From contig OZ020515.1 of the NCBI GenBank assembly GCA_963971425.1, positions 4,084,678 through 4,148,677 of the forward strand: a stretch of 64,000 bases of DNA. Direction: 5' to 3'. This document shows positions 1 to 64,000 of this stretch, piece by piece. The stretch comes from Bryoerythrophyllum caledonicum (taxonomy: Eukaryota; Streptophyta; Bryopsida; Pottiales; Pottiaceae). Numbering within the stretch: the stretch's first letter is position 1; every line of letters begins with the position of its first letter. The position numbers and the translations under genes are program-made. Under the pieces are notes generated by a model. The model was not told the DNA's origin, did no database searches, and saw only the letters and a program-made list of their open reading frames with translations.

Positions 1-666
1 TGCTGGTTTCCGTAGAGTCAGAATGACTATTATTCAGACACCTCTGTGTTTAATCACTAATGTGCACATACTTTGCCATTTTTACCCCATAATATTTGTT
101 CTCATGTACCAAATTTGGGAGTTGCGGTGTTGAAGATTGGAACTATTGGAGTTGTAGAGAAGTCTTCTCTTTGTAAGTCAAAAAATCGCTCAAATCAAGC
201 AAGACCCATTGCTCCGCTTCAACGACTTTAAACTTCCATACACATGTTACAGCTGAACTGGTAGAGAGGAATGAGGAATGAGAATCTGCACAAATTTTCC
301 ATTATAGTCGCGTATAATTCTTCTTAGAAGCAAAAAATCACAGGACGATTCTGAGCTGGTTCTGTACGTGAATGCTCATCAACATTCAAGCTGAGCATTC
401 TCAGTGATTACTTCCTTGATAAATGCATCACCATTCCAAGTTCCAGCTTGAGCCAATCTGTAGTTAACCCAAATCACCATAAGTCTAGACCAGGTTGCAA
501 TTAGTACCAGATCATGGATTGTTAAGATTACGTTTTTTGTGCCCAACCATAGAGTTTTCTCGATAGAGTAGGAGGTCTGAAGTGGATAGGTTAAATTTTT
601 TGCTGAGCAAGATAAATCTAGACTTTAAGTCACGTTGACACAAGGGCGGCTCACAAAACAAATGAA
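1..666. other. Spacer upstream of copia element
   Basis: This AT-rich stretch has no convincing reading frame, RNA gene or repeat that I could match elsewhere in the window. It ends at the 5-bp target duplication of the copia element (gatag, 667-671). Confidence 0.5.
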
Positions 667-671
667 GATAG

Positions 672-853
672 TGTTGAATGGACTGTGTCTAGTAGCATTA
701 ACACAAGAGAGAGGTTACAATGAGAGAGGTGCAACTAATAAACAGACTACTGCTATCTAAATCTGGAAGTAAGGCTGTGGTCCAATTAGAGAAGAGAGTC
801 GTCATGGATGAACGTTGGATGAATGGTGAGCGCACAGGCGCGTACTTCCAATA
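672..853 (-). repeat. 3' LTR of copia element
   Basis: This is the direct repeat of 6332-6513 and has the same length (182 bp). Read on the element strand it starts TATTGG and ends CAACA, so the usual TG start is altered to TA. The left edge meets the target duplication gatag at 667-671. Confidence 0.93.
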
Positions 854-867
854 CCTCCCCGCGACGC
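854..867 (-). other. Polypurine tract of copia element
   Basis: Directly inside the 3' LTR the minus strand reads GCGGGGAGG, a purine run in the position where plus-strand DNA synthesis is primed in LTR retrotransposons. It supports the LTR boundary at 853. Confidence 0.7.
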
Positions 868-1474
868 ATGTGAGTGATATTCTACAAGAGGTCTATACAG
901 AGAGGTGGAAAAACATAGGAGCGAGACACGACGTCGAAGATGAGTACTGCGAGGGACTTGGTAAGGAAATTTGCATGAATAATCCGTGCTCGTTTTAGTT
1001 GATGATCTCTGAAGAGATGATGTTGTGTCGTAGGTGGAATTGTTCGTTGATTGGGTGGTGATGACAACGTATTTGTTGTTGCGGATGCTGGCGGCATACT
1101 TCGGTACCTTGGGGGAGGTTGTTGGGCGAATAAGTCACCAATTCAACCGTGACAAGGTGGTGCCATGCGTAGGAAGGCAAGGTGAATGGTCGTCGGAGAA
1201 GCTGCCATCCCTTCGAGCATCATCGAGTGGTAAGGACAAAACTGTGAGGGAGTGTTTTGGTACAGATTCTGGAAGGGAAATTAGGGTTTCAGAAGATAAG
1301 GCAATCATGGGTATTGGCAGTAGGTTTCAGGTATATGGTGTTAGAAGAGGGTACCGTACTGGGCTGTTTTACACTTTGGAAAGAATAAGAGCGTCAAGTG
1401 AAAGGATTTAGTGGTGCTGAATATCGTGGTTTTAAGGATATGGAGAAAGTTGTCTTCTATCTAAGAGGTTTTGA
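868..1474. other. Long untranslated interval between copia RNase H and 3' LTR
   Basis: About 600 bp separate the end of the RNase H frame from the polypurine tract, longer than usual for copia elements. The minus strand is closed here. The plus strand has a 125-codon open frame at 1034-1411 with no motif I recognise. It may be captured host sequence or simply a long 3' untranslated region. Confidence 0.4.
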
Positions 1475-3147
1475 CTAGAGTAGAAAGCTAGTGATACCAA
1501 GTGTATCTCTATGTTTTTCAAACTTGTGACGGGAGAGGGGTTTGGTAAAAATGTTAGCTGCTTGCTCGTCTATGGATAGATAATGTAGGGTTACGTCCCC
1601 CCGCGAAACCCTTTCTCTAATAAAATGATGATGTACATCGTTATGATTGGTACGTCTGTAAAAAACTGGGTTCTTGGCAAGCTTGATCGCAGATTGATTG
1701 TTACAGTGCATGGATATAGTGGTGGTTGGTTGTAGATCTCTATGAATGTCTGAATTGCTAAGGATGACAGAAAGAGCGGGTGTGGATGTCGGGTGGGGTT
1801 CTAGCTCTTCTAAGAGTCGTTTAAGCCATACTGCCTCGGAAGTGCCATTTGATAGACTGAGGTACTCGGATTCGGTGGAATTCTTGGAAACTGTAGGTTG
1901 TTGTTTACTTTGCCATGTAATAGTAGACCCTGCTCATAAAAAACAATAGCCACCTGTGGATTTTCTAGTGTCATTGCAGGAAGCCCAATTGGCATTGGTA
2001 TACCCTTGAACTGGAGTTTGGTGCTCACGTTGATAGAATAAGCCGAAATCCACGGTCTTTTTTATGTAGCGCAAGATGTGGAGGACCGCATTCATGTGAG
2101 GAAGTTGAGGAGCTGCCATGAAGCAAGAGACAAGTCCGACAACAAATGCGATGTCTGGTTGAGTGGTAGTAAGGAAAATGAGCTGGCCGACAATTTGATA
2201 GTAAGAGATGACGTTGACCAATGTGGCATTCATGTCACTAAGAAGAATGAGACTAGTGGGAAGAGGTATATGTTCTGGTTTTGATTTTCCATACCGTGAT
2301 CCTAGAGTATTTGGAGAGCATATTGTGATTGATTTAGAAATATACCGTTGTGGCATTTCATGAACTGAACACCTAGATAGCGTGCTACAATGCCGAGGAA
2401 GGTACAATCAAATTTTTCTCCAATTTGTTGTGTGAGAGTAATGATCTCTATTTTGTTTCCTCCCGTAATGAAGATGTCGTCAACGTATATAGTAAGCAGT
2501 ATTTTGGCGCGTCCTTGTCCTTTGTAATAGAGGTTTGAGCTGCTGGTGCTCCGTGTAAAACCAAGGGATAATAGGTAAGTATGAAATTCTTCATACCACA
2601 TTCGTGGACTCTGTTTGAGGCCATAGAGTGAGCGTTTTAACTTACAAACGAGGTGTTATGTGCCAGGAATCTCGAAACCTTGGGGTTGAGTCATATAGAC
2701 GTCTTCCTAAAGATGTCCATAGAGGAAAGCCGTTTTTATATCAAGGTGGTAAATGTCTTGACCGAGGCGGGCTGCATGAGCCGTAAGAGTGCGAATAGCG
2801 GACCATTTTACGACGGGAGTGAAGACTTCATCAAAGTCTATGCCTTGCCGTTGTTGGAAACCACGAGCTACTAAGCGAGCTTTGAGACGAGGTGTTTGAT
2901 CGGGTAAGGGAGTTTTCGTTTCATATATCTATTTTGCAGAAATGGCTTTCTTGCTAGGAGGTAAAGAGACTAAATCCCAAGTGTCATTTTTATATATTGA
3001 ATCCATTTCATCTTGCATTGCCTTGGACCAACGAGGATGTGCAGCGGCCTGAGCATAGGTGATGTCATCGCCAAGGTCTTCAAGTATACGTTCAGTGAGA
3101 CAGAGATCAAAGTCTTCGGGTGTAACTGAGAGAATGTAGTCATCCAA
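1475..3147 (-). pseudogene. copia pol, reverse transcriptase and RNase H domains
   Basis: The reverse transcriptase begins near 3090-2930 with the family pattern around MQDEMDSIYKNDTWDL and continues through the catalytic YVDD motif near 2478-2490 (context LLTIYVDDIFITG). RNase H follows from about 2260 to 1475, with the copia signatures RKSTGGYCFL and, near the end, NIFTKPLSRHKF. The frame changes several times (for example near 2640 and 2300-2410) and contains stops, so no functional polyprotein can be made. The frame closes at 1475. Confidence 0.9.
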
Positions 3148-4555
3148 TTTGATACTTTGTTTTTGAAATCTTGTAGATCGGTGGTGGACTCAGGAAGAGT
3201 ATGTTGAATACGTAGAAAGTGGTCCATGATGTCGTAAGTTGGCTGAAGGTCTTGAGTGTGAGATAAAAACCCAAAAGTCGTTCATCAAAGAGTACATCAC
3301 GTGAGATGATAATTTTTCTTTGTGAATGCATCTGTATGCCTTAGTTTGATCATCATAGCCAACATGAATAGTGATGAGAGATTTGTGATCAAGTTTGTTT
3401 ATCCCTTTGAGGTGAACATATGCTCTGCAGCCAAAAATGGAAAGGTGTGAGATATCGGGTTTCCTACCTGTGAAACATTCGAGAGGTGTGGATTGTGGAA
3501 GGGAGCGGTGTGGCATTCGGTTTGCAAGATAATTGGCGGTGCGGACGGCTTCTTCCCAAAGGTTAGTAGGAAGAGAAGTGTCGAATAAGAGAATACGCAT
3601 TGTTTCACAGAGATGTCGATTTTTTCGTTCTACAATACCATTTTGTTGAGGGGTGTGAGCGGCAGTGAGTTGTCTCTATATTCCTTGCTGCGAGCAATAG
3701 GTGTTGAAGTCTGTGGATAAAAATTCACTGCCTCGATCAGTTCTAAGCCACGCAATAGATAATGAGGTTTCCCGCTCCACACGGCGCTAAAAGTTTTGAA
3801 ATGTCTGAAAGGTGTCGCTTTTGACGGCTAGAGAGTAGACCCATGTCCGCCTTGAAAAATCATCAATAAATGTAAGAATATATCGATTTCCAAAGAGGGA
3901 TTGTCCCGGAAATGGTCCGCATAAATCCGAGTGAAGAAGTTCAATAGGTCTGGTGGTGAAAGGTGTCACCTGTTTAGGAATAGCATGGATATGTTCCTTG
4001 CCTAAGATACATGCTTCACAGGTGTGAAGAGAGTCTTTGAGTGAGGGAAGTCCGGTTACCATGTCGTGCCTAGAGAGGTTTGAGAGAGACTGAAAATTTA
4101 AGTGTCCTAAACACTTGTGCTAGAGTTCTGTGAGAGCTAGTGTAGACATAGAAATAGCGTTTGCAAAATAGGGAGGTGGTGAGACATCTAGTGTCGTAGA
4201 AGCCTCTGGAGTAGATGTCTGAAGTCAATACAAGTTGTTGGATGTGTTGTTTGTGGCTTGTGAGGATAACTTTGTGAAAGTTTCCTTTCTCAAAAATCCA
4301 TAAGTTTTTTGGTCTAAAAAGCGTGTAGTGTCGAGCATCAGCTAGTTTTCCCACAGATAAGAGATTCTTGCATAGACGAGATACATACAGAATATCTGAG
4401 ATCCGTTTATTGCCATGTAAAGTCATAGCACCATGTGCGTTTATAGGAAGAGCACGGCCACTTGCAGTTTTGACCTGAGAGTTTGGTCCAGTTCTAATAT
4501 CTGTGAGTAACTCTCTATTACCCGTAACATGTGTACTTGCTCCACTATCTAAGTA
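3140..4555 (-). pseudogene. copia pol, protease and integrase domains
   Basis: The aspartic protease active site LDSGAST is readable at about 4548-4528. The GAG-pre-integrase zinc-binding region follows (HKCLGHLN near 4125-4100, then CEACILGK near 4025-4000). The integrase core shows HSDLCGPF near 3925, DDFSRR near 3860 and the glutamate in VERKNRH near 3630-3610, followed by the conserved block FGCRAYVH. Protease and integrase preceding reverse transcriptase is the copia order. Stops (for example within the core near 3680) and frameshifts split it into pieces. Confidence 0.9.
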
Positions 4556-5712
4556 CTAGTTGGATTCATCTCCATGAAATTCTGTTGCATAGATCTCATG
4601 AGTGGTTTGTGAAGGTGGAGTCTCTTCACTTGTGATGTCTGCAGGAACAATTTCTATAATATGAGCTTGATTTCCCTTCTGCAAGGTTCCATCTCGAAGT
4701 TTCTGGACACGATTTCGTAAAGATGTAATTTCGCATCTATCAGCCCAGTGATGATAGCTACCACACATGTAGCATGCTCCAATCCTGCCGGAGTTACTGC
4801 GGGGAGTCCCACGGTGATAAGTCCAGTTGTTTGAGTTCTGACATGATTGGTTAAGATTCTGAGTTTGACTGTTTGCGGCGCTAGAACCACGACCGCTGCC
4901 GCTGGAGTTGTTGCTGCTGCCGTTGGAATTCCAACCGCCTTGATGTGAGTCTTCTCGGCCTCCACGACCATGACTGCGTTGTGATATGCCGCCGCGCTTG
5001 TAAACGTAATTTGTTGTTTTGTCAGTGGCGGCTAAAGCTTCTTCAGTGGCTTTCTTCCTGGAACATTTTTTGTCTTCTTGTAGTAATCTGGATTCCAATC
5101 CAGAGAAACTGATTTATATTTCCCTTCTAGATATAATCTCATAGAAAATTGCCCAGCTATGAGGTAGATTGGTGAGAGTGCGGTTGACGAGTTCATCGTC
5201 TGGGACAATGATGCCAAGATTGGCGAGTTTTGCAACTACTATAGTGATAAATTTAAGGTGATCCTCAATGCTAGTCTTTTCTAGCATTTTTAAGTTGTAC
5301 AACTGAGATCTCAAGGTAACTTCATGATTGATAGACTTGAACTCAAATAGTGCACGTAGCTTGCTAAACATTTGTCTAGGTTCAGTGAAAATCATGATGT
5401 GAGGTAAAGGGCATCCTTAACTGAAGATACGATGATCCATATTGCCTTGATCTGCTGATCTGCAACGCTTGCCTGATTGACAAGTTCTGCTGCAGATGGT
5501 GGAACAAATGCTGTGTTGGTGACTTCAGATGAGTCTTCCACGTCAGTTGGAGAATTCCGAAGAGCTGGTACAAGATCTGGATCTACCAGATGCCATAAGT
5601 GCTCTCCTTGGAGAATTGTTTTCATAGACTTGAAAGACCAGATGGAATAATTAGTGCTTCCTTGTAGTTTCGATCCTTCTGAAACGTCTCTGTTGCTCAG
5701 ATAGGACTCCAT
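4556..5712 (-). pseudogene. copia gag with zinc knuckle
   Basis: Translation would start at 5712 (MESYLSNRDVSEGSKL) and shows the copia gag polypeptide pattern, including an N-terminal NYSIWSFKSMKTIL block typical of UBN2-type gag. It breaks near 5395, continues in another frame to 5114, then has a Gly/Ser/Arg-rich linker and a CCHC zinc knuckle (C-x2-C-x4-H-x4-C, CYMCGSYHHWADRC) at about 4773-4732. Gag would form the virus-like particle and bind element RNA. Frame breaks make it non-functional. Confidence 0.88.
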
Positions 5713-6319
5713 ATTACTGAAGAAGAAGAACCCAAGTGATATTAGAACGTCGCGTCGAGCTATCCACCCGAGGAGATATCAAACACGGTGGAGATATCAA
5801 GGATCGTCACAGGTTGCTCGGTAGGCTACAGTGATGGGCCACGTGAATGGAGTAGGTTTCTACAGTAGAGTGTCTGTATATCTCCGCACCTACCGTTCTA
5901 TTGGACTACCGTTGCTCATGCGGTTCACTTTTTGACACCTGAGAAAGCATCTCAGGAGACGAGAGATTTAACAGAAACAATGTAAGGAAATAGAAACAAC
6001 GTAAGGAAATAGAAACAACGTAAGGGAACAACATAAGAAAACAGCGTCGCTGAGCGTGACTCCAGTAATAGCTGACACACAACTTCGAGCAACTAGATTC
6101 AATTGTGGTACTAAGTCGGCTTCTGGTATCTGCTGCACCAATGCTAGTGCTAGAGGCTAAGACTCAGAAGAGAGGAGGTTCGGGTCGATGCCCGTGATAT
6201 ATCTCATAGATGAGAATGTCACAACCCTACGATGAGAGTGAGAGGATGTGTTTATTGATCATGATTGCTCGTACTGAAGAACAAGAACATTCAGCCACAG
6301 TATGTGGGCGGAGAACCAC
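5713..6319 (-). other. 5' untranslated leader of copia element
   Basis: This noncoding interval lies between the primer-binding site and the gag start. It contains a short tandem repeat of GGAAATAGAAACAACGTAA-like units at about 5975-6020. No further coding signal is visible. Confidence 0.7.
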
Positions 6320-6331
6320 GCTCTGATACCA
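6320..6331 (-). other. Primer-binding site (initiator Met tRNA type)
   Basis: The minus strand reads TGGTATCAGAGC directly inside the 5' LTR. This matches the 3' end of plant initiator methionine tRNA, the standard primer of plant copia elements. It fixes the element's orientation as minus. Confidence 0.95.
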
Positions 6332-6513
6332 TGTTGAATGGACTGTGTCCAGTTGCATTAATACAAGAGAGAGGTTACAACGAGAGAGGTGCAACTAATA
6401 TATAGACTATTGCTACCTAAATCTGGAAGTAAGGCTGCGGTCCAATTAGAGAAGAGAGTCGTCATGGATGAACGCAGGATGAATGGTGAGCGCACAGGCG
6501 TGTACTTCCAATA
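6332..6513 (-). repeat. 5' LTR of copia element
   Basis: This is the direct repeat of 672-853, with about 12 substitutions and no length change. It would carry the element promoter. The right edge abuts the second copy of the gatag target duplication at 6514-6518. Confidence 0.93.
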
Positions 6514-6518
6514 GATAG

Positions 6519-7345
6519 GTCCAAGCAAAAGTATCACTTTCAAAGGTAGACAGACAATGACAGACTACTGTGTCATTTATCAAGAGAACCACATGACACA
6601 TTTACAATAGTATTCAAATGAACAAATTTTCTATCTGGAGAAGAAAAATTAAACACGTGAGGAAAGGACGGCAGCATTTAGTAGCAACTCCGAAACATCA
6701 AAGCTCTCTGGTACTAATCTCGACAGTGGCCGAGCATGTCTGAAGTGGATGGGACTTGGATTGGGGCGGAAGGCTCTAGAATAGGGAACGAGCTGCAGAC
6801 CGGGAGGGTGGAGGACGGGAGGGTGGGAATGGCTGGGAAGGGAACCGGGGAAGGTGGGGAACGGAGGTTGATGAGTGGCTCGCAGGCTAACCCCTTCATC
6901 CATCCGGCGCTGATCCAACGAGGGGGTCAGTTCGCCCTGGGCGTCTACTTATGACGTTGCTCGGACCCCTTAATTTTAGTAGTGACTAAATGGTCAACTC
7001 TAACTTCAAATCCAAACTACTGTACTACATCAATCGCCCGAAGAAACCCTAAAGCTTCTTTCCACGTTTGGCAATATGACTTTGTTGCCACACTGGTTTT
7101 CATTTCTTCAAGGGTTACACTATTTTGATGCCGAGAGCTGCAATGAATTACGTTTAAACCTCCTCCGACGTGCATGCATGCGAAACGAGATGGCATCATC
7201 CATCCGAATGCTCCTTTCATCCATCCAAACGCGCTTCCACTTCCGTTATCATCCACTACTATTCATCCGCGAAAGGGCCTTATCCGAAGCCAAAAGACTT
7301 GAGCTGCTGCACTTGCTCGCTCACTTGCAATCGTCTACTGCAGCG
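6519..7345. other. Spacer and probable promoter of plastid RPS10 gene
   Basis: There is no convincing gene here. A GC-rich, purine-rich block at about 6740-6930 is open in several frames, but its translations are low-complexity and unrelated to anything I recognise. The sequence immediately before 7346 is the likely 5' leader of the plastid RPS10 gene. Confidence 0.4.
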
Positions 7346-8474
7346 ATGGCGTCATCGACGGCAGCTTTCGCAGCTGCGGCTGTGGCTCTGCCTTCCGCCC
7401 TCGCATCCTCCTCTTCCGCCCTCGCATCCTCCTCTTCCGCCTCGCGCGTGGCGGTCTCAAGGCCTGCCGTGCGCCTCATACTCTCAATGCCATCAATTAC
7501 CTGTATCGCCGGGAGTTTTTCGATAGGAATTCGTGATAGCACTTAGCGGAATGCTCGTATTGTCGGGAGTTTTCGATAGGAATTCGTGAAATCACTTAGC
7601 TGAACTGGCTGTTTCCAACGTTTGGCGTCGTTAGAGTGCGGTGTTGAACGAAGTTGAGGATTAGGGTTTAGTCGGAGTTTTCATGTGTGAGGTTTAGGGT
7701 TTGAGCGTATTGCATTGAATTTCAGGCGTCTTATTACGAGTGATTTTCATGGAACTCATATGTTTTTGAGCCTCTTCTAATCTCAGGGATTTTTTCATGG
7801 TGGAGGTTTGCGATTAGTTTGTGAGCGTTTTAAAAGCTGAGGAATTTTCAGTAGTGTAGGTTAAGTTTTCGACATTTGATAGTGCGAGCGTCTTCTAATC
7901 TTTGGAATTATTTTTTTTGATGGAGTAGGTTTATTTGTCGACATTTGAGGGGTTGAGAGCCGATGGACTGGTGAGCGGCGCGAATGCGGTGCGGCAAACG
8001 GCTGCAGCACAGACTTCATCTGCGCCGAATCACCCCAGGCTCACTGTGAGGGCAGCCGTTGCTGCTGAAGCGCCTCTGGTGCGTGACTGAGCACGTCTCG
8101 GAAAGAACGAGTGTTTCTGTAGGTTCTCCTCACGTTATATTCTCCTGCGTGTGATTCAGACCGCCACGAAGCAGAAGATCCGCATCAAGCTACGGTCGTA
8201 CTGGGTGAACTTGATCGAGCAGGCGTGCCAGCAGATTCTGGAGGCGGCGCGGAACTCCGACGCCAAGACGATGGGACCCGTGCCTCTTCCTACCAAGAAG
8301 CGCGTGTACTGTGTGCTGAGATCGCCTCACGTCAACAAGGACTCGCGGGAGCACTTTGAGATCAGGACGCACCGGCGTCTCATCGACCTGGAGAATCCGA
8401 ACGCGCAGACCATCGACGCTCTGATGCAGCTGGACCTGCCCGCTGGCGTCGACGTAGAAGTAAAGCTTTCTTAG
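7346..8474 (+). CDS. RPS10: Plastid 30S ribosomal protein S10, nuclear-encoded precursor
   Basis: The mature part is unmistakable bacterial/plastid uS10, a 30S head protein of plastid ribosomes. Exon 3 (8160-8474) encodes [12 protein letters not shown], then [14 protein letters not shown], then HFEIRTHRR and the ending [16 protein letters not shown]. Exon 2 ends at 8078 (donor gtgcgt) and contributes an Ala/Arg-rich stretch before the mature domain. Exon 1 starts at ATG 7346 with [18 protein letters not shown], rich in Ala and Ser and lacking acids, a typical chloroplast transit peptide. A consistent model is 7346-7468, 7950-8078 and 8160-8474 (188 residues, close to the usual precursor length). 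The exon 1/exon 2 junction is the uncertain part; an alternative acceptor lies at 7929. Confidence 0.88.
7509..7605 (+). repeat. Imperfect tandem duplication in RPS10 first intron
   Basis: A segment containing CGGGAGTTTTCGATAGGAAT followed by TCGTGA and CACTTAGC occurs twice with a period of about 54 bp. It lies at the end of exon 1 or in intron 1 of the RPS10 gene and makes the exon boundary hard to place. Confidence 0.7.
7660..7702 (+). promoter_or_regulatory. Telo-box motifs in RPS10 first intron
   Basis: Two copies of TTAGGGTTT, the reverse of the plant telo-box AAACCCTAA, lie at about 7663-7672 and 7690-7699. Telo-boxes are a known feature of the 5' regions and first introns of plant translation genes. 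Function here is inferred from motif and position only. Confidence 0.5.
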
Positions 8475-9154
8475 ATCAGTGTTCGTAATCCTCCTCTTGT
8501 ATTTGCCTTTTGAGAATGAAGAAAATCAGTGTGCCATCCATTTTTTTTTACTCCTGCGCAGTGAGTGTGATGTATATGTGTGATGTTTGTGTTCTCACGA
8601 GACTGTTCCCGACATGTCCGAAAGGCGTGATTGGAAGGGCCATGATGCTATCCAACTCTTGGGCTCCTGCAAACCTAATAACCTCGTGAGCCTCTCACCA
8701 TCTCTGCGCCGCCGTCCTCTTCATCTCTATCATGCATCCTATTAGGTCATTGAGATGTGGTTGTTCTTCGCCACCTTTTGCCGCTGATGGTCGAACGTTC
8801 TCTGCCATGATTGCAGGAGGAATGGCACAAAATCTGTGGTGGAACTGCGGCTGCTGGATGCAAAACCTTGGAGCGTAGATTCCATACGCTGATGGCGAGC
8901 GTTTTCTGAACATTGCGGGATGCTCCTCGGAGCATGATAGGGCTTCGTGATGGCTGAAAGTGATTTCGTTCCTCCTCTTGTCGTTTTCAGAGCCTTTGAG
9001 CAATGAAAGCGAAGCAGAATGAAGCGGAGAAGGATACAACGATTAGAATCACTTCTAGGGCATCGATCAAGGAGAGAGTGGCCGAGTTTAGGGCACAGGA
9101 TTAGAAGGAGAGGAGTGTGAAGGTGACCTAGAGAGGTTTACGACGCTTGCCAGG
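8475..9154. other. Spacer between RPS10 and hexokinase
   Basis: It holds the RPS10 3' region (AATGAAGAAAAT near 8515) and the hexokinase promoter and leader. A 114-codon minus-strand frame at 8695-9039 has no recognisable motif and is not called as a gene. Confidence 0.5.
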
Positions 9155-12230
<3,076 letters not shown>

Positions 12231-12599
12231 GCCACGAGCGTTCAAAGGACCAATGAGGTCAATTAATGGGGTATTGCAAAGCTTGACTTGAAGCAGGATC
12301 GCTGCAGAGCTGACAATTGGATTAAGGTATTGTAATGAAATGCCAAGTCTTGTATGTGAGTTGGGAGCACTTGGTGAGTCTGAGCATCATCCTTGGGGGT
12401 GTTGATCTCGTGGATGACCTCAAATCACATCTTTTTTGTGCACCATAATGAGCCACCATCCGATTGGTGCAAGTTTCTCCAGCTATGCAATTTGCTCCGC
12501 ATGTCCTATTCAACTGTTTTTTTTCTGGATTTAATTGAAGTTTAAGTTTCATAGCGACCGCTATTTTGCATTTTTAAAGTTCTATACATTGTGCTTTGG

Positions 12600-12605
12600 A
12601 ATAAA
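12600..12605 (+). promoter_or_regulatory. Polyadenylation signal of hexokinase
   Basis: A canonical AATAAA lies 370 bp downstream of the predicted hexokinase stop codon, in an AT-rich 3' region with no other gene signal. It is the most likely 3' end signal of that gene. Confidence 0.5.
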
Positions 12606-13189
12606 ACCTTTAAGATGTAATGAAAAGGAAAAATTAATTTACAACAGTTGGCTTCCTATTTAATAAGATATCGTTATGCCATTGTTCCTTCTAATTAGTG
12701 AACATGAAGAATTGGTCTTTGCTTCTTGGATACCAATACACGATACCAAACAAATCAAGTTTTTACTTATTTTCGACCTACTTGCAGAAACTTGTTTGAA
12801 AAAACCTTCTTTGAATAAGTGTGTAATAGGGGTGTTGGTAATAGAAATAGAGTCTTTGAATATAGGGCCCACCGCTTCATCATATTGACAAGGGTAGAGA
12901 AAATTTGGCAAAAATAGAGCCACTTATACATACCAAACAAGGATCCAACCTTCTCCAAACATACAGTGACTTCCAAGACTGAGTACAAACACAACATATT
13001 GAAATTCAACAAACAATGTAAGGAAATTGGATGCACCAAAAATGAAACCATAAATTGCATAGGATTACCATTGCAATGAGTCCTACTTCCATGGGGATTG
13101 AGGTCTTACACACAAGTATGCATGTACAGAAAAAAAGTGAAGTGAAGTTCAGTCCAAAACTCAGTTTTGCTCCCACTAGCAAGAACAAA
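12606..13189 (-). other. Probable 3' flank of the Tc1-like remnant
   Basis: No gene is visible. The minus strand continues downstream of the Tc1 transposase remnant without clear coding signal. I could not find the terminal inverted repeat that should end the element. Confidence 0.35.
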
Positions 13190-13805
13190 GTTAAAAAATT
13201 TGTCCACCTACCCGTAGCAGCTATAACAGCTGCAATGCGCTCAGGCATGCTTTTGTAAAAGTTCTTACACTCATTGGGAGTAATTGAAGCCCAACAATCG
13301 TCAACACGCTCCCACAATTCTAATATTCCTTCAGAAGGTCTCTCATATTGGTTCAGTTGGCGTTTTGAAGTTGCCCGTAAGTGTTTGACTCGATTCAAGT
13401 TTAGAGCTTGCGCCGGCTACTTCAAAAGAGTGAATTTTTGCAAATTCAACCAATGGCGCACACTCTTGGATGTATATTTCGGGTCATTATCTTGTTGAGA
13501 AATCAAATTGGCAGGATCTAAATTGTATGCATGTAGTGTACAAATCAATTTGTGCTCTAAAATTTCTCTATACATGTACTGATCTATTCTTCTCTCAATC
13601 CTGTACATCATACGAGGGCCACTTGGAGTCATGCAACCCCATATCATCACTCCCCACCTCCAAACTCGACAATTTGTTGCACCATTCCAGCACTTCCACT
13701 CTGCCCATCACGAAACCAACACCAACTGCGACCATTAGAGCAAAATTGGTTGATTTTTGTTTCATGAGAGAATACTACACAATCCCAATGATATTGCAAA
13801 AAATC
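13190..13805 (-). pseudogene. Tc1-like transposase fragment (dead)
   Basis: Reading from 13805 down, the minus strand shows the Tc1 family order: VVFSHETKIN (first catalytic region), GRSWCW, VMIWGCMTPSG, QQDNDPKYTSK (second aspartate), the block that should read PDLNPIEHLW but reads ALNLNRVKHL, RQLNQYE, ELWERVDDCW and the C-terminal SMPERIAAVIAATGRWTNF. The first catalytic Asp is His, the Asp before LNP and the third acidic residue are lost, a Trp codon is TAG near 13415, and a frameshift lies near 13650. The N-terminal DNA-binding part is absent, apparently cut off where the LINE sequence begins. Confidence 0.85.
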
Positions 13806-13975
13806 TCAACATTGACATTGTATACACCACAATTACTCCACCTACACGTACACTAACCCGTCTAAACCACAATAAAAAAAATGGTCGAAGACCCCCTCTA
13901 CATACAACTCCACACCACCAACCTCTCCAACCCCCCTACTTCCCAAATTCCAATCTTCCACCCTTCTAAAATTTG

Positions 13976-14480
13976 ACCCCAACTTTAGTTACTACACCGA
14001 TGGTTCCTTCAAAGAACCAACCAAAGTAAGTCCGGGACACTAGCACCGGGAAATAGCCGGCTATGGAATATACAACCCCACCAAACAAATTAAACTTGCT
14101 AAAAGACTACATGGACTTCAAAATATCCTAAAAGCCAAAATGATGGCTATCCACAGAACCCTCAAGATAATTACCATGAATATCCCAACCAACCAACCCA
14201 CATTTTCACAGCTTGTATTAATGTATTATACCTCCTAATCACAAACATAAAACACCCCACTCAACGCAATAGTCATCCGGACCAAACTATCCTAACCTCC
14301 ATGGTTGAAATGCTCCAAAATCGCACACAAATCACCACACTACATAAAGTTTGAGCCCATGCTAACATAGACGGCAACGAACAAGTTGACAAATTAGCAA
14401 AAGAGGGTTGTGAGAAAGCATACCGAGATGCCAAACACCCATACGAACACGCTTATGCCACCCCATACTACTTTCATAGA
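13976..14480 (+). pseudogene. LINE RNase H domain (broken)
   Basis: The signature YYTDGSF with the first catalytic Asp is at about 13990-14010, followed by AGYGIYNP, KRLHGLQNILKAKMMAIH containing the normal Glu region as KAKM, and, at 14355-14410, HANIDGNEQVDKLAKEG including the last acidic residues. RNase H would remove the RNA strand during reverse transcription. Several stops and frameshifts (for example near 13975 and 14225-14345) break the frame, and the usual Glu of AEMMAIH is Lys. Confidence 0.82.
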
Positions 14481-14569
14481 TAGGAATGGCCCTCTATGGG
14501 CGAGACCCCCAATAGAGGCCCCATAAAATTCTTGGATAAATACCTCAAAAAACATGACCAAAAAATAAT

Positions 14570-15237
14570 TTGGAAATACTCACAGAAAAATTCCCTAATA
14601 TAGATAAATGGACCGGTAATACAAACATTGACAAAGAATTCTCCACAAATTGTTGGAAAAACCCCATTATCATGGATCAACAAAACATATGCCTAGTCAA
14701 ATTCCGCACTCGACAGTATATGGGAAATGCTTGTAAACAACTCTTCTTTGGCATAGAAAGATTCCCCTCCATAATGTGTTCAACATGCACCTCCATAGAC
14801 CTAGACACATGGCTACATGTACTCCTCAAATGCCATAACCCTCATGTACATGCCCTAATTGTTAAATGCCACAACAAAGTGGTGTCGGCAATTTGTAAAT
14901 TAATTGTGTCATCAAATAAATCCCGGTGTTTCATCCTCATGAATGCCGGGACCTTTAACGACAATCCGCAAGAAAATACGGTTCCCCCATGGTTGTTACC
15001 ATGCACATGTGGTACACAAAGATGTCATTGCAATGCCATATTTAAATCCGACCTATTATGTGTTAGAGGGTTGCCACACAAAGACTCCGTACCAACCCAC
15101 ATTGACCGGAATCCCACCATTCAATTTATTGAATTCAAATATTGTAATAATAGATTCTTACGGGAAGCTATTGTAAACAAAACAAACCAACTACTCCTCA
15201 ATGATATTTAAGCACTTGGATGGAACGTAGATCCCCT
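14570..15237 (+). pseudogene. LINE ORF2 C-terminal Cys/His-rich region
   Basis: This is the longest open stretch of the LINE, about 213 codons. It includes LVKFRTRQYMGNACKQLFFG, a zinc-finger-like C-x2-C with a following TWLHVLLKC, SRCFILMNAGTFNDNP, and the Cys cluster around LPCTCGTQRCHCN. It ends in a TAA at 15211, after which the same frame continues ALGWNVDPL up to the insertion at 15238. The TAA is therefore probably a nonsense mutation rather than the original end. Confidence 0.78.
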
Positions 15238-15852
15238 GAGAGGCGGTTTACACTACGGACCAAGAACTCGTCCCATGACCCTCTTAAATCTGTGATTGGC
15301 TCCATCAACTCGTCCCGGGATGACTTGGGTTTACACTAGGAGGAAAAAAGAAAAGTGACCAAAGGAGTTGAGGTCCTCAAAAGGCCTAGAAATAGGCCTA
15401 ATGGATAATGTTGGAGGGTCCCCCGGATTTTGTGGCGAGAGAGGCTGAATGACGGTTATCTCGTTGCTGAAACGAGGAGACCCTGGGCCTGAGATGTTGT
15501 TTTATTATTTTTAAATTGATTTTTTTTTTTTTTTTTTTGGTTTTTTTTTTGGGAGGGGGTCCAATGTTATTGTAGATACAATGGTGGCCACCCTTTCTGT
15601 CATTTTTGGCTTGTTTTATTTTCTTTGTTATTTTAGGAAATACTGCCCTTTTTAGGCATTCATTAAAAAAATCATCACGGCCACTTTTTAGTACATGGTC
15701 ATTCCTGCCGGTCCAAGTTCGGTTTACACTTAGTGAGAGGCCCAAAAGCTTTAAAAATAACAGTTTTATGAAGTGTGACCATGAAGTGTGACCATGGAAT
15801 TAATCCATTTTCCTTGGTCACGGCTCTTGGTCTATAGTATAAACCGCCCCTC
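15238..15852. mobile_element. Short inverted-repeat element (MITE-like) inserted in the LINE
   Basis: The left end reads GAGAGGCGGTTTACACTAC and the right end, reversed, GAGGGGCGGTTTATACTAT, followed in both by GACCAAG-like sequence: imperfect terminal inverted repeats of about 30 bp enclosing 615 bp. Subterminal copies of GTTTACACT occur at about 15330 and 15722. It interrupts the LINE between VDPL and IVIT codons, so it arrived later. A poly-T/G stretch lies at 15515-15555. The target duplication could not be settled because the flanking CCCCT overlaps the repeat. No transposase is encoded. Confidence 0.7.
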
Positions 15853-16034
15853 ATTGTCATCACCGCAGGTGCAAGAGCCACCACCTTTATTCCCTCAATG
15901 ACAACTCTTGAAGAAACATTTAAAATTCCCATATCCTCAATTAAGACCACCTTCACAAATATTAATACTATTGCAATCCAACATGCTATGCCCATACTCC
16001 TACACAAAAGGAAACTTGAAAGCAACCAAAATAT

Positions 16035-16165
16035 GTCCACGAAGCTCTTATCAAAGGCAATCTAGAATAAAAATTTCAGAGAAATTTGATTTTTTTTCGA
16101 ATTTTAGGAACCTGCCCAAAAATCAAGGAATCCCCCCGAAGGAGACTCTGGTCCTTTAGGGGTTA
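16035..16165 (+). repeat. Right-terminal fragment of MITE family A
   Basis: The sequence from CCACGAAGCTCTTATCAAAG through AATTTTAGGAACCTGCCC to CTGGTCCTTTAGGGGTTAAG matches 49075-49180 and 61330-61467. The latter is the right end of an element bounded by TTAACCCCT-type termini. Only the end is present here. Confidence 0.7.
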
Positions 16166-16480
16166 AGCCGTCAACTGATGTGGCATTAAATGCAGTATAT
16201 TATAAAATAAAAATGGCTAAAGGTAGACTAAGCTATTTTGTACTCAGTTTTGGCGGTCACTTTATCGGACGAACACCCCGTCGAAACTCATAGCTTGGCA
16301 AACCATTGAACTCCACCGAAATATCCTTTTATACTACCCTCTCACTCTCTATTTTATGCTTGTGCTGTTTGTGTGGCTCCATTCCGACCAACAAAAGCAC
16401 CGAATAATTCTCTCGACCTCGGAATGAAAATTATTCACCTCAAAGCTGCAGCCAATCACTACAGCAGATCTAACTAGGAG
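16166..16480. other. Spacer without recognised feature
   Basis: I see no coding signal or repeat match in this interval. Confidence 0.4.
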
Positions 16481-16489
16481 CCCATGGGA

Positions 16490-16990
16490 ACGCCGAAAAG
16501 GAAAAGTAACATGAGAGCCGAAAAGGGAACAAAAAAAGAGACGGGAAAGGGAACCCAAGAGAACAGCCAAGGGAACAGAATATGACAGAGGAACAAGGAA
16601 AACCACAAAGGAGACCACAAATCGAACATGGGGAACAGGGAAGGGAACTGGGAACGCCGACAAGGAAAGTAACCTGGGAACACTCGAGAATCTCAGATGG
16701 AACAAGAAGAGAACAGAAGGGAACACAGTAGAACAGCGAAAAGCATGGAGAACAGAACAGCCAATGGAACAGAATAGGACAGAGGAACAGGGAACCAGAA
16801 GATGGAACATGGGGAATATAATGGGAACATTGGGAACATGCGCGGAACGAAGTTCGGAAGTTGGCATCGCTAAGGGAACAAGAAGAGGAGGAAAGGGAAC
16901 TCAGTAGAACATCGAAGGGAACAGGAAAAGCAACGGCGGGAACCGGGAATGGAGCCTGGGAACATGAAAGGGAACGGGGAGGAGAGAGAG
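16490..16990 (+). repeat. Degenerate GGGAAC/GAACAG purine tract
   Basis: The plus strand is almost entirely purine and built of degenerate GGGAAC, GGAACA and GAACAG words over 500 bp. Minus-strand open frames across it are long only because the repeat avoids stops. It lies 700-1200 bp upstream of the methyltransferase start codon and could influence chromatin or transcription, but nothing shows this directly. Confidence 0.75.
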
Positions 16991-17697
16991 AGCGAGCGGC
17001 GAGGAAGTTGGCACCGCAAAGCAACAACCGCGACGGATCCGCTCAAAGCGTCGCGCGCGAGAGGCTCGTGGAGATCTGGAGTAATAATTCACGCCGCAAG
17101 CTTATTCGGACTTCACTCTCGCTTCGCAGATTGCTCGTGCCTTGCATTGCAACAAGTTTGTGAGCTTATGGAGCTCCAGATTTGACTCACGCTTCCGGAT
17201 TTGGCATTGTCCCTTGTTGGTAGTAGTGCCATTGCAACTATCTAAGAAAGTCCAGATTGACAGGGTGAATGGTCTTCATTGTTGCAATTTTCTTGGGTTT
17301 GAGTTTTCTGGAGGCGACGATGTGCCGGGAATGAGCGAAGATCTAGTTGTGGTTTTTGAATTCTTGGGTTCACGAGGAGTGTGTGCGTTCCGGGTTTAGG
17401 GTTGCGTGAACTTGGTCGCTAGATTTGGAGGTTTTGTACCATTGTGAGGAGGTTGCGTGAGATTTTCACGTTCTGCTCCGTGAGTTTCGTTTGTGGGCGC
17501 TGATGAATTTTTCTGGTTCGTTTTTACTCAGGGCACGGGACTTTGCTTCCATGAGTTCGAGCTGAAGAAATTAGCAGAGCTGAACCGACAATCTTGACAT
17601 CGCTGGTAAGTTCGTGATCTTGATCGCGAGGTTATAGGATTCTCTCAGCAAGTTTCCAGCCGTAAACCCTTGGTTTCTTTGAGTGCAGGTGCACACA
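16991..17697 (+). promoter_or_regulatory. Probable leader and 5'-UTR intron of the methyltransferase gene
   Basis: The region is GC-richer than the spacers but has no start-to-stop frame of interest. A pyrimidine-rich tract and TTTGAGTGCAG end at 17688, nine bases before the ATG at 17698. This suggests a spliced 5' untranslated leader with the acceptor just before the start codon. Confidence 0.4.
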
Positions 17698-20600
17698 ATG
17701 GCCGCTCCGAAGTACTCCCGCATCGGGGAGCGCCCCGCTGGCCCCTCCGCCACGCTCATCATCGTCGGCTCCCTCCTCGTGGCTGGCCTCCTCATCGGTG
17801 CCTGGGTGTTCACCTCCCCCGCCGCCATCGCCGACGACGAGATCCAAATCCGCACCAACTCCCCAGACTCCAAGTTTCCCGTCGAAGAATCATCACACAC
17901 TGTAGTAGAAGACTCACCAACCGATGAAGAATCAGCCCCTACAGAAGAATCTCCAGTCGAAGAAGCCTCTAGTGAAGAAAACCCTACAGAAGAGTCTCCA
18001 GTCGAAGAAGCCCCTAGTGAAGAAAACCCTACAGAAGAGTCTCCAGTCGAAGAAGCCCCTAGTGAAGAAAACCCTACAGAAGAATCTCCAGTTAAAGAAG
18101 CCCCTAGTGATGAAAACCCTACAGAAGAATCACCAGTGAAAGAAGAATCACCGGTCAAAGAAGCATCACCAGCTGAAGAGGAAGCTGAGCCTGCCTCAAC
18201 GACCTCCGATGAAAGCACTGAAGAGACCGTCGAAGAGACGGTACCGACTTCCACGCTCCCTGAGGGGATCAATCCTGACGCGGAGCTGGACACGGACGCC
18301 CAGGAGCTGAACGCGACGAATTTCGAGACGCAGGTGGAGGAATCGCAGAAGGAGACAGGAACGACTGCTTCCGAGGTGAAGGAGAGTGTAGGAGGTGACG
18401 ATGAAATTCCGGACTGGAAGCTGTGCACGTTTGAGGGTGCCCAGGATTACATCCCTTGCCTGGACAATAAGGCCGCGATCAAGGAGCTCACGAGCACCAA
18501 GCATTACGAGCACCGCGAGCGTCACTGTCCGTCCCAGGAGGACCTGCCGCTGTGCTTGTTGCCGTTGCCGAGCCACTACAAGGTCCCTATCAAGTGGCCG
18601 GAAAGCCGAGACGCGGTACGAAACATTCTTCGTCATTGTGTGCACAATCTTCTCCATAGTTTGTGTATTCTTCGCATCATAACAACTGTCTTCCGTTTGC
18701 GTGAGCTTCTTCATATTTCGTGCACGAGTATCAACAGCAAGAGACACTCATGTTTTTCTATGTTGTTTGCAGATTTGGTTTAGCAATGTGCCGCGCACAG
18801 AGCTGGCTTCCTACAAGTCGGATCAGAACTGGGTGAAGGTGTCGGAGAACAAGCAGAAGCTGATCTTTCCAGGCGGCGGAACGCAGTTCAAGACGGAGCA
18901 TGGAGCCTTGCATTACATCGAGTATATTGAGAAGGTAATTACGTATTAGGATCGGTAACTTCTCCTATTTGTTTTCATGGTTTGGCTCCATTTTACATGT
19001 TTTTCAATCAAGCCAGGAACTCAGTCAACCGATATACCGAGTGAAACGCGATATCCCTTCAGTTGTTCCAAACAATCAACTATCTGAGTTCAAGGACCTA
19101 GGTTGACTAAGTTGATATGATGGTTTCGTGTACCTATCACTTGTTCTATGTTCCTGATCTGGTGGTTGCACAGAAAAGCTTGCTGGCAATCACAGGTATG
19201 TTTATGTTTGGACCGGTGATTTGCTCATATCCCCTTTTTTTTTTGCGTCAGATTGTGCCTGATGTGGCATGGGGAAAGCACGTGCGCACTGTTTTGGACG
19301 TGGGCTGCGGCGTGGCCAGCTTCGGAGGTTACTTGTTCGACAAGAACGTGCTCGCCATGTCGTTGGCGCCGAAGGATGAGCACGAGGCGCAGATCCAATT
19401 TGCTTTGGAGAGAGGCATTCCTGCGATCAACAGCGTCATGGGCACACAACGCCTGGTTTTTCCGAGCAATGTGTACGATGTTGTGCATTGCGCCCGGTGC
19501 CGAGTTCCATGGGAAAACGAAGGTGAGAAAATCAGTCTCGTCACAAAACCACGCGTGAATATTTTCACCAAGTGTGCTCCTTCTGCATTAGTAGTTCCAC
19601 CTTTTTTCATGGGAAAAATATTACCATGGTTTGTGAACTTTGTTGCATTTGTATTAAAATTCTCTCGAAATCGTTTCTTGTGGATTCTTTTTGTTCTTTG
19701 GTTTGAGATGGATGTTGTTTTATTTTCCGTCAGGTGGGATGCTTTTGCTTGAGTTGAACCGTCTCTTGAGACCTGGAGGCTTCTTTATTTGGTCGGCGAC
19801 ACCCGTGTATTGGGACAACGTGAATGATACCAGGATCTGGAATGGTTAGAATTCACTCTCTTGCATTTTATGGAAGTTGTTTGCTACCTTCTCTTTCTTC
19901 TTCAACGCTCACTCTTAATTGCTATTAAATCAACGAAAGAGCTCGTTGGTCCCTTATTTAAAGGAGAGGTCATGAATCTTTGTTGCCTTTTCCTCTTTGA
20001 GCTCATGATTGACTACTTGGGAGCTACTGAGGGCTGAGCAAACAAGTCAAAGCTCATGGTATCTTTGCCTTACTTCATCAATTTTTTGTTGCAGAGACAT
20101 CTGACCTCCTCTCCAGAATGGAATGGACGATGCTCACAAGGTCCATTGACCCAGAGACTAAAGTTGGCGTCGCCATTTTCCAGAAGCCGAAGGACAATGA
20201 CTTGTACGCCCTCCGGAGACCTGATGTGCTTCCTCCATTCTGTGAAGAGGATGACAAGCCAGATGCTGCATGGTAACACCCCTACCCAAAATATTATGAA
20301 TTCATTTCATAGTTGTGAACTGGTACATAACTGAGTTCTTTCCACAGTCACTCAAAGCTTCATCAAGATACCCCTCTTTTGATTCATAATACCTCACTCT
20401 TAATAGCTAGTAGATCAATGGAAGTCTTAATTAGAACCCTCAAATTAAGTACCCTAAATGGCTACATTGAGCTTATGGTACCTTCACCGAATTTTATTTC
20501 TGTAGGGGTCATCTCACATGGCTTTTTGTACACTTCTAGGTACGTACCAATGAAGGCGTGTATGCACAAGATTCCGACTGGAGAAGGTGTGCGTGGAACT

Positions 20601-21865
20601 TCGTGGCCAGCAGAGTGGTCTCTTCGTGTGGAATCAACTCCGGCCTGGATGAGCTCCGCTGAGAAGGGAGTGTTCGGTAGACCTGAGGCTGAGGATTTCC
20701 GATTCGACACAGGCCACTGGAAGCGTGTGGTCCACAAGTCGTACACGGGAGGGTTGGGAATTGACTGGAAGTCGGTTCGCAACGTGATGGACATGAAGGC
20801 AGGTTATGGAGGGTAAGCAAAGACTTTATTTTTGTGGATGTAAAGAACCATTTGTGAAGTTTGAAGGAGATACTTCCTCTTTTTTCATTAAACATCACCT
20901 TTAACCAGTTCTCAACTATTCTCAAAGGAGAGACCTATCTTTGTCAAATAATCATGTACTGATGTGGGTTTTTGTTTTATAAATTTGCAGATTCGCAGCA
21001 GCGCTCGTAACTCTTCAGGTCTGGACCATGAATATCGTTCCGGTGACCGAGCCAGACACGCTACCCATCATATTTGACCGTGGCTTGATTGGAATGTACC
21101 ACGACTGGTGCGAGCCTCACAGCACCTACCCTCGCTCCTACGACCTCATGCACGCTGACCACTTGTTGAGCACTCTCACAAAGAGGTATGTATCTTCATT
21201 TTCAATCAATATCCTCGAAATGAACCAGGTGGTTGTTATGTCAAATGAGTGAGACTTGTATAGATAGAACACAAAAGAAACTTCTTATGTGCCATCCAAA
21301 CTACCCCGTTGGTTGCAGGGTGAGCTTTCTTCTTCCCATTAGTGCGCAATCTGACCTCTTTCTAGAAGTTTCTAGTGACTCGTTTGAGGTTTAATGAGCC
21401 ATGTCTCCATTAGGACGAAAGTGTCGTCTCCAATAGCTCACTAAACCTCAAACGAATCACTAGAAACTTCTAGAAAGAGGTCAGATTGCGCACTAATGGG
21501 AAGAAGAAAGCTCACCCTGCAACCAACGGGGTAGTTTGGATGCACATAAGAAGTTTCTATTGTGTTCTATCTATACAAGTCCCATATTAATCAGGGTGGA
21601 AACAATCTTCTCACGAACGTTTTCCAATCACTGCAGATGCAAGACGGTGAGCGTTCTCCAGGAGATGGACCGCATCTTGAGGCCAGACGGTTGGGCCATA
21701 TTCCGCGACAGTTCGGACACCTTGGTGAAAGTGGAGGCCATTGTGAAGTCATTGCACTGGGACGTTGTCCTGTCGTCTACCCAGGGCAAGTCCAAGCTCC
21801 TGGTGGCGCAGAAGAAGTTCTGGCGGCCGGAAGCTGCAGATATTGAACTCAATGATGAACCTTAG
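17698..21865 (+). CDS. Probable Golgi SAM-dependent methyltransferase (DUF248/PMT, QUA2-related)
   Basis: Plant PMT proteins are Golgi type II membrane enzymes thought to methylate cell-wall polysaccharides such as homogalacturonan. Eight exons fit splice sites and phase: 17698-18615, 18773-18934, 19252-19522, 19734-19844, 20095-20272, 20540-20812, 20991-21185, 21637-21865, giving 778 residues. Residues 1-20 are a basic tail, about 22-42 a membrane anchor, and 60-190 a Glu/Pro/Ser-rich stalk with 15-residue repeats. The lumenal part has [26 protein letters not shown], the SAM-binding [50 protein letters not shown], and the second half [16 protein letters not shown] and LMHADHLLS. All family blocks are present. 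The long stalk resembles the PMT24-26 type. Confidence 0.93.
17940..18150 (+). repeat. 45-bp coding minisatellite in the methyltransferase stalk
   Basis: A 45-bp unit encoding [15 protein letters not shown] occurs about four times with small changes, followed by degenerate copies ([15 protein letters not shown]). It lies in frame in exon 1 and lengthens the acidic lumenal stalk. The unit length preserves the reading frame whatever the copy number. Confidence 0.85.
21253..21581. repeat. Near-perfect ~160-bp inverted repeat (fold-back) in last methyltransferase intron
   Basis: The arm beginning GACTTGTATAGATAGAACAC at 21253 is mirrored by the sequence ending GTGTTCTATCTATACAAGTC at 21581. The two arms pair almost throughout, with a short loop near 21410-21425. 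It fills most of intron 7 (21186-21636). It is probably a recent fold-back MITE. The transcript would form a long hairpin and could be processed into small RNAs. Confidence 0.88.
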
Positions 21866-22193
21866 GTGCACATTCATTCCAAAGCTGCAATTTTATTTCC
21901 GTAGGCAGTCTCAGTTGGATGTAGCAGACCGACTGTCAAAGATGGAATACCGTGTAGATATGTTCCACTCTTTGCACGGTGCTCTGGATTGTGGATCCAG
22001 TATTTAGCAGCCACAATAGTTTCTCAGACCATGTTTCTGTTCAGAACTAGAAAATTTCACTTTGAGCAGCTATTGTCCTTTTCACCAGATTTTTTTAGAA
22101 CTATATATTCACATTCAGATTCTTCATGTACGTTTCCAGGTTTCTCTCCGTTCATTTCTCTGGCTTTTTAGGGTAGATCATTGTCTAGGTTTC
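21866..22193. other. 3' region of the methyltransferase gene
   Basis: Noncoding AT-rich sequence following the stop codon. No canonical AATAAA is obvious and no gene is seen. Confidence 0.4.
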
Positions 22194-22998
22194 AGACCCA
22201 GAATGGGACTCTGAGGTGTTAAAACTCAATTTGCATGAAATCCATGAAGGTATTAAAACTCAATTTACATGAAATCCATGAGGAACTAGGTTGTGTTATG
22301 TGAAGTTTAGATTTGCGCACACATTATATTAACACCCTAAAAAAAAATAGTATCATGATTTGGAGTTATAGAATTCATGGAAAAGCTAGGAATACAACAA
22401 AAAATACATCAAATACACTAAAATACCATTCCGCATACTATGTTGTATTTCATACACATGCAAAATGATTTTGGTCTTAAACTTTGGTTGACCAAAATCT
22501 AAGTTCTTAAAATCTCTAAAAGACATTCTTCATTGTTTTGTGATTGTTGATCTCTCTCATCGCGTACAGTAACTTCCGTTTTAATTTGTGTAAGTTTGGA
22601 ACATTTTTGTATAAAATCAAGTAGACAAAAGTAAGAAAATCATCAATAACCATGTATAAATGTTTTCTTCACATATGATATGTCAATGCAAAGCTATCAA
22701 CCTAGTGTAGATGAGAACCTTTTTTATTCAAAGTACGAAAATTCTTGCAACAGTCTATTGGTGGATGAAGTAGTGTACCCTCCAAAGTCCACAATTTTCA
22801 TTACCAATATATAGTAACTTTAAACTATATAATCTAATCCATTAACCAGTGGATGTTGTGCAAATTTTCTCCAAAGTTTAGGTCATGGTTTGTGGTAAAT
22901 TTTGCAAGGCTGTAAACTAAACTTAGGCATTATTTTTCCATCAAAGTTAGTTTAAAGAAAAAATTCAACACATTTCTTGGTTTTGGAGGAAGATGACA
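22194..22998 (-). mobile_element. MITE family B copy (minus orientation)
   Basis: Reversed, this interval aligns with 49355-50147: it shares the end TTTAACCCTTTAGCRCCCA, the middle GGAGGGTGCACTACTT-like block and the ATGAAATCCATGAGGAACTA block. The outer end is truncated, and it has a 39-bp internal duplication at about 22217-22290. No protein is encoded. The 49-kb copy has both terminal inverted repeats, so this is a non-autonomous DNA element. Confidence 0.7.
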
Positions 22999-23246
22999 TG
23001 GGTGCTAAAGGGTTAAAGTAAAATTATTAGAGGTGTACGTGGCATAATTGGAAGGTGGAGATGGATGCAATACTTGGTACAACATTAACTATCCATTGTA
23101 CTTGGTTCCAAAATGCAATAGAAAAGGAGTAAACTTTAAAAAAAAATCCAAAAGAATAAGGGACCAATCAGGAAAGAATAACTGTGGACTCACACCATCA
23201 AATCATCTCTTTGTGAACTTTCAGCTTTAAAAGATGATGTACAGTA

Positions 23247-23828
23247 CAATAGGGTGACATTCAAATTGGCCGTTTAGTAGTTCCAGGGATAGTGTCCTAC
23301 ACTGCTGCCAACTTTGACACCCTCCCTAAAGCTGAGAAATTGTTATTTTACCATGAAAATTTGGGGACAGCATCATCTTTATGTTGAAAACATGCATACC
23401 AAATTTCAAGTTCAGGAGACTTATACAAAAAAACTTATGCAAGATCTACCAACATGGGATAGCTGTGAGAAAAGTGTCACAGCTGCCAACTTTGACACCC
23501 TCCCAAGAATTGAGGAAATTTTTTTTGCCCATGAAATTTTTGGAGAAAAAACTTTTTTATGTTGTTTGCATGTGTGGAAAATTTCAAGTCCAAAAGACCC
23601 ATACAAAAAATAATATTCCAAATCTACCAACATGTATAGTTTGGAGAAACAAAGGGGAAAACCATTTTACTACTTCCAACTTTGACGCCCTCTTTAGGAT
23701 TGAGTTTTTGTTGATACATAATGAAATTTTTGGCACAAGATCATCTCTACGCTGGTAACATGTGGGGTAAATTTCAAAGCCAAAAGATGTACACAAAAAA
23801 GTTATTCCATATCTACCAACGTGTATGT
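23247..23828. repeat. Left terminal inverted repeat of Tc1 element, three internal direct repeats
   Basis: This is the inverted match of 25446-26026. Within it the phrase CCAACTTTGACACCCTC begins three units at about 23307, 23486 and 23676, a spacing of roughly 180-190 bp. Each unit ends with ATCTACCAACATG. The transposase stop codon lies in the inner edge. Confidence 0.9.
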
Positions 23829-24823
23829 CCTCCATTAGCGTCAATCACTGCTAGTAACCTAGAGGGCATAGAATGACATAGTTGAAGGAGCTTTGTACCA
23901 TTGACTAACTTCCACTCTCTTTCAAGAACTACCTTCAACACATCTAAGCTTCTAGGGCATTGTTTGCCATGTTGCACAACATCTTTTAACATCCTCCAAA
24001 CGTTCTCGATTGGATTGAGATCGGGAGAGTTTGTAGGCCAGTTGAGCTTTTCGAGAAGGTGGCTTTGTCTCCATTCTTCACATATTTTGCTCCTATGGAC
24101 GGGTGCCCCATCTTCCATAAGCACTCCTTGTGGAATTTGATCCATGAAATGAACCAATTTGGCATCGTAATCCACTTCTATAAAATCCTTAGCAGAATGT
24201 TGACCTTTAGGCATAAAGACAAGTTCTGACTTTTGTCCTCCGGCAAATGCGCCCCAAATCATTAAAGAAGTCCTTCCACTTTTAAAAGTAGGAGCTAGAC
24301 AGCTTGATGAATAACGCTCGTATGCACTTCTCCAAACATGAATTTGCCGAGAATTTTTTCCAATTTCAAAAGTAGATTCATCTGTCCAAACAACACGCTC
24401 CCACTCTTTTGCACTCCATCCACGGTACTTCTGAGCAAAAGCTAATCGTTGAGACATGTGACGAGGTGTCAAAAAAGGTTTTTTGAGTGCAATTCGACTA
24501 AAAATGCCATTTTTATGTAAGACCCTTTGAATAGTACGTCTACACACTTGAGTAGGACATGCATTGGTAATCTTTGAGAGTGAAGAGCAACGATGAATTT
24601 TTGAGTAATGCACAATACTACGAACATCTCTATCACTAAGCTTTTTAGCGTGACTTCCACCACAAGGTTTGCGCTTGTAGGTTCCATCTTCTCTAAATGT
24701 TTTTACTAACCTTGTAACTGTTCTAATAGGAACTCCAATAGTAGCTGCAATTTGAACTCTTGTAAATCCTCCCTCACTCAAACCTATGATGCGTGCACGA
24801 ATTTCATCTGAAATTGCCATCAT
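23813..24823 (-). CDS. Tc1-family transposase (DD34E)
   Basis: The 336-residue protein would cut and paste the surrounding element. Residues about 5-105 contain two helix-turn-helix DNA-binding parts (VQIAATIGVPIRTVTRLV; then KKLSDRDVRSIV and CRRTIQRVLHKNG), as in paired-like Tc1 transposases. The DDE_3 catalytic core has D148 in VVWTDES, D238 in LMEDGAPVHRS and E273 in SPDLNPIENVW; 34 residues separate the last two, defining the Tc1 DD34E class. The C-terminus has LCHSMPSRLLAVIDANGG. There is no stop, frameshift or intron, and length matches active relatives. Starting at the second Met would change little. Confidence 0.94.
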   Translation of the reverse strand: MMAISDEIRARIIGLSEGGFTRVQIAATIGVPIRTVTRLVKTFREDGTYKRKPCGGSHAKKLSDRDVRSIVHYSKIHRCSSLSKITNACPTQVCRRTIQRVLHKNGIFSRIALKKPFLTPRHMSQRLAFAQKYRGWSAKEWERVVWTDESTFEIGKNSRQIHVWRSAYERYSSSCLAPTFKSGRTSLMIWGAFAGGQKSELVFMPKGQHSAKDFIEVDYDAKLVHFMDQIPQGVLMEDGAPVHRSKICEEWRQSHLLEKLNWPTNSPDLNPIENVWRMLKDVVQHGKQCPRSLDVLKVVLEREWKLVNGTKLLQLCHSMPSRLLAVIDANGGHTRW

Positions 24824-25445
24824 AAACTTATAGAGTGTGTGATGCTAGCTACAACAGTAGAGTAGGGGTTAGAGCAGAGCAAGGGGGAGAGAAGGGGGCC
24901 AAGGGGCTAGAGCATAGCAAAGGGGGTTGCAGGATTGACACGTGACAATTGGCAAAGGAAGGAGAACAGGGCTGGAGCAGAGCAAGGGGGCGAGAAGGGA
25001 GCCAAGGCGCTAGAGCAGAGAGGAGAGAGAAGGGTCGCCAAAATACAAGCCCATATGTATACATGAAAAATCGTTTTGCTCTTAATCACTCATCATGTAT
25101 GCCCAATGTGAATCAACACTCATGCATCCCACAATACAACACTTTGCGTTTTGAGGATTGTCTCAACATTCAGTCTATCACAAATCACACACACCATTCC
25201 CTTTACGTAGTGTTCAATAGATATTTAGAAGAAAAAATTTGTCATGTGTCTAATGCACACTTTATGGCCAAGTGGATTCTTCTGCATGGAACACCTCTTC
25301 ACTTCTTCATTTAGATGTTATTGATCTTTTTGAGAAGCATTTATGTTTGGTGGCTTACTCACATGATTGAGTTCAATGAAAAAGCATGAGGTGTCAAAGA
25401 TATTTTGACATTTTCAATATGACCTTCAAATTATTTATCATAGTT

Positions 25446-26026
25446 ACACATGTTGATAGATATGGAATAACTTTTTTTATGTATGTCTTTTGGCTTTGAA
25501 ATTTATCCCACATGTTACCTGCGTAGAAATGATCTTGTGCCAAAAATTTCATTATGTATCAACAAAAACTCAATCCTAAGGAGGGCGTCAAAGTTGGAAG
25601 TAGTAAAATGGTTTTCCCCTTTGTTTCTCAAAACTACACATGTTGGTAGATTTGGAATATTATTTTTTGTATGGGTCTTTTGGACTTGAAATTTTCCACA
25701 CATGCAAACAACATAAAAATGTTTTTGCTCCAAAAATTTCATGGGCAAAAAAAATTTCCTCAATTCTTGGGAGGGTGTCAAAGTTGGCAGCTGTGACACT
25801 TTTCTCACAACTATCCCATGTTGGTAGATCTTGCATAAGTTTTTTTGTATAAGTCTCCTGGACTTGAAATTTGGTATGCATGTTTTCAACATAAAGATGA
25901 TGTTGTCCCCAAATTTTCATGGTAAAATAAAAATTTCTCAGCTTTGGGGAGGGTGTCAAAGTTGGCAGCAGTGTAGGACACTATCCCTGGAACTACTAAA
26001 CGGCCAATTTGAATGTCACCCTATTG
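25446..26026. repeat. Right terminal inverted repeat of Tc1 element
   Basis: This is the inverted copy of 23247-23828 with a few percent differences. It carries the same three direct-repeat units in reverse order. Its outer end is CACCCTATTG at 26026. Confidence 0.9.
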
Positions 26027-27074
26027 TGCATCAAAATAGAACCATGGAAAGAACTTAATTATATTACAACTTTGTTACCATCACAATGGGAAAGGTTTAT
26101 CCAGCTAATGAATGTTATAGGGGTGGGAAGGGTGGATTATAAACTTTCATGGACCCTTTCAGGATGATTGACCATTTTTGGACTGTTTTGGCTTGTTTAT
26201 CTCTAAAGCAAGTATTACAGGCCACCTCCAAGGCAAATTAGACGAAAATTTAGAGGGAGAACAAGATGAACATCTATAAAGACCAACGCCACTAAAATCA
26301 ATGCAAACATTGGCAAGCTACAATGATTTCCATGAAGTGAGGTTGGGATGAAATATACCTAGTGTGTAGATGATGTTCTCCATGATCTATGACACATGTG
26401 GATTCTCTCAAGCTTTGAGAGCTTCATCAGCTTTAAAGGGTTATCAAATCCACTTGGCATAGTCTACTATGTTGCTTTTGTGCCCTTTGCCACCCTATAT
26501 CAGTGACGAGTTGCACCTAGGTCCAAAGGACAATGACAAAAGAGCAAACCAAAAAAGGAGACAAAAGAGGAGGGCTTAACTTCTAAAAACACAGTAACCC
26601 TTTAAGGACACCAATGTATTTGTATGTAGCATATGCACGTTTCTTTCAAAGCGTCAATGGTTCGATGGGGGATCCTTTTGATGGGTTGCAGAAACTCGTC
26701 CACACAGACCACCTACGGATGGCCTACCTCCAAAAGCCAAAAACCACAAATCAGGAGAGGACTTTCTACATGGAAATATGGTGGGAATATCTCTCAGCCC
26801 ACATACAATCACTGTTACTTGCAAATCGATTAGACTGGGGCTTAGTGTCTCACTGCATTCATGGAAAGCGCACAGATTCACACAAGTTTCTGGAGTTTGG
26901 GAATTGCGCAACAATGAACTATAGGTAAAGCTATACGCTGATTACTTCAAAAAGTGACCACCTATGGGCTTGTTGTCTAAGCCATATACTTTATCAAATT
27001 ACCTTTCTTCTATCCAACTTTATAAAGATGATTTACAATTTTAAAAATAAAAAAAATCATGAAGATAACTCAAT
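26027..27074. other. Spacer with MITE debris
   Basis: No gene is supported. A segment at about 26270-26470 (TACAATGATTTCCATGAAGT ... GTGTAGATGATGTT ... TTAAAGGGTTAT) resembles 56080-56300 and has a TTAACCCTTTAA-like terminus, so it is probably a degraded MITE. A 104-codon plus-strand frame at 26614-26928 has no recognised motif. Confidence 0.45.
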
Positions 27075-27272
27075 TACCGTACTTGAGGGTCGGATTTTGC
27101 ACTCTTGTGCCGATTAAATATCTATTTCTAAAAAATGATACTTTGGCAAAAGTCTAAAAAAATTCTTTTCAAAATCCGATAAAATTTTAATGTTTTTGAT
27201 AAAAAAAATTCTAAGAATTTCGGTACCTATTTTCAGATTTTTTTCTTCCAAATCCGACCCTTGGATACGGTA
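27075..27272. mobile_element. Small MITE with ~24-bp terminal inverted repeats
   Basis: The left end TACCGTACTTGAGGGTCGGA and the reversed right end TACCGTATCCAAGGGTCGGA bracket 198 bp of AT-rich sequence. There is no coding capacity. Confidence 0.7.
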
Positions 27273-27340
27273 GACTTCCTACCAGCACAAAGTGAAAAAA
27301 AAAAAAAAAAACCAATTTCATTCACATCAGACAAAAGGCT

Positions 27341-27655
27341 CTCAAATACCGCGGCCCTTCCCTATGACCGTGCCTCACTCACCCTATAACCAACAAACAC
27401 TTCAAGCTTCAAAGAGAGAACTCAAATCCGTCACCGCGTCTGTACCTATTCACATGTACCAAGTCCCAACACCTACGCCCGGAAATCACAAGAATCTTAG
27501 TACGCGGCTCCGAGGCCCCCTCCAAATACCGTGACTCTCCCCTACGACCACGGCTCCGACCAACAGCATTTCCCGTGACGTCCAAGCCTCAGAGAGTGAA
27601 CCCAAACCCCTCACGGCACCTAAATCCGAATAACATGTACCACTTTTGTACATAT
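27341..27655. repeat. Two ~180-bp direct repeats upstream of UMP1
   Basis: The segment beginning AAATACCGCGGCCCTTCCCT (27344) recurs about 180 bp later beginning AAATACCGTGACTCTCCCCT (27524). The later parts CTTCAAAGAGAGAACTCAAA and CCTCAGAGAGTGAACCCAAA also match. The pair lies 190-500 bp upstream of the UMP1 start, in its probable promoter. Confidence 0.6.
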
Positions 27656-27845
27656 CCCTCTCACATATCCACAAAACATCAAGAACGATCTCCGAATAAC
27701 GGGAACTCGCTTAAACGAAAGTTTAGGGCTCCGCCATCGCCATTGCTCCAAGCTCACCATCGCCATCGCCATTGCTGCCGCTGCTCCATCCGTTGCCTGG
27801 GGACTGAATTCGCTCTCGGCCGTTACGGAAGCCTCGTTATCTCTC

Positions 27846-28999
27846 ATGGTGTGTTCCTGTGGTGTGCGGTGTTCGTGGTTGGCTAGGGTTTGGCAGGAGT
27901 GGAGATCGGGGTTTTGATGCTCGGGGGGGTTTGGATTGGATGTTGCAGGAGGGCCATCAGTTGCCGCACGACGTGGTCGGGTCGCACGATTCGCTCCGCC
28001 ATGGTCTGCCGGCGTTCAAGAGCGAGGTGATGCCGGTGCATCCCGTGGAGGTCATCCAGCGAACTGTAAGCATCCGAAGCATTAGTGTTCCCCGCATAAC
28101 TTTGATTTCGTCTGGAAGCACCGAACTTAAAAGAAATAGCCATGTCTGGCGGGACTCTCGGAAATTTCATGGAAGAATTGGATTTTTTTTTTATTGAGCC
28201 GTTCAATTGGAGAAATCACAGCTGGTTTTGGCGCGTTTTTATTTCTACTTCTTTGGAGAGTTTTAAATTGTGTGGACAGGTCAGGTTTTTAGGTTTTTAG
28301 GTTTTAGGTTTTTTTGTGGATGTTGACTGGTTTTGTGTGTGGTTTGTTTTTGTGAAGTCTAAAGCTATGCAGGCGCAGACGAAGCGGACGTTGGTTGAAC
28401 GCGCCTATGGTTCAGCGTTTCCGATGAAAATGGATATTGAACGTCAAATTTTGTCGCGGTGAGTGGAAGCCATTTTCAGTCTCTGCTAGGCATTGTCTTC
28501 GTTGTTTTTATTTATTTAAATTCTAGAATTGTGCTGGTATTATTGCGAATGGTTTGGTTGAGTTGTTATTTCCATGCGTTGAAGGCATGGGTGACATTAT
28601 ATTTTTAGCTTTCTAATCAATCACTGTGTTTTGGCGGGTATTAACAGATTCCAACGTCCAACTGGCCTCATCCCTTCATCTATGCTTGGTCTGGAATCAT
28701 TGACCGGAGAGTTGGACGAATTTGGGTTTGAAGATTTCTTGAATGGTTAGTTTCTTCTTGCATTTGCAGAGTGCACCTTGAGATGTTTTTCATCTTCCCA
28801 TTGCATCTACATCACACTTGTCTCCAATTCACAGAGAGAATCTTGTTCATAAATGGATGTTAACCATTTTTCTTACTGGGAATCGTGTCCATGTGCAGAT
28901 CCCAAGGAGTCGGACACATTCGTACCCCTGGATATGCATGAAGGCATGGAAGTTCGTCTTGGTCTTTCTAAGGGACCCGTCTCACGCTCGTTTTTCTGA
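27846..28999 (+). CDS. UMP1: Proteasome maturation factor UMP1
   Basis: UMP1 is a chaperone that joins half-proteasomes during 20S core assembly and is then degraded. Five coding exons fit: 27846-27848 (ATG only, donor gtgtgt), 27949-28065, 28373-28458, 28648-28745, 28899-28999, giving 134 residues, close to the plant family length. Family blocks are HDVVGSHDSLRHGL, PVHPVEVIQ, YGSAFPMKMDIERQIL, the signature SRFQRPTGLIPSSMLGLESL, FGFEDFLNDP, and the end GMEVRLGLSKGPVSRSFF. The start-only first exon is inferred because the next exon enters in phase 0 with Glu and no other upstream ATG fits. A telo-box-like TAGGGTTTGG lies in intron 1. The gene converges on the DnaJ gene. Confidence 0.93.
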
Positions 29000-29634
29000 T
29001 CCGTAGTCGAGGTGCCATGAATATGTTAGATCTTCGTGTCAGGTGATGAATTATCTGGTATCCACTTGTTCACGGAGAGCAACTTGCTGCTCCTAATGTA
29101 CATACGATTAAATGCTAATCGTCATCTTTCAAGTCATCCGTGATCTATCTTGTGTTTGATCGCATGAACATTTGTCATTTCTTGACTTGAAACCATCTCA
29201 GTTCAACTTCAGGTGCTCAGGGGCAACGTCACCTTACCATGGAGCTCGTTGGAGGCTCTTGTACGTCGCAGATGCCCTTTTCCTTTTTCGACATATGCAG
29301 ATGAGATTCACTGTGGGGTTTTCTGTTTCCTTCCCATCGTAGTTAGACATGTCATATCATGAGCAGAATTGACTTGTGGCAGTCAATTCCTCAGGATAAT
29401 AGTTCTTTGCTGATACGTTATGTAACGAGTTTTTGAAAGGTAAAACGGAAATGGAATAAACGTTTGCCAGAGAATGTCCAAGAGATTTACAAGGTTTAAG
29501 AAGTGAGCTTGTTTACAATATGCTAATGGCATATAATGGTGGTTCCTCTTATTAGTTACAGAAGGAAAATAATACGATCCATCAACTGCGGAAATCCGCC
29601 ATAACTTTACACTGGTTCCTCTTCAGACCATCTC
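29000..29634. other. Intergenic region between converging UMP1 and DnaJ genes
   Basis: It contains the 3' ends of both genes and no open frame or repeat match that I can support. A spliced 3' region of UMP1 is possible (CAG junction-like sites near 29040 and 29220), but nothing decides this. Confidence 0.4.
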
Positions 29635-32182
29635 TTATCGAGGCGAGCTTTTCTGAGGAGCATCACTCTTAGATGCTGCTTCAATTGCCGCTTTTGGTGG
29701 CTTGGTGTCCTACGCAAGAAAGAGCTCCAATCAGAAAGGATGAAAGGTACGCCAAGAATCTTTAAAATTTGAGAACTAGCAGGGATGGTTTTCAGTAACT
29801 GCTCATTTCATTCAACGATTAGAGATGGTTGACCCACCTGAAATATTTGACCCAGCTTCTTGAGAGCCTTGGCGCGCTTCACGAGCTCAGCCTTCGGGAC
29901 CGCTGGGTCAATCAAAACCTGTAGTAAACACACACTTTGGACTTAGAAACTGACGTGATTCGAAACCGGGGGCACAAGAAGTGTGAAAACTTTACCCTTT
30001 GGCAGACGCGTGTGACCGTGTTCTCAATGTCCGCCACATTGAGCTTCCACAGGTTCCCAATCATCATGTCCTGCTTGGACGCCAGAAAGGCTTCCACGTT
30101 CGCCTCCTCCATCTGCCCCGCCTCAATCTGTCTCTTCATATCCATTTGCATCTGCATCAGTTGGATGGCACCTGCAACAGAAGAACACCTCTTGTAGGGT
30201 TTAGGGAAAGAAGGTCCAGAAACTAGAGAGTTCTGTCACCCGGTGTTTCAATAGAATAACCTCCTCGTTTTTCCCAATCTAAATCACCTCTTGTAGGGTT
30301 ACGGAACTTTAGATTGGATTTGACGTACCTGCAGCAGCAGTGACTTGGGATTTGATGAAGTGGCCTTTGCTACGCAGCCACTCCGTCACAAAGGGCACTC
30401 CCAGGAAATATATCTTCTTCCCAAGCTCTTTCGCAGCCTGCCGCTCATAGATGTACCCAATTGTGTGCAGCATTGGCTCTCCAAAAGCTACACCAAACCA
30501 GCAGGTTGTCAAAAAACCCTAAATCCTAAACCTGGAGAGAGAAAACATCGATGTAGGGCGACCACATTTTTCTCAGTGGAAAGATGACATGAATACGATA
30601 TCCCCTTTCATGCATGGTTCCTAAGACATGTTCGTGAGAAACACTGACCAGTATCTTTGAGAGTCTCTCTCTCTTTTCTGGCCCAATTCACAAACTCAGT
30701 CTTTTCATCTCTGATGTAGGGCGCGATTCGCTCGAGCAGAAGCTGCACCAGCTTTTCCACCCGCTCATTTTGCACCTCCTGCAACAGAATCTCTTAGAGA
30801 CCATACCCAAAAGGGGATGATTCATGAACATGTCATCTTGTTTACCTTCATTTTCGTCTGGGCTTGGCCTAGATCGGTGTTGTTTTCGCCTAAGTCCATG
30901 CCAGTCATTGCCGCCATCGCCAACTGCCATACATCCAAAACCCGAAACTGTATGAAATACGAAGGAAAAAGGTGCAGCCAAACCTGGCTTCTCATTGAGA
31001 ATATTTCGTCTTACCTGACCAATGTACTCTTCAAAGGCGTCGCTCCCAAACAACATCCCAAACACAGCAGCTGGGTCTACCATCGCTTCTCTGCAAACCC
31101 AAGGCATAATCAGGCACCAAAAACCCTAAACCCTAGAGGATTGAATCTGACTCGACTTTCCCTCCAGTACATGAGTGGACGCCTTTTCCCAAAATGACAT
31201 TTTTTGAAATAACCAGAATTTCAAGTTTCTACCTGTGGACATAAATCCTGTAAAACAAACAGGGATTTTGAAACTAGTCTTACATAATTCTAAAACACAA
31301 TCGCTTTCCGTAAAACATCCAAGAACTTAAGCCTCCTGAATTTTGATTCTACAATGTTTTGCCATGAATTCAAAGCAAAGATATATTTAATGCACGAGAG
31401 GGGCACACTTACTGCGACACGCCCGGTTTTCCAAGCTTGTCATAAGACTCTCTTTTCTGTGGATCACTGAGGATCTGATATGCCTCACCCAAGACCTGTC
31501 AAAGAGGCAAAAGTCTTTAACATAGGCTAAGGGCTTAGGGTTTACGGATAGTACTGAGCCTAAACCAACAATGTAGGCTCATTAAGATACCATGAGTTCT
31601 TTTACTCTAATTTCAAATTTTTCCATTAAAATCATCCCTGGATTTCTATTAAAATCAGCTCAAAGAGAAGAAAGCTAGCTAAGATACATGACCTCTCCTC
31701 CTTAAAATTACTTCTCACTTGAATTTAAAGAGATTTAAAGCTAAGAAGCCTCCTACCTGGAAGTTTTTGGCGGCTTCAGGGTTGTTGGGGTTCTTATCCG
31801 GATGCACCAGCCTAGCCTGTTCCAATTCCAGAAACTCCACAAATAAATCAACCTTCTGAACACCACCTCAAACTCAGCGCAAGAGCGTAAAACCTCTGCA
31901 AATTCCACTACTCTACAACCCTAAACCCAAATTCCACTACTCCTTGTAATTTAGTCATTTCTCTAGATCCTGAACCCTAAACCACCCAAATTTCACTGTT
32001 CTCCGACCATCATAACTTACAATCTTGCCACCAACGAAATCCAGAGAACTCTACTAAAGGACTTCGAAGCAAGAAGGGGAGGTTGGGAATCGGACCTTGA
32101 CATAGTAGGCCTTTTTTATTTCCGCGGCGGAAGCACCCGGTTGCACTCCCAGCACGTCGTAGTACTCCCGCTCCTTCACCAT
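29635..32182 (-). CDS. DnaJ (Hsp40) protein with DnaJ-X domain
   Basis: A J-domain co-chaperone that stimulates Hsp70 ATPase activity, of the plant cytosolic/ER-associated DnaJ-X class. Ten exons (minus): 32182-32096, 31816-31757, 31495-31413, 31090-31015, 30923-30846, 30778-30649, 30487-30329, 30171-29996, 29918-29838, 29709-29635, giving 334 residues. The J domain is residues 1-70 ([56 protein letters not shown]), with the essential HPD at 34-36. The DnaJ-X region follows: [50 protein letters not shown] and [14 protein letters not shown]. The end is a Lys/Ser-rich tail. There is no CXXCXGXG zinc domain, so it is not a type I DnaJ. Confidence 0.95.
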
Positions 32183-32835
32183 CGCTCTCCCTTGTCCTTG
32201 CAACAAAAAATCAACAACAACAAGGACTCCAACTTCACAGATTCAAACCCTACGAAAAACCACACCGCTTTCAGGAATGCACAACCTCAAGGTGACTGAA
32301 TTCTAATGGTAATGCATCAAAAGTTTGAGGAAAAAGTTGGATTGGAGAATTTGAGAAGTAACCGATTCGGAGCAAAACCCAAGATGAAATACGGGCCCAG
32401 TTGCGCAAACCTGTGATTTCTTTCCAGTTTTGTGAGGTTTGGTGGGCATGCTTTCTAGAGGACTGTAGGGAATATCCTCCGAGGAAGAGGATGGGGGCTT
32501 TACTTTTAGTTAACTTCCCTAAACTAATTTTAGCTGTTGGGGACGACGGGTCAGTATACTAGTTGTAAATAGAATCAATAACATTTTTGAATCAGTAGAG
32601 TTTTTCTAAAAGTGAATGATGGTCACTTCAGATGCCATCCCCTACTTTATGGTCTTTTGTTAGTGAGTGGGACCACATGGAGAAGGTGACTTGGCTTTGG
32701 AAAGGTGTGGAGGGAAGAGTGTTTTTCTGAAAGTGCTTCCTGAAGGGGCAAGTCAGGAGGAATATGGTGCCAGACAGTATGAGATGTATAAACAGAAAAA
32801 AAAAAAGCATGAGGAAATTTCATATTGCCTTTTTC
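32183..32835. other. DnaJ promoter region and spacer
   Basis: It contains the 5' leader and promoter of the minus-strand DnaJ gene. No further gene or repeat is supported. Confidence 0.4.
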
Positions 32836-33165
32836 TGCACCAATGAAATGCTTTGCAATTAATGTTCTTGGGCCCTACCCCATGCAAGCTAAAGCTCCCC
32901 CATAGTACCCTAAGTTTTCACAGGGTAGATCAATAGTTCCCCCAAACCTTTTCCAAGGCAAGACACCATGTGCATGTGGTCTCGGTTACTAACATAAGAC
33001 CCTAAGATTCGGGGTACCTATCCAGTGTATTTTGGTGACTTTTAGGAAAACTCTAATATTGATCAACTTTTTGAGTATTTAGGGTACTAGGAAGGAGCTT
33101 TAGCTTGCATTGGGTAGGGCCCAAGAGCTTTGATTGCCATGCATTTCATTGGTGCATTTCATTAG
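32836..33165. mobile_element. Fold-back MITE with ~100-bp inverted arms
   Basis: The left arm (CACCAATGAAATGC ... TTGGGCCCTACCCCATGCAA ... CCATAGTACCCTAA) is mirrored by the right arm ending GCATTTCATTGGTGCATTTC. The loop is about 110 bp of AT-rich sequence. It is noncoding. Confidence 0.75.
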
Positions 33166-33249
33166 ATGCTAGAGCGGTCTTTCATGTTTTTGAGATCACT
33201 TGTGAGTTGCAATAGTGGACACCAATGATTCCTTTTTTGATGGACTATG

Positions 33250-33560
33250 CTCATTCCTTTAACCCTTTTGTAACTAGGGACTTTTCCCACAATCTCAAAG
33301 ACTTATGTTGATTTCTTTTCTTTTGAGGTGCTTTTGATGGAGATAAATTGTCTAATTTTAGTATCTAAGCTCAAAAAATTGAACTTAATCCATGCCTTAA
33401 ACTTGGGGGAAAGCATGACATTACATAGTTGATGTAATACATTATAGTGTTTAAAATCAACATAAATTGGTTGTGGAAAGTGTAAAATTTGGAGGGTGTA
33501 CCACTTTGCCAATCCCAATAATTGTACTAAAAAATCCATAGTTTAATCTCTATAGGACAT
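33250..33560 (+). mobile_element. MITE family B, 5' fragment
   Basis: It starts with TTTAACCC at about 33256 and matches 49355-49600: GATGGAGATAAATTGTCTAA, TGAACTTAATCCATG, TTATAGTGTTTAAA and GGAGGGTGTACCACTT. The 3' part is missing and is replaced by a family A copy. Confidence 0.65.
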
Positions 33561-34470
33561 TTTGCCCTTGGGAGACATTTCCTATTTTAGGCGGGTCCCA
33601 CAAATTCAATATTGATGACAATTTTTTTATTTAAGAATGTGTCATATTATCTTCATGAATTATTAATTGTTCTCACATGGGACTTTGAGAATAAAATTTA
33701 TGCTATTCTAAGTGCAAGTTATTGGACTCCAAAACTTTTGCTTTACCTTCTACAAACATTGAGATTTTTATATAGATTCATGATATCAATTTGTTTGCAA
33801 TTGGCACAAAGAATTCTCATCTTTTGTGTAAAATTCCAATTTTAAAGGAAGTGAAAAAATTTCACACATTATTGGGCAAGGGACCAAAAAACCTTATTCT
33901 TTTTAACATAGAAATTGTAGATTTTGGTGTTTTAATTACTAAGTGTTTCCTACTATAAGATGTACTATGAACCTTTATTTTCACCATTTGAATTCTCATG
34001 TGATTCACAAGAAATTAAAATGTATTTCGGTGATTTTGAACCACTAGTCTTGCACAATTGTTTTGAATATATATGCTACAACCATCTTCTACATCTGAAT
34101 ATTGGTGTACAAGCAAGTGACATCATGGTAGTATGAAGTTAATTAAACCTTTTGTAATTCAAAAATTGGCACCAAGTGAAGTCAAAGTTTGCTAAATCCT
34201 TTTGATGCAGTGAAGAAAGAAAAGCTTTTTCTTCACTTCAAACACTATAATCTTCCAATATCTGAGGTCAAAGTTTATGAAATTTTGTGAGAATGCTCCC
34301 TTAAAGGTGTAACAACCACATTGGATTGCAACACAATGTTTTCTACAATGTATTTGACATACAAGGTGTAAGAATTGACGAATACAATAGTTACAAAACT
34401 CTATATCTATGTTGAGCCCGATCCAATGACATCATCCTTGAACCTTTGTGTTTGAGAAGTTGCAAAATGG
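33561..34470 (-). mobile_element. MITE family A copy (minus orientation, degraded)
   Basis: Reversed, it follows 60538-61467 in order, with blocks such as GAAGTCAAAGTTTG, CTTCACTTCAAACACTATAA and GTTTTGAATATATATGCTAC. It is noncoding. Its right edge meets the Helitron remnant. Confidence 0.6.
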
Positions 34471-34564
34471 TCATGTATTCTACATATACAAGCCTCGGTG
34501 TGCGTCGTTCCGACCGGGGAAGGTTTTTTATTACTGCGCCTCAAAATAAAATTTGTTTGACGTA

Positions 34565-34885
34565 TTATATTTTAGATTGCAATTTGCATCCTTCGGAATG
34601 TCGTGCGTTGATCCGCGAAACGTCGTCATTCCGTGCGGCAAGGATGGCACGACCGTTGAAGTACTCGCGCGCATTTGCTTCGACGTCAACATTTCCTCCA
34701 TGGACGGCATTGATCAAGTTGTTCAAGGTGTGATTGCCGATAATCATCGCCCGTGGACACTTGATCATGTCATCCTTCACCTTCTCCAGCCTGTCCTCCC
34801 CCAGCGCTAGGAGTCACTCTGGAAATGTACGGTTGCCCAAATTTTGGCGTTCACCTACAACAGTGCGCATGTTCCGGCGAAGTCT
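34565..34885 (-). pseudogene. Helitron Pif1-like helicase fragment
   Basis: Reading down from 34885 the minus strand gives FRRNMRTV, then FPE-stop-LLALGED in place of the expected FxxWLLxLGxG, then PRAMIIGNHTLNNLI and, most tellingly, YFNGRAILAARNDDVSRIN. The last matches the helicase motif RAILAPxNxDVxxIN of Helitron RepHel proteins. The Trp codon is TGA. Only a small internal piece of the ~1,500-residue protein remains. It is GC-rich compared with its flanks. Confidence 0.75.
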
Positions 34886-35218
34886 TTGGTTTAAGGTTTA
34901 GGGTTTAAGGGACATAGTTATGCTCGAGCCGAGGATAAGGGGATTTAGGGTTTTTTTTTTTTTTTTTGTTTGAAATTAAAATTTTAAAGTGATTATGTGC
35001 GGACTGAGTTGGGGGTATTTTTAGATTTTTTATCGGTTGGATATTGGAGGAGATATCCACGGATGAAGTTTGGGGTGCCAAACTTCATCCGCCGCTATCT
35101 CATCCGGAAAGTGTTGCATGATAAAGTGCAATACCATTTCGGAAACCTATCGGAACGATCTAGAGCGTGGCATCATGGAATTTTGAAGAATATTCCCACT
35201 CGAAAAGCCAGAATCTTA

Positions 35219-35258
35219 TGGGTTTAGGGTTAGGGCTAGGGTTTAGGGTTAGGGAGCG
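35219..35258 (+). repeat. Interstitial telomere-like tract
   Basis: Degenerate tandem TTTAGGG/TTAGGG/CTAGGG units, the plant telomere repeat, lie inside the Helitron's 5' end. A second short tract (GGTTTAGGGTTTAAGGG) is near 34893-34912. Confidence 0.8.
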
Positions 35259-35294
35259 GCAGACAGACAGACTGTCGCCTATTATATAGGTAGA

Positions 35295-35664
35295 TGGTGC
35301 TGTGTTTGAACATGATACAGTTTCAAATATAAAAAAACCTCCAAATGAAAGAATCTTCAACTCAAAAGTGTATGTCTTGCTATATTATAATATATTATTT
35401 GTATTCTAAGAGTAAAATACGTGACCGGATATATGGTTCCTAACATACCTTCAAGGGTCAATTTATTAGCTTCAATTAAAATCTCATCGTTACAAACAGA
35501 AATACAACTTCTTTGTCTCCATTTCCACTCCTGAGGCTAGAATGAGCCGTTTGAAGTGTTTCTGGTGTGAAATTGTCAAGGAGGACTTTAGTCAAGAACA
35601 AGGTAACTGAGAAATTAGACATTTGTATAAGAGGGCCCCACACAGAAAGAGTGTCCTCGGACGT
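35295..35664. other. Spacer without recognised gene
   Basis: AT-rich. The segment AATCTTCAACTCAAAAGTGT ... ATACGTGACCGGATATATGG (about 35350-35440) resembles 61565-61665, so it is an old dispersed repeat. There is no coding signal. Confidence 0.4.
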
Positions 35665-38541
35665 ATCATGTAATTAGTATTCAAAATCAATATCCATTAT
35701 TGTGGTTGCAGAGTAAAGAGAACTGGAGGAGTTGGCGAGTACGGTACTGTACATGTCTTTGTGCATTCGAGTTTTCCTTTATTTGTGCCAGAAAATAGAA
35801 AAGAGAAAAATGAAGGGCCTGAACAGTATGCTTTCCTCCGGAGAATAGATGAACTTGCCGTGGACTTCGTCAAGACGAGATTCGCTTCGTCAGATGATGG
35901 CCGTGTTCACTCGCCGCACCATTCTTGCCATGTTAGTGTTTCATTTTGTGGAGGGAGGTCGTCGCTTCTGCAGATGTCCCGATTTTCTTCTCTGGTCGAA
36001 GTCCTTGTTTAGAATCCGGAATCACCTTCTGTTTGTGTTTTCATTTGCCTAAATCATTGGCTAGGTGAACCTCTTCGAAGCATCGCATTCTACTGGTATG
36101 CTGTGCGAGAGGGAAACTCGCAGACTCTCACATGTAGATGTATAGTAGAGTGGGACGTTATGTGTATTACTCGTCTTTGCAGCTTTAGCTCAAGTTTTCA
36201 ACCATGGAGATTCAAGCTCTATATGGCCATTATGAGCGCCAGGTCGGATATCTCGACGTCACGGAAGAAAGGTTCAACAACTTCAAGAAAAGACGGCAGC
36301 AATTTGGTTCAAAGCTGATGGTTTTGGGAAAGCAGATAGAGAGCTTCATGGAAGGTTGCTGCAAAGATAAATGGGTCCAAGCTGCAATGGTGTTAACAAA
36401 CGTGTCGGAGTATGTTTTATCACTAGGTTTCGATCTGGCTCTGTGCAAGGTTGCGTTTGGGGAGGATCCTGCAGCTTCTGGATCCCTTACACCGGATGAA
36501 GTTGATAGCATGAAGAAATCTGAAGCAGAGGTTGTAGAACTCAAAGCTTCTGTGGATGGCCAGCTCCTAATCAAGGAAGTGGTAATTCCTTAAGTGGCGA
36601 GGATCGAGATATAAAGGCAAGGGATACGAATACCACATATTCAGACTTAACTCGCAATACTGGAACCAACAGGTGGATGCCTCCTGAAGTCATTGGATTG
36701 TCGGATGGAAATAAAAGAGGCATGGCAAAACAGCCATTCAAGTTGGACAATTATAGTTTTGGACTGGTGTGCTATGAGATACTGGTTGGTCGTGTACCTT
36801 TCTATTAATATAAGTCTGCATACGAGGTAAAGAGGAGGATATTGAACAAGTATAGAGGAGGATATTGAACAAATATAGAGGAGGATATTGAACAAGGAGT
36901 GTCCAAAGTTACCTCGTAAACCAAAGAAATGTCCTCTTATGTTGAAGGCTTTGATTGAGAAATGTTGGAGTCATGAACCTAAAGAGCGTCCAACATTTGG
37001 TGTGATCTGTAGGGAGCTGAAGTATATAAAATACTGGTTGATGACAGGTAACGATCACCAAACACAATGTAGAATATTTTGTTGATGTTAGAGCTTTCAA
37101 AACTCATCAGCTCCCATGTTTTGTTTTTACTTTGGTTTGTAGTCCTGATGTTGAGGTGTGGACATGAATCTCAAATGTAACAGGTGGACTGATGGAGGAT
37201 GGTGTGGATGATAGCCGAATGCGAGAGAAGATTGCTAATGTTGATGCTGTCAATTTAAGGAGTTCGCCTAGAATATCAGAGGGCCGGTCCTCGCTCGATT
37301 CAAGGAGTTCGCGTGATTCATTTGAGAGCCGGTCTAATCCGGATCCAAGTAGTTCGCGTAATCGAGTTGAGAGCCCGTCTACGTCGGTTCCAAGGAGTTC
37401 ACGTAATCCAGTTGAGAGCCCGTCTACGTTGGTTCCAAGGAGTTCGCGTGCTCTCTGATTGGGGCAGCTACGAGAGAGCTTGGAAGGATTGGATTACAAG
37501 TCGATCTTTCAAAGTGTAAGGCATTAAAGGAGCTTCTAGTGAGCATGGGAGGATTGGGATCTAGTGAACATACCCTTTGGTGATGTCACTTTTGTAGTTA
37601 CATACTTCAAAACGTTCTTGTCTAAGTTTTTGGAGAAATTTCTGTCTAAATGGATGTTATTTTAATTGAGTAATAAGATAGCTCAAGTTTTGGGAACACT
37701 CGAAGGGGGTGCATAAGCCGGAAAGGGTCCACATTTAAAATTAGTTTACCACTGAGGTGTTGAAGCGATGTCTCCTTACAACACTCATGAACATACTCCA
37801 GACCATTTCAAAGTGCACTGACTGCAGAAACCAGTGATCTTTAATTGAGATATGATGGAGGTCATATCTACAATCTTGAGTCAAAAACAAACGATCACCC
37901 ATAATTTCAAGCAAAAAAAATCATGCATTTCTTCAGCTGAAAAGTCTGGAATGCATTGTATCCCACAGCTGTAAGAAAAAGCATTGGGTTGCTAAGAAAG
38001 ATGGTTAGAACCTGAGTTGCTGGAAAAGACGCAGTCAAAGATTCAATGCTTAACCCCTGAAGGACCGTGACAATTCCACACCAAAAACACTTCAAAATTG
38101 GTGATTCTAGTGCAATGAGCAAGGAAGGAAATAAACCCTTGTATTTATACTTTTAACCGTAGGATCTCAATTAAGATTTACTAAGTAACATGCTCACCAA
38201 ATTTCATATACTTTGACCGCACGGATTGAAAGATAATAGTGTTTGAAGTCAAGAAAATAATTCATTTTCTTCCCTGCAATCAATGGATCAGAAGACTTGG
38301 ACTTCACTTGGTATCAAAATTTTTCACTACACAAGGTCTAACTCTTTTACCATTGTGTTAAGCATGATGTGAGTTCCCTAATCACCAATTTTTAGAGGTA
38401 GACAAGGGGTGTAGCATATTCAAAACAAGTGTGATGAGAGTGGAGGTTCAAAAATTGTCAACTCACGTTTGATGTTTTGGTGAACTTAATATGTTTTGGA
38501 ATGATGATCCCAACAATCAATAAGAAGTTCTCACCACATAT
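35665..38541 (+). repeat. Duplicated kinase locus, copy A (left part)
   Basis: This interval is collinear with 56880-61028. Both share AATTAGTATTCRAAA at the left edge, the exon-like block TTTGTGCCAGAAAATAGAAA, the kinase gene, its 15-residue repeat tail and the following MITE family A copy. Copy A lacks about 600 bp around the start codon and about 550 bp of the kinase core. Its right end is split by the MULE insertion and resumes at 48778. Confidence 0.9.
36204..37459 (+). pseudogene. Protein kinase pseudogene (paralogue of 57878-60206)
   Basis: The N-terminal helical region is open (36204-36593: ALYGHYERQVGYLDVTEERF ... MVLGKQIESF ... CKVAFGEDPA). A deletion then joins the codons after LIKEVV to the segment just before DLTRNTGTNRWMPPEVIGL. 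This removes the ATP-binding loop, catalytic Lys, HRD and DFG-equivalent. Further down there is a stop after GRVPFY, and a 24-bp unit (AGAGGAGGATATTGAACAA...) present three times at 36830-36898. The repeat tail has only two full 15-residue units and ends early at 37459. It cannot encode an active kinase. Confidence 0.9.
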
Positions 38542-38745
38542 CAGGAATGCTATCTTGTGAGCGGTGAGCACTGAATTCATGACAATTTTTACCATTGTTT
38601 TTGTTGTGAAATTAAAAAGAACACCTATTGCCGTGAGTGTAGGTGGATTGTGCTTCAAAAAAAAAAAAACATAAGAGAAATTCTTGACCTGCAATCGCTT
38701 TAATTTATAGTTTATTGAATAGAGGCACCTATAGCCGTGGCACTA
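38542..38745. repeat. Left terminal inverted repeat of MULE
   Basis: It begins CAGGAATGCTATCTTGTGAG and contains GCACCTATAGCCGTGG near its inner end. Both have inverted partners at 48580-48767, with a degenerate AT-rich middle. Confidence 0.8.
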
Positions 38746-39225
38746 TTATTAGAATTTTGGCGAAAAATTACAACTAAAAGTAATTTGATAAGAGATAATG
38801 TAACATATATTACAATGCAAACTGGTATTCCAAATAATATCGATTTTATATGTCATTAATGGGGGAAAAGTACATCTATAATCCCCTTATTTTCTTGTAC
38901 AATAGAATTAAAAATATGGAGATAAAGTACATCTATTCAACTATCTAAATTGTTTTACTGCAAATATCATAAGTCGATGGATAAACATCGCTTGAATAAC
39001 TCTCCGAATTGCAGTAGAAGAATTCTCTCGGATGTGTATTACTATTCTAATTGAATCAAATATGTAGTACTATTCTAATAAATATCAAGGTGCATGAAGC
39101 GAATTGTATGAAGTGAACATGTTATATGGATACAAAAGACGAATGAAAAAAAACAACAAAACAAAAACAAAAAATTTGTTGTGCTACAACTGCACCTACC
39201 CTGTATCTAAACTACACCAAGCGGA

Positions 39226-39543
39226 ATGGGGTGGGTCTCTCAAGGTCCTTGTATACCCGACACTAGCACCCGAAGGCTGCCACCGCAGTATCAATTGCGA
39301 CTCGAGAAGACCAGGCCATCCGGGCTTGTCACTAGAGGTATTGGTGGTACTCAGCCATTATATAGTACACCTCACCAATCGATATGGGATTTTGGGATTA
39401 TGGAAATTTCTGAAAGAAGGTTCAGGGTGCCAAATGGAGAGAATGATAGTGATGGACCATCTAAAAATATTCGAAACTTTGTAAACTATTCATGGTGTGA
39501 TAAAGGTATAGTTCTAATTTCAAAAACACATTATAACAATTGA
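39226..39543 (+). CDS. Hypothetical open frame inside MULE
   Basis: A 105-codon frame, partly GC-richer than its surroundings, encodes a polar protein (for example PPQYQLRLEKTRPSG, HQSIWDFGIMEISERRFRVP). I recognise no domain. It lies between the left inverted repeat and the end of the methyltransferase gene, on the opposite strand. It could be an exon of a third MULE gene or chance. Confidence 0.25.
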   Translation: MGWVSQGPCIPDTSTRRLPPQYQLRLEKTRPSGLVTRGIGGTQPLYSTPHQSIWDFGIMEISERRFRVPNGENDSDGPSKNIRNFVNYSWCDKGIVLISKTHYNN

Positions 39544-39712
39544 TTAAAATCCATCAATGAAGTATCATTTTTTATCTATTAGATTATCTAACTAGAGTAC
39601 AAACATTTATGTGATTGAAACGAATAATCATATAAGATATGCAAGGGTGATATATATCTATTAATCCAAAGCCTCATATTAGGTCAATACGGCATACAAA
39701 ATAGAAGAATCA

Positions 39713-42700
39713 CTACTCTTCACTACTGAACTCATCGTCACTGCCCTGATGGATAAACGGCATACTTCTATCTGAACGACTATCGGAATCAGTACTAGCC
39801 TCCTCAGCCTCGTCATCCACAAAATCCTTTGCTCCAGAGCCAGATCGAGTAGTCGGTGGACGTCGTGGAGGCGACGGCTGCGCTACGGATGCAATGGCAG
39901 CAACTTCGGCATATTCAGGCAAAATATGCTGCTGCTCTGGACTCACAACCTTCCCTGCCAAGCGAGCCAGCACTCCAGCAGGAGGTGTTGACAGAGAAGC
40001 CGTCAACGACGTCGAGAACCGTCTGCAACAAATTTTCATTAGTATAATACCAATGATAGAAAAAGATAACAAACAAAACAAATAAAGGAAGAGAATTTAC
40101 TTACAAGTTCTCTTAGGCGTAGTCTTAATCTCTGGTTCATCATCACCAAGCTCCAAAGGGCGCTTGAGAGAAGTCTGCTCCATGGGCTCAACAATCACAG
40201 AATTAACCTCCAACGTCTGTGGAATCATGGGTCGAAGCACCTCGTCTACCAAGTCCTTGTCTGCCTCCAAGGCAAGAATATGACGCTTGAGGGCTTTGCA
40301 AGCCTTGATACTTGCACCTAGAAAAAGTGTGGATTGCAAACACTAATAAATTAGAAACATGGTTGAATAATAAAAATAAAATGAGTAAATGAAATGCAAA
40401 TACCAGTAGAAGCAGTGAGGTCCATGACGATCTCATCCTCCTTGGTGCAAAGATCAATAAGAGCCTCCAACAAATTCTGCGACTTCTCTCTCGTTCCTCA
40501 CCATGGCATCCCGGTGGAGGCTCTCACTGTCAGTGACTCCTGGGTGATGAAGTTGGTCAGATGACCATCTGAAGAGAGCTCAATCCCATTCGCCAAAAGC
40601 TCCACTCTGTCATTGAAGACAAATGGAGTTGGAGGATCCGCCTTTCGAAAGAATCACTTGACCATGAAAGTCTTGTGTACGCAACCGGTGCGAGCATCAG
40701 AGAAGAGGGGAAGTCCATTGATGGCGAACCACTTCCCCTCTTCGTCAAATCCCGACCACTGAGCCCAAGAAACCAGTTCATTCGAAATGAACCTGGAATC
40801 TGGATAGAACACGATGATAGCTCCTCCATCACGAAGAAATGACTCTGCCAACTCGAAGTTAAACCGAATCCACAATGATTCTTTCCGACCCTTGGGGGTC
40901 GACACTGTAGGTAGTGTGTTCCATGGTGGAATCACAGTACCACCCTGAATGCCTGGAACTGGCAAGTCCTCCGGGACGTCAAATATGAACATATCCGCCA
41001 AACTATCCTAAGTGAACTCCCCCTTCATGTACCGCGACTTCGATCCTCCATGGGCCATTAACCACTGTATTATATCCCTCCAAACTGGCGAAACGTCATC
41101 TTCAGCTGTAACTGAATCATAGTCAGTAAAGATAGAGTAAACGCTGGTATTGATTACCTCAACAGAAACTATGGACTCTGTCTGCTCCACGGCAGGAATC
41201 GAATAGATGGTCTGCGCTGGTTTTGCAATGAATACTCCTGGGCGGCTGCTGGCAGATGGAGAAGCGCCAAATGTTGTCAATACAGGTGTCGGCTGTGAGA
41301 ACGATCCAAGACCCACGGCAGACAACAATTTCTCGGGCCCCTCCTTTGCCACCAGAGCTGCCAATTCCTTGTTCCTCACTCGAGTCTCTTTCTTCTCCTT
41401 CTTTGCAGTCTCCTTCAAACGGGCCGCTTCTTGCTCTGCTCCTCTAGTTGCAATCCTGGCCGCCTTCTGTTTTGCCTTCTCCTTCGCCTTTTCAGAGAAC
41501 TCAAGGTCAGGCTCAATCTGGAATGAAGCTGCAGCTTGCAAAGCTGGACCCGCACCAGAATGTTGAGCCAAGGCATTACATGACTCCCAAAGCTCCACCT
41601 CGTCACCTGGAGTTGGAGTTGAATGCCAAAACTCTAAGTACCAAGGACACTGAGCCAAATGATGCCGAGTAAAACGGCGCAGCTGCGACTCTGTGAAGAT
41701 GCACTCAGCGCTAACTGTGGTATCACACCACTTCCTCAGCCGGATTGGCAACTCCCGAGGCTGCAAAGCTCCGTTGGCAACGAGCTCTCTCCAAAAATAT
41801 AGGAGCACCACCCTCTTGACACTTTGAGGTGTCTCTGGCTGCTTGAGAATGTCATCAGACTTCACGAACGGCTTCGTCCCATTGAAATGGTTCTTGAACG
41901 CCTTCTTCTAGAATGTGAGAGAGTTGGCATCCACCGAAGAGCCAATATCGAGAACGGGGTTGGGGAGACCCTCCATCCTCATGGTGATGTTGTCATCATT
42001 CACGACCTTGGCAAATAACTTCTCAGCCTCCTCCTCAAGCTATACAATGAAAACAAAATGTTAGTGAACAAAACTAACAACTGATTGACAAATAAAACAT
42101 GAAACGAATTAAGAAAAATGAACTTATCCCTGCCCAAAATGATGCCACTTCAAGCCAGGGTTTCAGACTGATCTCCGAACATGGTGCTTTTGGAAAATTG
42201 AATTCATCCCTCCCCTCCTTCGACAGATTCCACCAACGCATCCATCTACCTTTGAACCTCGCAGAAACCTTGGAAGTGCAAAGCAATTGCAACTTCTCTG
42301 TTGTAATTTCGGGCTTGTTCTGATAAACATCATAATGATGAAGAACCTAAATCAAACGACAATAGAGAAGTGGTCAATAAAAAAGATATAATCATTAAAA
42401 AGATATTGAATGGAAAAGTACAAAGAATTGAATAAACGACTACCTCTTTGAAAAACTCTTCACCATTACGAGGGTCAGCAATGGCAAGAAGTCGGGTGAG
42501 TAAGGTGGCACATTGAGTCTTCTTCTTTTGCACCGCTTTGGAGCATAGAGTGACCAACTCCGCAGAGCTCCCAACACGATCAGCCCCAACACCGGTCACA
42601 AGTGTGTCACGGTAAGATCGAATACAATCTTTTGAGCTGCTATAAGCTCCCGCTACACGAAGAATTTTTTTTTCTGTGTTGGTGTACTTTGCCAAACTAA

Positions 42701-43794
42701 TTCAATAACATTGCATATACGTATTCTGGGGCATAGATAACAGCATAGAGTACACAATGATGGACCGAATTTAATCCCAACGTACCTCATAGAGTAACTT
42801 CAAGAATGAATCGAAGGTCATATGGTGCCACTTTTTGGTGCCCTTTCTAGCCCACTCCGCCACACTAGCATTATGATCCTCTTCACTAATCAGACCCTTG
42901 AGCTGATCGAAGTCCAACAATCCAAAATGTTGAACTCTCTTCACATCATGTGACAGTTGCTGTGTCACATGGTCGGAGTCTTTCTGCCTAAGTGACAGTG
43001 TTCATGAACTTCAAAGTCATGCGAGAATAACAAAAGAAATACAAAACTATTGAATGAGACAAACAAAAAAAGGAAATAAAGAATAGAACTCACTTGTTCC
43101 AGTCCGTCATGGCGTTTAGTAATATATGACGGTTCACCAATGTGGGCTCTAATAAAACTGCCCGAAACGGAACATGAAAGGCATAATTGTTTCTGTGCAT
43201 GGTGGATATGACATCCATCTATACAAGATGGCGGTGGTTGCCATCCCACACAAAAAAGTAACGATCAGAAAGGCTGCGCAACTCTGGCCTACTCGCAATC
43301 AAAGCCTCAAACTTCTGGTCCTCCGCCCTCCAAAGGTCTGACCATCCCTCACGCTCCTTAGGCAGAACTTCCCGTTTGACCATGGAAAAATCCTTCAATG
43401 CAATATAGAAACATGCAGATCCTGGGCGGTAGCCTTTGACAAACTAGCTCTTCAGCTTCTCTATGTCCGGTTTCACTGAAATACGCACCTCTGTCATTGG
43501 CACCATTCGGCAGAGTGGGATGTGCAACTCCCCAATAGAAGGACAATGAGACTTCTGGAGCACACCGTAGGAAGTCCCACGAATGGACTTCCTCAATGAA
43601 AGCTCTGTTGTGTCTAAACCGGGATCCACCCCCAACACTGGTATAACTTGCAGGACTAAACTCGAATCAGCATTTGGCAATCTCGAAGTCTCTGGCGCCG
43701 GTGATCCTGAAGCCCCTGGAGCCGAAAACGTGTCCTCACTAGGCATTCCCAAGTCCTCAATTGGCGTTACCTCGTCTCTATGCAGTGACTCCAT
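39713..43794 (-). pseudogene. ParB-like domain fused to beta-class N4/N6 DNA methyltransferase (broken)
   Basis: Seven exons can be traced (minus): 43794-43094, 42987-42786, 42696-42444, 42346-about 42130, 42039-40404, 40317-40105, 40022-39713. The N-terminus is ParB-like: CRMVPMTEVRI, IEKLK, then FFVWDGNHRHLV with the DGNHR motif at 43245-43231. A charged Lys/Glu/Ala coiled-coil-like stretch lies at about 41560-41330. The C-terminal part has the order of a beta-class DNA methyltransferase: IFDVPEDLP (where DPPY is expected), FLRDGGAIIVFYPD, then LLEALIDLCTKEDEIVMDLT continuing to ASTGASIKACKAL, matching the motif I DPFxGSGT region, and ALEADKDLVDE. The tail has LKRPLELGDDEPEIKTTPKR (nuclear-signal-like) and an acidic end. 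Stops at 43444, 43219, 41908, 41008 and 40654 and a frameshift near 40520 disable it. It would have methylated DNA, perhaps that of its own element. Confidence 0.8.
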
Positions 43795-43854
43795 CTGATG
43801 ACATCCAGTGTTAATTATAAGGATATACAAACAACAGCATCAAAGTCTTGCTTT

Positions 43855-46297
43855 TCTAAATTCAAGCAATAAAATCAAATGCAACGAAATATGATGGAAG
43901 CAACAGCACAGAAGTTGAAAGGAGCAAGATACGACTTGAACGGAGCATGACATAAAAAATCAGCACTCCTCACAGTACCTCGGATCCAAGGGACCCGAGG
44001 CTTCCTCCAAGTTCAATATTTTTTTCTTTTTAAACTCTCATAACTATACGCTGAATAATCGAAACGCAGACCTTATCTAAAAGAGAATTGAAAAAACAAA
44101 GATCACATCCCAGCTTTAATAAACATTCAATCCAGGCATCACATGATCATTAACAGCTCAAGCACCAGACGCAAAAGGTATCATGAGCGAAGTTCAAGTT
44201 TAATGCCGAAAACAAAAAAAAATCAAACATCAGCACTCCTCACAGTACCTCGGATCCGAGGGACTCGAGGCTTCCTCCAAGTTCAGTTTTTTTTTCTTAT
44301 CACACTCTCATAAGTATACGCTGAATATTCTAAACAAAGACCTAATCTAGAACAGATTTGAGAAAACCAAAGATCACATCCCAGCTATATTAAAAAATCA
44401 ATCCAGGCATCACATGATGATTAACAGCTGAAGCACGAAACGCAACTAGTATCATGTGCGAAGTTCAAGTTGAAAGCCAAGAACAAAAAATAAAACATAA
44501 AAAATCAGCACTCCTCACTGTACCTCGGATCCAAGGGACCCGAGGCTTCCTCCAAGTTCAAATTTTTTTTCTTGTCACACTCTCATAACTATACACTGAA
44601 TATTCTAATTGCAGATCTAATCTAGAACAGATATGAGAAAAACAAAGATCACATCCCAACTTTATTAAAAATTCAATCCACGCATCGCATGATCATTAAT
44701 AGCTCAAGCACCAAACGCAAAAGGTATCATGTGCGAAGTTCAAGTTTAAAGCAGAAACCAAAAAAAATTAAAATCAATCATCAACACTCCTCACAGTACC
44801 TTGGATCCGAGGGACCCGAGACTTCCTCCACGTTCAGTTTTTTTTTCTTATCACACTCTCATAACTATATGCTGAATATTCTAAACGTTGACCTAATCTA
44901 GAATTGATTTGAGAAAACCAAAGATCACATCCCAGCTTTACTAAACATGGAATCCAGGCATCACATGATGATTAACAGCTGAAGCACGAAACGCAACTAG
45001 TATCATGTGCGAAGTTCAAGTTGAAAGCCAAGAACAAAAAATAAAACATAAAAAATCAGCACTCCTCACTGTACCTCGGATCCAAGGGACCCGAGGCTTC
45101 CTCCAAGTTCAAATTTTTTTTCTTGTCACACTCTCATAACTATACACTGAATATTCTAATTGCAGATCTAATCTAGAACAGATATGAGAAAAACAAAGAT
45201 CACATCCCAACTTTATTAAAAATTCAATCCACGCATCGCATGATCATTAATAGCTCAAGCACCAAACGCAAAAGGTATCATGTGCGAAGTTCAAGTTTAA
45301 AGCAGAAACCAAAAAAAATTAAAATCAATCATCAACACTCCTCACAGTACCTTGGATCCGAGGGACCCGAGACTTCCTCCACGTTCAGTTTTTTTTTCTT
45401 ATCACACTCTCATAACTATATGCTGAATATTCTAAACGTTGACCTAATCTAGAATTGATTTGAGAAAACCAAAGATCACATCCCAGCTTTACTAAACATG
45501 GAATCCAGGCATCACATGATGATTAACAGCTGAAGCACGAAACGCAACTAGTATCATGTGCGAAGTTCAAGTTGAAAGCCAAGAACAAAAAATAAAACAT
45601 CAAAAATCAGCACTCCTCACAATACCTCGGATCCGAGGGACCCGAGGCTTCCTCCAAGTTCAGTATTTGTTTCTTGTCACACTCTCATAACTATACACTG
45701 AATATTCTAATCGCAGACCTAATCTAGAACAGACTTGAGAAAAACAAAGATCACATCCCAGCTTTATTAAAAATTCAATCCAGGCATCACATGATCATTA
45801 ACAGTTTAAACACCAAACGCAAAAGGTATCATAAGCAAAGTTCAAGTTTAAAGCAGAAACCAAAATTTTTTTTAAAAAAAAATCAGCAGTCTTCACAGTA
45901 CCTCGGATCCAAGGGACCCGAGGCTTCCTAAAAGTCCAGTATTTATTTCTTGTCATACTCTCAAAACTATACGCTGAATATTCTAAACAAAGACCTAATC
46001 TAGAACAGATTTGAGAAAACCAAAGATCACATCCCAGCTTTATTAAAAATTCAATCCAGGCATCACATGATGATTAACAGCTCAAGCACCAAACACAGAA
46101 GGTATCATGTGCAAAGTTCAAGTTTAAAGCAGAAACCAAAAAAATTAAAATAAAAAATCAGCACTCCTCACAGTACCTCGGATCTGAGGGACCCGAGGCT
46201 TCCTCCAAGTCGAGTATTTGTTTCTTGTCGCATTCTCAAAACTATACGCTGAATATTCTAATCGCAGACCTAATCTAGAACAGATTTGAGAAAAACA
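43855..46297. repeat. Tandem array of nine ~275-bp repeats with a palindromic GC core
   Basis: The core CCTCGGATCCRAGGGACCCG recurs in units whose CAGCACTCCTCACAGTA-like marker starts at 43961, 44231, 44516, 44782, 45057, 45333, 45608, 45884 and 46159, spaced 266-285 bp. Units 3-4 and 5-6 form an exactly repeated 551-bp dimer as far as I can see (44516-45056 against 45057-45607 region). The array sits between the methyltransferase start and the transposase exon, where the two genes diverge. It ends abruptly inside transposase coding sequence at about 46297. It is not a CRISPR array (no spacers). Confidence 0.93.
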
Positions 46298-46298
46298 A

Positions 46299-47935
46299 GT
46301 GCCTTCAACAAGCCACCACGAAGAGCATTCTACCAGCATTCAAGATCAACACATTGCACTTTGCAGGATTTGGAAGAACGCGAGATCTCAAGAAGAGGCT
46401 GAAGCAGAGTACAACGTCATTCGTGGATGGTGGATTTCATCTGGGGCCACTACCGAAAGCGGGCGTCGTGCACTGGAAGATTGGATGGCTTTTTGGCATT
46501 TCCGATATAGACAATGGGGTGGAGCAATGCAACTAGTAAGTTCTTGCATTTTTTGTTTTTAAATATTCAGATTGTTGAAAAGTTATATGTGAACGATGTA
46601 CTGACCATTGCTGTATGATATCAGGACCTCACACTGGACGAGCGAGCTGACATGCCATCATGTAATCTTGCGGAGACAGTCCACAACCGCTCGCTTCAAC
46701 AGTCCGGGAATACCATTACATGTTTATATGCGGCTACCATGGATGATCTAATTCGGGCTTTCATGCAAATCACTTTGTACCAAGCATGGATCAATGGAGG
46801 GACCTCCGGAAAAGGTCCAGACAAAGGTACGCTTCGATTAAGATCTGCCCAAGGTTCTGCTGATCCAAGACTCATTGCAGAAGCTGTGCGGAGTTTTCCG
46901 GGGGCAGAGGATTTCTTGACAAAGACGGGCGGGCTTGTAGGAGCGGAGATTTTTGGGTCTACCAAACAGAAACTTGACATGCCACCCGGGTCCAACAACG
47001 ACTCCCACCGCTCCGATACGGTGAACTATTCGATTCCACAAGATGGCAGAAGGGTGACTCGGCCGCGGATTGAAGAGGCCCTAAATGAACAAGGTTCCGG
47101 GGTGCGTCACACAACGGCAGTGTTGGAATCGGAGGTTGATCCGTCAAAGTGGCACATTGGTCAACTTCCGAAGACCTCCCACCAAAAGTGCCAGGCATTG
47201 CAAGCTCACACCGGTCAGAGATGTGACGCTAGAGTTGGGCGTGGGAGTCAGGGAACACCTGCCCCAACATATATTGGCAAGAAGAAGGAATTCAGGTCGC
47301 CCCGAAACACTGCTGTCGAGTTCTGGTTTTGTACTGATGATATTAGCCGATGCATGATGGATTCGAAGAAACCGTTTGTAGTGGATTGGCCATCAGTCCC
47401 AATGACATGGCCAGTGAAGCTTGGCACGAACCTAACGATGCAAGAAGTTTTATCGTTAGAAGAAGCAGATTTTCAGTTAGAGCAACGTGGTGCTTTGTCG
47501 CCTCGTAGACAATTCCAAGTAACTTTGAACATGCCTCTTCCGCGATCAAACTTCCCGCTTCTAGAGAATCCAGTCTCATACCATACTTTCCGCAACGGCT
47601 ACCAGATTCGCCGAAGTTCAGATGTGCCTTCCGTTGAGCACCGAAACAAGTGGTCAAGCGCAGCTCTGATGAAGAATTGCTACGTTACAAATGTCACCGC
47701 AATGCCGTATCCGAGATTTGGATGCGTTATCACTCTTCTCACGGAGAAGAAGAAGTCTTATTACATAACCTTCACAAGCTACCCTGCGTGTACATGTCCA
47801 GATTTCCTGAAGATGTCAGTGGAGGCGTTGGAGAAGAAAGGGCAATGGAAATACTGCAAGCATGTGTACTACATCCTACGCTATTTATGTAAGATGGACT
47901 ACAAAGAGGACTTATTCATGCATGCCCCAAGCTAG
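46299..47935 (+). pseudogene. MULE-type transposase, C-terminal half with SWIM zinc finger
   Basis: Two exons fit: about 46299-46535 (IWKNARSQEEAEAEYNVIRG ... WHFRYRQWGGAMQL) and 46625-47935. The second begins DLTLDERADMPSCNLAETVH, corresponding to the segment after the catalytic core in MULE transposases. It then has AFMQITLYQAW, PGAEDFLTKTGG, EIFGSTKQKLDMPPG and, at the end, a SWIM finger of CxCx(n)CxH form (YPACTCPDFL ... WKYCKHVYYIL). The second exon is fully open, 437 codons. The catalytic N-terminal half is missing because the tandem array abuts the first exon, so it cannot act alone as a transposase. From memory, related proteins are common in mosses and lycophytes. Confidence 0.82.
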
Positions 47936-48579
47936 AGCTTTATCGAGGTCATGCGCATTCTAGAGCTTGCTAATATTGTCGAGCAAGCATGAATCTCGCA
48001 ATGAAGTATCTTCTGAATAGTATTTCTATTTTGCAGTAGCTCATATTTGAACATGTGCATTGGTTTTTTTGTCACGTGTATGGCTAGTAGTCAATGCATG
48101 AGTGAATTTATCACTCGTACTTCTCTTCAATATACTAATTTATATTTCAATGTATCATTTTTTCTTATACATTATTTTAACCGACTTCACAGATGCTATG
48201 CTAGCAACATGTAAAAGTATGTCATGTATTGGCATCATATAACATCTCCAATTTTGAACCATGCAAACTCCATGTGGAGAGACGGGGTATCTTAATCCAT
48301 TGGACAATTGTTTAGAATCAAATATTAGAACATTAGAATATTATTTGTCCTAGACGTTGTTATTATAGCTATCACGATGAAATATATGACTCCACATCCG
48401 TTACTATTGGACTTCACAATCATTGTAAGTTTTATCAGATTGTATTCAAATTTTTTATTTGATTGTGGACTCTGTAATTTTAACCTTTTAATAAATGGAA
48501 ATATAACCGCGAGTTGATAGTCATGGACATGAGCGACGAAAGGGAGTCGCAAAAAAACGTCTACGGTTAGTGATTCCAC
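47936..48579. other. Noncoding 3' flank of MULE transposase
   Basis: AT-rich, with no open frame of interest. It holds the transposase 3' end and leads into the right inverted repeat. Confidence 0.5.
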
Positions 48580-48767
48580 GGCTATAGGGTACCTTCTAAG
48601 TTTAGAAAATTCTTTGAATTTCTCTCGCAAAGTTTGAGAGACTTATCGTTACTATCTGTGAAAATAAAAAAATTATGGAAAAAAACAACTTTTTTTTCCT
48701 GTTTTCAGACTATTTTCTGCTCACCGCTCGCCGCTCACCGCTCACTACTCACAAGATAGCGTTGCTA
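48580..48767. repeat. Right terminal inverted repeat of MULE
   Basis: Reversed, it starts TAGCAACGCTATCTTGTGAG, continues with four GTGAGCGG/GCGAGCGG words, and includes CCTATAGCCGTGG near 48583. It is paired with 38542-38745. Confidence 0.8.
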
Positions 48768-48777
48768 CACCACATAT

Positions 48778-49195
48778 TGCTACTGAAAAAAATAAAAAGT
48801 GAAAAATATGAAGATCTCTAGGTTTTATGTAGAAAAGATGAAGTTTTTTTCCACGCTTGCGTGAAATGTATAAAATGTTTGACTTGAGTTCAAATATTTT
48901 TTTTCACCAAAGACAAGATTTTAAAAAAACTATTTTCAAAGAAGGTGGCATTCTCGGCAGGTATGAAAAATCTCAATGTCAATAGAAACTTCTAGCAAAA
49001 TTTTGGAGCTGCCCAAAGTCCCCACTTCTAACTTTGAGTGGTACTAACTTTCAAACCATGGATCCAATGAAAAAGAAAAAACCTCCACAAAGCTCTTATA
49101 AGGGACAATCTAGTATAAAAATTTCCAAAAAAAAGGATTTTTTTTTTCAAATTTTAGGAACCCGTCCAAAATCATAAGTGTTCCCTGTAACACAA
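48778..49195 (+). repeat. MITE family A, right half separated from 38046-38541 by the MULE
   Basis: It is collinear with 61029-61440: TGCTRCTGAAAAAAATAAAA, TCTCTAGGTTTTATGTAGAA, AATTTTAGGAACC and CAAAATCATAAGTGTTCCCT. Together with 38046-38541 it reconstitutes one copy of the element at 60538-61467. The last terminal bases differ (TGTAACACAACTC). Confidence 0.9.
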
Positions 49196-49354
49196 CTCTA
49201 GTCTGGGATAAGATACCGCAACAACTCTTCCACTATTGTAACATAACTCTAGTCGGGGAAAAGATACCGTAACATTCCAAAATGTCAATGCAACCCATAA
49301 TTAGAGGTGGAAGACAAGAGCATTTCCTATCATACTTTGAAAAGAAGTCTATTT

Positions 49355-50147
49355 ACTTTAACCCTTTACTGCCCAAGGAAGTTTATAGGAAACCAAGATT
49401 TCTGCTGATTTTTTTCTTTGCACTGGATTTGATGGAAATACAATGCTTGATATTGATATCTAACCTTACAAAATTGAACTTAACCCATGTCTTGAACTTT
49501 GGGGAAATTTTGCACAACATCCAACACTTGATGGAATAGATTATAGTGTTTAAAGTTACCGTATATTGGTAGTGAAAACTATGGATTTTGGAGGGTGCAC
49601 TACTTTAACCATCAATAGATTCTTGCAAGAATTTTTTTACTTTGAATTAGAGTGGTTCACATGTGCACTAGGTTGATAGCTCTCCACTGACATATCATAT
49701 GCAAGGAAAATATTTATACACAATTATTGGTGTTTTTTTGCTTTTTTCTACTTGATTGTATACAAAAATGTTCCAACCTTATACGAAGCAAAACGGTAGG
49801 TTCGTATGTGAAGAGAGAGATCAACAATCACAAAATAATGAAGAATGTCTCAAAGACAAAGTTCAATCAAAATTTAAGACCAAAATCAATGTGTGTGAAA
49901 TACAACATAGTACGTGGCATGGTATTCACTGTATTCATTGTATTTGAGTGTATTTGGTGTTGTATTCCTAGCTTTTCCAAGAGTTCTATAATTCCAAATC
50001 ATGATCTGATTGTTGGAGAGTGTTTGTGTAATGAGTGCGCAAATCTGAACCCCGTATCTCAAAGCCTAGTTCCTCATGGATTTCATGCAATTTGAGTTTT
50101 AGCACCTCCGGAGTCCCATTTCGGGCTTCCTGGGCGCTAAAGGGTTA
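49355..50147 (+). mobile_element. MITE family B, complete copy
   Basis: The left end TTTAACCCTTTACTGCCCAA and the reversed right end TTTAACCCTTTAGCGCCCAG are inverted repeats of about 24 bp around 793 bp. Related copies lie at 22194-22998 (inverted) and 33250-33560 (partial). The open frames inside are short and not shared between copies, so it is non-autonomous. Confidence 0.82.
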
Positions 50148-50895
50148 AATCCCTAACCAATTAGAATCGAAGAAGTTCGATTCAATTCAACCATTGCTAT
50201 ACAGTCAACTCCTTCTACAACAACCTCATTCGTTCTCCCTGTTATATATAGATGCTACTATATTGAGCAGCTGTTATATTGGAAAAGGCGGGTAATGAGT
50301 GTTAGAACAAATGATGTTGTTGCAAAGAGAGAAGATTTATCCTGACCCAAGCTCCATGTTGTTATGAAATTGTTGTTGTATCATATGCTTGTATAAAGGA
50401 AATTGAAACTAGAATCATTCACAAAGAAGCGTATCTTTTAGCAAGTGCAAATGAGGCAGGTCTCACAATTGGCATGACATTCTATCATACAAAGGCTTGA
50501 AGGTAACTTGTTAGAAGAGTGGCTTAACATAGTGAATGCTCCTACAGAGCTTGTTGCGTTTCTTCGTGGAAGGGACTGATTCATCACAATATCGGACGAC
50601 AACCCTCAAGCTCCGGTGTATTTCCAGAGTGCAATGCCAGGACCTTTTTCCAGCCACCATGTAGAGTTCAACCAAGTTTTTCATCCCGGGTTAAAAGGAT
50701 ACGACTGACCCCTTTTCTTTGTACCGTACGCATCGGTCAGTTTTGGGACCTCCTTGTTGAATTATTCATTTCCAAATCACAATGGTTCAGACACAATGCA
50801 TATCACCTAAGTATCACATGGGTATCACATGGGCATGACACATGTATCACCTACGCTTTTGTGGATTAATCATGTACGAAACTGACCAACGCGTA
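50148..50895. other. Spacer without recognised gene
   Basis: No supported coding region. Short degenerate stretches may be old retroelement debris, but I cannot assign them. Confidence 0.35.
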
Positions 50896-51069
50896 AGGTA
50901 CTATGTAGATTGCTATGAAATCTTATCAACATGCTAACTCTAGGGTGTACTTACTTTGAATGCCATGTGTGATGATTTGGTGAGGTACTATTTAGATTGC
51001 TATGAAATCTTATCAACATGCTAGCTCTAGGGTGTAGTTACTTTGCATGCCATGTGTGATGATTTGGTG
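50896..51069. repeat. Tandem duplication, 86-bp unit x2
   Basis: The unit beginning AGGTACTATGTAGATTGCTA and ending GTGTGATGATTTGGTG occurs twice in a row with about five substitutions. It is noncoding. Confidence 0.88.
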
Positions 51070-53261
51070 ACAAAAATGTCCGCAATTTGTTGACATTCAA
51101 ATATTGTCTGTAAGGATGGTACTTCTAGACCAGAGCTTTGAAAAGTGGCAATGGTAACCGTCATTGATAGATCATGTTTGGCGTCTTGAAACTTTGGTGA
51201 GACTGTTTCTATGTGATGGACATGGAATGCCGGGAGCCTTCCTAGAAAGCCTAGAAGAGGCTGCTTTCTTTACATAAAAGTTTGATAAGTATCGAGAGCA
51301 GTCTTCTAGTAGGTATGCATCAAAGAGTTTGGTGTTGCTTGGGATGTTGAACAATGCATTCTAGCTATGATTCCTTTTCTAAAACCTTGTATCTATGTGA
51401 TGTGATACAGAATGACCATTGAACCATGTTCCTTGGGATGCCTAACATTCAACCACCTGTACAAATTCGATCTAATTGCTACCGACTTGATTTCTTGAAA
51501 ATTGAGACTTTCCTCAAGATCCAGAATTATCAATTAAATAAAATAAAAATATTCACGTGGCTTGACAGCAATATTTCTCATAACCATGGGCTTCTTTCAC
51601 ACTTACTTGCCTTGGGATCAAATGAGCCAGATACTTGAGGCATGACACATAAGTTATATTTAGGGCTATAATAGTTATTGCGTTTCCTATTTGCCAATTA
51701 TGTTATTTCTCTACAAAGGTTTTGTAACTTTTTCTTCCTGAATGCGATAAACCTAACATGCCCTAATAGACCTGACTTAAAGTGCATATCTAAAAACTTA
51801 AAATGTTTTAGGAATTTGCATTGAGTAAGTTTTGCACAAAAGTGCATATATGTTATCAAAACCTATTTGTTGAATGAGCATTTAGAGCCTTGTTTGTTGA
51901 ATCCCTGCAAGCATACATATGCTATTCTACTCTCAAAGAATTACGTACTCTTCATTTTTGAATAATGGCCTGGATCAATTGATGACCCCCCACCCGCATG
52001 GCCTCTCATTTTCTGAAACTAACTTATTCAATGACTATATTTGTTTCAATTTACATTAGTTTGGAAGTTGTTTTTTCAAAAACATAGTCTTGATCCTTTA
52101 GGGGTTATAAGGTAAGAACCCAAAATCGACTAGCAAACAAATATCACTTCCTTCTATACCCTTCCTAGGTTTTAGTAAGGAAATGTAACTTGTAATTACA
52201 TGAACTATGCGTTGACCAATGAATTTAAAAGTGATGAATTGACATGCAACATTTTTCCTCAAAAATCTTGAAGGTTTGATGGGAGTGGTATTGGGTAGTT
52301 GGTTGATTTTGGGCTATCCTAGGTACCTTATTACAAGTCCCTTGGCATATAGCAAATATGTCACTCAATTTTGTCCATCCATATGAGAGCATTGAGGCCT
52401 CCAATAATTTTGGAAATGGAAATGACTTGTGGAAAATGAGCCACAAACCACAAAGCATGGAAGCATCAAAGGCCTCCAAACCTTTTGCGGACATGCATCC
52501 TTTAAAGATATAATCATTGTAGCCTTAGGAACTTGTTTGAAAAAGCATTTGATTTCTTCCATTCAATGTGGCAACATTTGACCATCCTTAGTTAACCCCT
52601 AAAGAACACTTTGTACTTGCAAGGGACAATTTTATTTTGGGTAGGTTCCCAAAACTGTAATTTTAAAGATTAAGTATTGATTTTCTTACAAAGAATAGGA
52701 ATACGGGTTATCTTTACAAAGATAATATCTTTTTTAAGACTTATAGGGGAATAGTTATGGTGCTTTAAATATTAAAAGCCCAAGTTTTGAGGCAATTGGG
52801 AAAACTACTATAGAGATGAATAGCACTCTTGTAGAGCTATATAGTGCACCATTTTGTGGTTAGTAGGAGTGAAAACAAGTTCTTGGTAACCGTCATTTTT
52901 TAATCTTAAAAACGCATAGAGATTATGGATTTTTCTTATAAAATTGATTTCTTTAGATCAAAGAAGGCATAATGATTCTATCCACCATTTGAATTTTAGA
53001 TCCAACAATTGTTTTCTTATTTTTATTATAAAAAATTTCTAAGAAAATTTATGCAATGCTTAGTGGAAAAATATGCCATTATTTTGAGTCAAAGTATGTT
53101 GACCCTATTTGCACGCGGATGAATATATCATAATGCACTCTTCAAATGCTTGTATCTCATACTCCGTGCACTCAAAGTTCACAAAATGTCATGTGTGTCT
53201 TCATGTAGTAGTTTAATCGAAGATTCTATAGTTGAAAATAGTGAGAAGTTGTTTTGATCCC
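51070..53261. other. AT-rich spacer with MITE termini
   Basis: No gene is supported. Termini of the TTAACCCCT type appear at 52085-52110 (GATCCTTTAGGGGTTA) and 52592-52610 (TTAACCCCTAAAGAACAC), suggesting neighbouring or nested copies of family A relatives that are too diverged to delimit. Confidence 0.45.
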
Positions 53262-54237
53262 AAAGAGCCCATATGACCCTTGGAGGATGTATTTCATTTT
53301 GGGCTGGTTCCTAAAATTCGAAAAAAATTTGTTCCTTTTAAATATTTTAAGCTAGATACTCCCTGATAAAATCTTTGTGATTTAAAAAAAAAAATGGATT
53401 CATTTTATTAAATTTATTAGCCTTCAAAGTCAAATTGGGGACTCTGGTCAGCTCCAAAACTTTTGCTAGAAGTTTTAGTTGACATTGAGATTTTTCATAC
53501 ATATAGATAATAATTCTTTCTTTAAAGGTGTCAAGTTTTTAATTTTTTTAGTGTAAAAAATACATTTTAACCCACGTCAAACATTTTCACACATTGTCGG
53601 GCAAGGTACCATAAAAACTTCTTCTTTTTACATAAAACCTCGAAATCTTCAAATTTTTCACTTTTAATCTCTTAGACAACAACATGTGGTGAATACCTTC
53701 TTATTTACCATTTTGATTTCCATTTTGAAATAAAACAAGAATTGGCAATTTTTGAAATTCCACTTCTTGCACACTCGTTTTGAATATGCTACACCCCTTA
53801 TCTACCTCTAAAATTGGGGTATAAGGAACTAATACCATGTTTAACACAATGGTTAAGGATTTAGACCTTGTGTAGTGCAGAAATATGACAACAAGTGAAG
53901 TCAAAGTTTGCCAATTCACTCAATGCAGGGAAGAAAATGAAACATTTTCTTTACTTCAAACGCTATAATCTTCATATCAATCCGGTGGATTGTGGCGAGT
54001 TTATAAAGAAGTATTTTTTAAGATCTTACGGTTTCAAATCCAAAATGTTACTTCACAATTAGATTATCTTGCCACTTGTTGATAGTGGCAGTTTTGGAGT
54101 GTTTATTGAGGAAAAATGCCTTGGGCTCTTATGTGTTAACTGATCTTGCAACATATCATCTTAGAGAGGCAATTTTGGGTGGTTTTAGTGTAATACAGTC
54201 TTGGTCTTGTAGGGGTCAACATATGGAGAAGGTAGTT
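53262..54237 (-). mobile_element. MITE family A copy (minus orientation)
   Basis: Reversed, it starts TTGACCCCTACAAGACCAAG and follows 60538-61467 through AAAACGAGTGTGCAAG, AACTTCATCTT-like and AGTGAAAAATTTGAAGATTT blocks. The far end (CCCATATGACCCTTGGAGG) is altered. It is noncoding. Confidence 0.7.
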
Positions 54238-56440
54238 TTGGAGGTGTTTGAAAAAGAAGGATCCGACAACTTGCTTGTAGAATACCGTAACTTTCATTCT
54301 AGAAGTCTCATGTGAAAACAAATTCTATTCCCACGAAGCTGAGACTACAACATATCTTTAGGAATTTTGTTCAAGAATATGTAGTCAAAATGGACATCAT
54401 AGGAATCCGCTCGGAATAGCAATTGTCACAAGGGCCAAAATGCCCTCTAGAGGTTAGAGAGACCCTTCACCTAAAATAAACCAAATTCTTTTCTTCATAA
54501 TAATCCCATTGTTTTGGGCAGAAATGTTTTTGTAGTGTTTTAGCACGGATAGAAGGGATGGTGCAATAGCCCTAAGTTCCCTAGTTTGAACTAGTTTGAA
54601 TTTGAGACCATATAACAACTTTATTCATGTATTCCTCCAATATTGACATGTGCAATTCATAATCCAACACGTTCCATTCTATATTAACCCATGCTTTTCT
54701 TTGTATTAACTACATTTTTGCACATCCAACCTTAACAAATTAGCAATTTGGGTCATTCCACAATTTCTAATTTTTATTCCAATATACACACAATATTAGG
54801 AAAAACACTTAGATAAAGCACTAGTTAAGGAAAGTAGACAATCACTCACCCTAGTAAAACTCTTATGGTCTTGTATGGAAAATAATCATTGAGATGGGGG
54901 AGAAAGCTCCATCTCTAAGTCCTTATAACCACAAAATTTATTATGATCTTGAAAATTGGTTGAGGTCTATCCTTCTACCATACGTAAGTTGTGGCCCATC
55001 ATGTTGGAAGGATGCAACTTCTAAGCAAGTGTTTGTGCATCACTCCAAACTGGGCACCATCACCATCTTGTGTAAGATTGGTCTACGAAGTGTGTTTGTG
55101 AGCACTTTTGGAGGAGAGGGCACTATTCCCATTTATTAAAGCCATGGAACATACTTGTAACAATGAGTTCCATAGCAACAAAAGTATCCACACTTACAAC
55201 CTTAACCCTTAAAGAACGAGAGGCCCATAGGTGGTCACTTTTGGAGTAATTTGCGAATTTGGTGGACCGTTACTTCATCTCTACTTGATCCGCGGCCTAA
55301 GTTAAGTTCCATGGATCTGTGCGCTTCCAACAAATGCAGTGCAGATGTGCGCCAGAATCTGATGGGTAAACTCCTGTGATGTTTGTAGTGACCAATCGCG
55401 ATAAAACGTACAATTGTACCCACTCGTGGATTCTCCCTCGCGTGGTCACCTCCGTCGTCCTTAAAAGATTAATTGGGAACCTTAAATCCATTTTTAACTT
55501 AGAAAAGTGACTTTTTATGATTCTCATGTGAAATATCGAAGTGAATCCTTGTAACCTTTGTAATTATTAGTAGAGTACACCACACTTGTACTCATGTTAT
55601 CCACCAATCACTTGCCACTATTCTGGTAATGTTTCGATCCACAATCAAGCACAAGGACACTGAGGAAGTAGACAAAAGTGACTGCATATGAGACCACTAC
55701 AGGTCCCACACGGAAATAGCATCCTCCACCATATTTGTTTGGTGTTTGTATGAATATGAACTAATTAGCAAATGTGAAGAGAAACACGGTTTGTTATGAT
55801 GCTGGAGGTGTGTACACCAGAAGTGACTTCATGATACTGCAGGCACCAGATTTGTGTGTAAACTCGGGTGGAATTGTGTGAGTACTAATTAACGTGGTGT
55901 GGTAACGCAGCACATGGTTCACAATTGGTGCTGTTTCAACTCACTTCCAAGTTCGCAAATTCAGTTGAACTGAGGATGATGTCCTTCAAAAGTTTCTGCA
56001 TTGGAAGGCCACCTCAAAGTAAAGAATACACTATGACTTAGAAGTGGAAGAAGATGGGCACCTATTGAGACCATTGCCACAACAATCGTTGCAAGCATCA
56101 GCAAGTTACAGTGATTTCCGTGAAGTGGAATCGTAGAATTTTTTGCTGAAATGTACCCATTTTGCACGATCTAGAACGATCGTAGACTCTCTTCGCCCAA
56201 AAAAGTCTCATGGGCCTTAAAGGGTCAAGACAAGTGACCGGACAAAAGCCAAGTGTACCATTTGTGTAGATGATGTTGTGCATAATGTACTCCTTGCAAA
56301 TCACATCTACGAAAGTACCAGATTACGTTGAACATACAGCAAGTACATTTGCGTTTGCCCAGTGAAGTACACTTCGTTCAATTTGTCTGCACACACTGAG
56401 TCAATTTGTCTGCACCACCACTTTCCTTCACCGAATATCA
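54238..56440. other. Spacer with degraded repeats
   Basis: No convincing gene. TTAACCCTTAAAGAACGAGA at about 55203 and GGGCCTTAAAGGGTCAAG at about 56208 look like opposite termini of a roughly 1-kb family A/B relative. Part of the interior (56095-56300) resembles 26290-26420. Confidence 0.45.
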
Positions 56441-56445
56441 ACTTC

Positions 56446-56568
56446 ATGGCCGGCGTCTTGTCCAGGTTGCAGCTCCGCCTTCGATCTGCGTCTCTCAGTC
56501 TCTCTCACAGATCGCTCTTCTGTCTTTTGAACTGCCACAACGTTTCTTCTTCTACGTACAAACTTCAG
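56446..56568 (+). CDS. Possible upstream exon of the kinase gene with presequence-like N-terminus
   Basis: An ATG at 56446 opens 41 codons (MAGVLSRLQLRLRSASLSLS ...) ending at CAG with a strong donor GTGAGT at 56569. The peptide is Arg/Ser/Leu-rich without acids, like an organellar presequence. It lies 1.3 kb upstream of the kinase start and outside the part duplicated in copy A. I could not find a frame-preserving splice to the kinase exon, so it may be a separate or untranslated leader exon. Confidence 0.3.
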
Positions 56569-57877
56569 GTGAGTCGTCGACCGTGGCTTGTCTGTACCGT
56601 GTGAGCTTCTTCTCAAGCTTCTGTGAGAGAGTACTAGGAATTCGGTTGTTCCTCGTCAGGTTCATGGATGGCGTTTTGCAGTTGGGATGCCCTGGTGAAG
56701 TTTACGTGGATTCTTGGATCTAGAGTTTTTCATTGCAGAGATATGCGGTGGGTAATTTGTTTTGCTCTGTAGGATGAGTTTTAGTTGCGAAGGTGTGTGC
56801 TCGTGAAGAGGGAGTTGCTTTGGTTTTCCTGGCTGTTCAGATCGGGATTCCTGTACTGATATGATATCGTATAATATTTTCTACGCAATATCGTATAATT
56901 AGTATTCGAAAAAACTATCCATTATTGTGGTTGCAGAGTACAGAGTACTGGAGGAGGTGGCGAGTACGTGACATATCTTTGTGCATTCGAGTTTTCCTAT
57001 ATTTGTGCCAGAAAATAGAAAAGAGAAAAATAAAGGGCCTGAACAGTATGCTTTCATCCGGAGAATAGATGAACTTGCCGTGGACTTCGTCAAGACGAGA
57101 TTCGCTTTGTCAGATGATGGTCGTGTTCACTCGCCGCACCATTCTTTCCATGTTAGTGTTTCAGTTTGTGGAGTAGTAGTTTCGTCCAGGTGGGGCGACC
57201 CGGCGATCTTCCAGACGATGGCGAGGGAGGTCGTCGCTTCTGCAGATGTCCCGATTTTCTTCTCTGGTCGAAGTCCTTGTTTAGAATCCTGAATTACCTT
57301 CTGTTTATGTTTTTATTTGCTAAATCATTGGCCAGGTTAAACTCTTCGAGGCATCGCATTCTACTGGTATGCTGTGCGAGAGGAAACTCTCATGTAGATG
57401 TATAGTAGAGTGGGACGTTATGTGTATTACTCGTCTTTGCAGCTTTAGCTCAAGTGTTCAACCTTAGCGCTGCATTACGGATTGTGCACGTTCGGGTGTG
57501 GCTTGTGTGGGGATGTTTGTTGTTCTGGCTTTACTTACAACAACTGGACGGTTGCAACAGTACGACTACTTTCAGTGTCTGGCGTCAATTAGGTTTTGAC
57601 GCATGTGAAAGGTCTTGGTTTGGGAGATGTCAGAGATTGTGTAGTGTGTTCCGTGGCTTGGAGAATTTTAGTTGATAAAATATTGACTTGATCGTCTTGT
57701 AATGCTTTCAATGTGGCCAGTATTCTTTCGCGATGTTCAAGGAGTAGAGCTTGAAATGGATATTTTTTGGACATGAAGATCAACCAAACCAATGCCAGGG
57801 TTTGAATGAGACGTGTTTAAAGAGCGTTGCATTGCCTGTGTTACTAGGTTCACTGATTGCCGCCAGAGTATCTGACC

Positions 57878-60206
57878 ATGCCTCCGAAGAGCCGCATGGA
57901 CACCCTGCCTCCGATGAGCCCCATGAGGGTGCTGAGTCCCATGTCCCCTGGCATAGTTGGGAGCTCTTTAAGCTGGAGATACCTTAAGGTTGCGGAGGAG
58001 AGTGCGGAGACTGTACAGAAGAGGTCTGCTGAGATTAAGTTTAACAAGCATCAATGCGCGTATTTACATGACAAGCTCTATATGGCCATTATGAGCGCCA
58101 GGTCGGACATCTCGACGTCACGGAAGAAAGGCTCCACAACTTCAAGAAAAGGTGGCAGCAATTTGGTTCAAATCTTCGAGCTCCTGATGGTTTTGGGAAA
58201 GCAGGTTGAGAGCTTCGTGGAAGGTTGCTGCAAAGAGAAATGGGTCCAAGCTGCAATGGCGTTAACAAACGTGTCGGAGTATGTTTTATCACTAGGTTTC
58301 GATCTGGCTCTGTGCAAGGTTGCGTTTGGGGAGGATCCTGCAGCTTCTAGATCCCTTACACCGGATGAAGTTGATAGCATGAAGAAATCTGAAGCAAAGG
58401 TTGTAGAACTGAAAGCTTCTGTGGATGGCCAACTCCTAATCAAGGAAGTGGTACTTTCACTGAATTCCTTAATTGGCGACGATCGAGATTTAGCCAGTTA
58501 TCTACTTCAAAGACTTTTGAAGATTAACCGTGATCCCTACTTTGAAAATAGGACCCTTTTGAACATTTTGTTTGATTGGGTGAAAGGTGGAGAGCAGCTC
58601 GGGTCAGGTAATCAAGCCACTGTTTTCAAGGCAACGTGGCTTGGAACACAGGTTGCAATGAAGACATTCACAGGACCAGAGAACAAGGATTTCGAGCGTG
58701 AAGCTCGGATCTTATCACGATTATGTCATCCTAATATCACATCGATGTTTTGTTGTACAAAGAACCCGCGAAATTGTTCCATCATCATGGAGCTGATGGA
58801 TGGAGATCTCCCTCGGCTAATTGACGAGAGGTGTCAGGATAGTCGTGATTCCCTTCCATTTCCAATTTTGGAAGCAGTGGACGTTATGCTTCAAATAGGG
58901 GAAGGTGTGAAGTATCTCCACGATCAAGGCATTGTGCACCGTGACTTGAAGTCAAAGAACATTCTCTACAAGATTGTGGAGGTGATGAATGTTGGAAATA
59001 AACATGTCCATGTCAAAGTGGCTGACTATGGGATTTCAAAGGCAAGGGATACGAATACCACGTATTCAGACTTAACTCGCAATACTGGAACCAGCAGGTG
59101 GATGCCTCCTGAAGTCATTGGATTGTCGGATGGAAATGAAAGAGGCATGGCAAAACATCCATTCAAGTTGGACAGTTATAGTTTTGGAATGGTGTGCTAT
59201 GAGATACTGGTTGGTCGTGTACCTTTCCATGAATATGACAATGCAAAGGAGGTAAAGAGGAGGATATTGAACAAGGAGCGTCCACAGTTACCTCGTACAC
59301 CAAGGAAATGTCCTCTTATGCTGAAGGGTTTGATTGAGAAATGTTGGAGTCATGAACCTAAAGAGCGTCCAACATTTGATGTGATCTGTAGGGAGCTGAA
59401 GTATATAAAATACCGGTTGATGACAGGTAACGATCACCAAACACAATGTAGAATATTTTGTTGATGTTAGAGCTTTCAAAACTCATCAGCTCCCATGTTT
59501 TGTTTTTACTTTGGTTTGTAGTCCTGATGTTGAGGTGTGGACATGAATCTCAAATGTAACAGGTGGACTGATGGAGGATGGTGTGGATGATAGCCAAATG
59601 CGAGAGAAGATTGCTAATGTTGATGCTGTCAATTTAAGGAGTTCGCCTAGAATATCAGAGGGCCGGTCCTCGCTCGATTCAAGGAGTTCGCGCGATTCAA
59701 TTGAGAGCCGGTCCAATCCGGATCCAAGTAGTTCGCGTAATCCAGTTGAGAGCCCATCTACGTCGGTTCCAAGGAGTTCACGTAATCCAGTTGAGAGCCC
59801 GTCTACGTCGGTTCCAAGGAGTTCACGTAATCCAGTTGAGAGCCCGTCTACGTCGGTTCCAAGGAGTTCACGTAATCCAGTTGAGAGCCCGTCTACGTCG
59901 GTTCCAAGGAGTTCACGTAATCCAGTTGAGAGCCCGTCTACGTCGGTTCCAAGGAGTTCACGTAATCCAGTTGAGAGCCCGTCTACGTCGGTTCCAAGGA
60001 GTTCACGTAATCCTGTTGAGAGCCCGTCTACGTCGGTTCCAAGGAGTTCACGTAATCCAGTTGAGAGCCCGTCTACGTCGGTTCCAAGGAGTTCACGTAA
60101 TCCAGTTGAGAGCTCGTCTACGTCGGTTCCAAGTAAGGCACTAGAGGAGCTTCTAGTGAGCATGACCATGGGAGGATTGGGATCTAGTGAACATACCCTT
60201 TGGTGA
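57878..60206 (+). CDS. TKL-like protein kinase with helical N-terminus and 15-residue repeat tail
   Basis: Two exons (57878-59426, 59563-60206) join in phase to give 730 residues. The N-terminus (1-230) is helical, with VESFVEGCCKEKWVQAAM and SMKKSEAKVVELKAS; it is reminiscent of four-helix N-domains of plant MLKL/DUF1221-type kinases, but that is tentative. The kinase domain is about 238-515: glycine loop LGSGNQATVF, VAMK lysine at 262, HRDLKSKN at about 354, ADYGISKA with DYG replacing DFG, and RWMPPEVIG. All catalytic acidic residues are present. The tail has nine SSRNPVESPSTSVPR units and ends SSEHTLW. Two compensating frameshifts relative to copy A alter about residues 68-100. ATG 57878 is the first in-frame Met after a stop at 57854. 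Confidence 0.85.
59727..60131 (+). repeat. 45-bp minisatellite, nine units, in kinase tail exon
   Basis: Nine units of 45 bp encode SSRNPVESPSTSVPR with almost no divergence. The paralogue at 37350-37441 has two units. The unit length keeps the frame, so copy number only changes tail length. Confidence 0.95.
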
Positions 60207-60537
60207 TGTCACTTTTGTAGTTATATACTTCAAAACGTTCTTGTCTAAGTTTTTGGAGAAATTTCTGTCTAAATGGATGTTATTTTAATTGAGTAATAAG
60301 ATAGCTCAAGTTTTGGGAACACTCGAAGGGGGTGCATAAGCCGGAAAGGGTCCACATTTAAAATTAGTTTACCACTGAGGTGTTGAAGCGATGTCTCCTT
60401 ACAGCACTCATGAATTTCTCCAGCTGAAAAGTCTGGAATGCATCGTATCCCAAAGCTGTAAGAAAAAGCATCGGGTTGCTAAGAAAGATGGTTAGAACCT
60501 GAGTTGCTGGAAAAGACGCAGTCAAAGATTCATGCTT

Positions 60538-61467
60538 AACCCCTGAAGGACCATGACAATTTCACACCAAAAACACTTCAAAATTGGTGATTCTAGTGCA
60601 ATGAGCAAGGAACGAAATAAAACCTTGTATTTATACTTTTGACCGTAGGATCTCAATTGAGACTTACTAAGTAACATGCTCACCAAATTTCATACACTTT
60701 GACCGCACGGATTGAAAGATAATAGTGTTTGAAGTCAAGAAAATAATTCATTTTCTTCCCTGCAATAAGTGGATATGAAGACTTGGACTTCACTTGGTAT
60801 CAAAATTTTGCACTACGCAAGGTCTAACGCTTTTACCATTCTGTTAAGCATGATGTGAGTTCCCTTATCACCAATTTTTAGAGGTAGACAAGGGATGTAG
60901 CATATTCAAAACAAGTGTGATGAGAGTGGAGGTTCAAAAATTGTCAATTCACGTTTTATTTTTTTGTGAACTTAATATGTTTTGGAATGATGATCCCAAC
61001 AATCAATAAGAAAGTTCTCACCACATATTGCTGCTGAAAAAAATAAAAAGTGAAAATTATGAAGATCTCTAGGTTTTATGTAGAAAAGATGAAGTTTTTT
61101 TCCACACTTGCCTGAAATGTGTAAAATGTTTCACTTGAGTTAAAATGTTTTTTTCCACCAAAGACAAGATTTAAAAAAAACTATCTTCAAAGAAGGTGAT
61201 CTTCTCGGCAGGTATGAAAAATCTCAATGTCAATAGAAAATTCTAGCAAAATTTTGGAGTTGCCCAAAGTCCCCACTTCTAGCTTTGAGTGGTACTAACT
61301 TTCAAACCATGGATCCAAAAAAAAAAAACCCCTCCACAAAGCTCTTATGAGGGACAATCTAGTTTTAAAATTTCCAAAAATAAGGATTTTTTTTTCAAAT
61401 TTTAGGAACCTGTCCAAAATCATAAGTGTTCCCTCAAGGGACACTTGGTCGTTTAGGGGTCAAACAT
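60538..61467 (+). mobile_element. MITE family A, complete reference copy
   Basis: It starts TTAACCCCTGAAGGACC and ends GGTCGTTTAGGGGTCAA, imperfect inverted ends around about 930 bp without coding capacity. The same element in copy A is interrupted at the position corresponding to 61019-61028. Other copies are at 33561-34470 and 53262-54237, with an end fragment at 16035-16165. Confidence 0.82.
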
Positions 61468-62839
61468 ATAGCAACCCAGTGCTGACCACAATATTCTACA
61501 TGTATGGTGTTGTAATTGAACACGATAAGGTTCCAATATTGAAATGACCTTCAAATGAAAGATGTTAATTGAAGAATCTTCAATCCAAGGGTGTAAGCCT
61601 TGCTAAACTTTAAAATAAGTTTTGTATTCTACAGAGCAAAATACTTGCTGGTATATACGGTTCCTGACTAAAGTTTAAGAGTCAAAGAGATCCTCAACCC
61701 AAACTTTTGGAGTTGCATAACATTCAAGGACCAACGTCGTTTGCAAAGGAAGCACACAAATGTGTCTTTGATCAATTCGTTGTTGAGTGAGTCCATAGCA
61801 GGAGCCGAAACCAAGACATTCTGTGACAACTTGATCCAAACAACATCTTACTTACATCAACTCAAATCCACAAGCTGATGTCTTTGGATCAATTATTTTT
61901 GGCTATCGTGTAAAGAAAGATTGATAACAACAATAGATTGAGAATCCTAATTAACATCAAATAAACAAAAAACATTCACAAAAACAAATATACATAGTAC
62001 ACCCTCAAGGAATAACTAGTGAATCACTAGGGTAGTCAAGCACTCCACAAAGAGAGAGTCAACGAGTGCAAGTAGTATAAGAGAATGCGGAGCCTTTATT
62101 AATGATAAAGAATCACTTACAAGCAAATGTAATCACTAAACACTCTCTAACTCACTTACAAAGCTTGACTTGACAAAGATGTCAAGTCAAGGACATGTGC
62201 GGCGCTATACGCACACATACACACAACCCTAAGTGGATGGAAAACATCCACGGATGAATGTGGTGTGCCGCCGTACGTTCCTAAATCTGTAGATTAGAAA
62301 CAAACTAATCTACACTAAAACACTATAATGCGGAGAGGTCCTTGATGCTACGTCCCGTGACAGTTGTCGTGTAAAGAAAGGTGGATTACCACCAAAGATC
62401 GAGAGTCCTAACCAACATCAAATAAACAAAAAACATACACTAAAACAAGCATACGTAGTACACCCTTAAGTGCCTCCCTAAGCGGATAAAGAACCCTCTA
62501 TCCAACTAAGACCAAACAACACTAAGAAGACTAAACGCCACCGTGATGTCGCTGCAACAACTGTATATATTTAGTCGAAGATGGCGTCCATCGCCGAATC
62601 AATAAACATATGAAGAAGTAAGAAAGAGAGGATATGTTGGGTGCAATGTGAGCCCCATCTTTAATCGCCTTAGAGAACTTTGTTGCCAATCCCTTGGTCA
62701 GTCTTCACGTTGCCTATCTCTGAATCAAAACCATGAACTCAAGCCGTTTCATCGGGTGAAACGTGGCTTGAAGACCTCCGACAACGAGGGAAAATTTAAT
62801 CTCCCGATAATAGAGTAGAAATAGGCGGCGTCAGGCAAG
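61468..62839. other. Retroelement-derived noncoding sequence with a direct repeat pair
   Basis: Two related segments of about 110 bp (61906-62012 and 62366-62475) share TCGTGTAAAGAAAG, AACATCAAATAAACAAAAAA and GTAGTACACCCT. They probably derive from LTR or leader sequence of the gypsy element to the right. No gene is visible. Confidence 0.45.
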
Positions 62840-64000
62840 TCATATTAAATGAGTCCGTTGCACACGACAATGACCAAGGTCTTTCTATACTTGTTGTATC
62901 AACAAAGACCTCTGATCTAGCCTCGGAACTGTGCGCCTAGTCTCATCTGGCCACACCCAAAATACAAGGCCGTTCTCCCAACGGAACCTTCCTATTCGGT
63001 GTCAAACTTGATTACGATCCATAGCAGATCAAACTGGAGGAAGTGTCCCATGTTGCAGGTTGTGCAAGACTAGACCGTCTATCCACACATTGCTAACAAC
63101 TTGGGCCCTATCCGGTTCCTCATCCGTTGCCAAATTAGGCAACATCAATGTGGAGCCAAACACCAACATGAGATAAGCCGCTGCATGCCACTTCGAGACT
63201 GACTCTCTGTCACAGTCCCCATGCCACCTGACACATGTTAAATCCTTCTGCAAAGGACTTCGATTGCGAGATAGACCATCCACATCCAAGTTCGTGATGT
63301 CAACCCAATTTACAACCTCAAAATCATACTCATGAAGCAACAAAGCCGACCTGACGAGCTTGCCAAAAAACTTGTCAGAGTCCATGAACCACTTCAAAGG
63401 CTGATGGTAAGTCATCAACGTAAAACGCTGCCGACACAAATAGGGCCTAAAATGAGCTATGGCCCAAATCGTAGCCAAAGCCTCCTCCTGATAAGATGAA
63501 TAGTTGGACTCAACGTTGTTGGTGCTCCTAGAATCAAACGCCACAACGTACTCCTATCCTTCATCATCCTTTTGAGTCAATACTGCCTCCAATCCTATAG
63601 CACTCTAGTCTATGTACAATTGAAAGGATCATGTAGCATCCGGACGTCGCAGCACAGGCGTTGAACCGAGCTTCAGTTTCAAAGTAGCAAACGCCTCCTG
63701 TTGCTCCTGTCCCCAAGTACATGGTTGATCTTTTCTAGAAAGAATAGTCAATGGCTTAGGAATCAAGCTAAACTTCTTGATAAACCAGCAATAGTAATTT
63801 GCTATGCCAAGAAAAGCTTGAAGTCGTGACATGCCGGTTGGGGCGGGAATCTTCTGCAACGCATCCACCTTGGCCTGCTGCACGCCAAGACCCTCTAGAA
63901 CAATCATATGTCCAAAATATGGCAACCGGTCATGGAAGGACTTGCACTTGCCATGATGCAAGCGCAATCCTCACTGCCGTAACCTCTCAAACACCACCTG
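62840..64000 (-). mobile_element. Ty3/gypsy retrotransposon fragment, runs off the window
   Basis: Minus-strand coding remnants of a gypsy element enter from the right edge. The reverse transcriptase end and RNase H are readable, followed below 63030 by a degraded linker (for example RIGRFRWENGLVFWVWPDETRR and QRSLLIQQV near 63010-62870) that normally precedes integrase. No integrase core follows, so the element is truncated inside the window. Confidence 0.85.
63029..63967 (-). pseudogene. gypsy reverse transcriptase/RNase H remnant
   Basis: From 63967 down: RLHHGKCKSFHDRLPYFGHM, LQAFLGIANYYCWFIKKFS, PKPLTILSRKDQPCTWG and KLGSTPVLRRPDAT, which is the RT connection region of gypsy polyproteins. 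Then, after a break at about 63629-63545, FDSRSTNNVESNYSSYQEEA, YLCRQRFTLMTYHQPLKW (the usual TDHxxL is TYHQPL) and DITNLDVDGLSRN of RNase H. A stop or shift separates the two halves, and the catalytic Asp of TDH is Tyr, so it is inactive. Confidence 0.88.

Follow-up and report, generated by a model that had tools for sequence, protein, structure and literature searches.

Why should a DNA transposon carry, opposite its transposase, a gene that joins a ParB-like domain to a methyltransferase-like one? The question is raised by positions 38542-48767 of the 64-kb window (the whole stretch of DNA analysed here), which the initial annotation described as a 10,226-bp insertion with inverted ends and a 10-bp target duplication. 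That description is borne out. The 10,226-bp insertion is flanked by CACCACATAT at 38532-38541 on the left and at 48768-48777 on the right (10/10 match on boundary comparison), and its terminal inverted repeats lie at 38542-38573 (plus strand; 8 bp followed by CTATCTTGTGAGCGGTGAG) and 48736-48767 (minus strand; with GCGGTGA/GCGGCGA heptamers). Compared at 38543-38574 and 48735-48766, the repeats are 81% identical over 32 nt and form the longest among the pairs listed for the region; each end reads CTATCTTGTGA, then heptamers of the GCGGTGA/GCGGCGA type. A PF03141 gene is also present in the 64-kb window and, with the general style of the genes, points to a plant, probably a bryophyte.

Relatives sharing these ends, for which the initial annotation had proposed a genome search, proved abundant. 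In the genome (437 Mb, 894 contigs) the 19-mer terminus CTATCTTGTGAGCGGTGAG has 1,856 matches at up to two mismatches (919+937), against 0+2 for the reversed control, which argues that these family termini are not chance matches. Eleven relatives (E1-E11) were fetched as tidy plus/minus terminus pairs, a choice that favours complete copies; ten are complete and E11 is partial, its transposase end being known from the separate terminus locus L007 alone. Comparison of the flanks of 11 elements (E1-E10 and the window copy) found a 9-11-bp target duplication in 10, two of them with one mismatch, placed 7-9 nt outside CTATC, and found none at E9. Mismatched flank pairs scored as high as true duplications in 2/110 cases; two elements with a common target account for at least part of this.

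The transposase is represented in the window by a C-terminal exon (46619-47935, plus strand; a reading frame of 438 codons), with a CxC...CxH cluster that looks SWIM-like by eye and a premature stop where relatives continue, and by the last 65 or so residues of a preceding exon of about 700 residues (46341-46535, plus strand, from alignment to relatives). In E5 the transposase is uninterrupted to its end, those of E4 and E8 have one frameshift each, and the CxC...CxH arrangement is seen by eye at the C-terminus in several copies. Profile scans of transposase pieces matched Transposase_mut in three of the six scanned, with a best E of 0.22, below the cut-off, and matched neither the MULE profile nor the SWIM profile PF04434. 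What had been called a SWIM-type MULE transposase half is a C-terminal half on the plus strand, for which the profiles support the labels 'SWIM' and 'MULE' weakly. We assign the family on the 9-11-bp duplication and the weak Transposase_mut match, with no strong profile match, and these features support the view that the window element and its relatives are transposons with Mutator-like features. Typical MULE terminal repeats are long, and those of this family are short by comparison. Sola transposons make 4-bp target duplications, a length at odds with the 9-11 bp found here.

On the minus strand the window retains all seven exons of the second gene (hereafter the ParB-MTase gene), from 43794 down to 39716, with exon coordinates taken as alignment edges. 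Exon 1 (43093-43794), which likely begins at a candidate ATG at 43794, encodes a predicted ParB/sulfiredoxin-fold domain with the motif WDGNHRH and has two in-frame stops. It is followed by exon 2 (42783-42983), exon 3 (42444-42653) and exon 4 (42128-42346), the donor of whose following intron is mutated. Exon 5 (40402-42039) holds a coiled-coil/basic region and a putative beta-class methyltransferase-like domain, with motif IV reading DVPE at about 40969-40980, and has four stops; exon 6 (40100-40315) encodes the end of the methyltransferase fold, after motif I (ASIKACKALKRHILALEAD), and exon 7 (39716-40021) an acidic/Ser-rich tail. A short, weakly conserved third frame, rich in Ser and acidic residues, lies between the two genes. 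Six stops interrupt the ParB-MTase gene, the donor of intron 4 is mutated, and the transposase ends early and keeps little of its N-terminal exon; this copy is dead, the degenerate remains of a transposon that had two genes and Mutator-like features.

The relatives show how regular this anatomy is. The initial annotation had considered a multi-exon ParB/methyltransferase gene on the opposite strand to be no ordinary MULE cargo, and had proposed that copies of the family lacking it would speak against a true association. The seven-exon gene is present in 10 of the 11 fetched elements, on the strand opposite the transposase and diverging with it from a shared middle, with just the 3′ part remaining in E1 and E3. 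A copy of the kind envisaged does exist: E10 lacks the gene, and the array described below as well. E4, E8, E11 and the window copy share their intron positions. Uninterrupted copies of the gene, whose existence the annotation had proposed to test, were found in E4, E5, E8 and E11, whose aligned exons have no stops; E5 alone among the fetched relatives has both genes uninterrupted. At the first 30 exact termini listed, all on contig C1, coding sequence within 1.5 kb belonged to the ParB-MTase gene in nine cases, to the transposase in 13 and to neither in eight.

Selection on the two genes is alike. For the pairs E4-E6, E4-E9 and E6-E9, dN/dS is 0.106, 0.130 and 0.146 in the ParB-MTase gene and 0.126, 0.145 and 0.143 in the transposase, with part of the divergence of E6 and E9 unconstrained because both carry stops. 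By region, across four pairs, dN/dS is 0.083-0.137 for the ParB exon, 0.042-0.086 for exons 2-4, 0.100-0.162 for the N-terminal half of the methyltransferase, 0.099-0.173 for its catalytic region and 0.245-0.397 for the tail. The ParB-MTase gene is maintained by purifying selection of much the same strictness as that on the transposase; we hold this two-gene anatomy and its selection to be close to certain. Chance cargo is ruled out by the constancy of the gene in the family together with dN/dS: the gene is a constant family component and not a captured scrap. E4 and E5 differ by a dS of 0.004 and the family has therefore moved recently, and E2 is a mosaic whose ParB-MTase gene is near that of the window (dS 0.285) and whose transposase is far from it (dS 1.05).

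The initial annotation, which read the element and its ParB-MTase gene rightly, overlooked a tandem array directly upstream of that gene, made of 8.5 copies of a 275-bp unit (43952-46298, found with TRF). It contains a candidate ParB-binding palindrome, CCTCGGATCCGAGG, first at 43978-43991 with one mismatch and then at eight further positions (starts 44248, 44523, 44799, 45074, 45350, 45625, 45901 and 46176), and the palindrome is not found in the remainder of the 64 kb. At up to two mismatches there are nine sites in the window copy, nine in E1, six in E2, 11 in E3, three in E4, five in E5, four in E6 (one of them outside the array), eight in E8, six in E9 and seven in E11, and none in E7 or E10; mononucleotide shuffles predict 0.35 over 143 kb. 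A motif-free count of palindromic 20-mers (at least 9/10) in nine elements gave 36 between the genes, in 32 of the 111 kb, versus 4 elsewhere. E7, which has the ParB-MTase gene, offers one strong palindrome of the TTTCGGATCCGAAA type, with other arms, and one weaker. All seven one-mismatch sites of the window, some of them copied by array duplication, differ by C-to-T or G-to-A, a pattern consistent with, though no proof of, mutational decay at methylated cytosines.

Across the genome CCTCGGATCCGAGG occurs 1,654 times at up to one mismatch, against 14 for the reversed pattern. Among the 50 distinct sites listed, 45 are on the inner side of a terminus and no more than 20 kb from it, and eight of the 50 are also less than 20 kb away on the outer side of some terminus. 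The 13 clusters that the listed sites form include nine in the inner position, for which circular shifts give a mean of 0.16. The exceptional sites number five, in four clusters, and we examined three of them, in two clusters. In these two clusters, chosen by palindrome alone and away from termini, the palindromes lie between ParB-MTase and transposase genes, and no terminus is recognisable in either stretch.

Around the palindromes the arrays turn over quickly. Periods in relatives are 244, 241, 221/139, 275 and 126 bp, and among the seven elements with a usable unit, identity between units is within 0.06 of the shuffled-spacer level in every pair except the near-identical E4 and E5. Units of the window and E8 are likewise unrelated, though their genes are close (dS 0.2).

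More diverged relatives suggest that the site can change and keep its symmetry. Two came from a scan of prokaryote contigs: L051 and L052 are deposited as part of a cyanobacterial MAG, and we read them as eukaryotic contamination because they have exons and introns. L051, from another organism, has the same seven exons, with 51-64% identity in the methyltransferase exon, and upstream of its ParB-MTase gene stands the palindrome TGGGTCTCGGATCCGAGACCCA, its arms changed yet symmetric. In L053, where identity to the gene's exons is 26-43% and the catalytic part is gone, a different main palindrome occurs in nine copies between recognised exons, with GTAGGATCCTAC-type sites upstream. We compared seven site groups, taken from seven of the 12 loci at which sites occur; E2, E3, E5 and E8 were omitted as near-duplicates and E7 as degraded. 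Arm position 2 changes from C-G to T-A and position 4 is T-A, A-T or G-C, with pairing in 7/7 groups at both; positions 3 and 5 pair in 5/7 and 4/7. This symmetry supports the candidate site and is not independent of it, because symmetry was among the criteria by which sites were chosen; core identity in the same comparison is circular and its shuffles are mononucleotide. Two scans of viral contigs, narrow because one short peptide pattern was the sole query in each, found no relatives.

How good is the case for a ParB-like protein? Pfam saw neither ParB nor an N4/N6-methyltransferase in the window copy, for which support comes from relatives, and the Pfam ParB profile did not match the ParB-like domain. 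The best Foldseek match of a structure model of the fold has a weak E of 0.03. A GxHR-type phosphate-binding motif is typical of the ParB family, and the corresponding WDGNHRxxAW motif has G, N, H and W invariant, and R nearly so, in 39 sequences. Model and motif together support the prediction that exon 1 encodes a ParB/sulfiredoxin N-domain fold. ParB proteins recognise palindromes, which often lie next to the genes that encode the proteins, and here too parS-like sites lie near the gene (E7 being a weak case), with binding putative. We consider it probable that CCTCGGATCCGAGG is the binding site of the ParB-MTase protein. The family resembles bacterial ParB/parS in the ParB N-domain fold and in the repeated palindromes beside the gene. 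It differs in the methyltransferase-like fusion, in its eukaryotic transposon host and in having no recognised ParA.

The gene type itself is already known, since it has been published for the Ectocarpus element Sola1-1_Ec32, where a 1,104-aa ParB plus N4/N6-methyltransferase gene lies opposite the transposase of a 21.5-kb element; the account, in the part that describes this element, also cites green and red algal ParB-methyltransferase transposon genes and suggests that such proteins may form a new class of accessory factors, able to bind the transposon that encodes them and to modify it (PMC12477816). Both families have a ParB-like plus N4/N6-methyltransferase protein of about 1,100 aa encoded opposite the transposase of a large DNA transposon; by description, to which the comparison is confined, the carrier is a Sola element there and Mutator-like here. 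In the passage on Sola1-1_Ec32 there is no mention of an array of binding sites, a test for selection or an altered motif. A Mutator-like carrier, the palindrome array, evidence of selection and the D[VIM]PE motif discussed below were not found in the literature searched, whose scope excluded preprints and most subscription papers; a term search of the text covered from PMC13317346, PMC12695648 and PMC6446971 gave no mention of ParB.

The closest functional parallel is VANC, the anti-silencing protein of VANDAL21/Hiun in Arabidopsis, whose VANDAL carriers are also Mutator-like (PMC10398659; PMC5735166). As described there, VANC binds tandem repeats in noncoding DNA, where a short motif is surrounded by quickly diverging sequence, and it removes silent marks from its own family (PMC10398659). 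The window family shares a Mutator-like carrier, an accessory gene and quickly diverging noncoding tandem repeats around a short conserved motif, here the putative target of the protein. VANC is not described in that account as a ParB or a methyltransferase, whereas the present family has a palindrome and a predicted ParB fold, and its anti-silencing role is putative. The family thus appears to join VANC-like anatomy with ParB/parS parts. Fungal DNA transposons carrying TET/JBP genes are alike in encoding a DNA-modification-type enzyme, which is proposed to counter silencing, and unlike in enzyme, fold and hosts, as far as the portion describing them goes (PMC12730594).

We lean somewhat towards a reading in which the ParB-like protein recognises its own element through the palindromes, and so counters silencing or regulates the divergent promoters. 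The protein would dimerise on the palindromes, as ParB does on parS, and mark or coat the element's own control region, which would be kept from silencing or have its two divergent promoters regulated; it may thereby play the part that VANC plays in Arabidopsis VANDAL elements. That anti-silencing is the main outcome we judge an even question.

An alternative that gives the protein no epigenetic role makes it a transposition helper, which on the central palindromes would pair or bend the ends or regulate the divergent promoters, much as maize mudrB is apparently required for integration. The site array lies between the divergent genes and is common to both, selection on the gene resembles that on the transposase, and other MULE ORFs with different roles exist (PMC6446971, in the part covered). 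Against this, the palindromes are central and not terminal, and E10, which lacks gene and sites, has a perfect 10-bp target duplication and was therefore mobilised at least in trans. We regard this alternative as unlikely.

Self-methylation fares no better, and turns on the second domain. A beta-class motif order (IV ... X-I-II) and common fold (hhalign 97-98%, controls at most 1.3%) support a beta-class N4/N6-methyltransferase-like domain, an assignment by sequence profile only, since the structure model (pLDDT 48) is too poor for use. An active N6A or N4C methyltransferase might mark the GGATCC-centred palindromes and protect or activate the element, and self-modification is likewise suggested for the Ectocarpus homologue, in the passage concerned (PMC12477816). 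The conserved fold order, purifying selection on the catalytic region, an acidic residue kept after motif I (by eye) and a GGATCC core that stays constant while the arms vary all speak for such activity. The catalytic motif speaks against it. Of 26 database relatives, 22 have D[VIM]PE as motif IV, canonically (D/N/S)PP(Y/W/F), and one has DVPK; three are unmatched and none is canonical. Ten yardstick enzymes have DPP[YF] (7/10) or DLPY (3/10), so the second residue is not strict, a point in favour of activity; the aromatic residue is kept in all ten and replaced in the ParB-MTase family, and motif I is altered to a DLTASTG-like form. We do not count the family among active beta-class methyltransferases for want of the canonical motif IV, whose replacement makes self-methylation doubtful and leaves the initial annotation's self-modifying transposon unsupported. 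On balance we expect no ordinary N-methylation from this domain, which is most likely a DNA/SAM-binding module or a seat of unusual chemistry rather than an ordinary N6A/N4C methylase.

Plasmid-like segregation or maintenance, in which ParB/parS would serve a present or past episomal stage, could draw on the ParB fold and the iterated palindromes beside the gene, and is improbable: the copies are chromosomal, with target duplications, and an unsystematic look recognised no ParA-like or replication gene in the fetched elements. MULEs commonly capture host sequence, yet capture of a chance host fragment, its palindromes a by-product of satellite growth, is least credible of all for a gene whose seven exons keep their order, which is under purifying selection across lineages with dS above 1 and which turns up again in a second organism, there accompanied by palindromes of its own.

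Self-recognition through the palindromes, the reading we prefer, has consequences for how such accessory proteins can be studied. For the published brown-algal ParB-methyltransferase no target site was proposed in the account of that element, and the present family offers a candidate one, together with many copies, recent ones with an uninterrupted gene, and a gene-less derivative as a natural control. It permits a testable comparison with VANC anti-silencing, and it raises the question of what role a methyltransferase fold has that is kept by selection after its catalytic motif has been replaced. Bacterial ParB is a CTP-dependent clamp that spreads along DNA. A tentative extension, to which we give less than even weight, is that a whole ParB/parS-like system has been co-opted, with a clamp that would load on the self-renewing array and spread, and a methyltransferase-derived reader or pseudo-enzyme that would keep the element transcribable. 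If true, prokaryotic parts for partition and modification would have been assembled into a convergent counterpart of VANC.

Outside the Mutator-like element, the window carries an uninterrupted Tc1/mariner-type transposase frame of 343 aa with DDE_3 and HTH_Tnp_Tc3_2 domains (23813-24844, minus strand) and pieces of a PF03141 methyltransferase gene (17683-19752, plus strand), the first of which contains a Glu/Pro-rich 45-bp tandem repeat (17937-18145). A protein kinase gene (57857-59464) is followed by ten copies of a 45-bp repeat (59680-60133), and a very similar 45-bp unit lies just outside the transposon at 37292-37450. The sequence CACCACATATTG is found at or adjoining the insertion point of both the window element and its relative E2 (L033/L034), and it is possible that the two targeted the same point of another repeat.

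Elsewhere in the family, short derivatives (L002, L017 and L018) have the family's termini in common; the L017/L018 termini are separated by about 190 bp, and TTTAGGG telomere-like repeats stand immediately inside the end of L002 and L017. Two transposon contigs of eukaryotic look, L051 and L052, are included in a metagenome-assembled genome labelled 'Synechococcales', which probably reflects contamination of that public record.

The diverged, catalytically deleted relative L053 carries nine GTGTGCCGCYRGCGGCACAC-type palindromes between its recognised exons (2535-3853). Within the 275-bp-unit array of the window element, a block of approximately 551 bp appears by eye to have been duplicated as a nearly exact copy (44523-45624), a sign of recent array turnover. 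Finally, a related reading frame of 198-224 aa is located near one terminus in both the relative E7 (L043, 1018-1689) and the locus L015, and may represent a third, captured gene.
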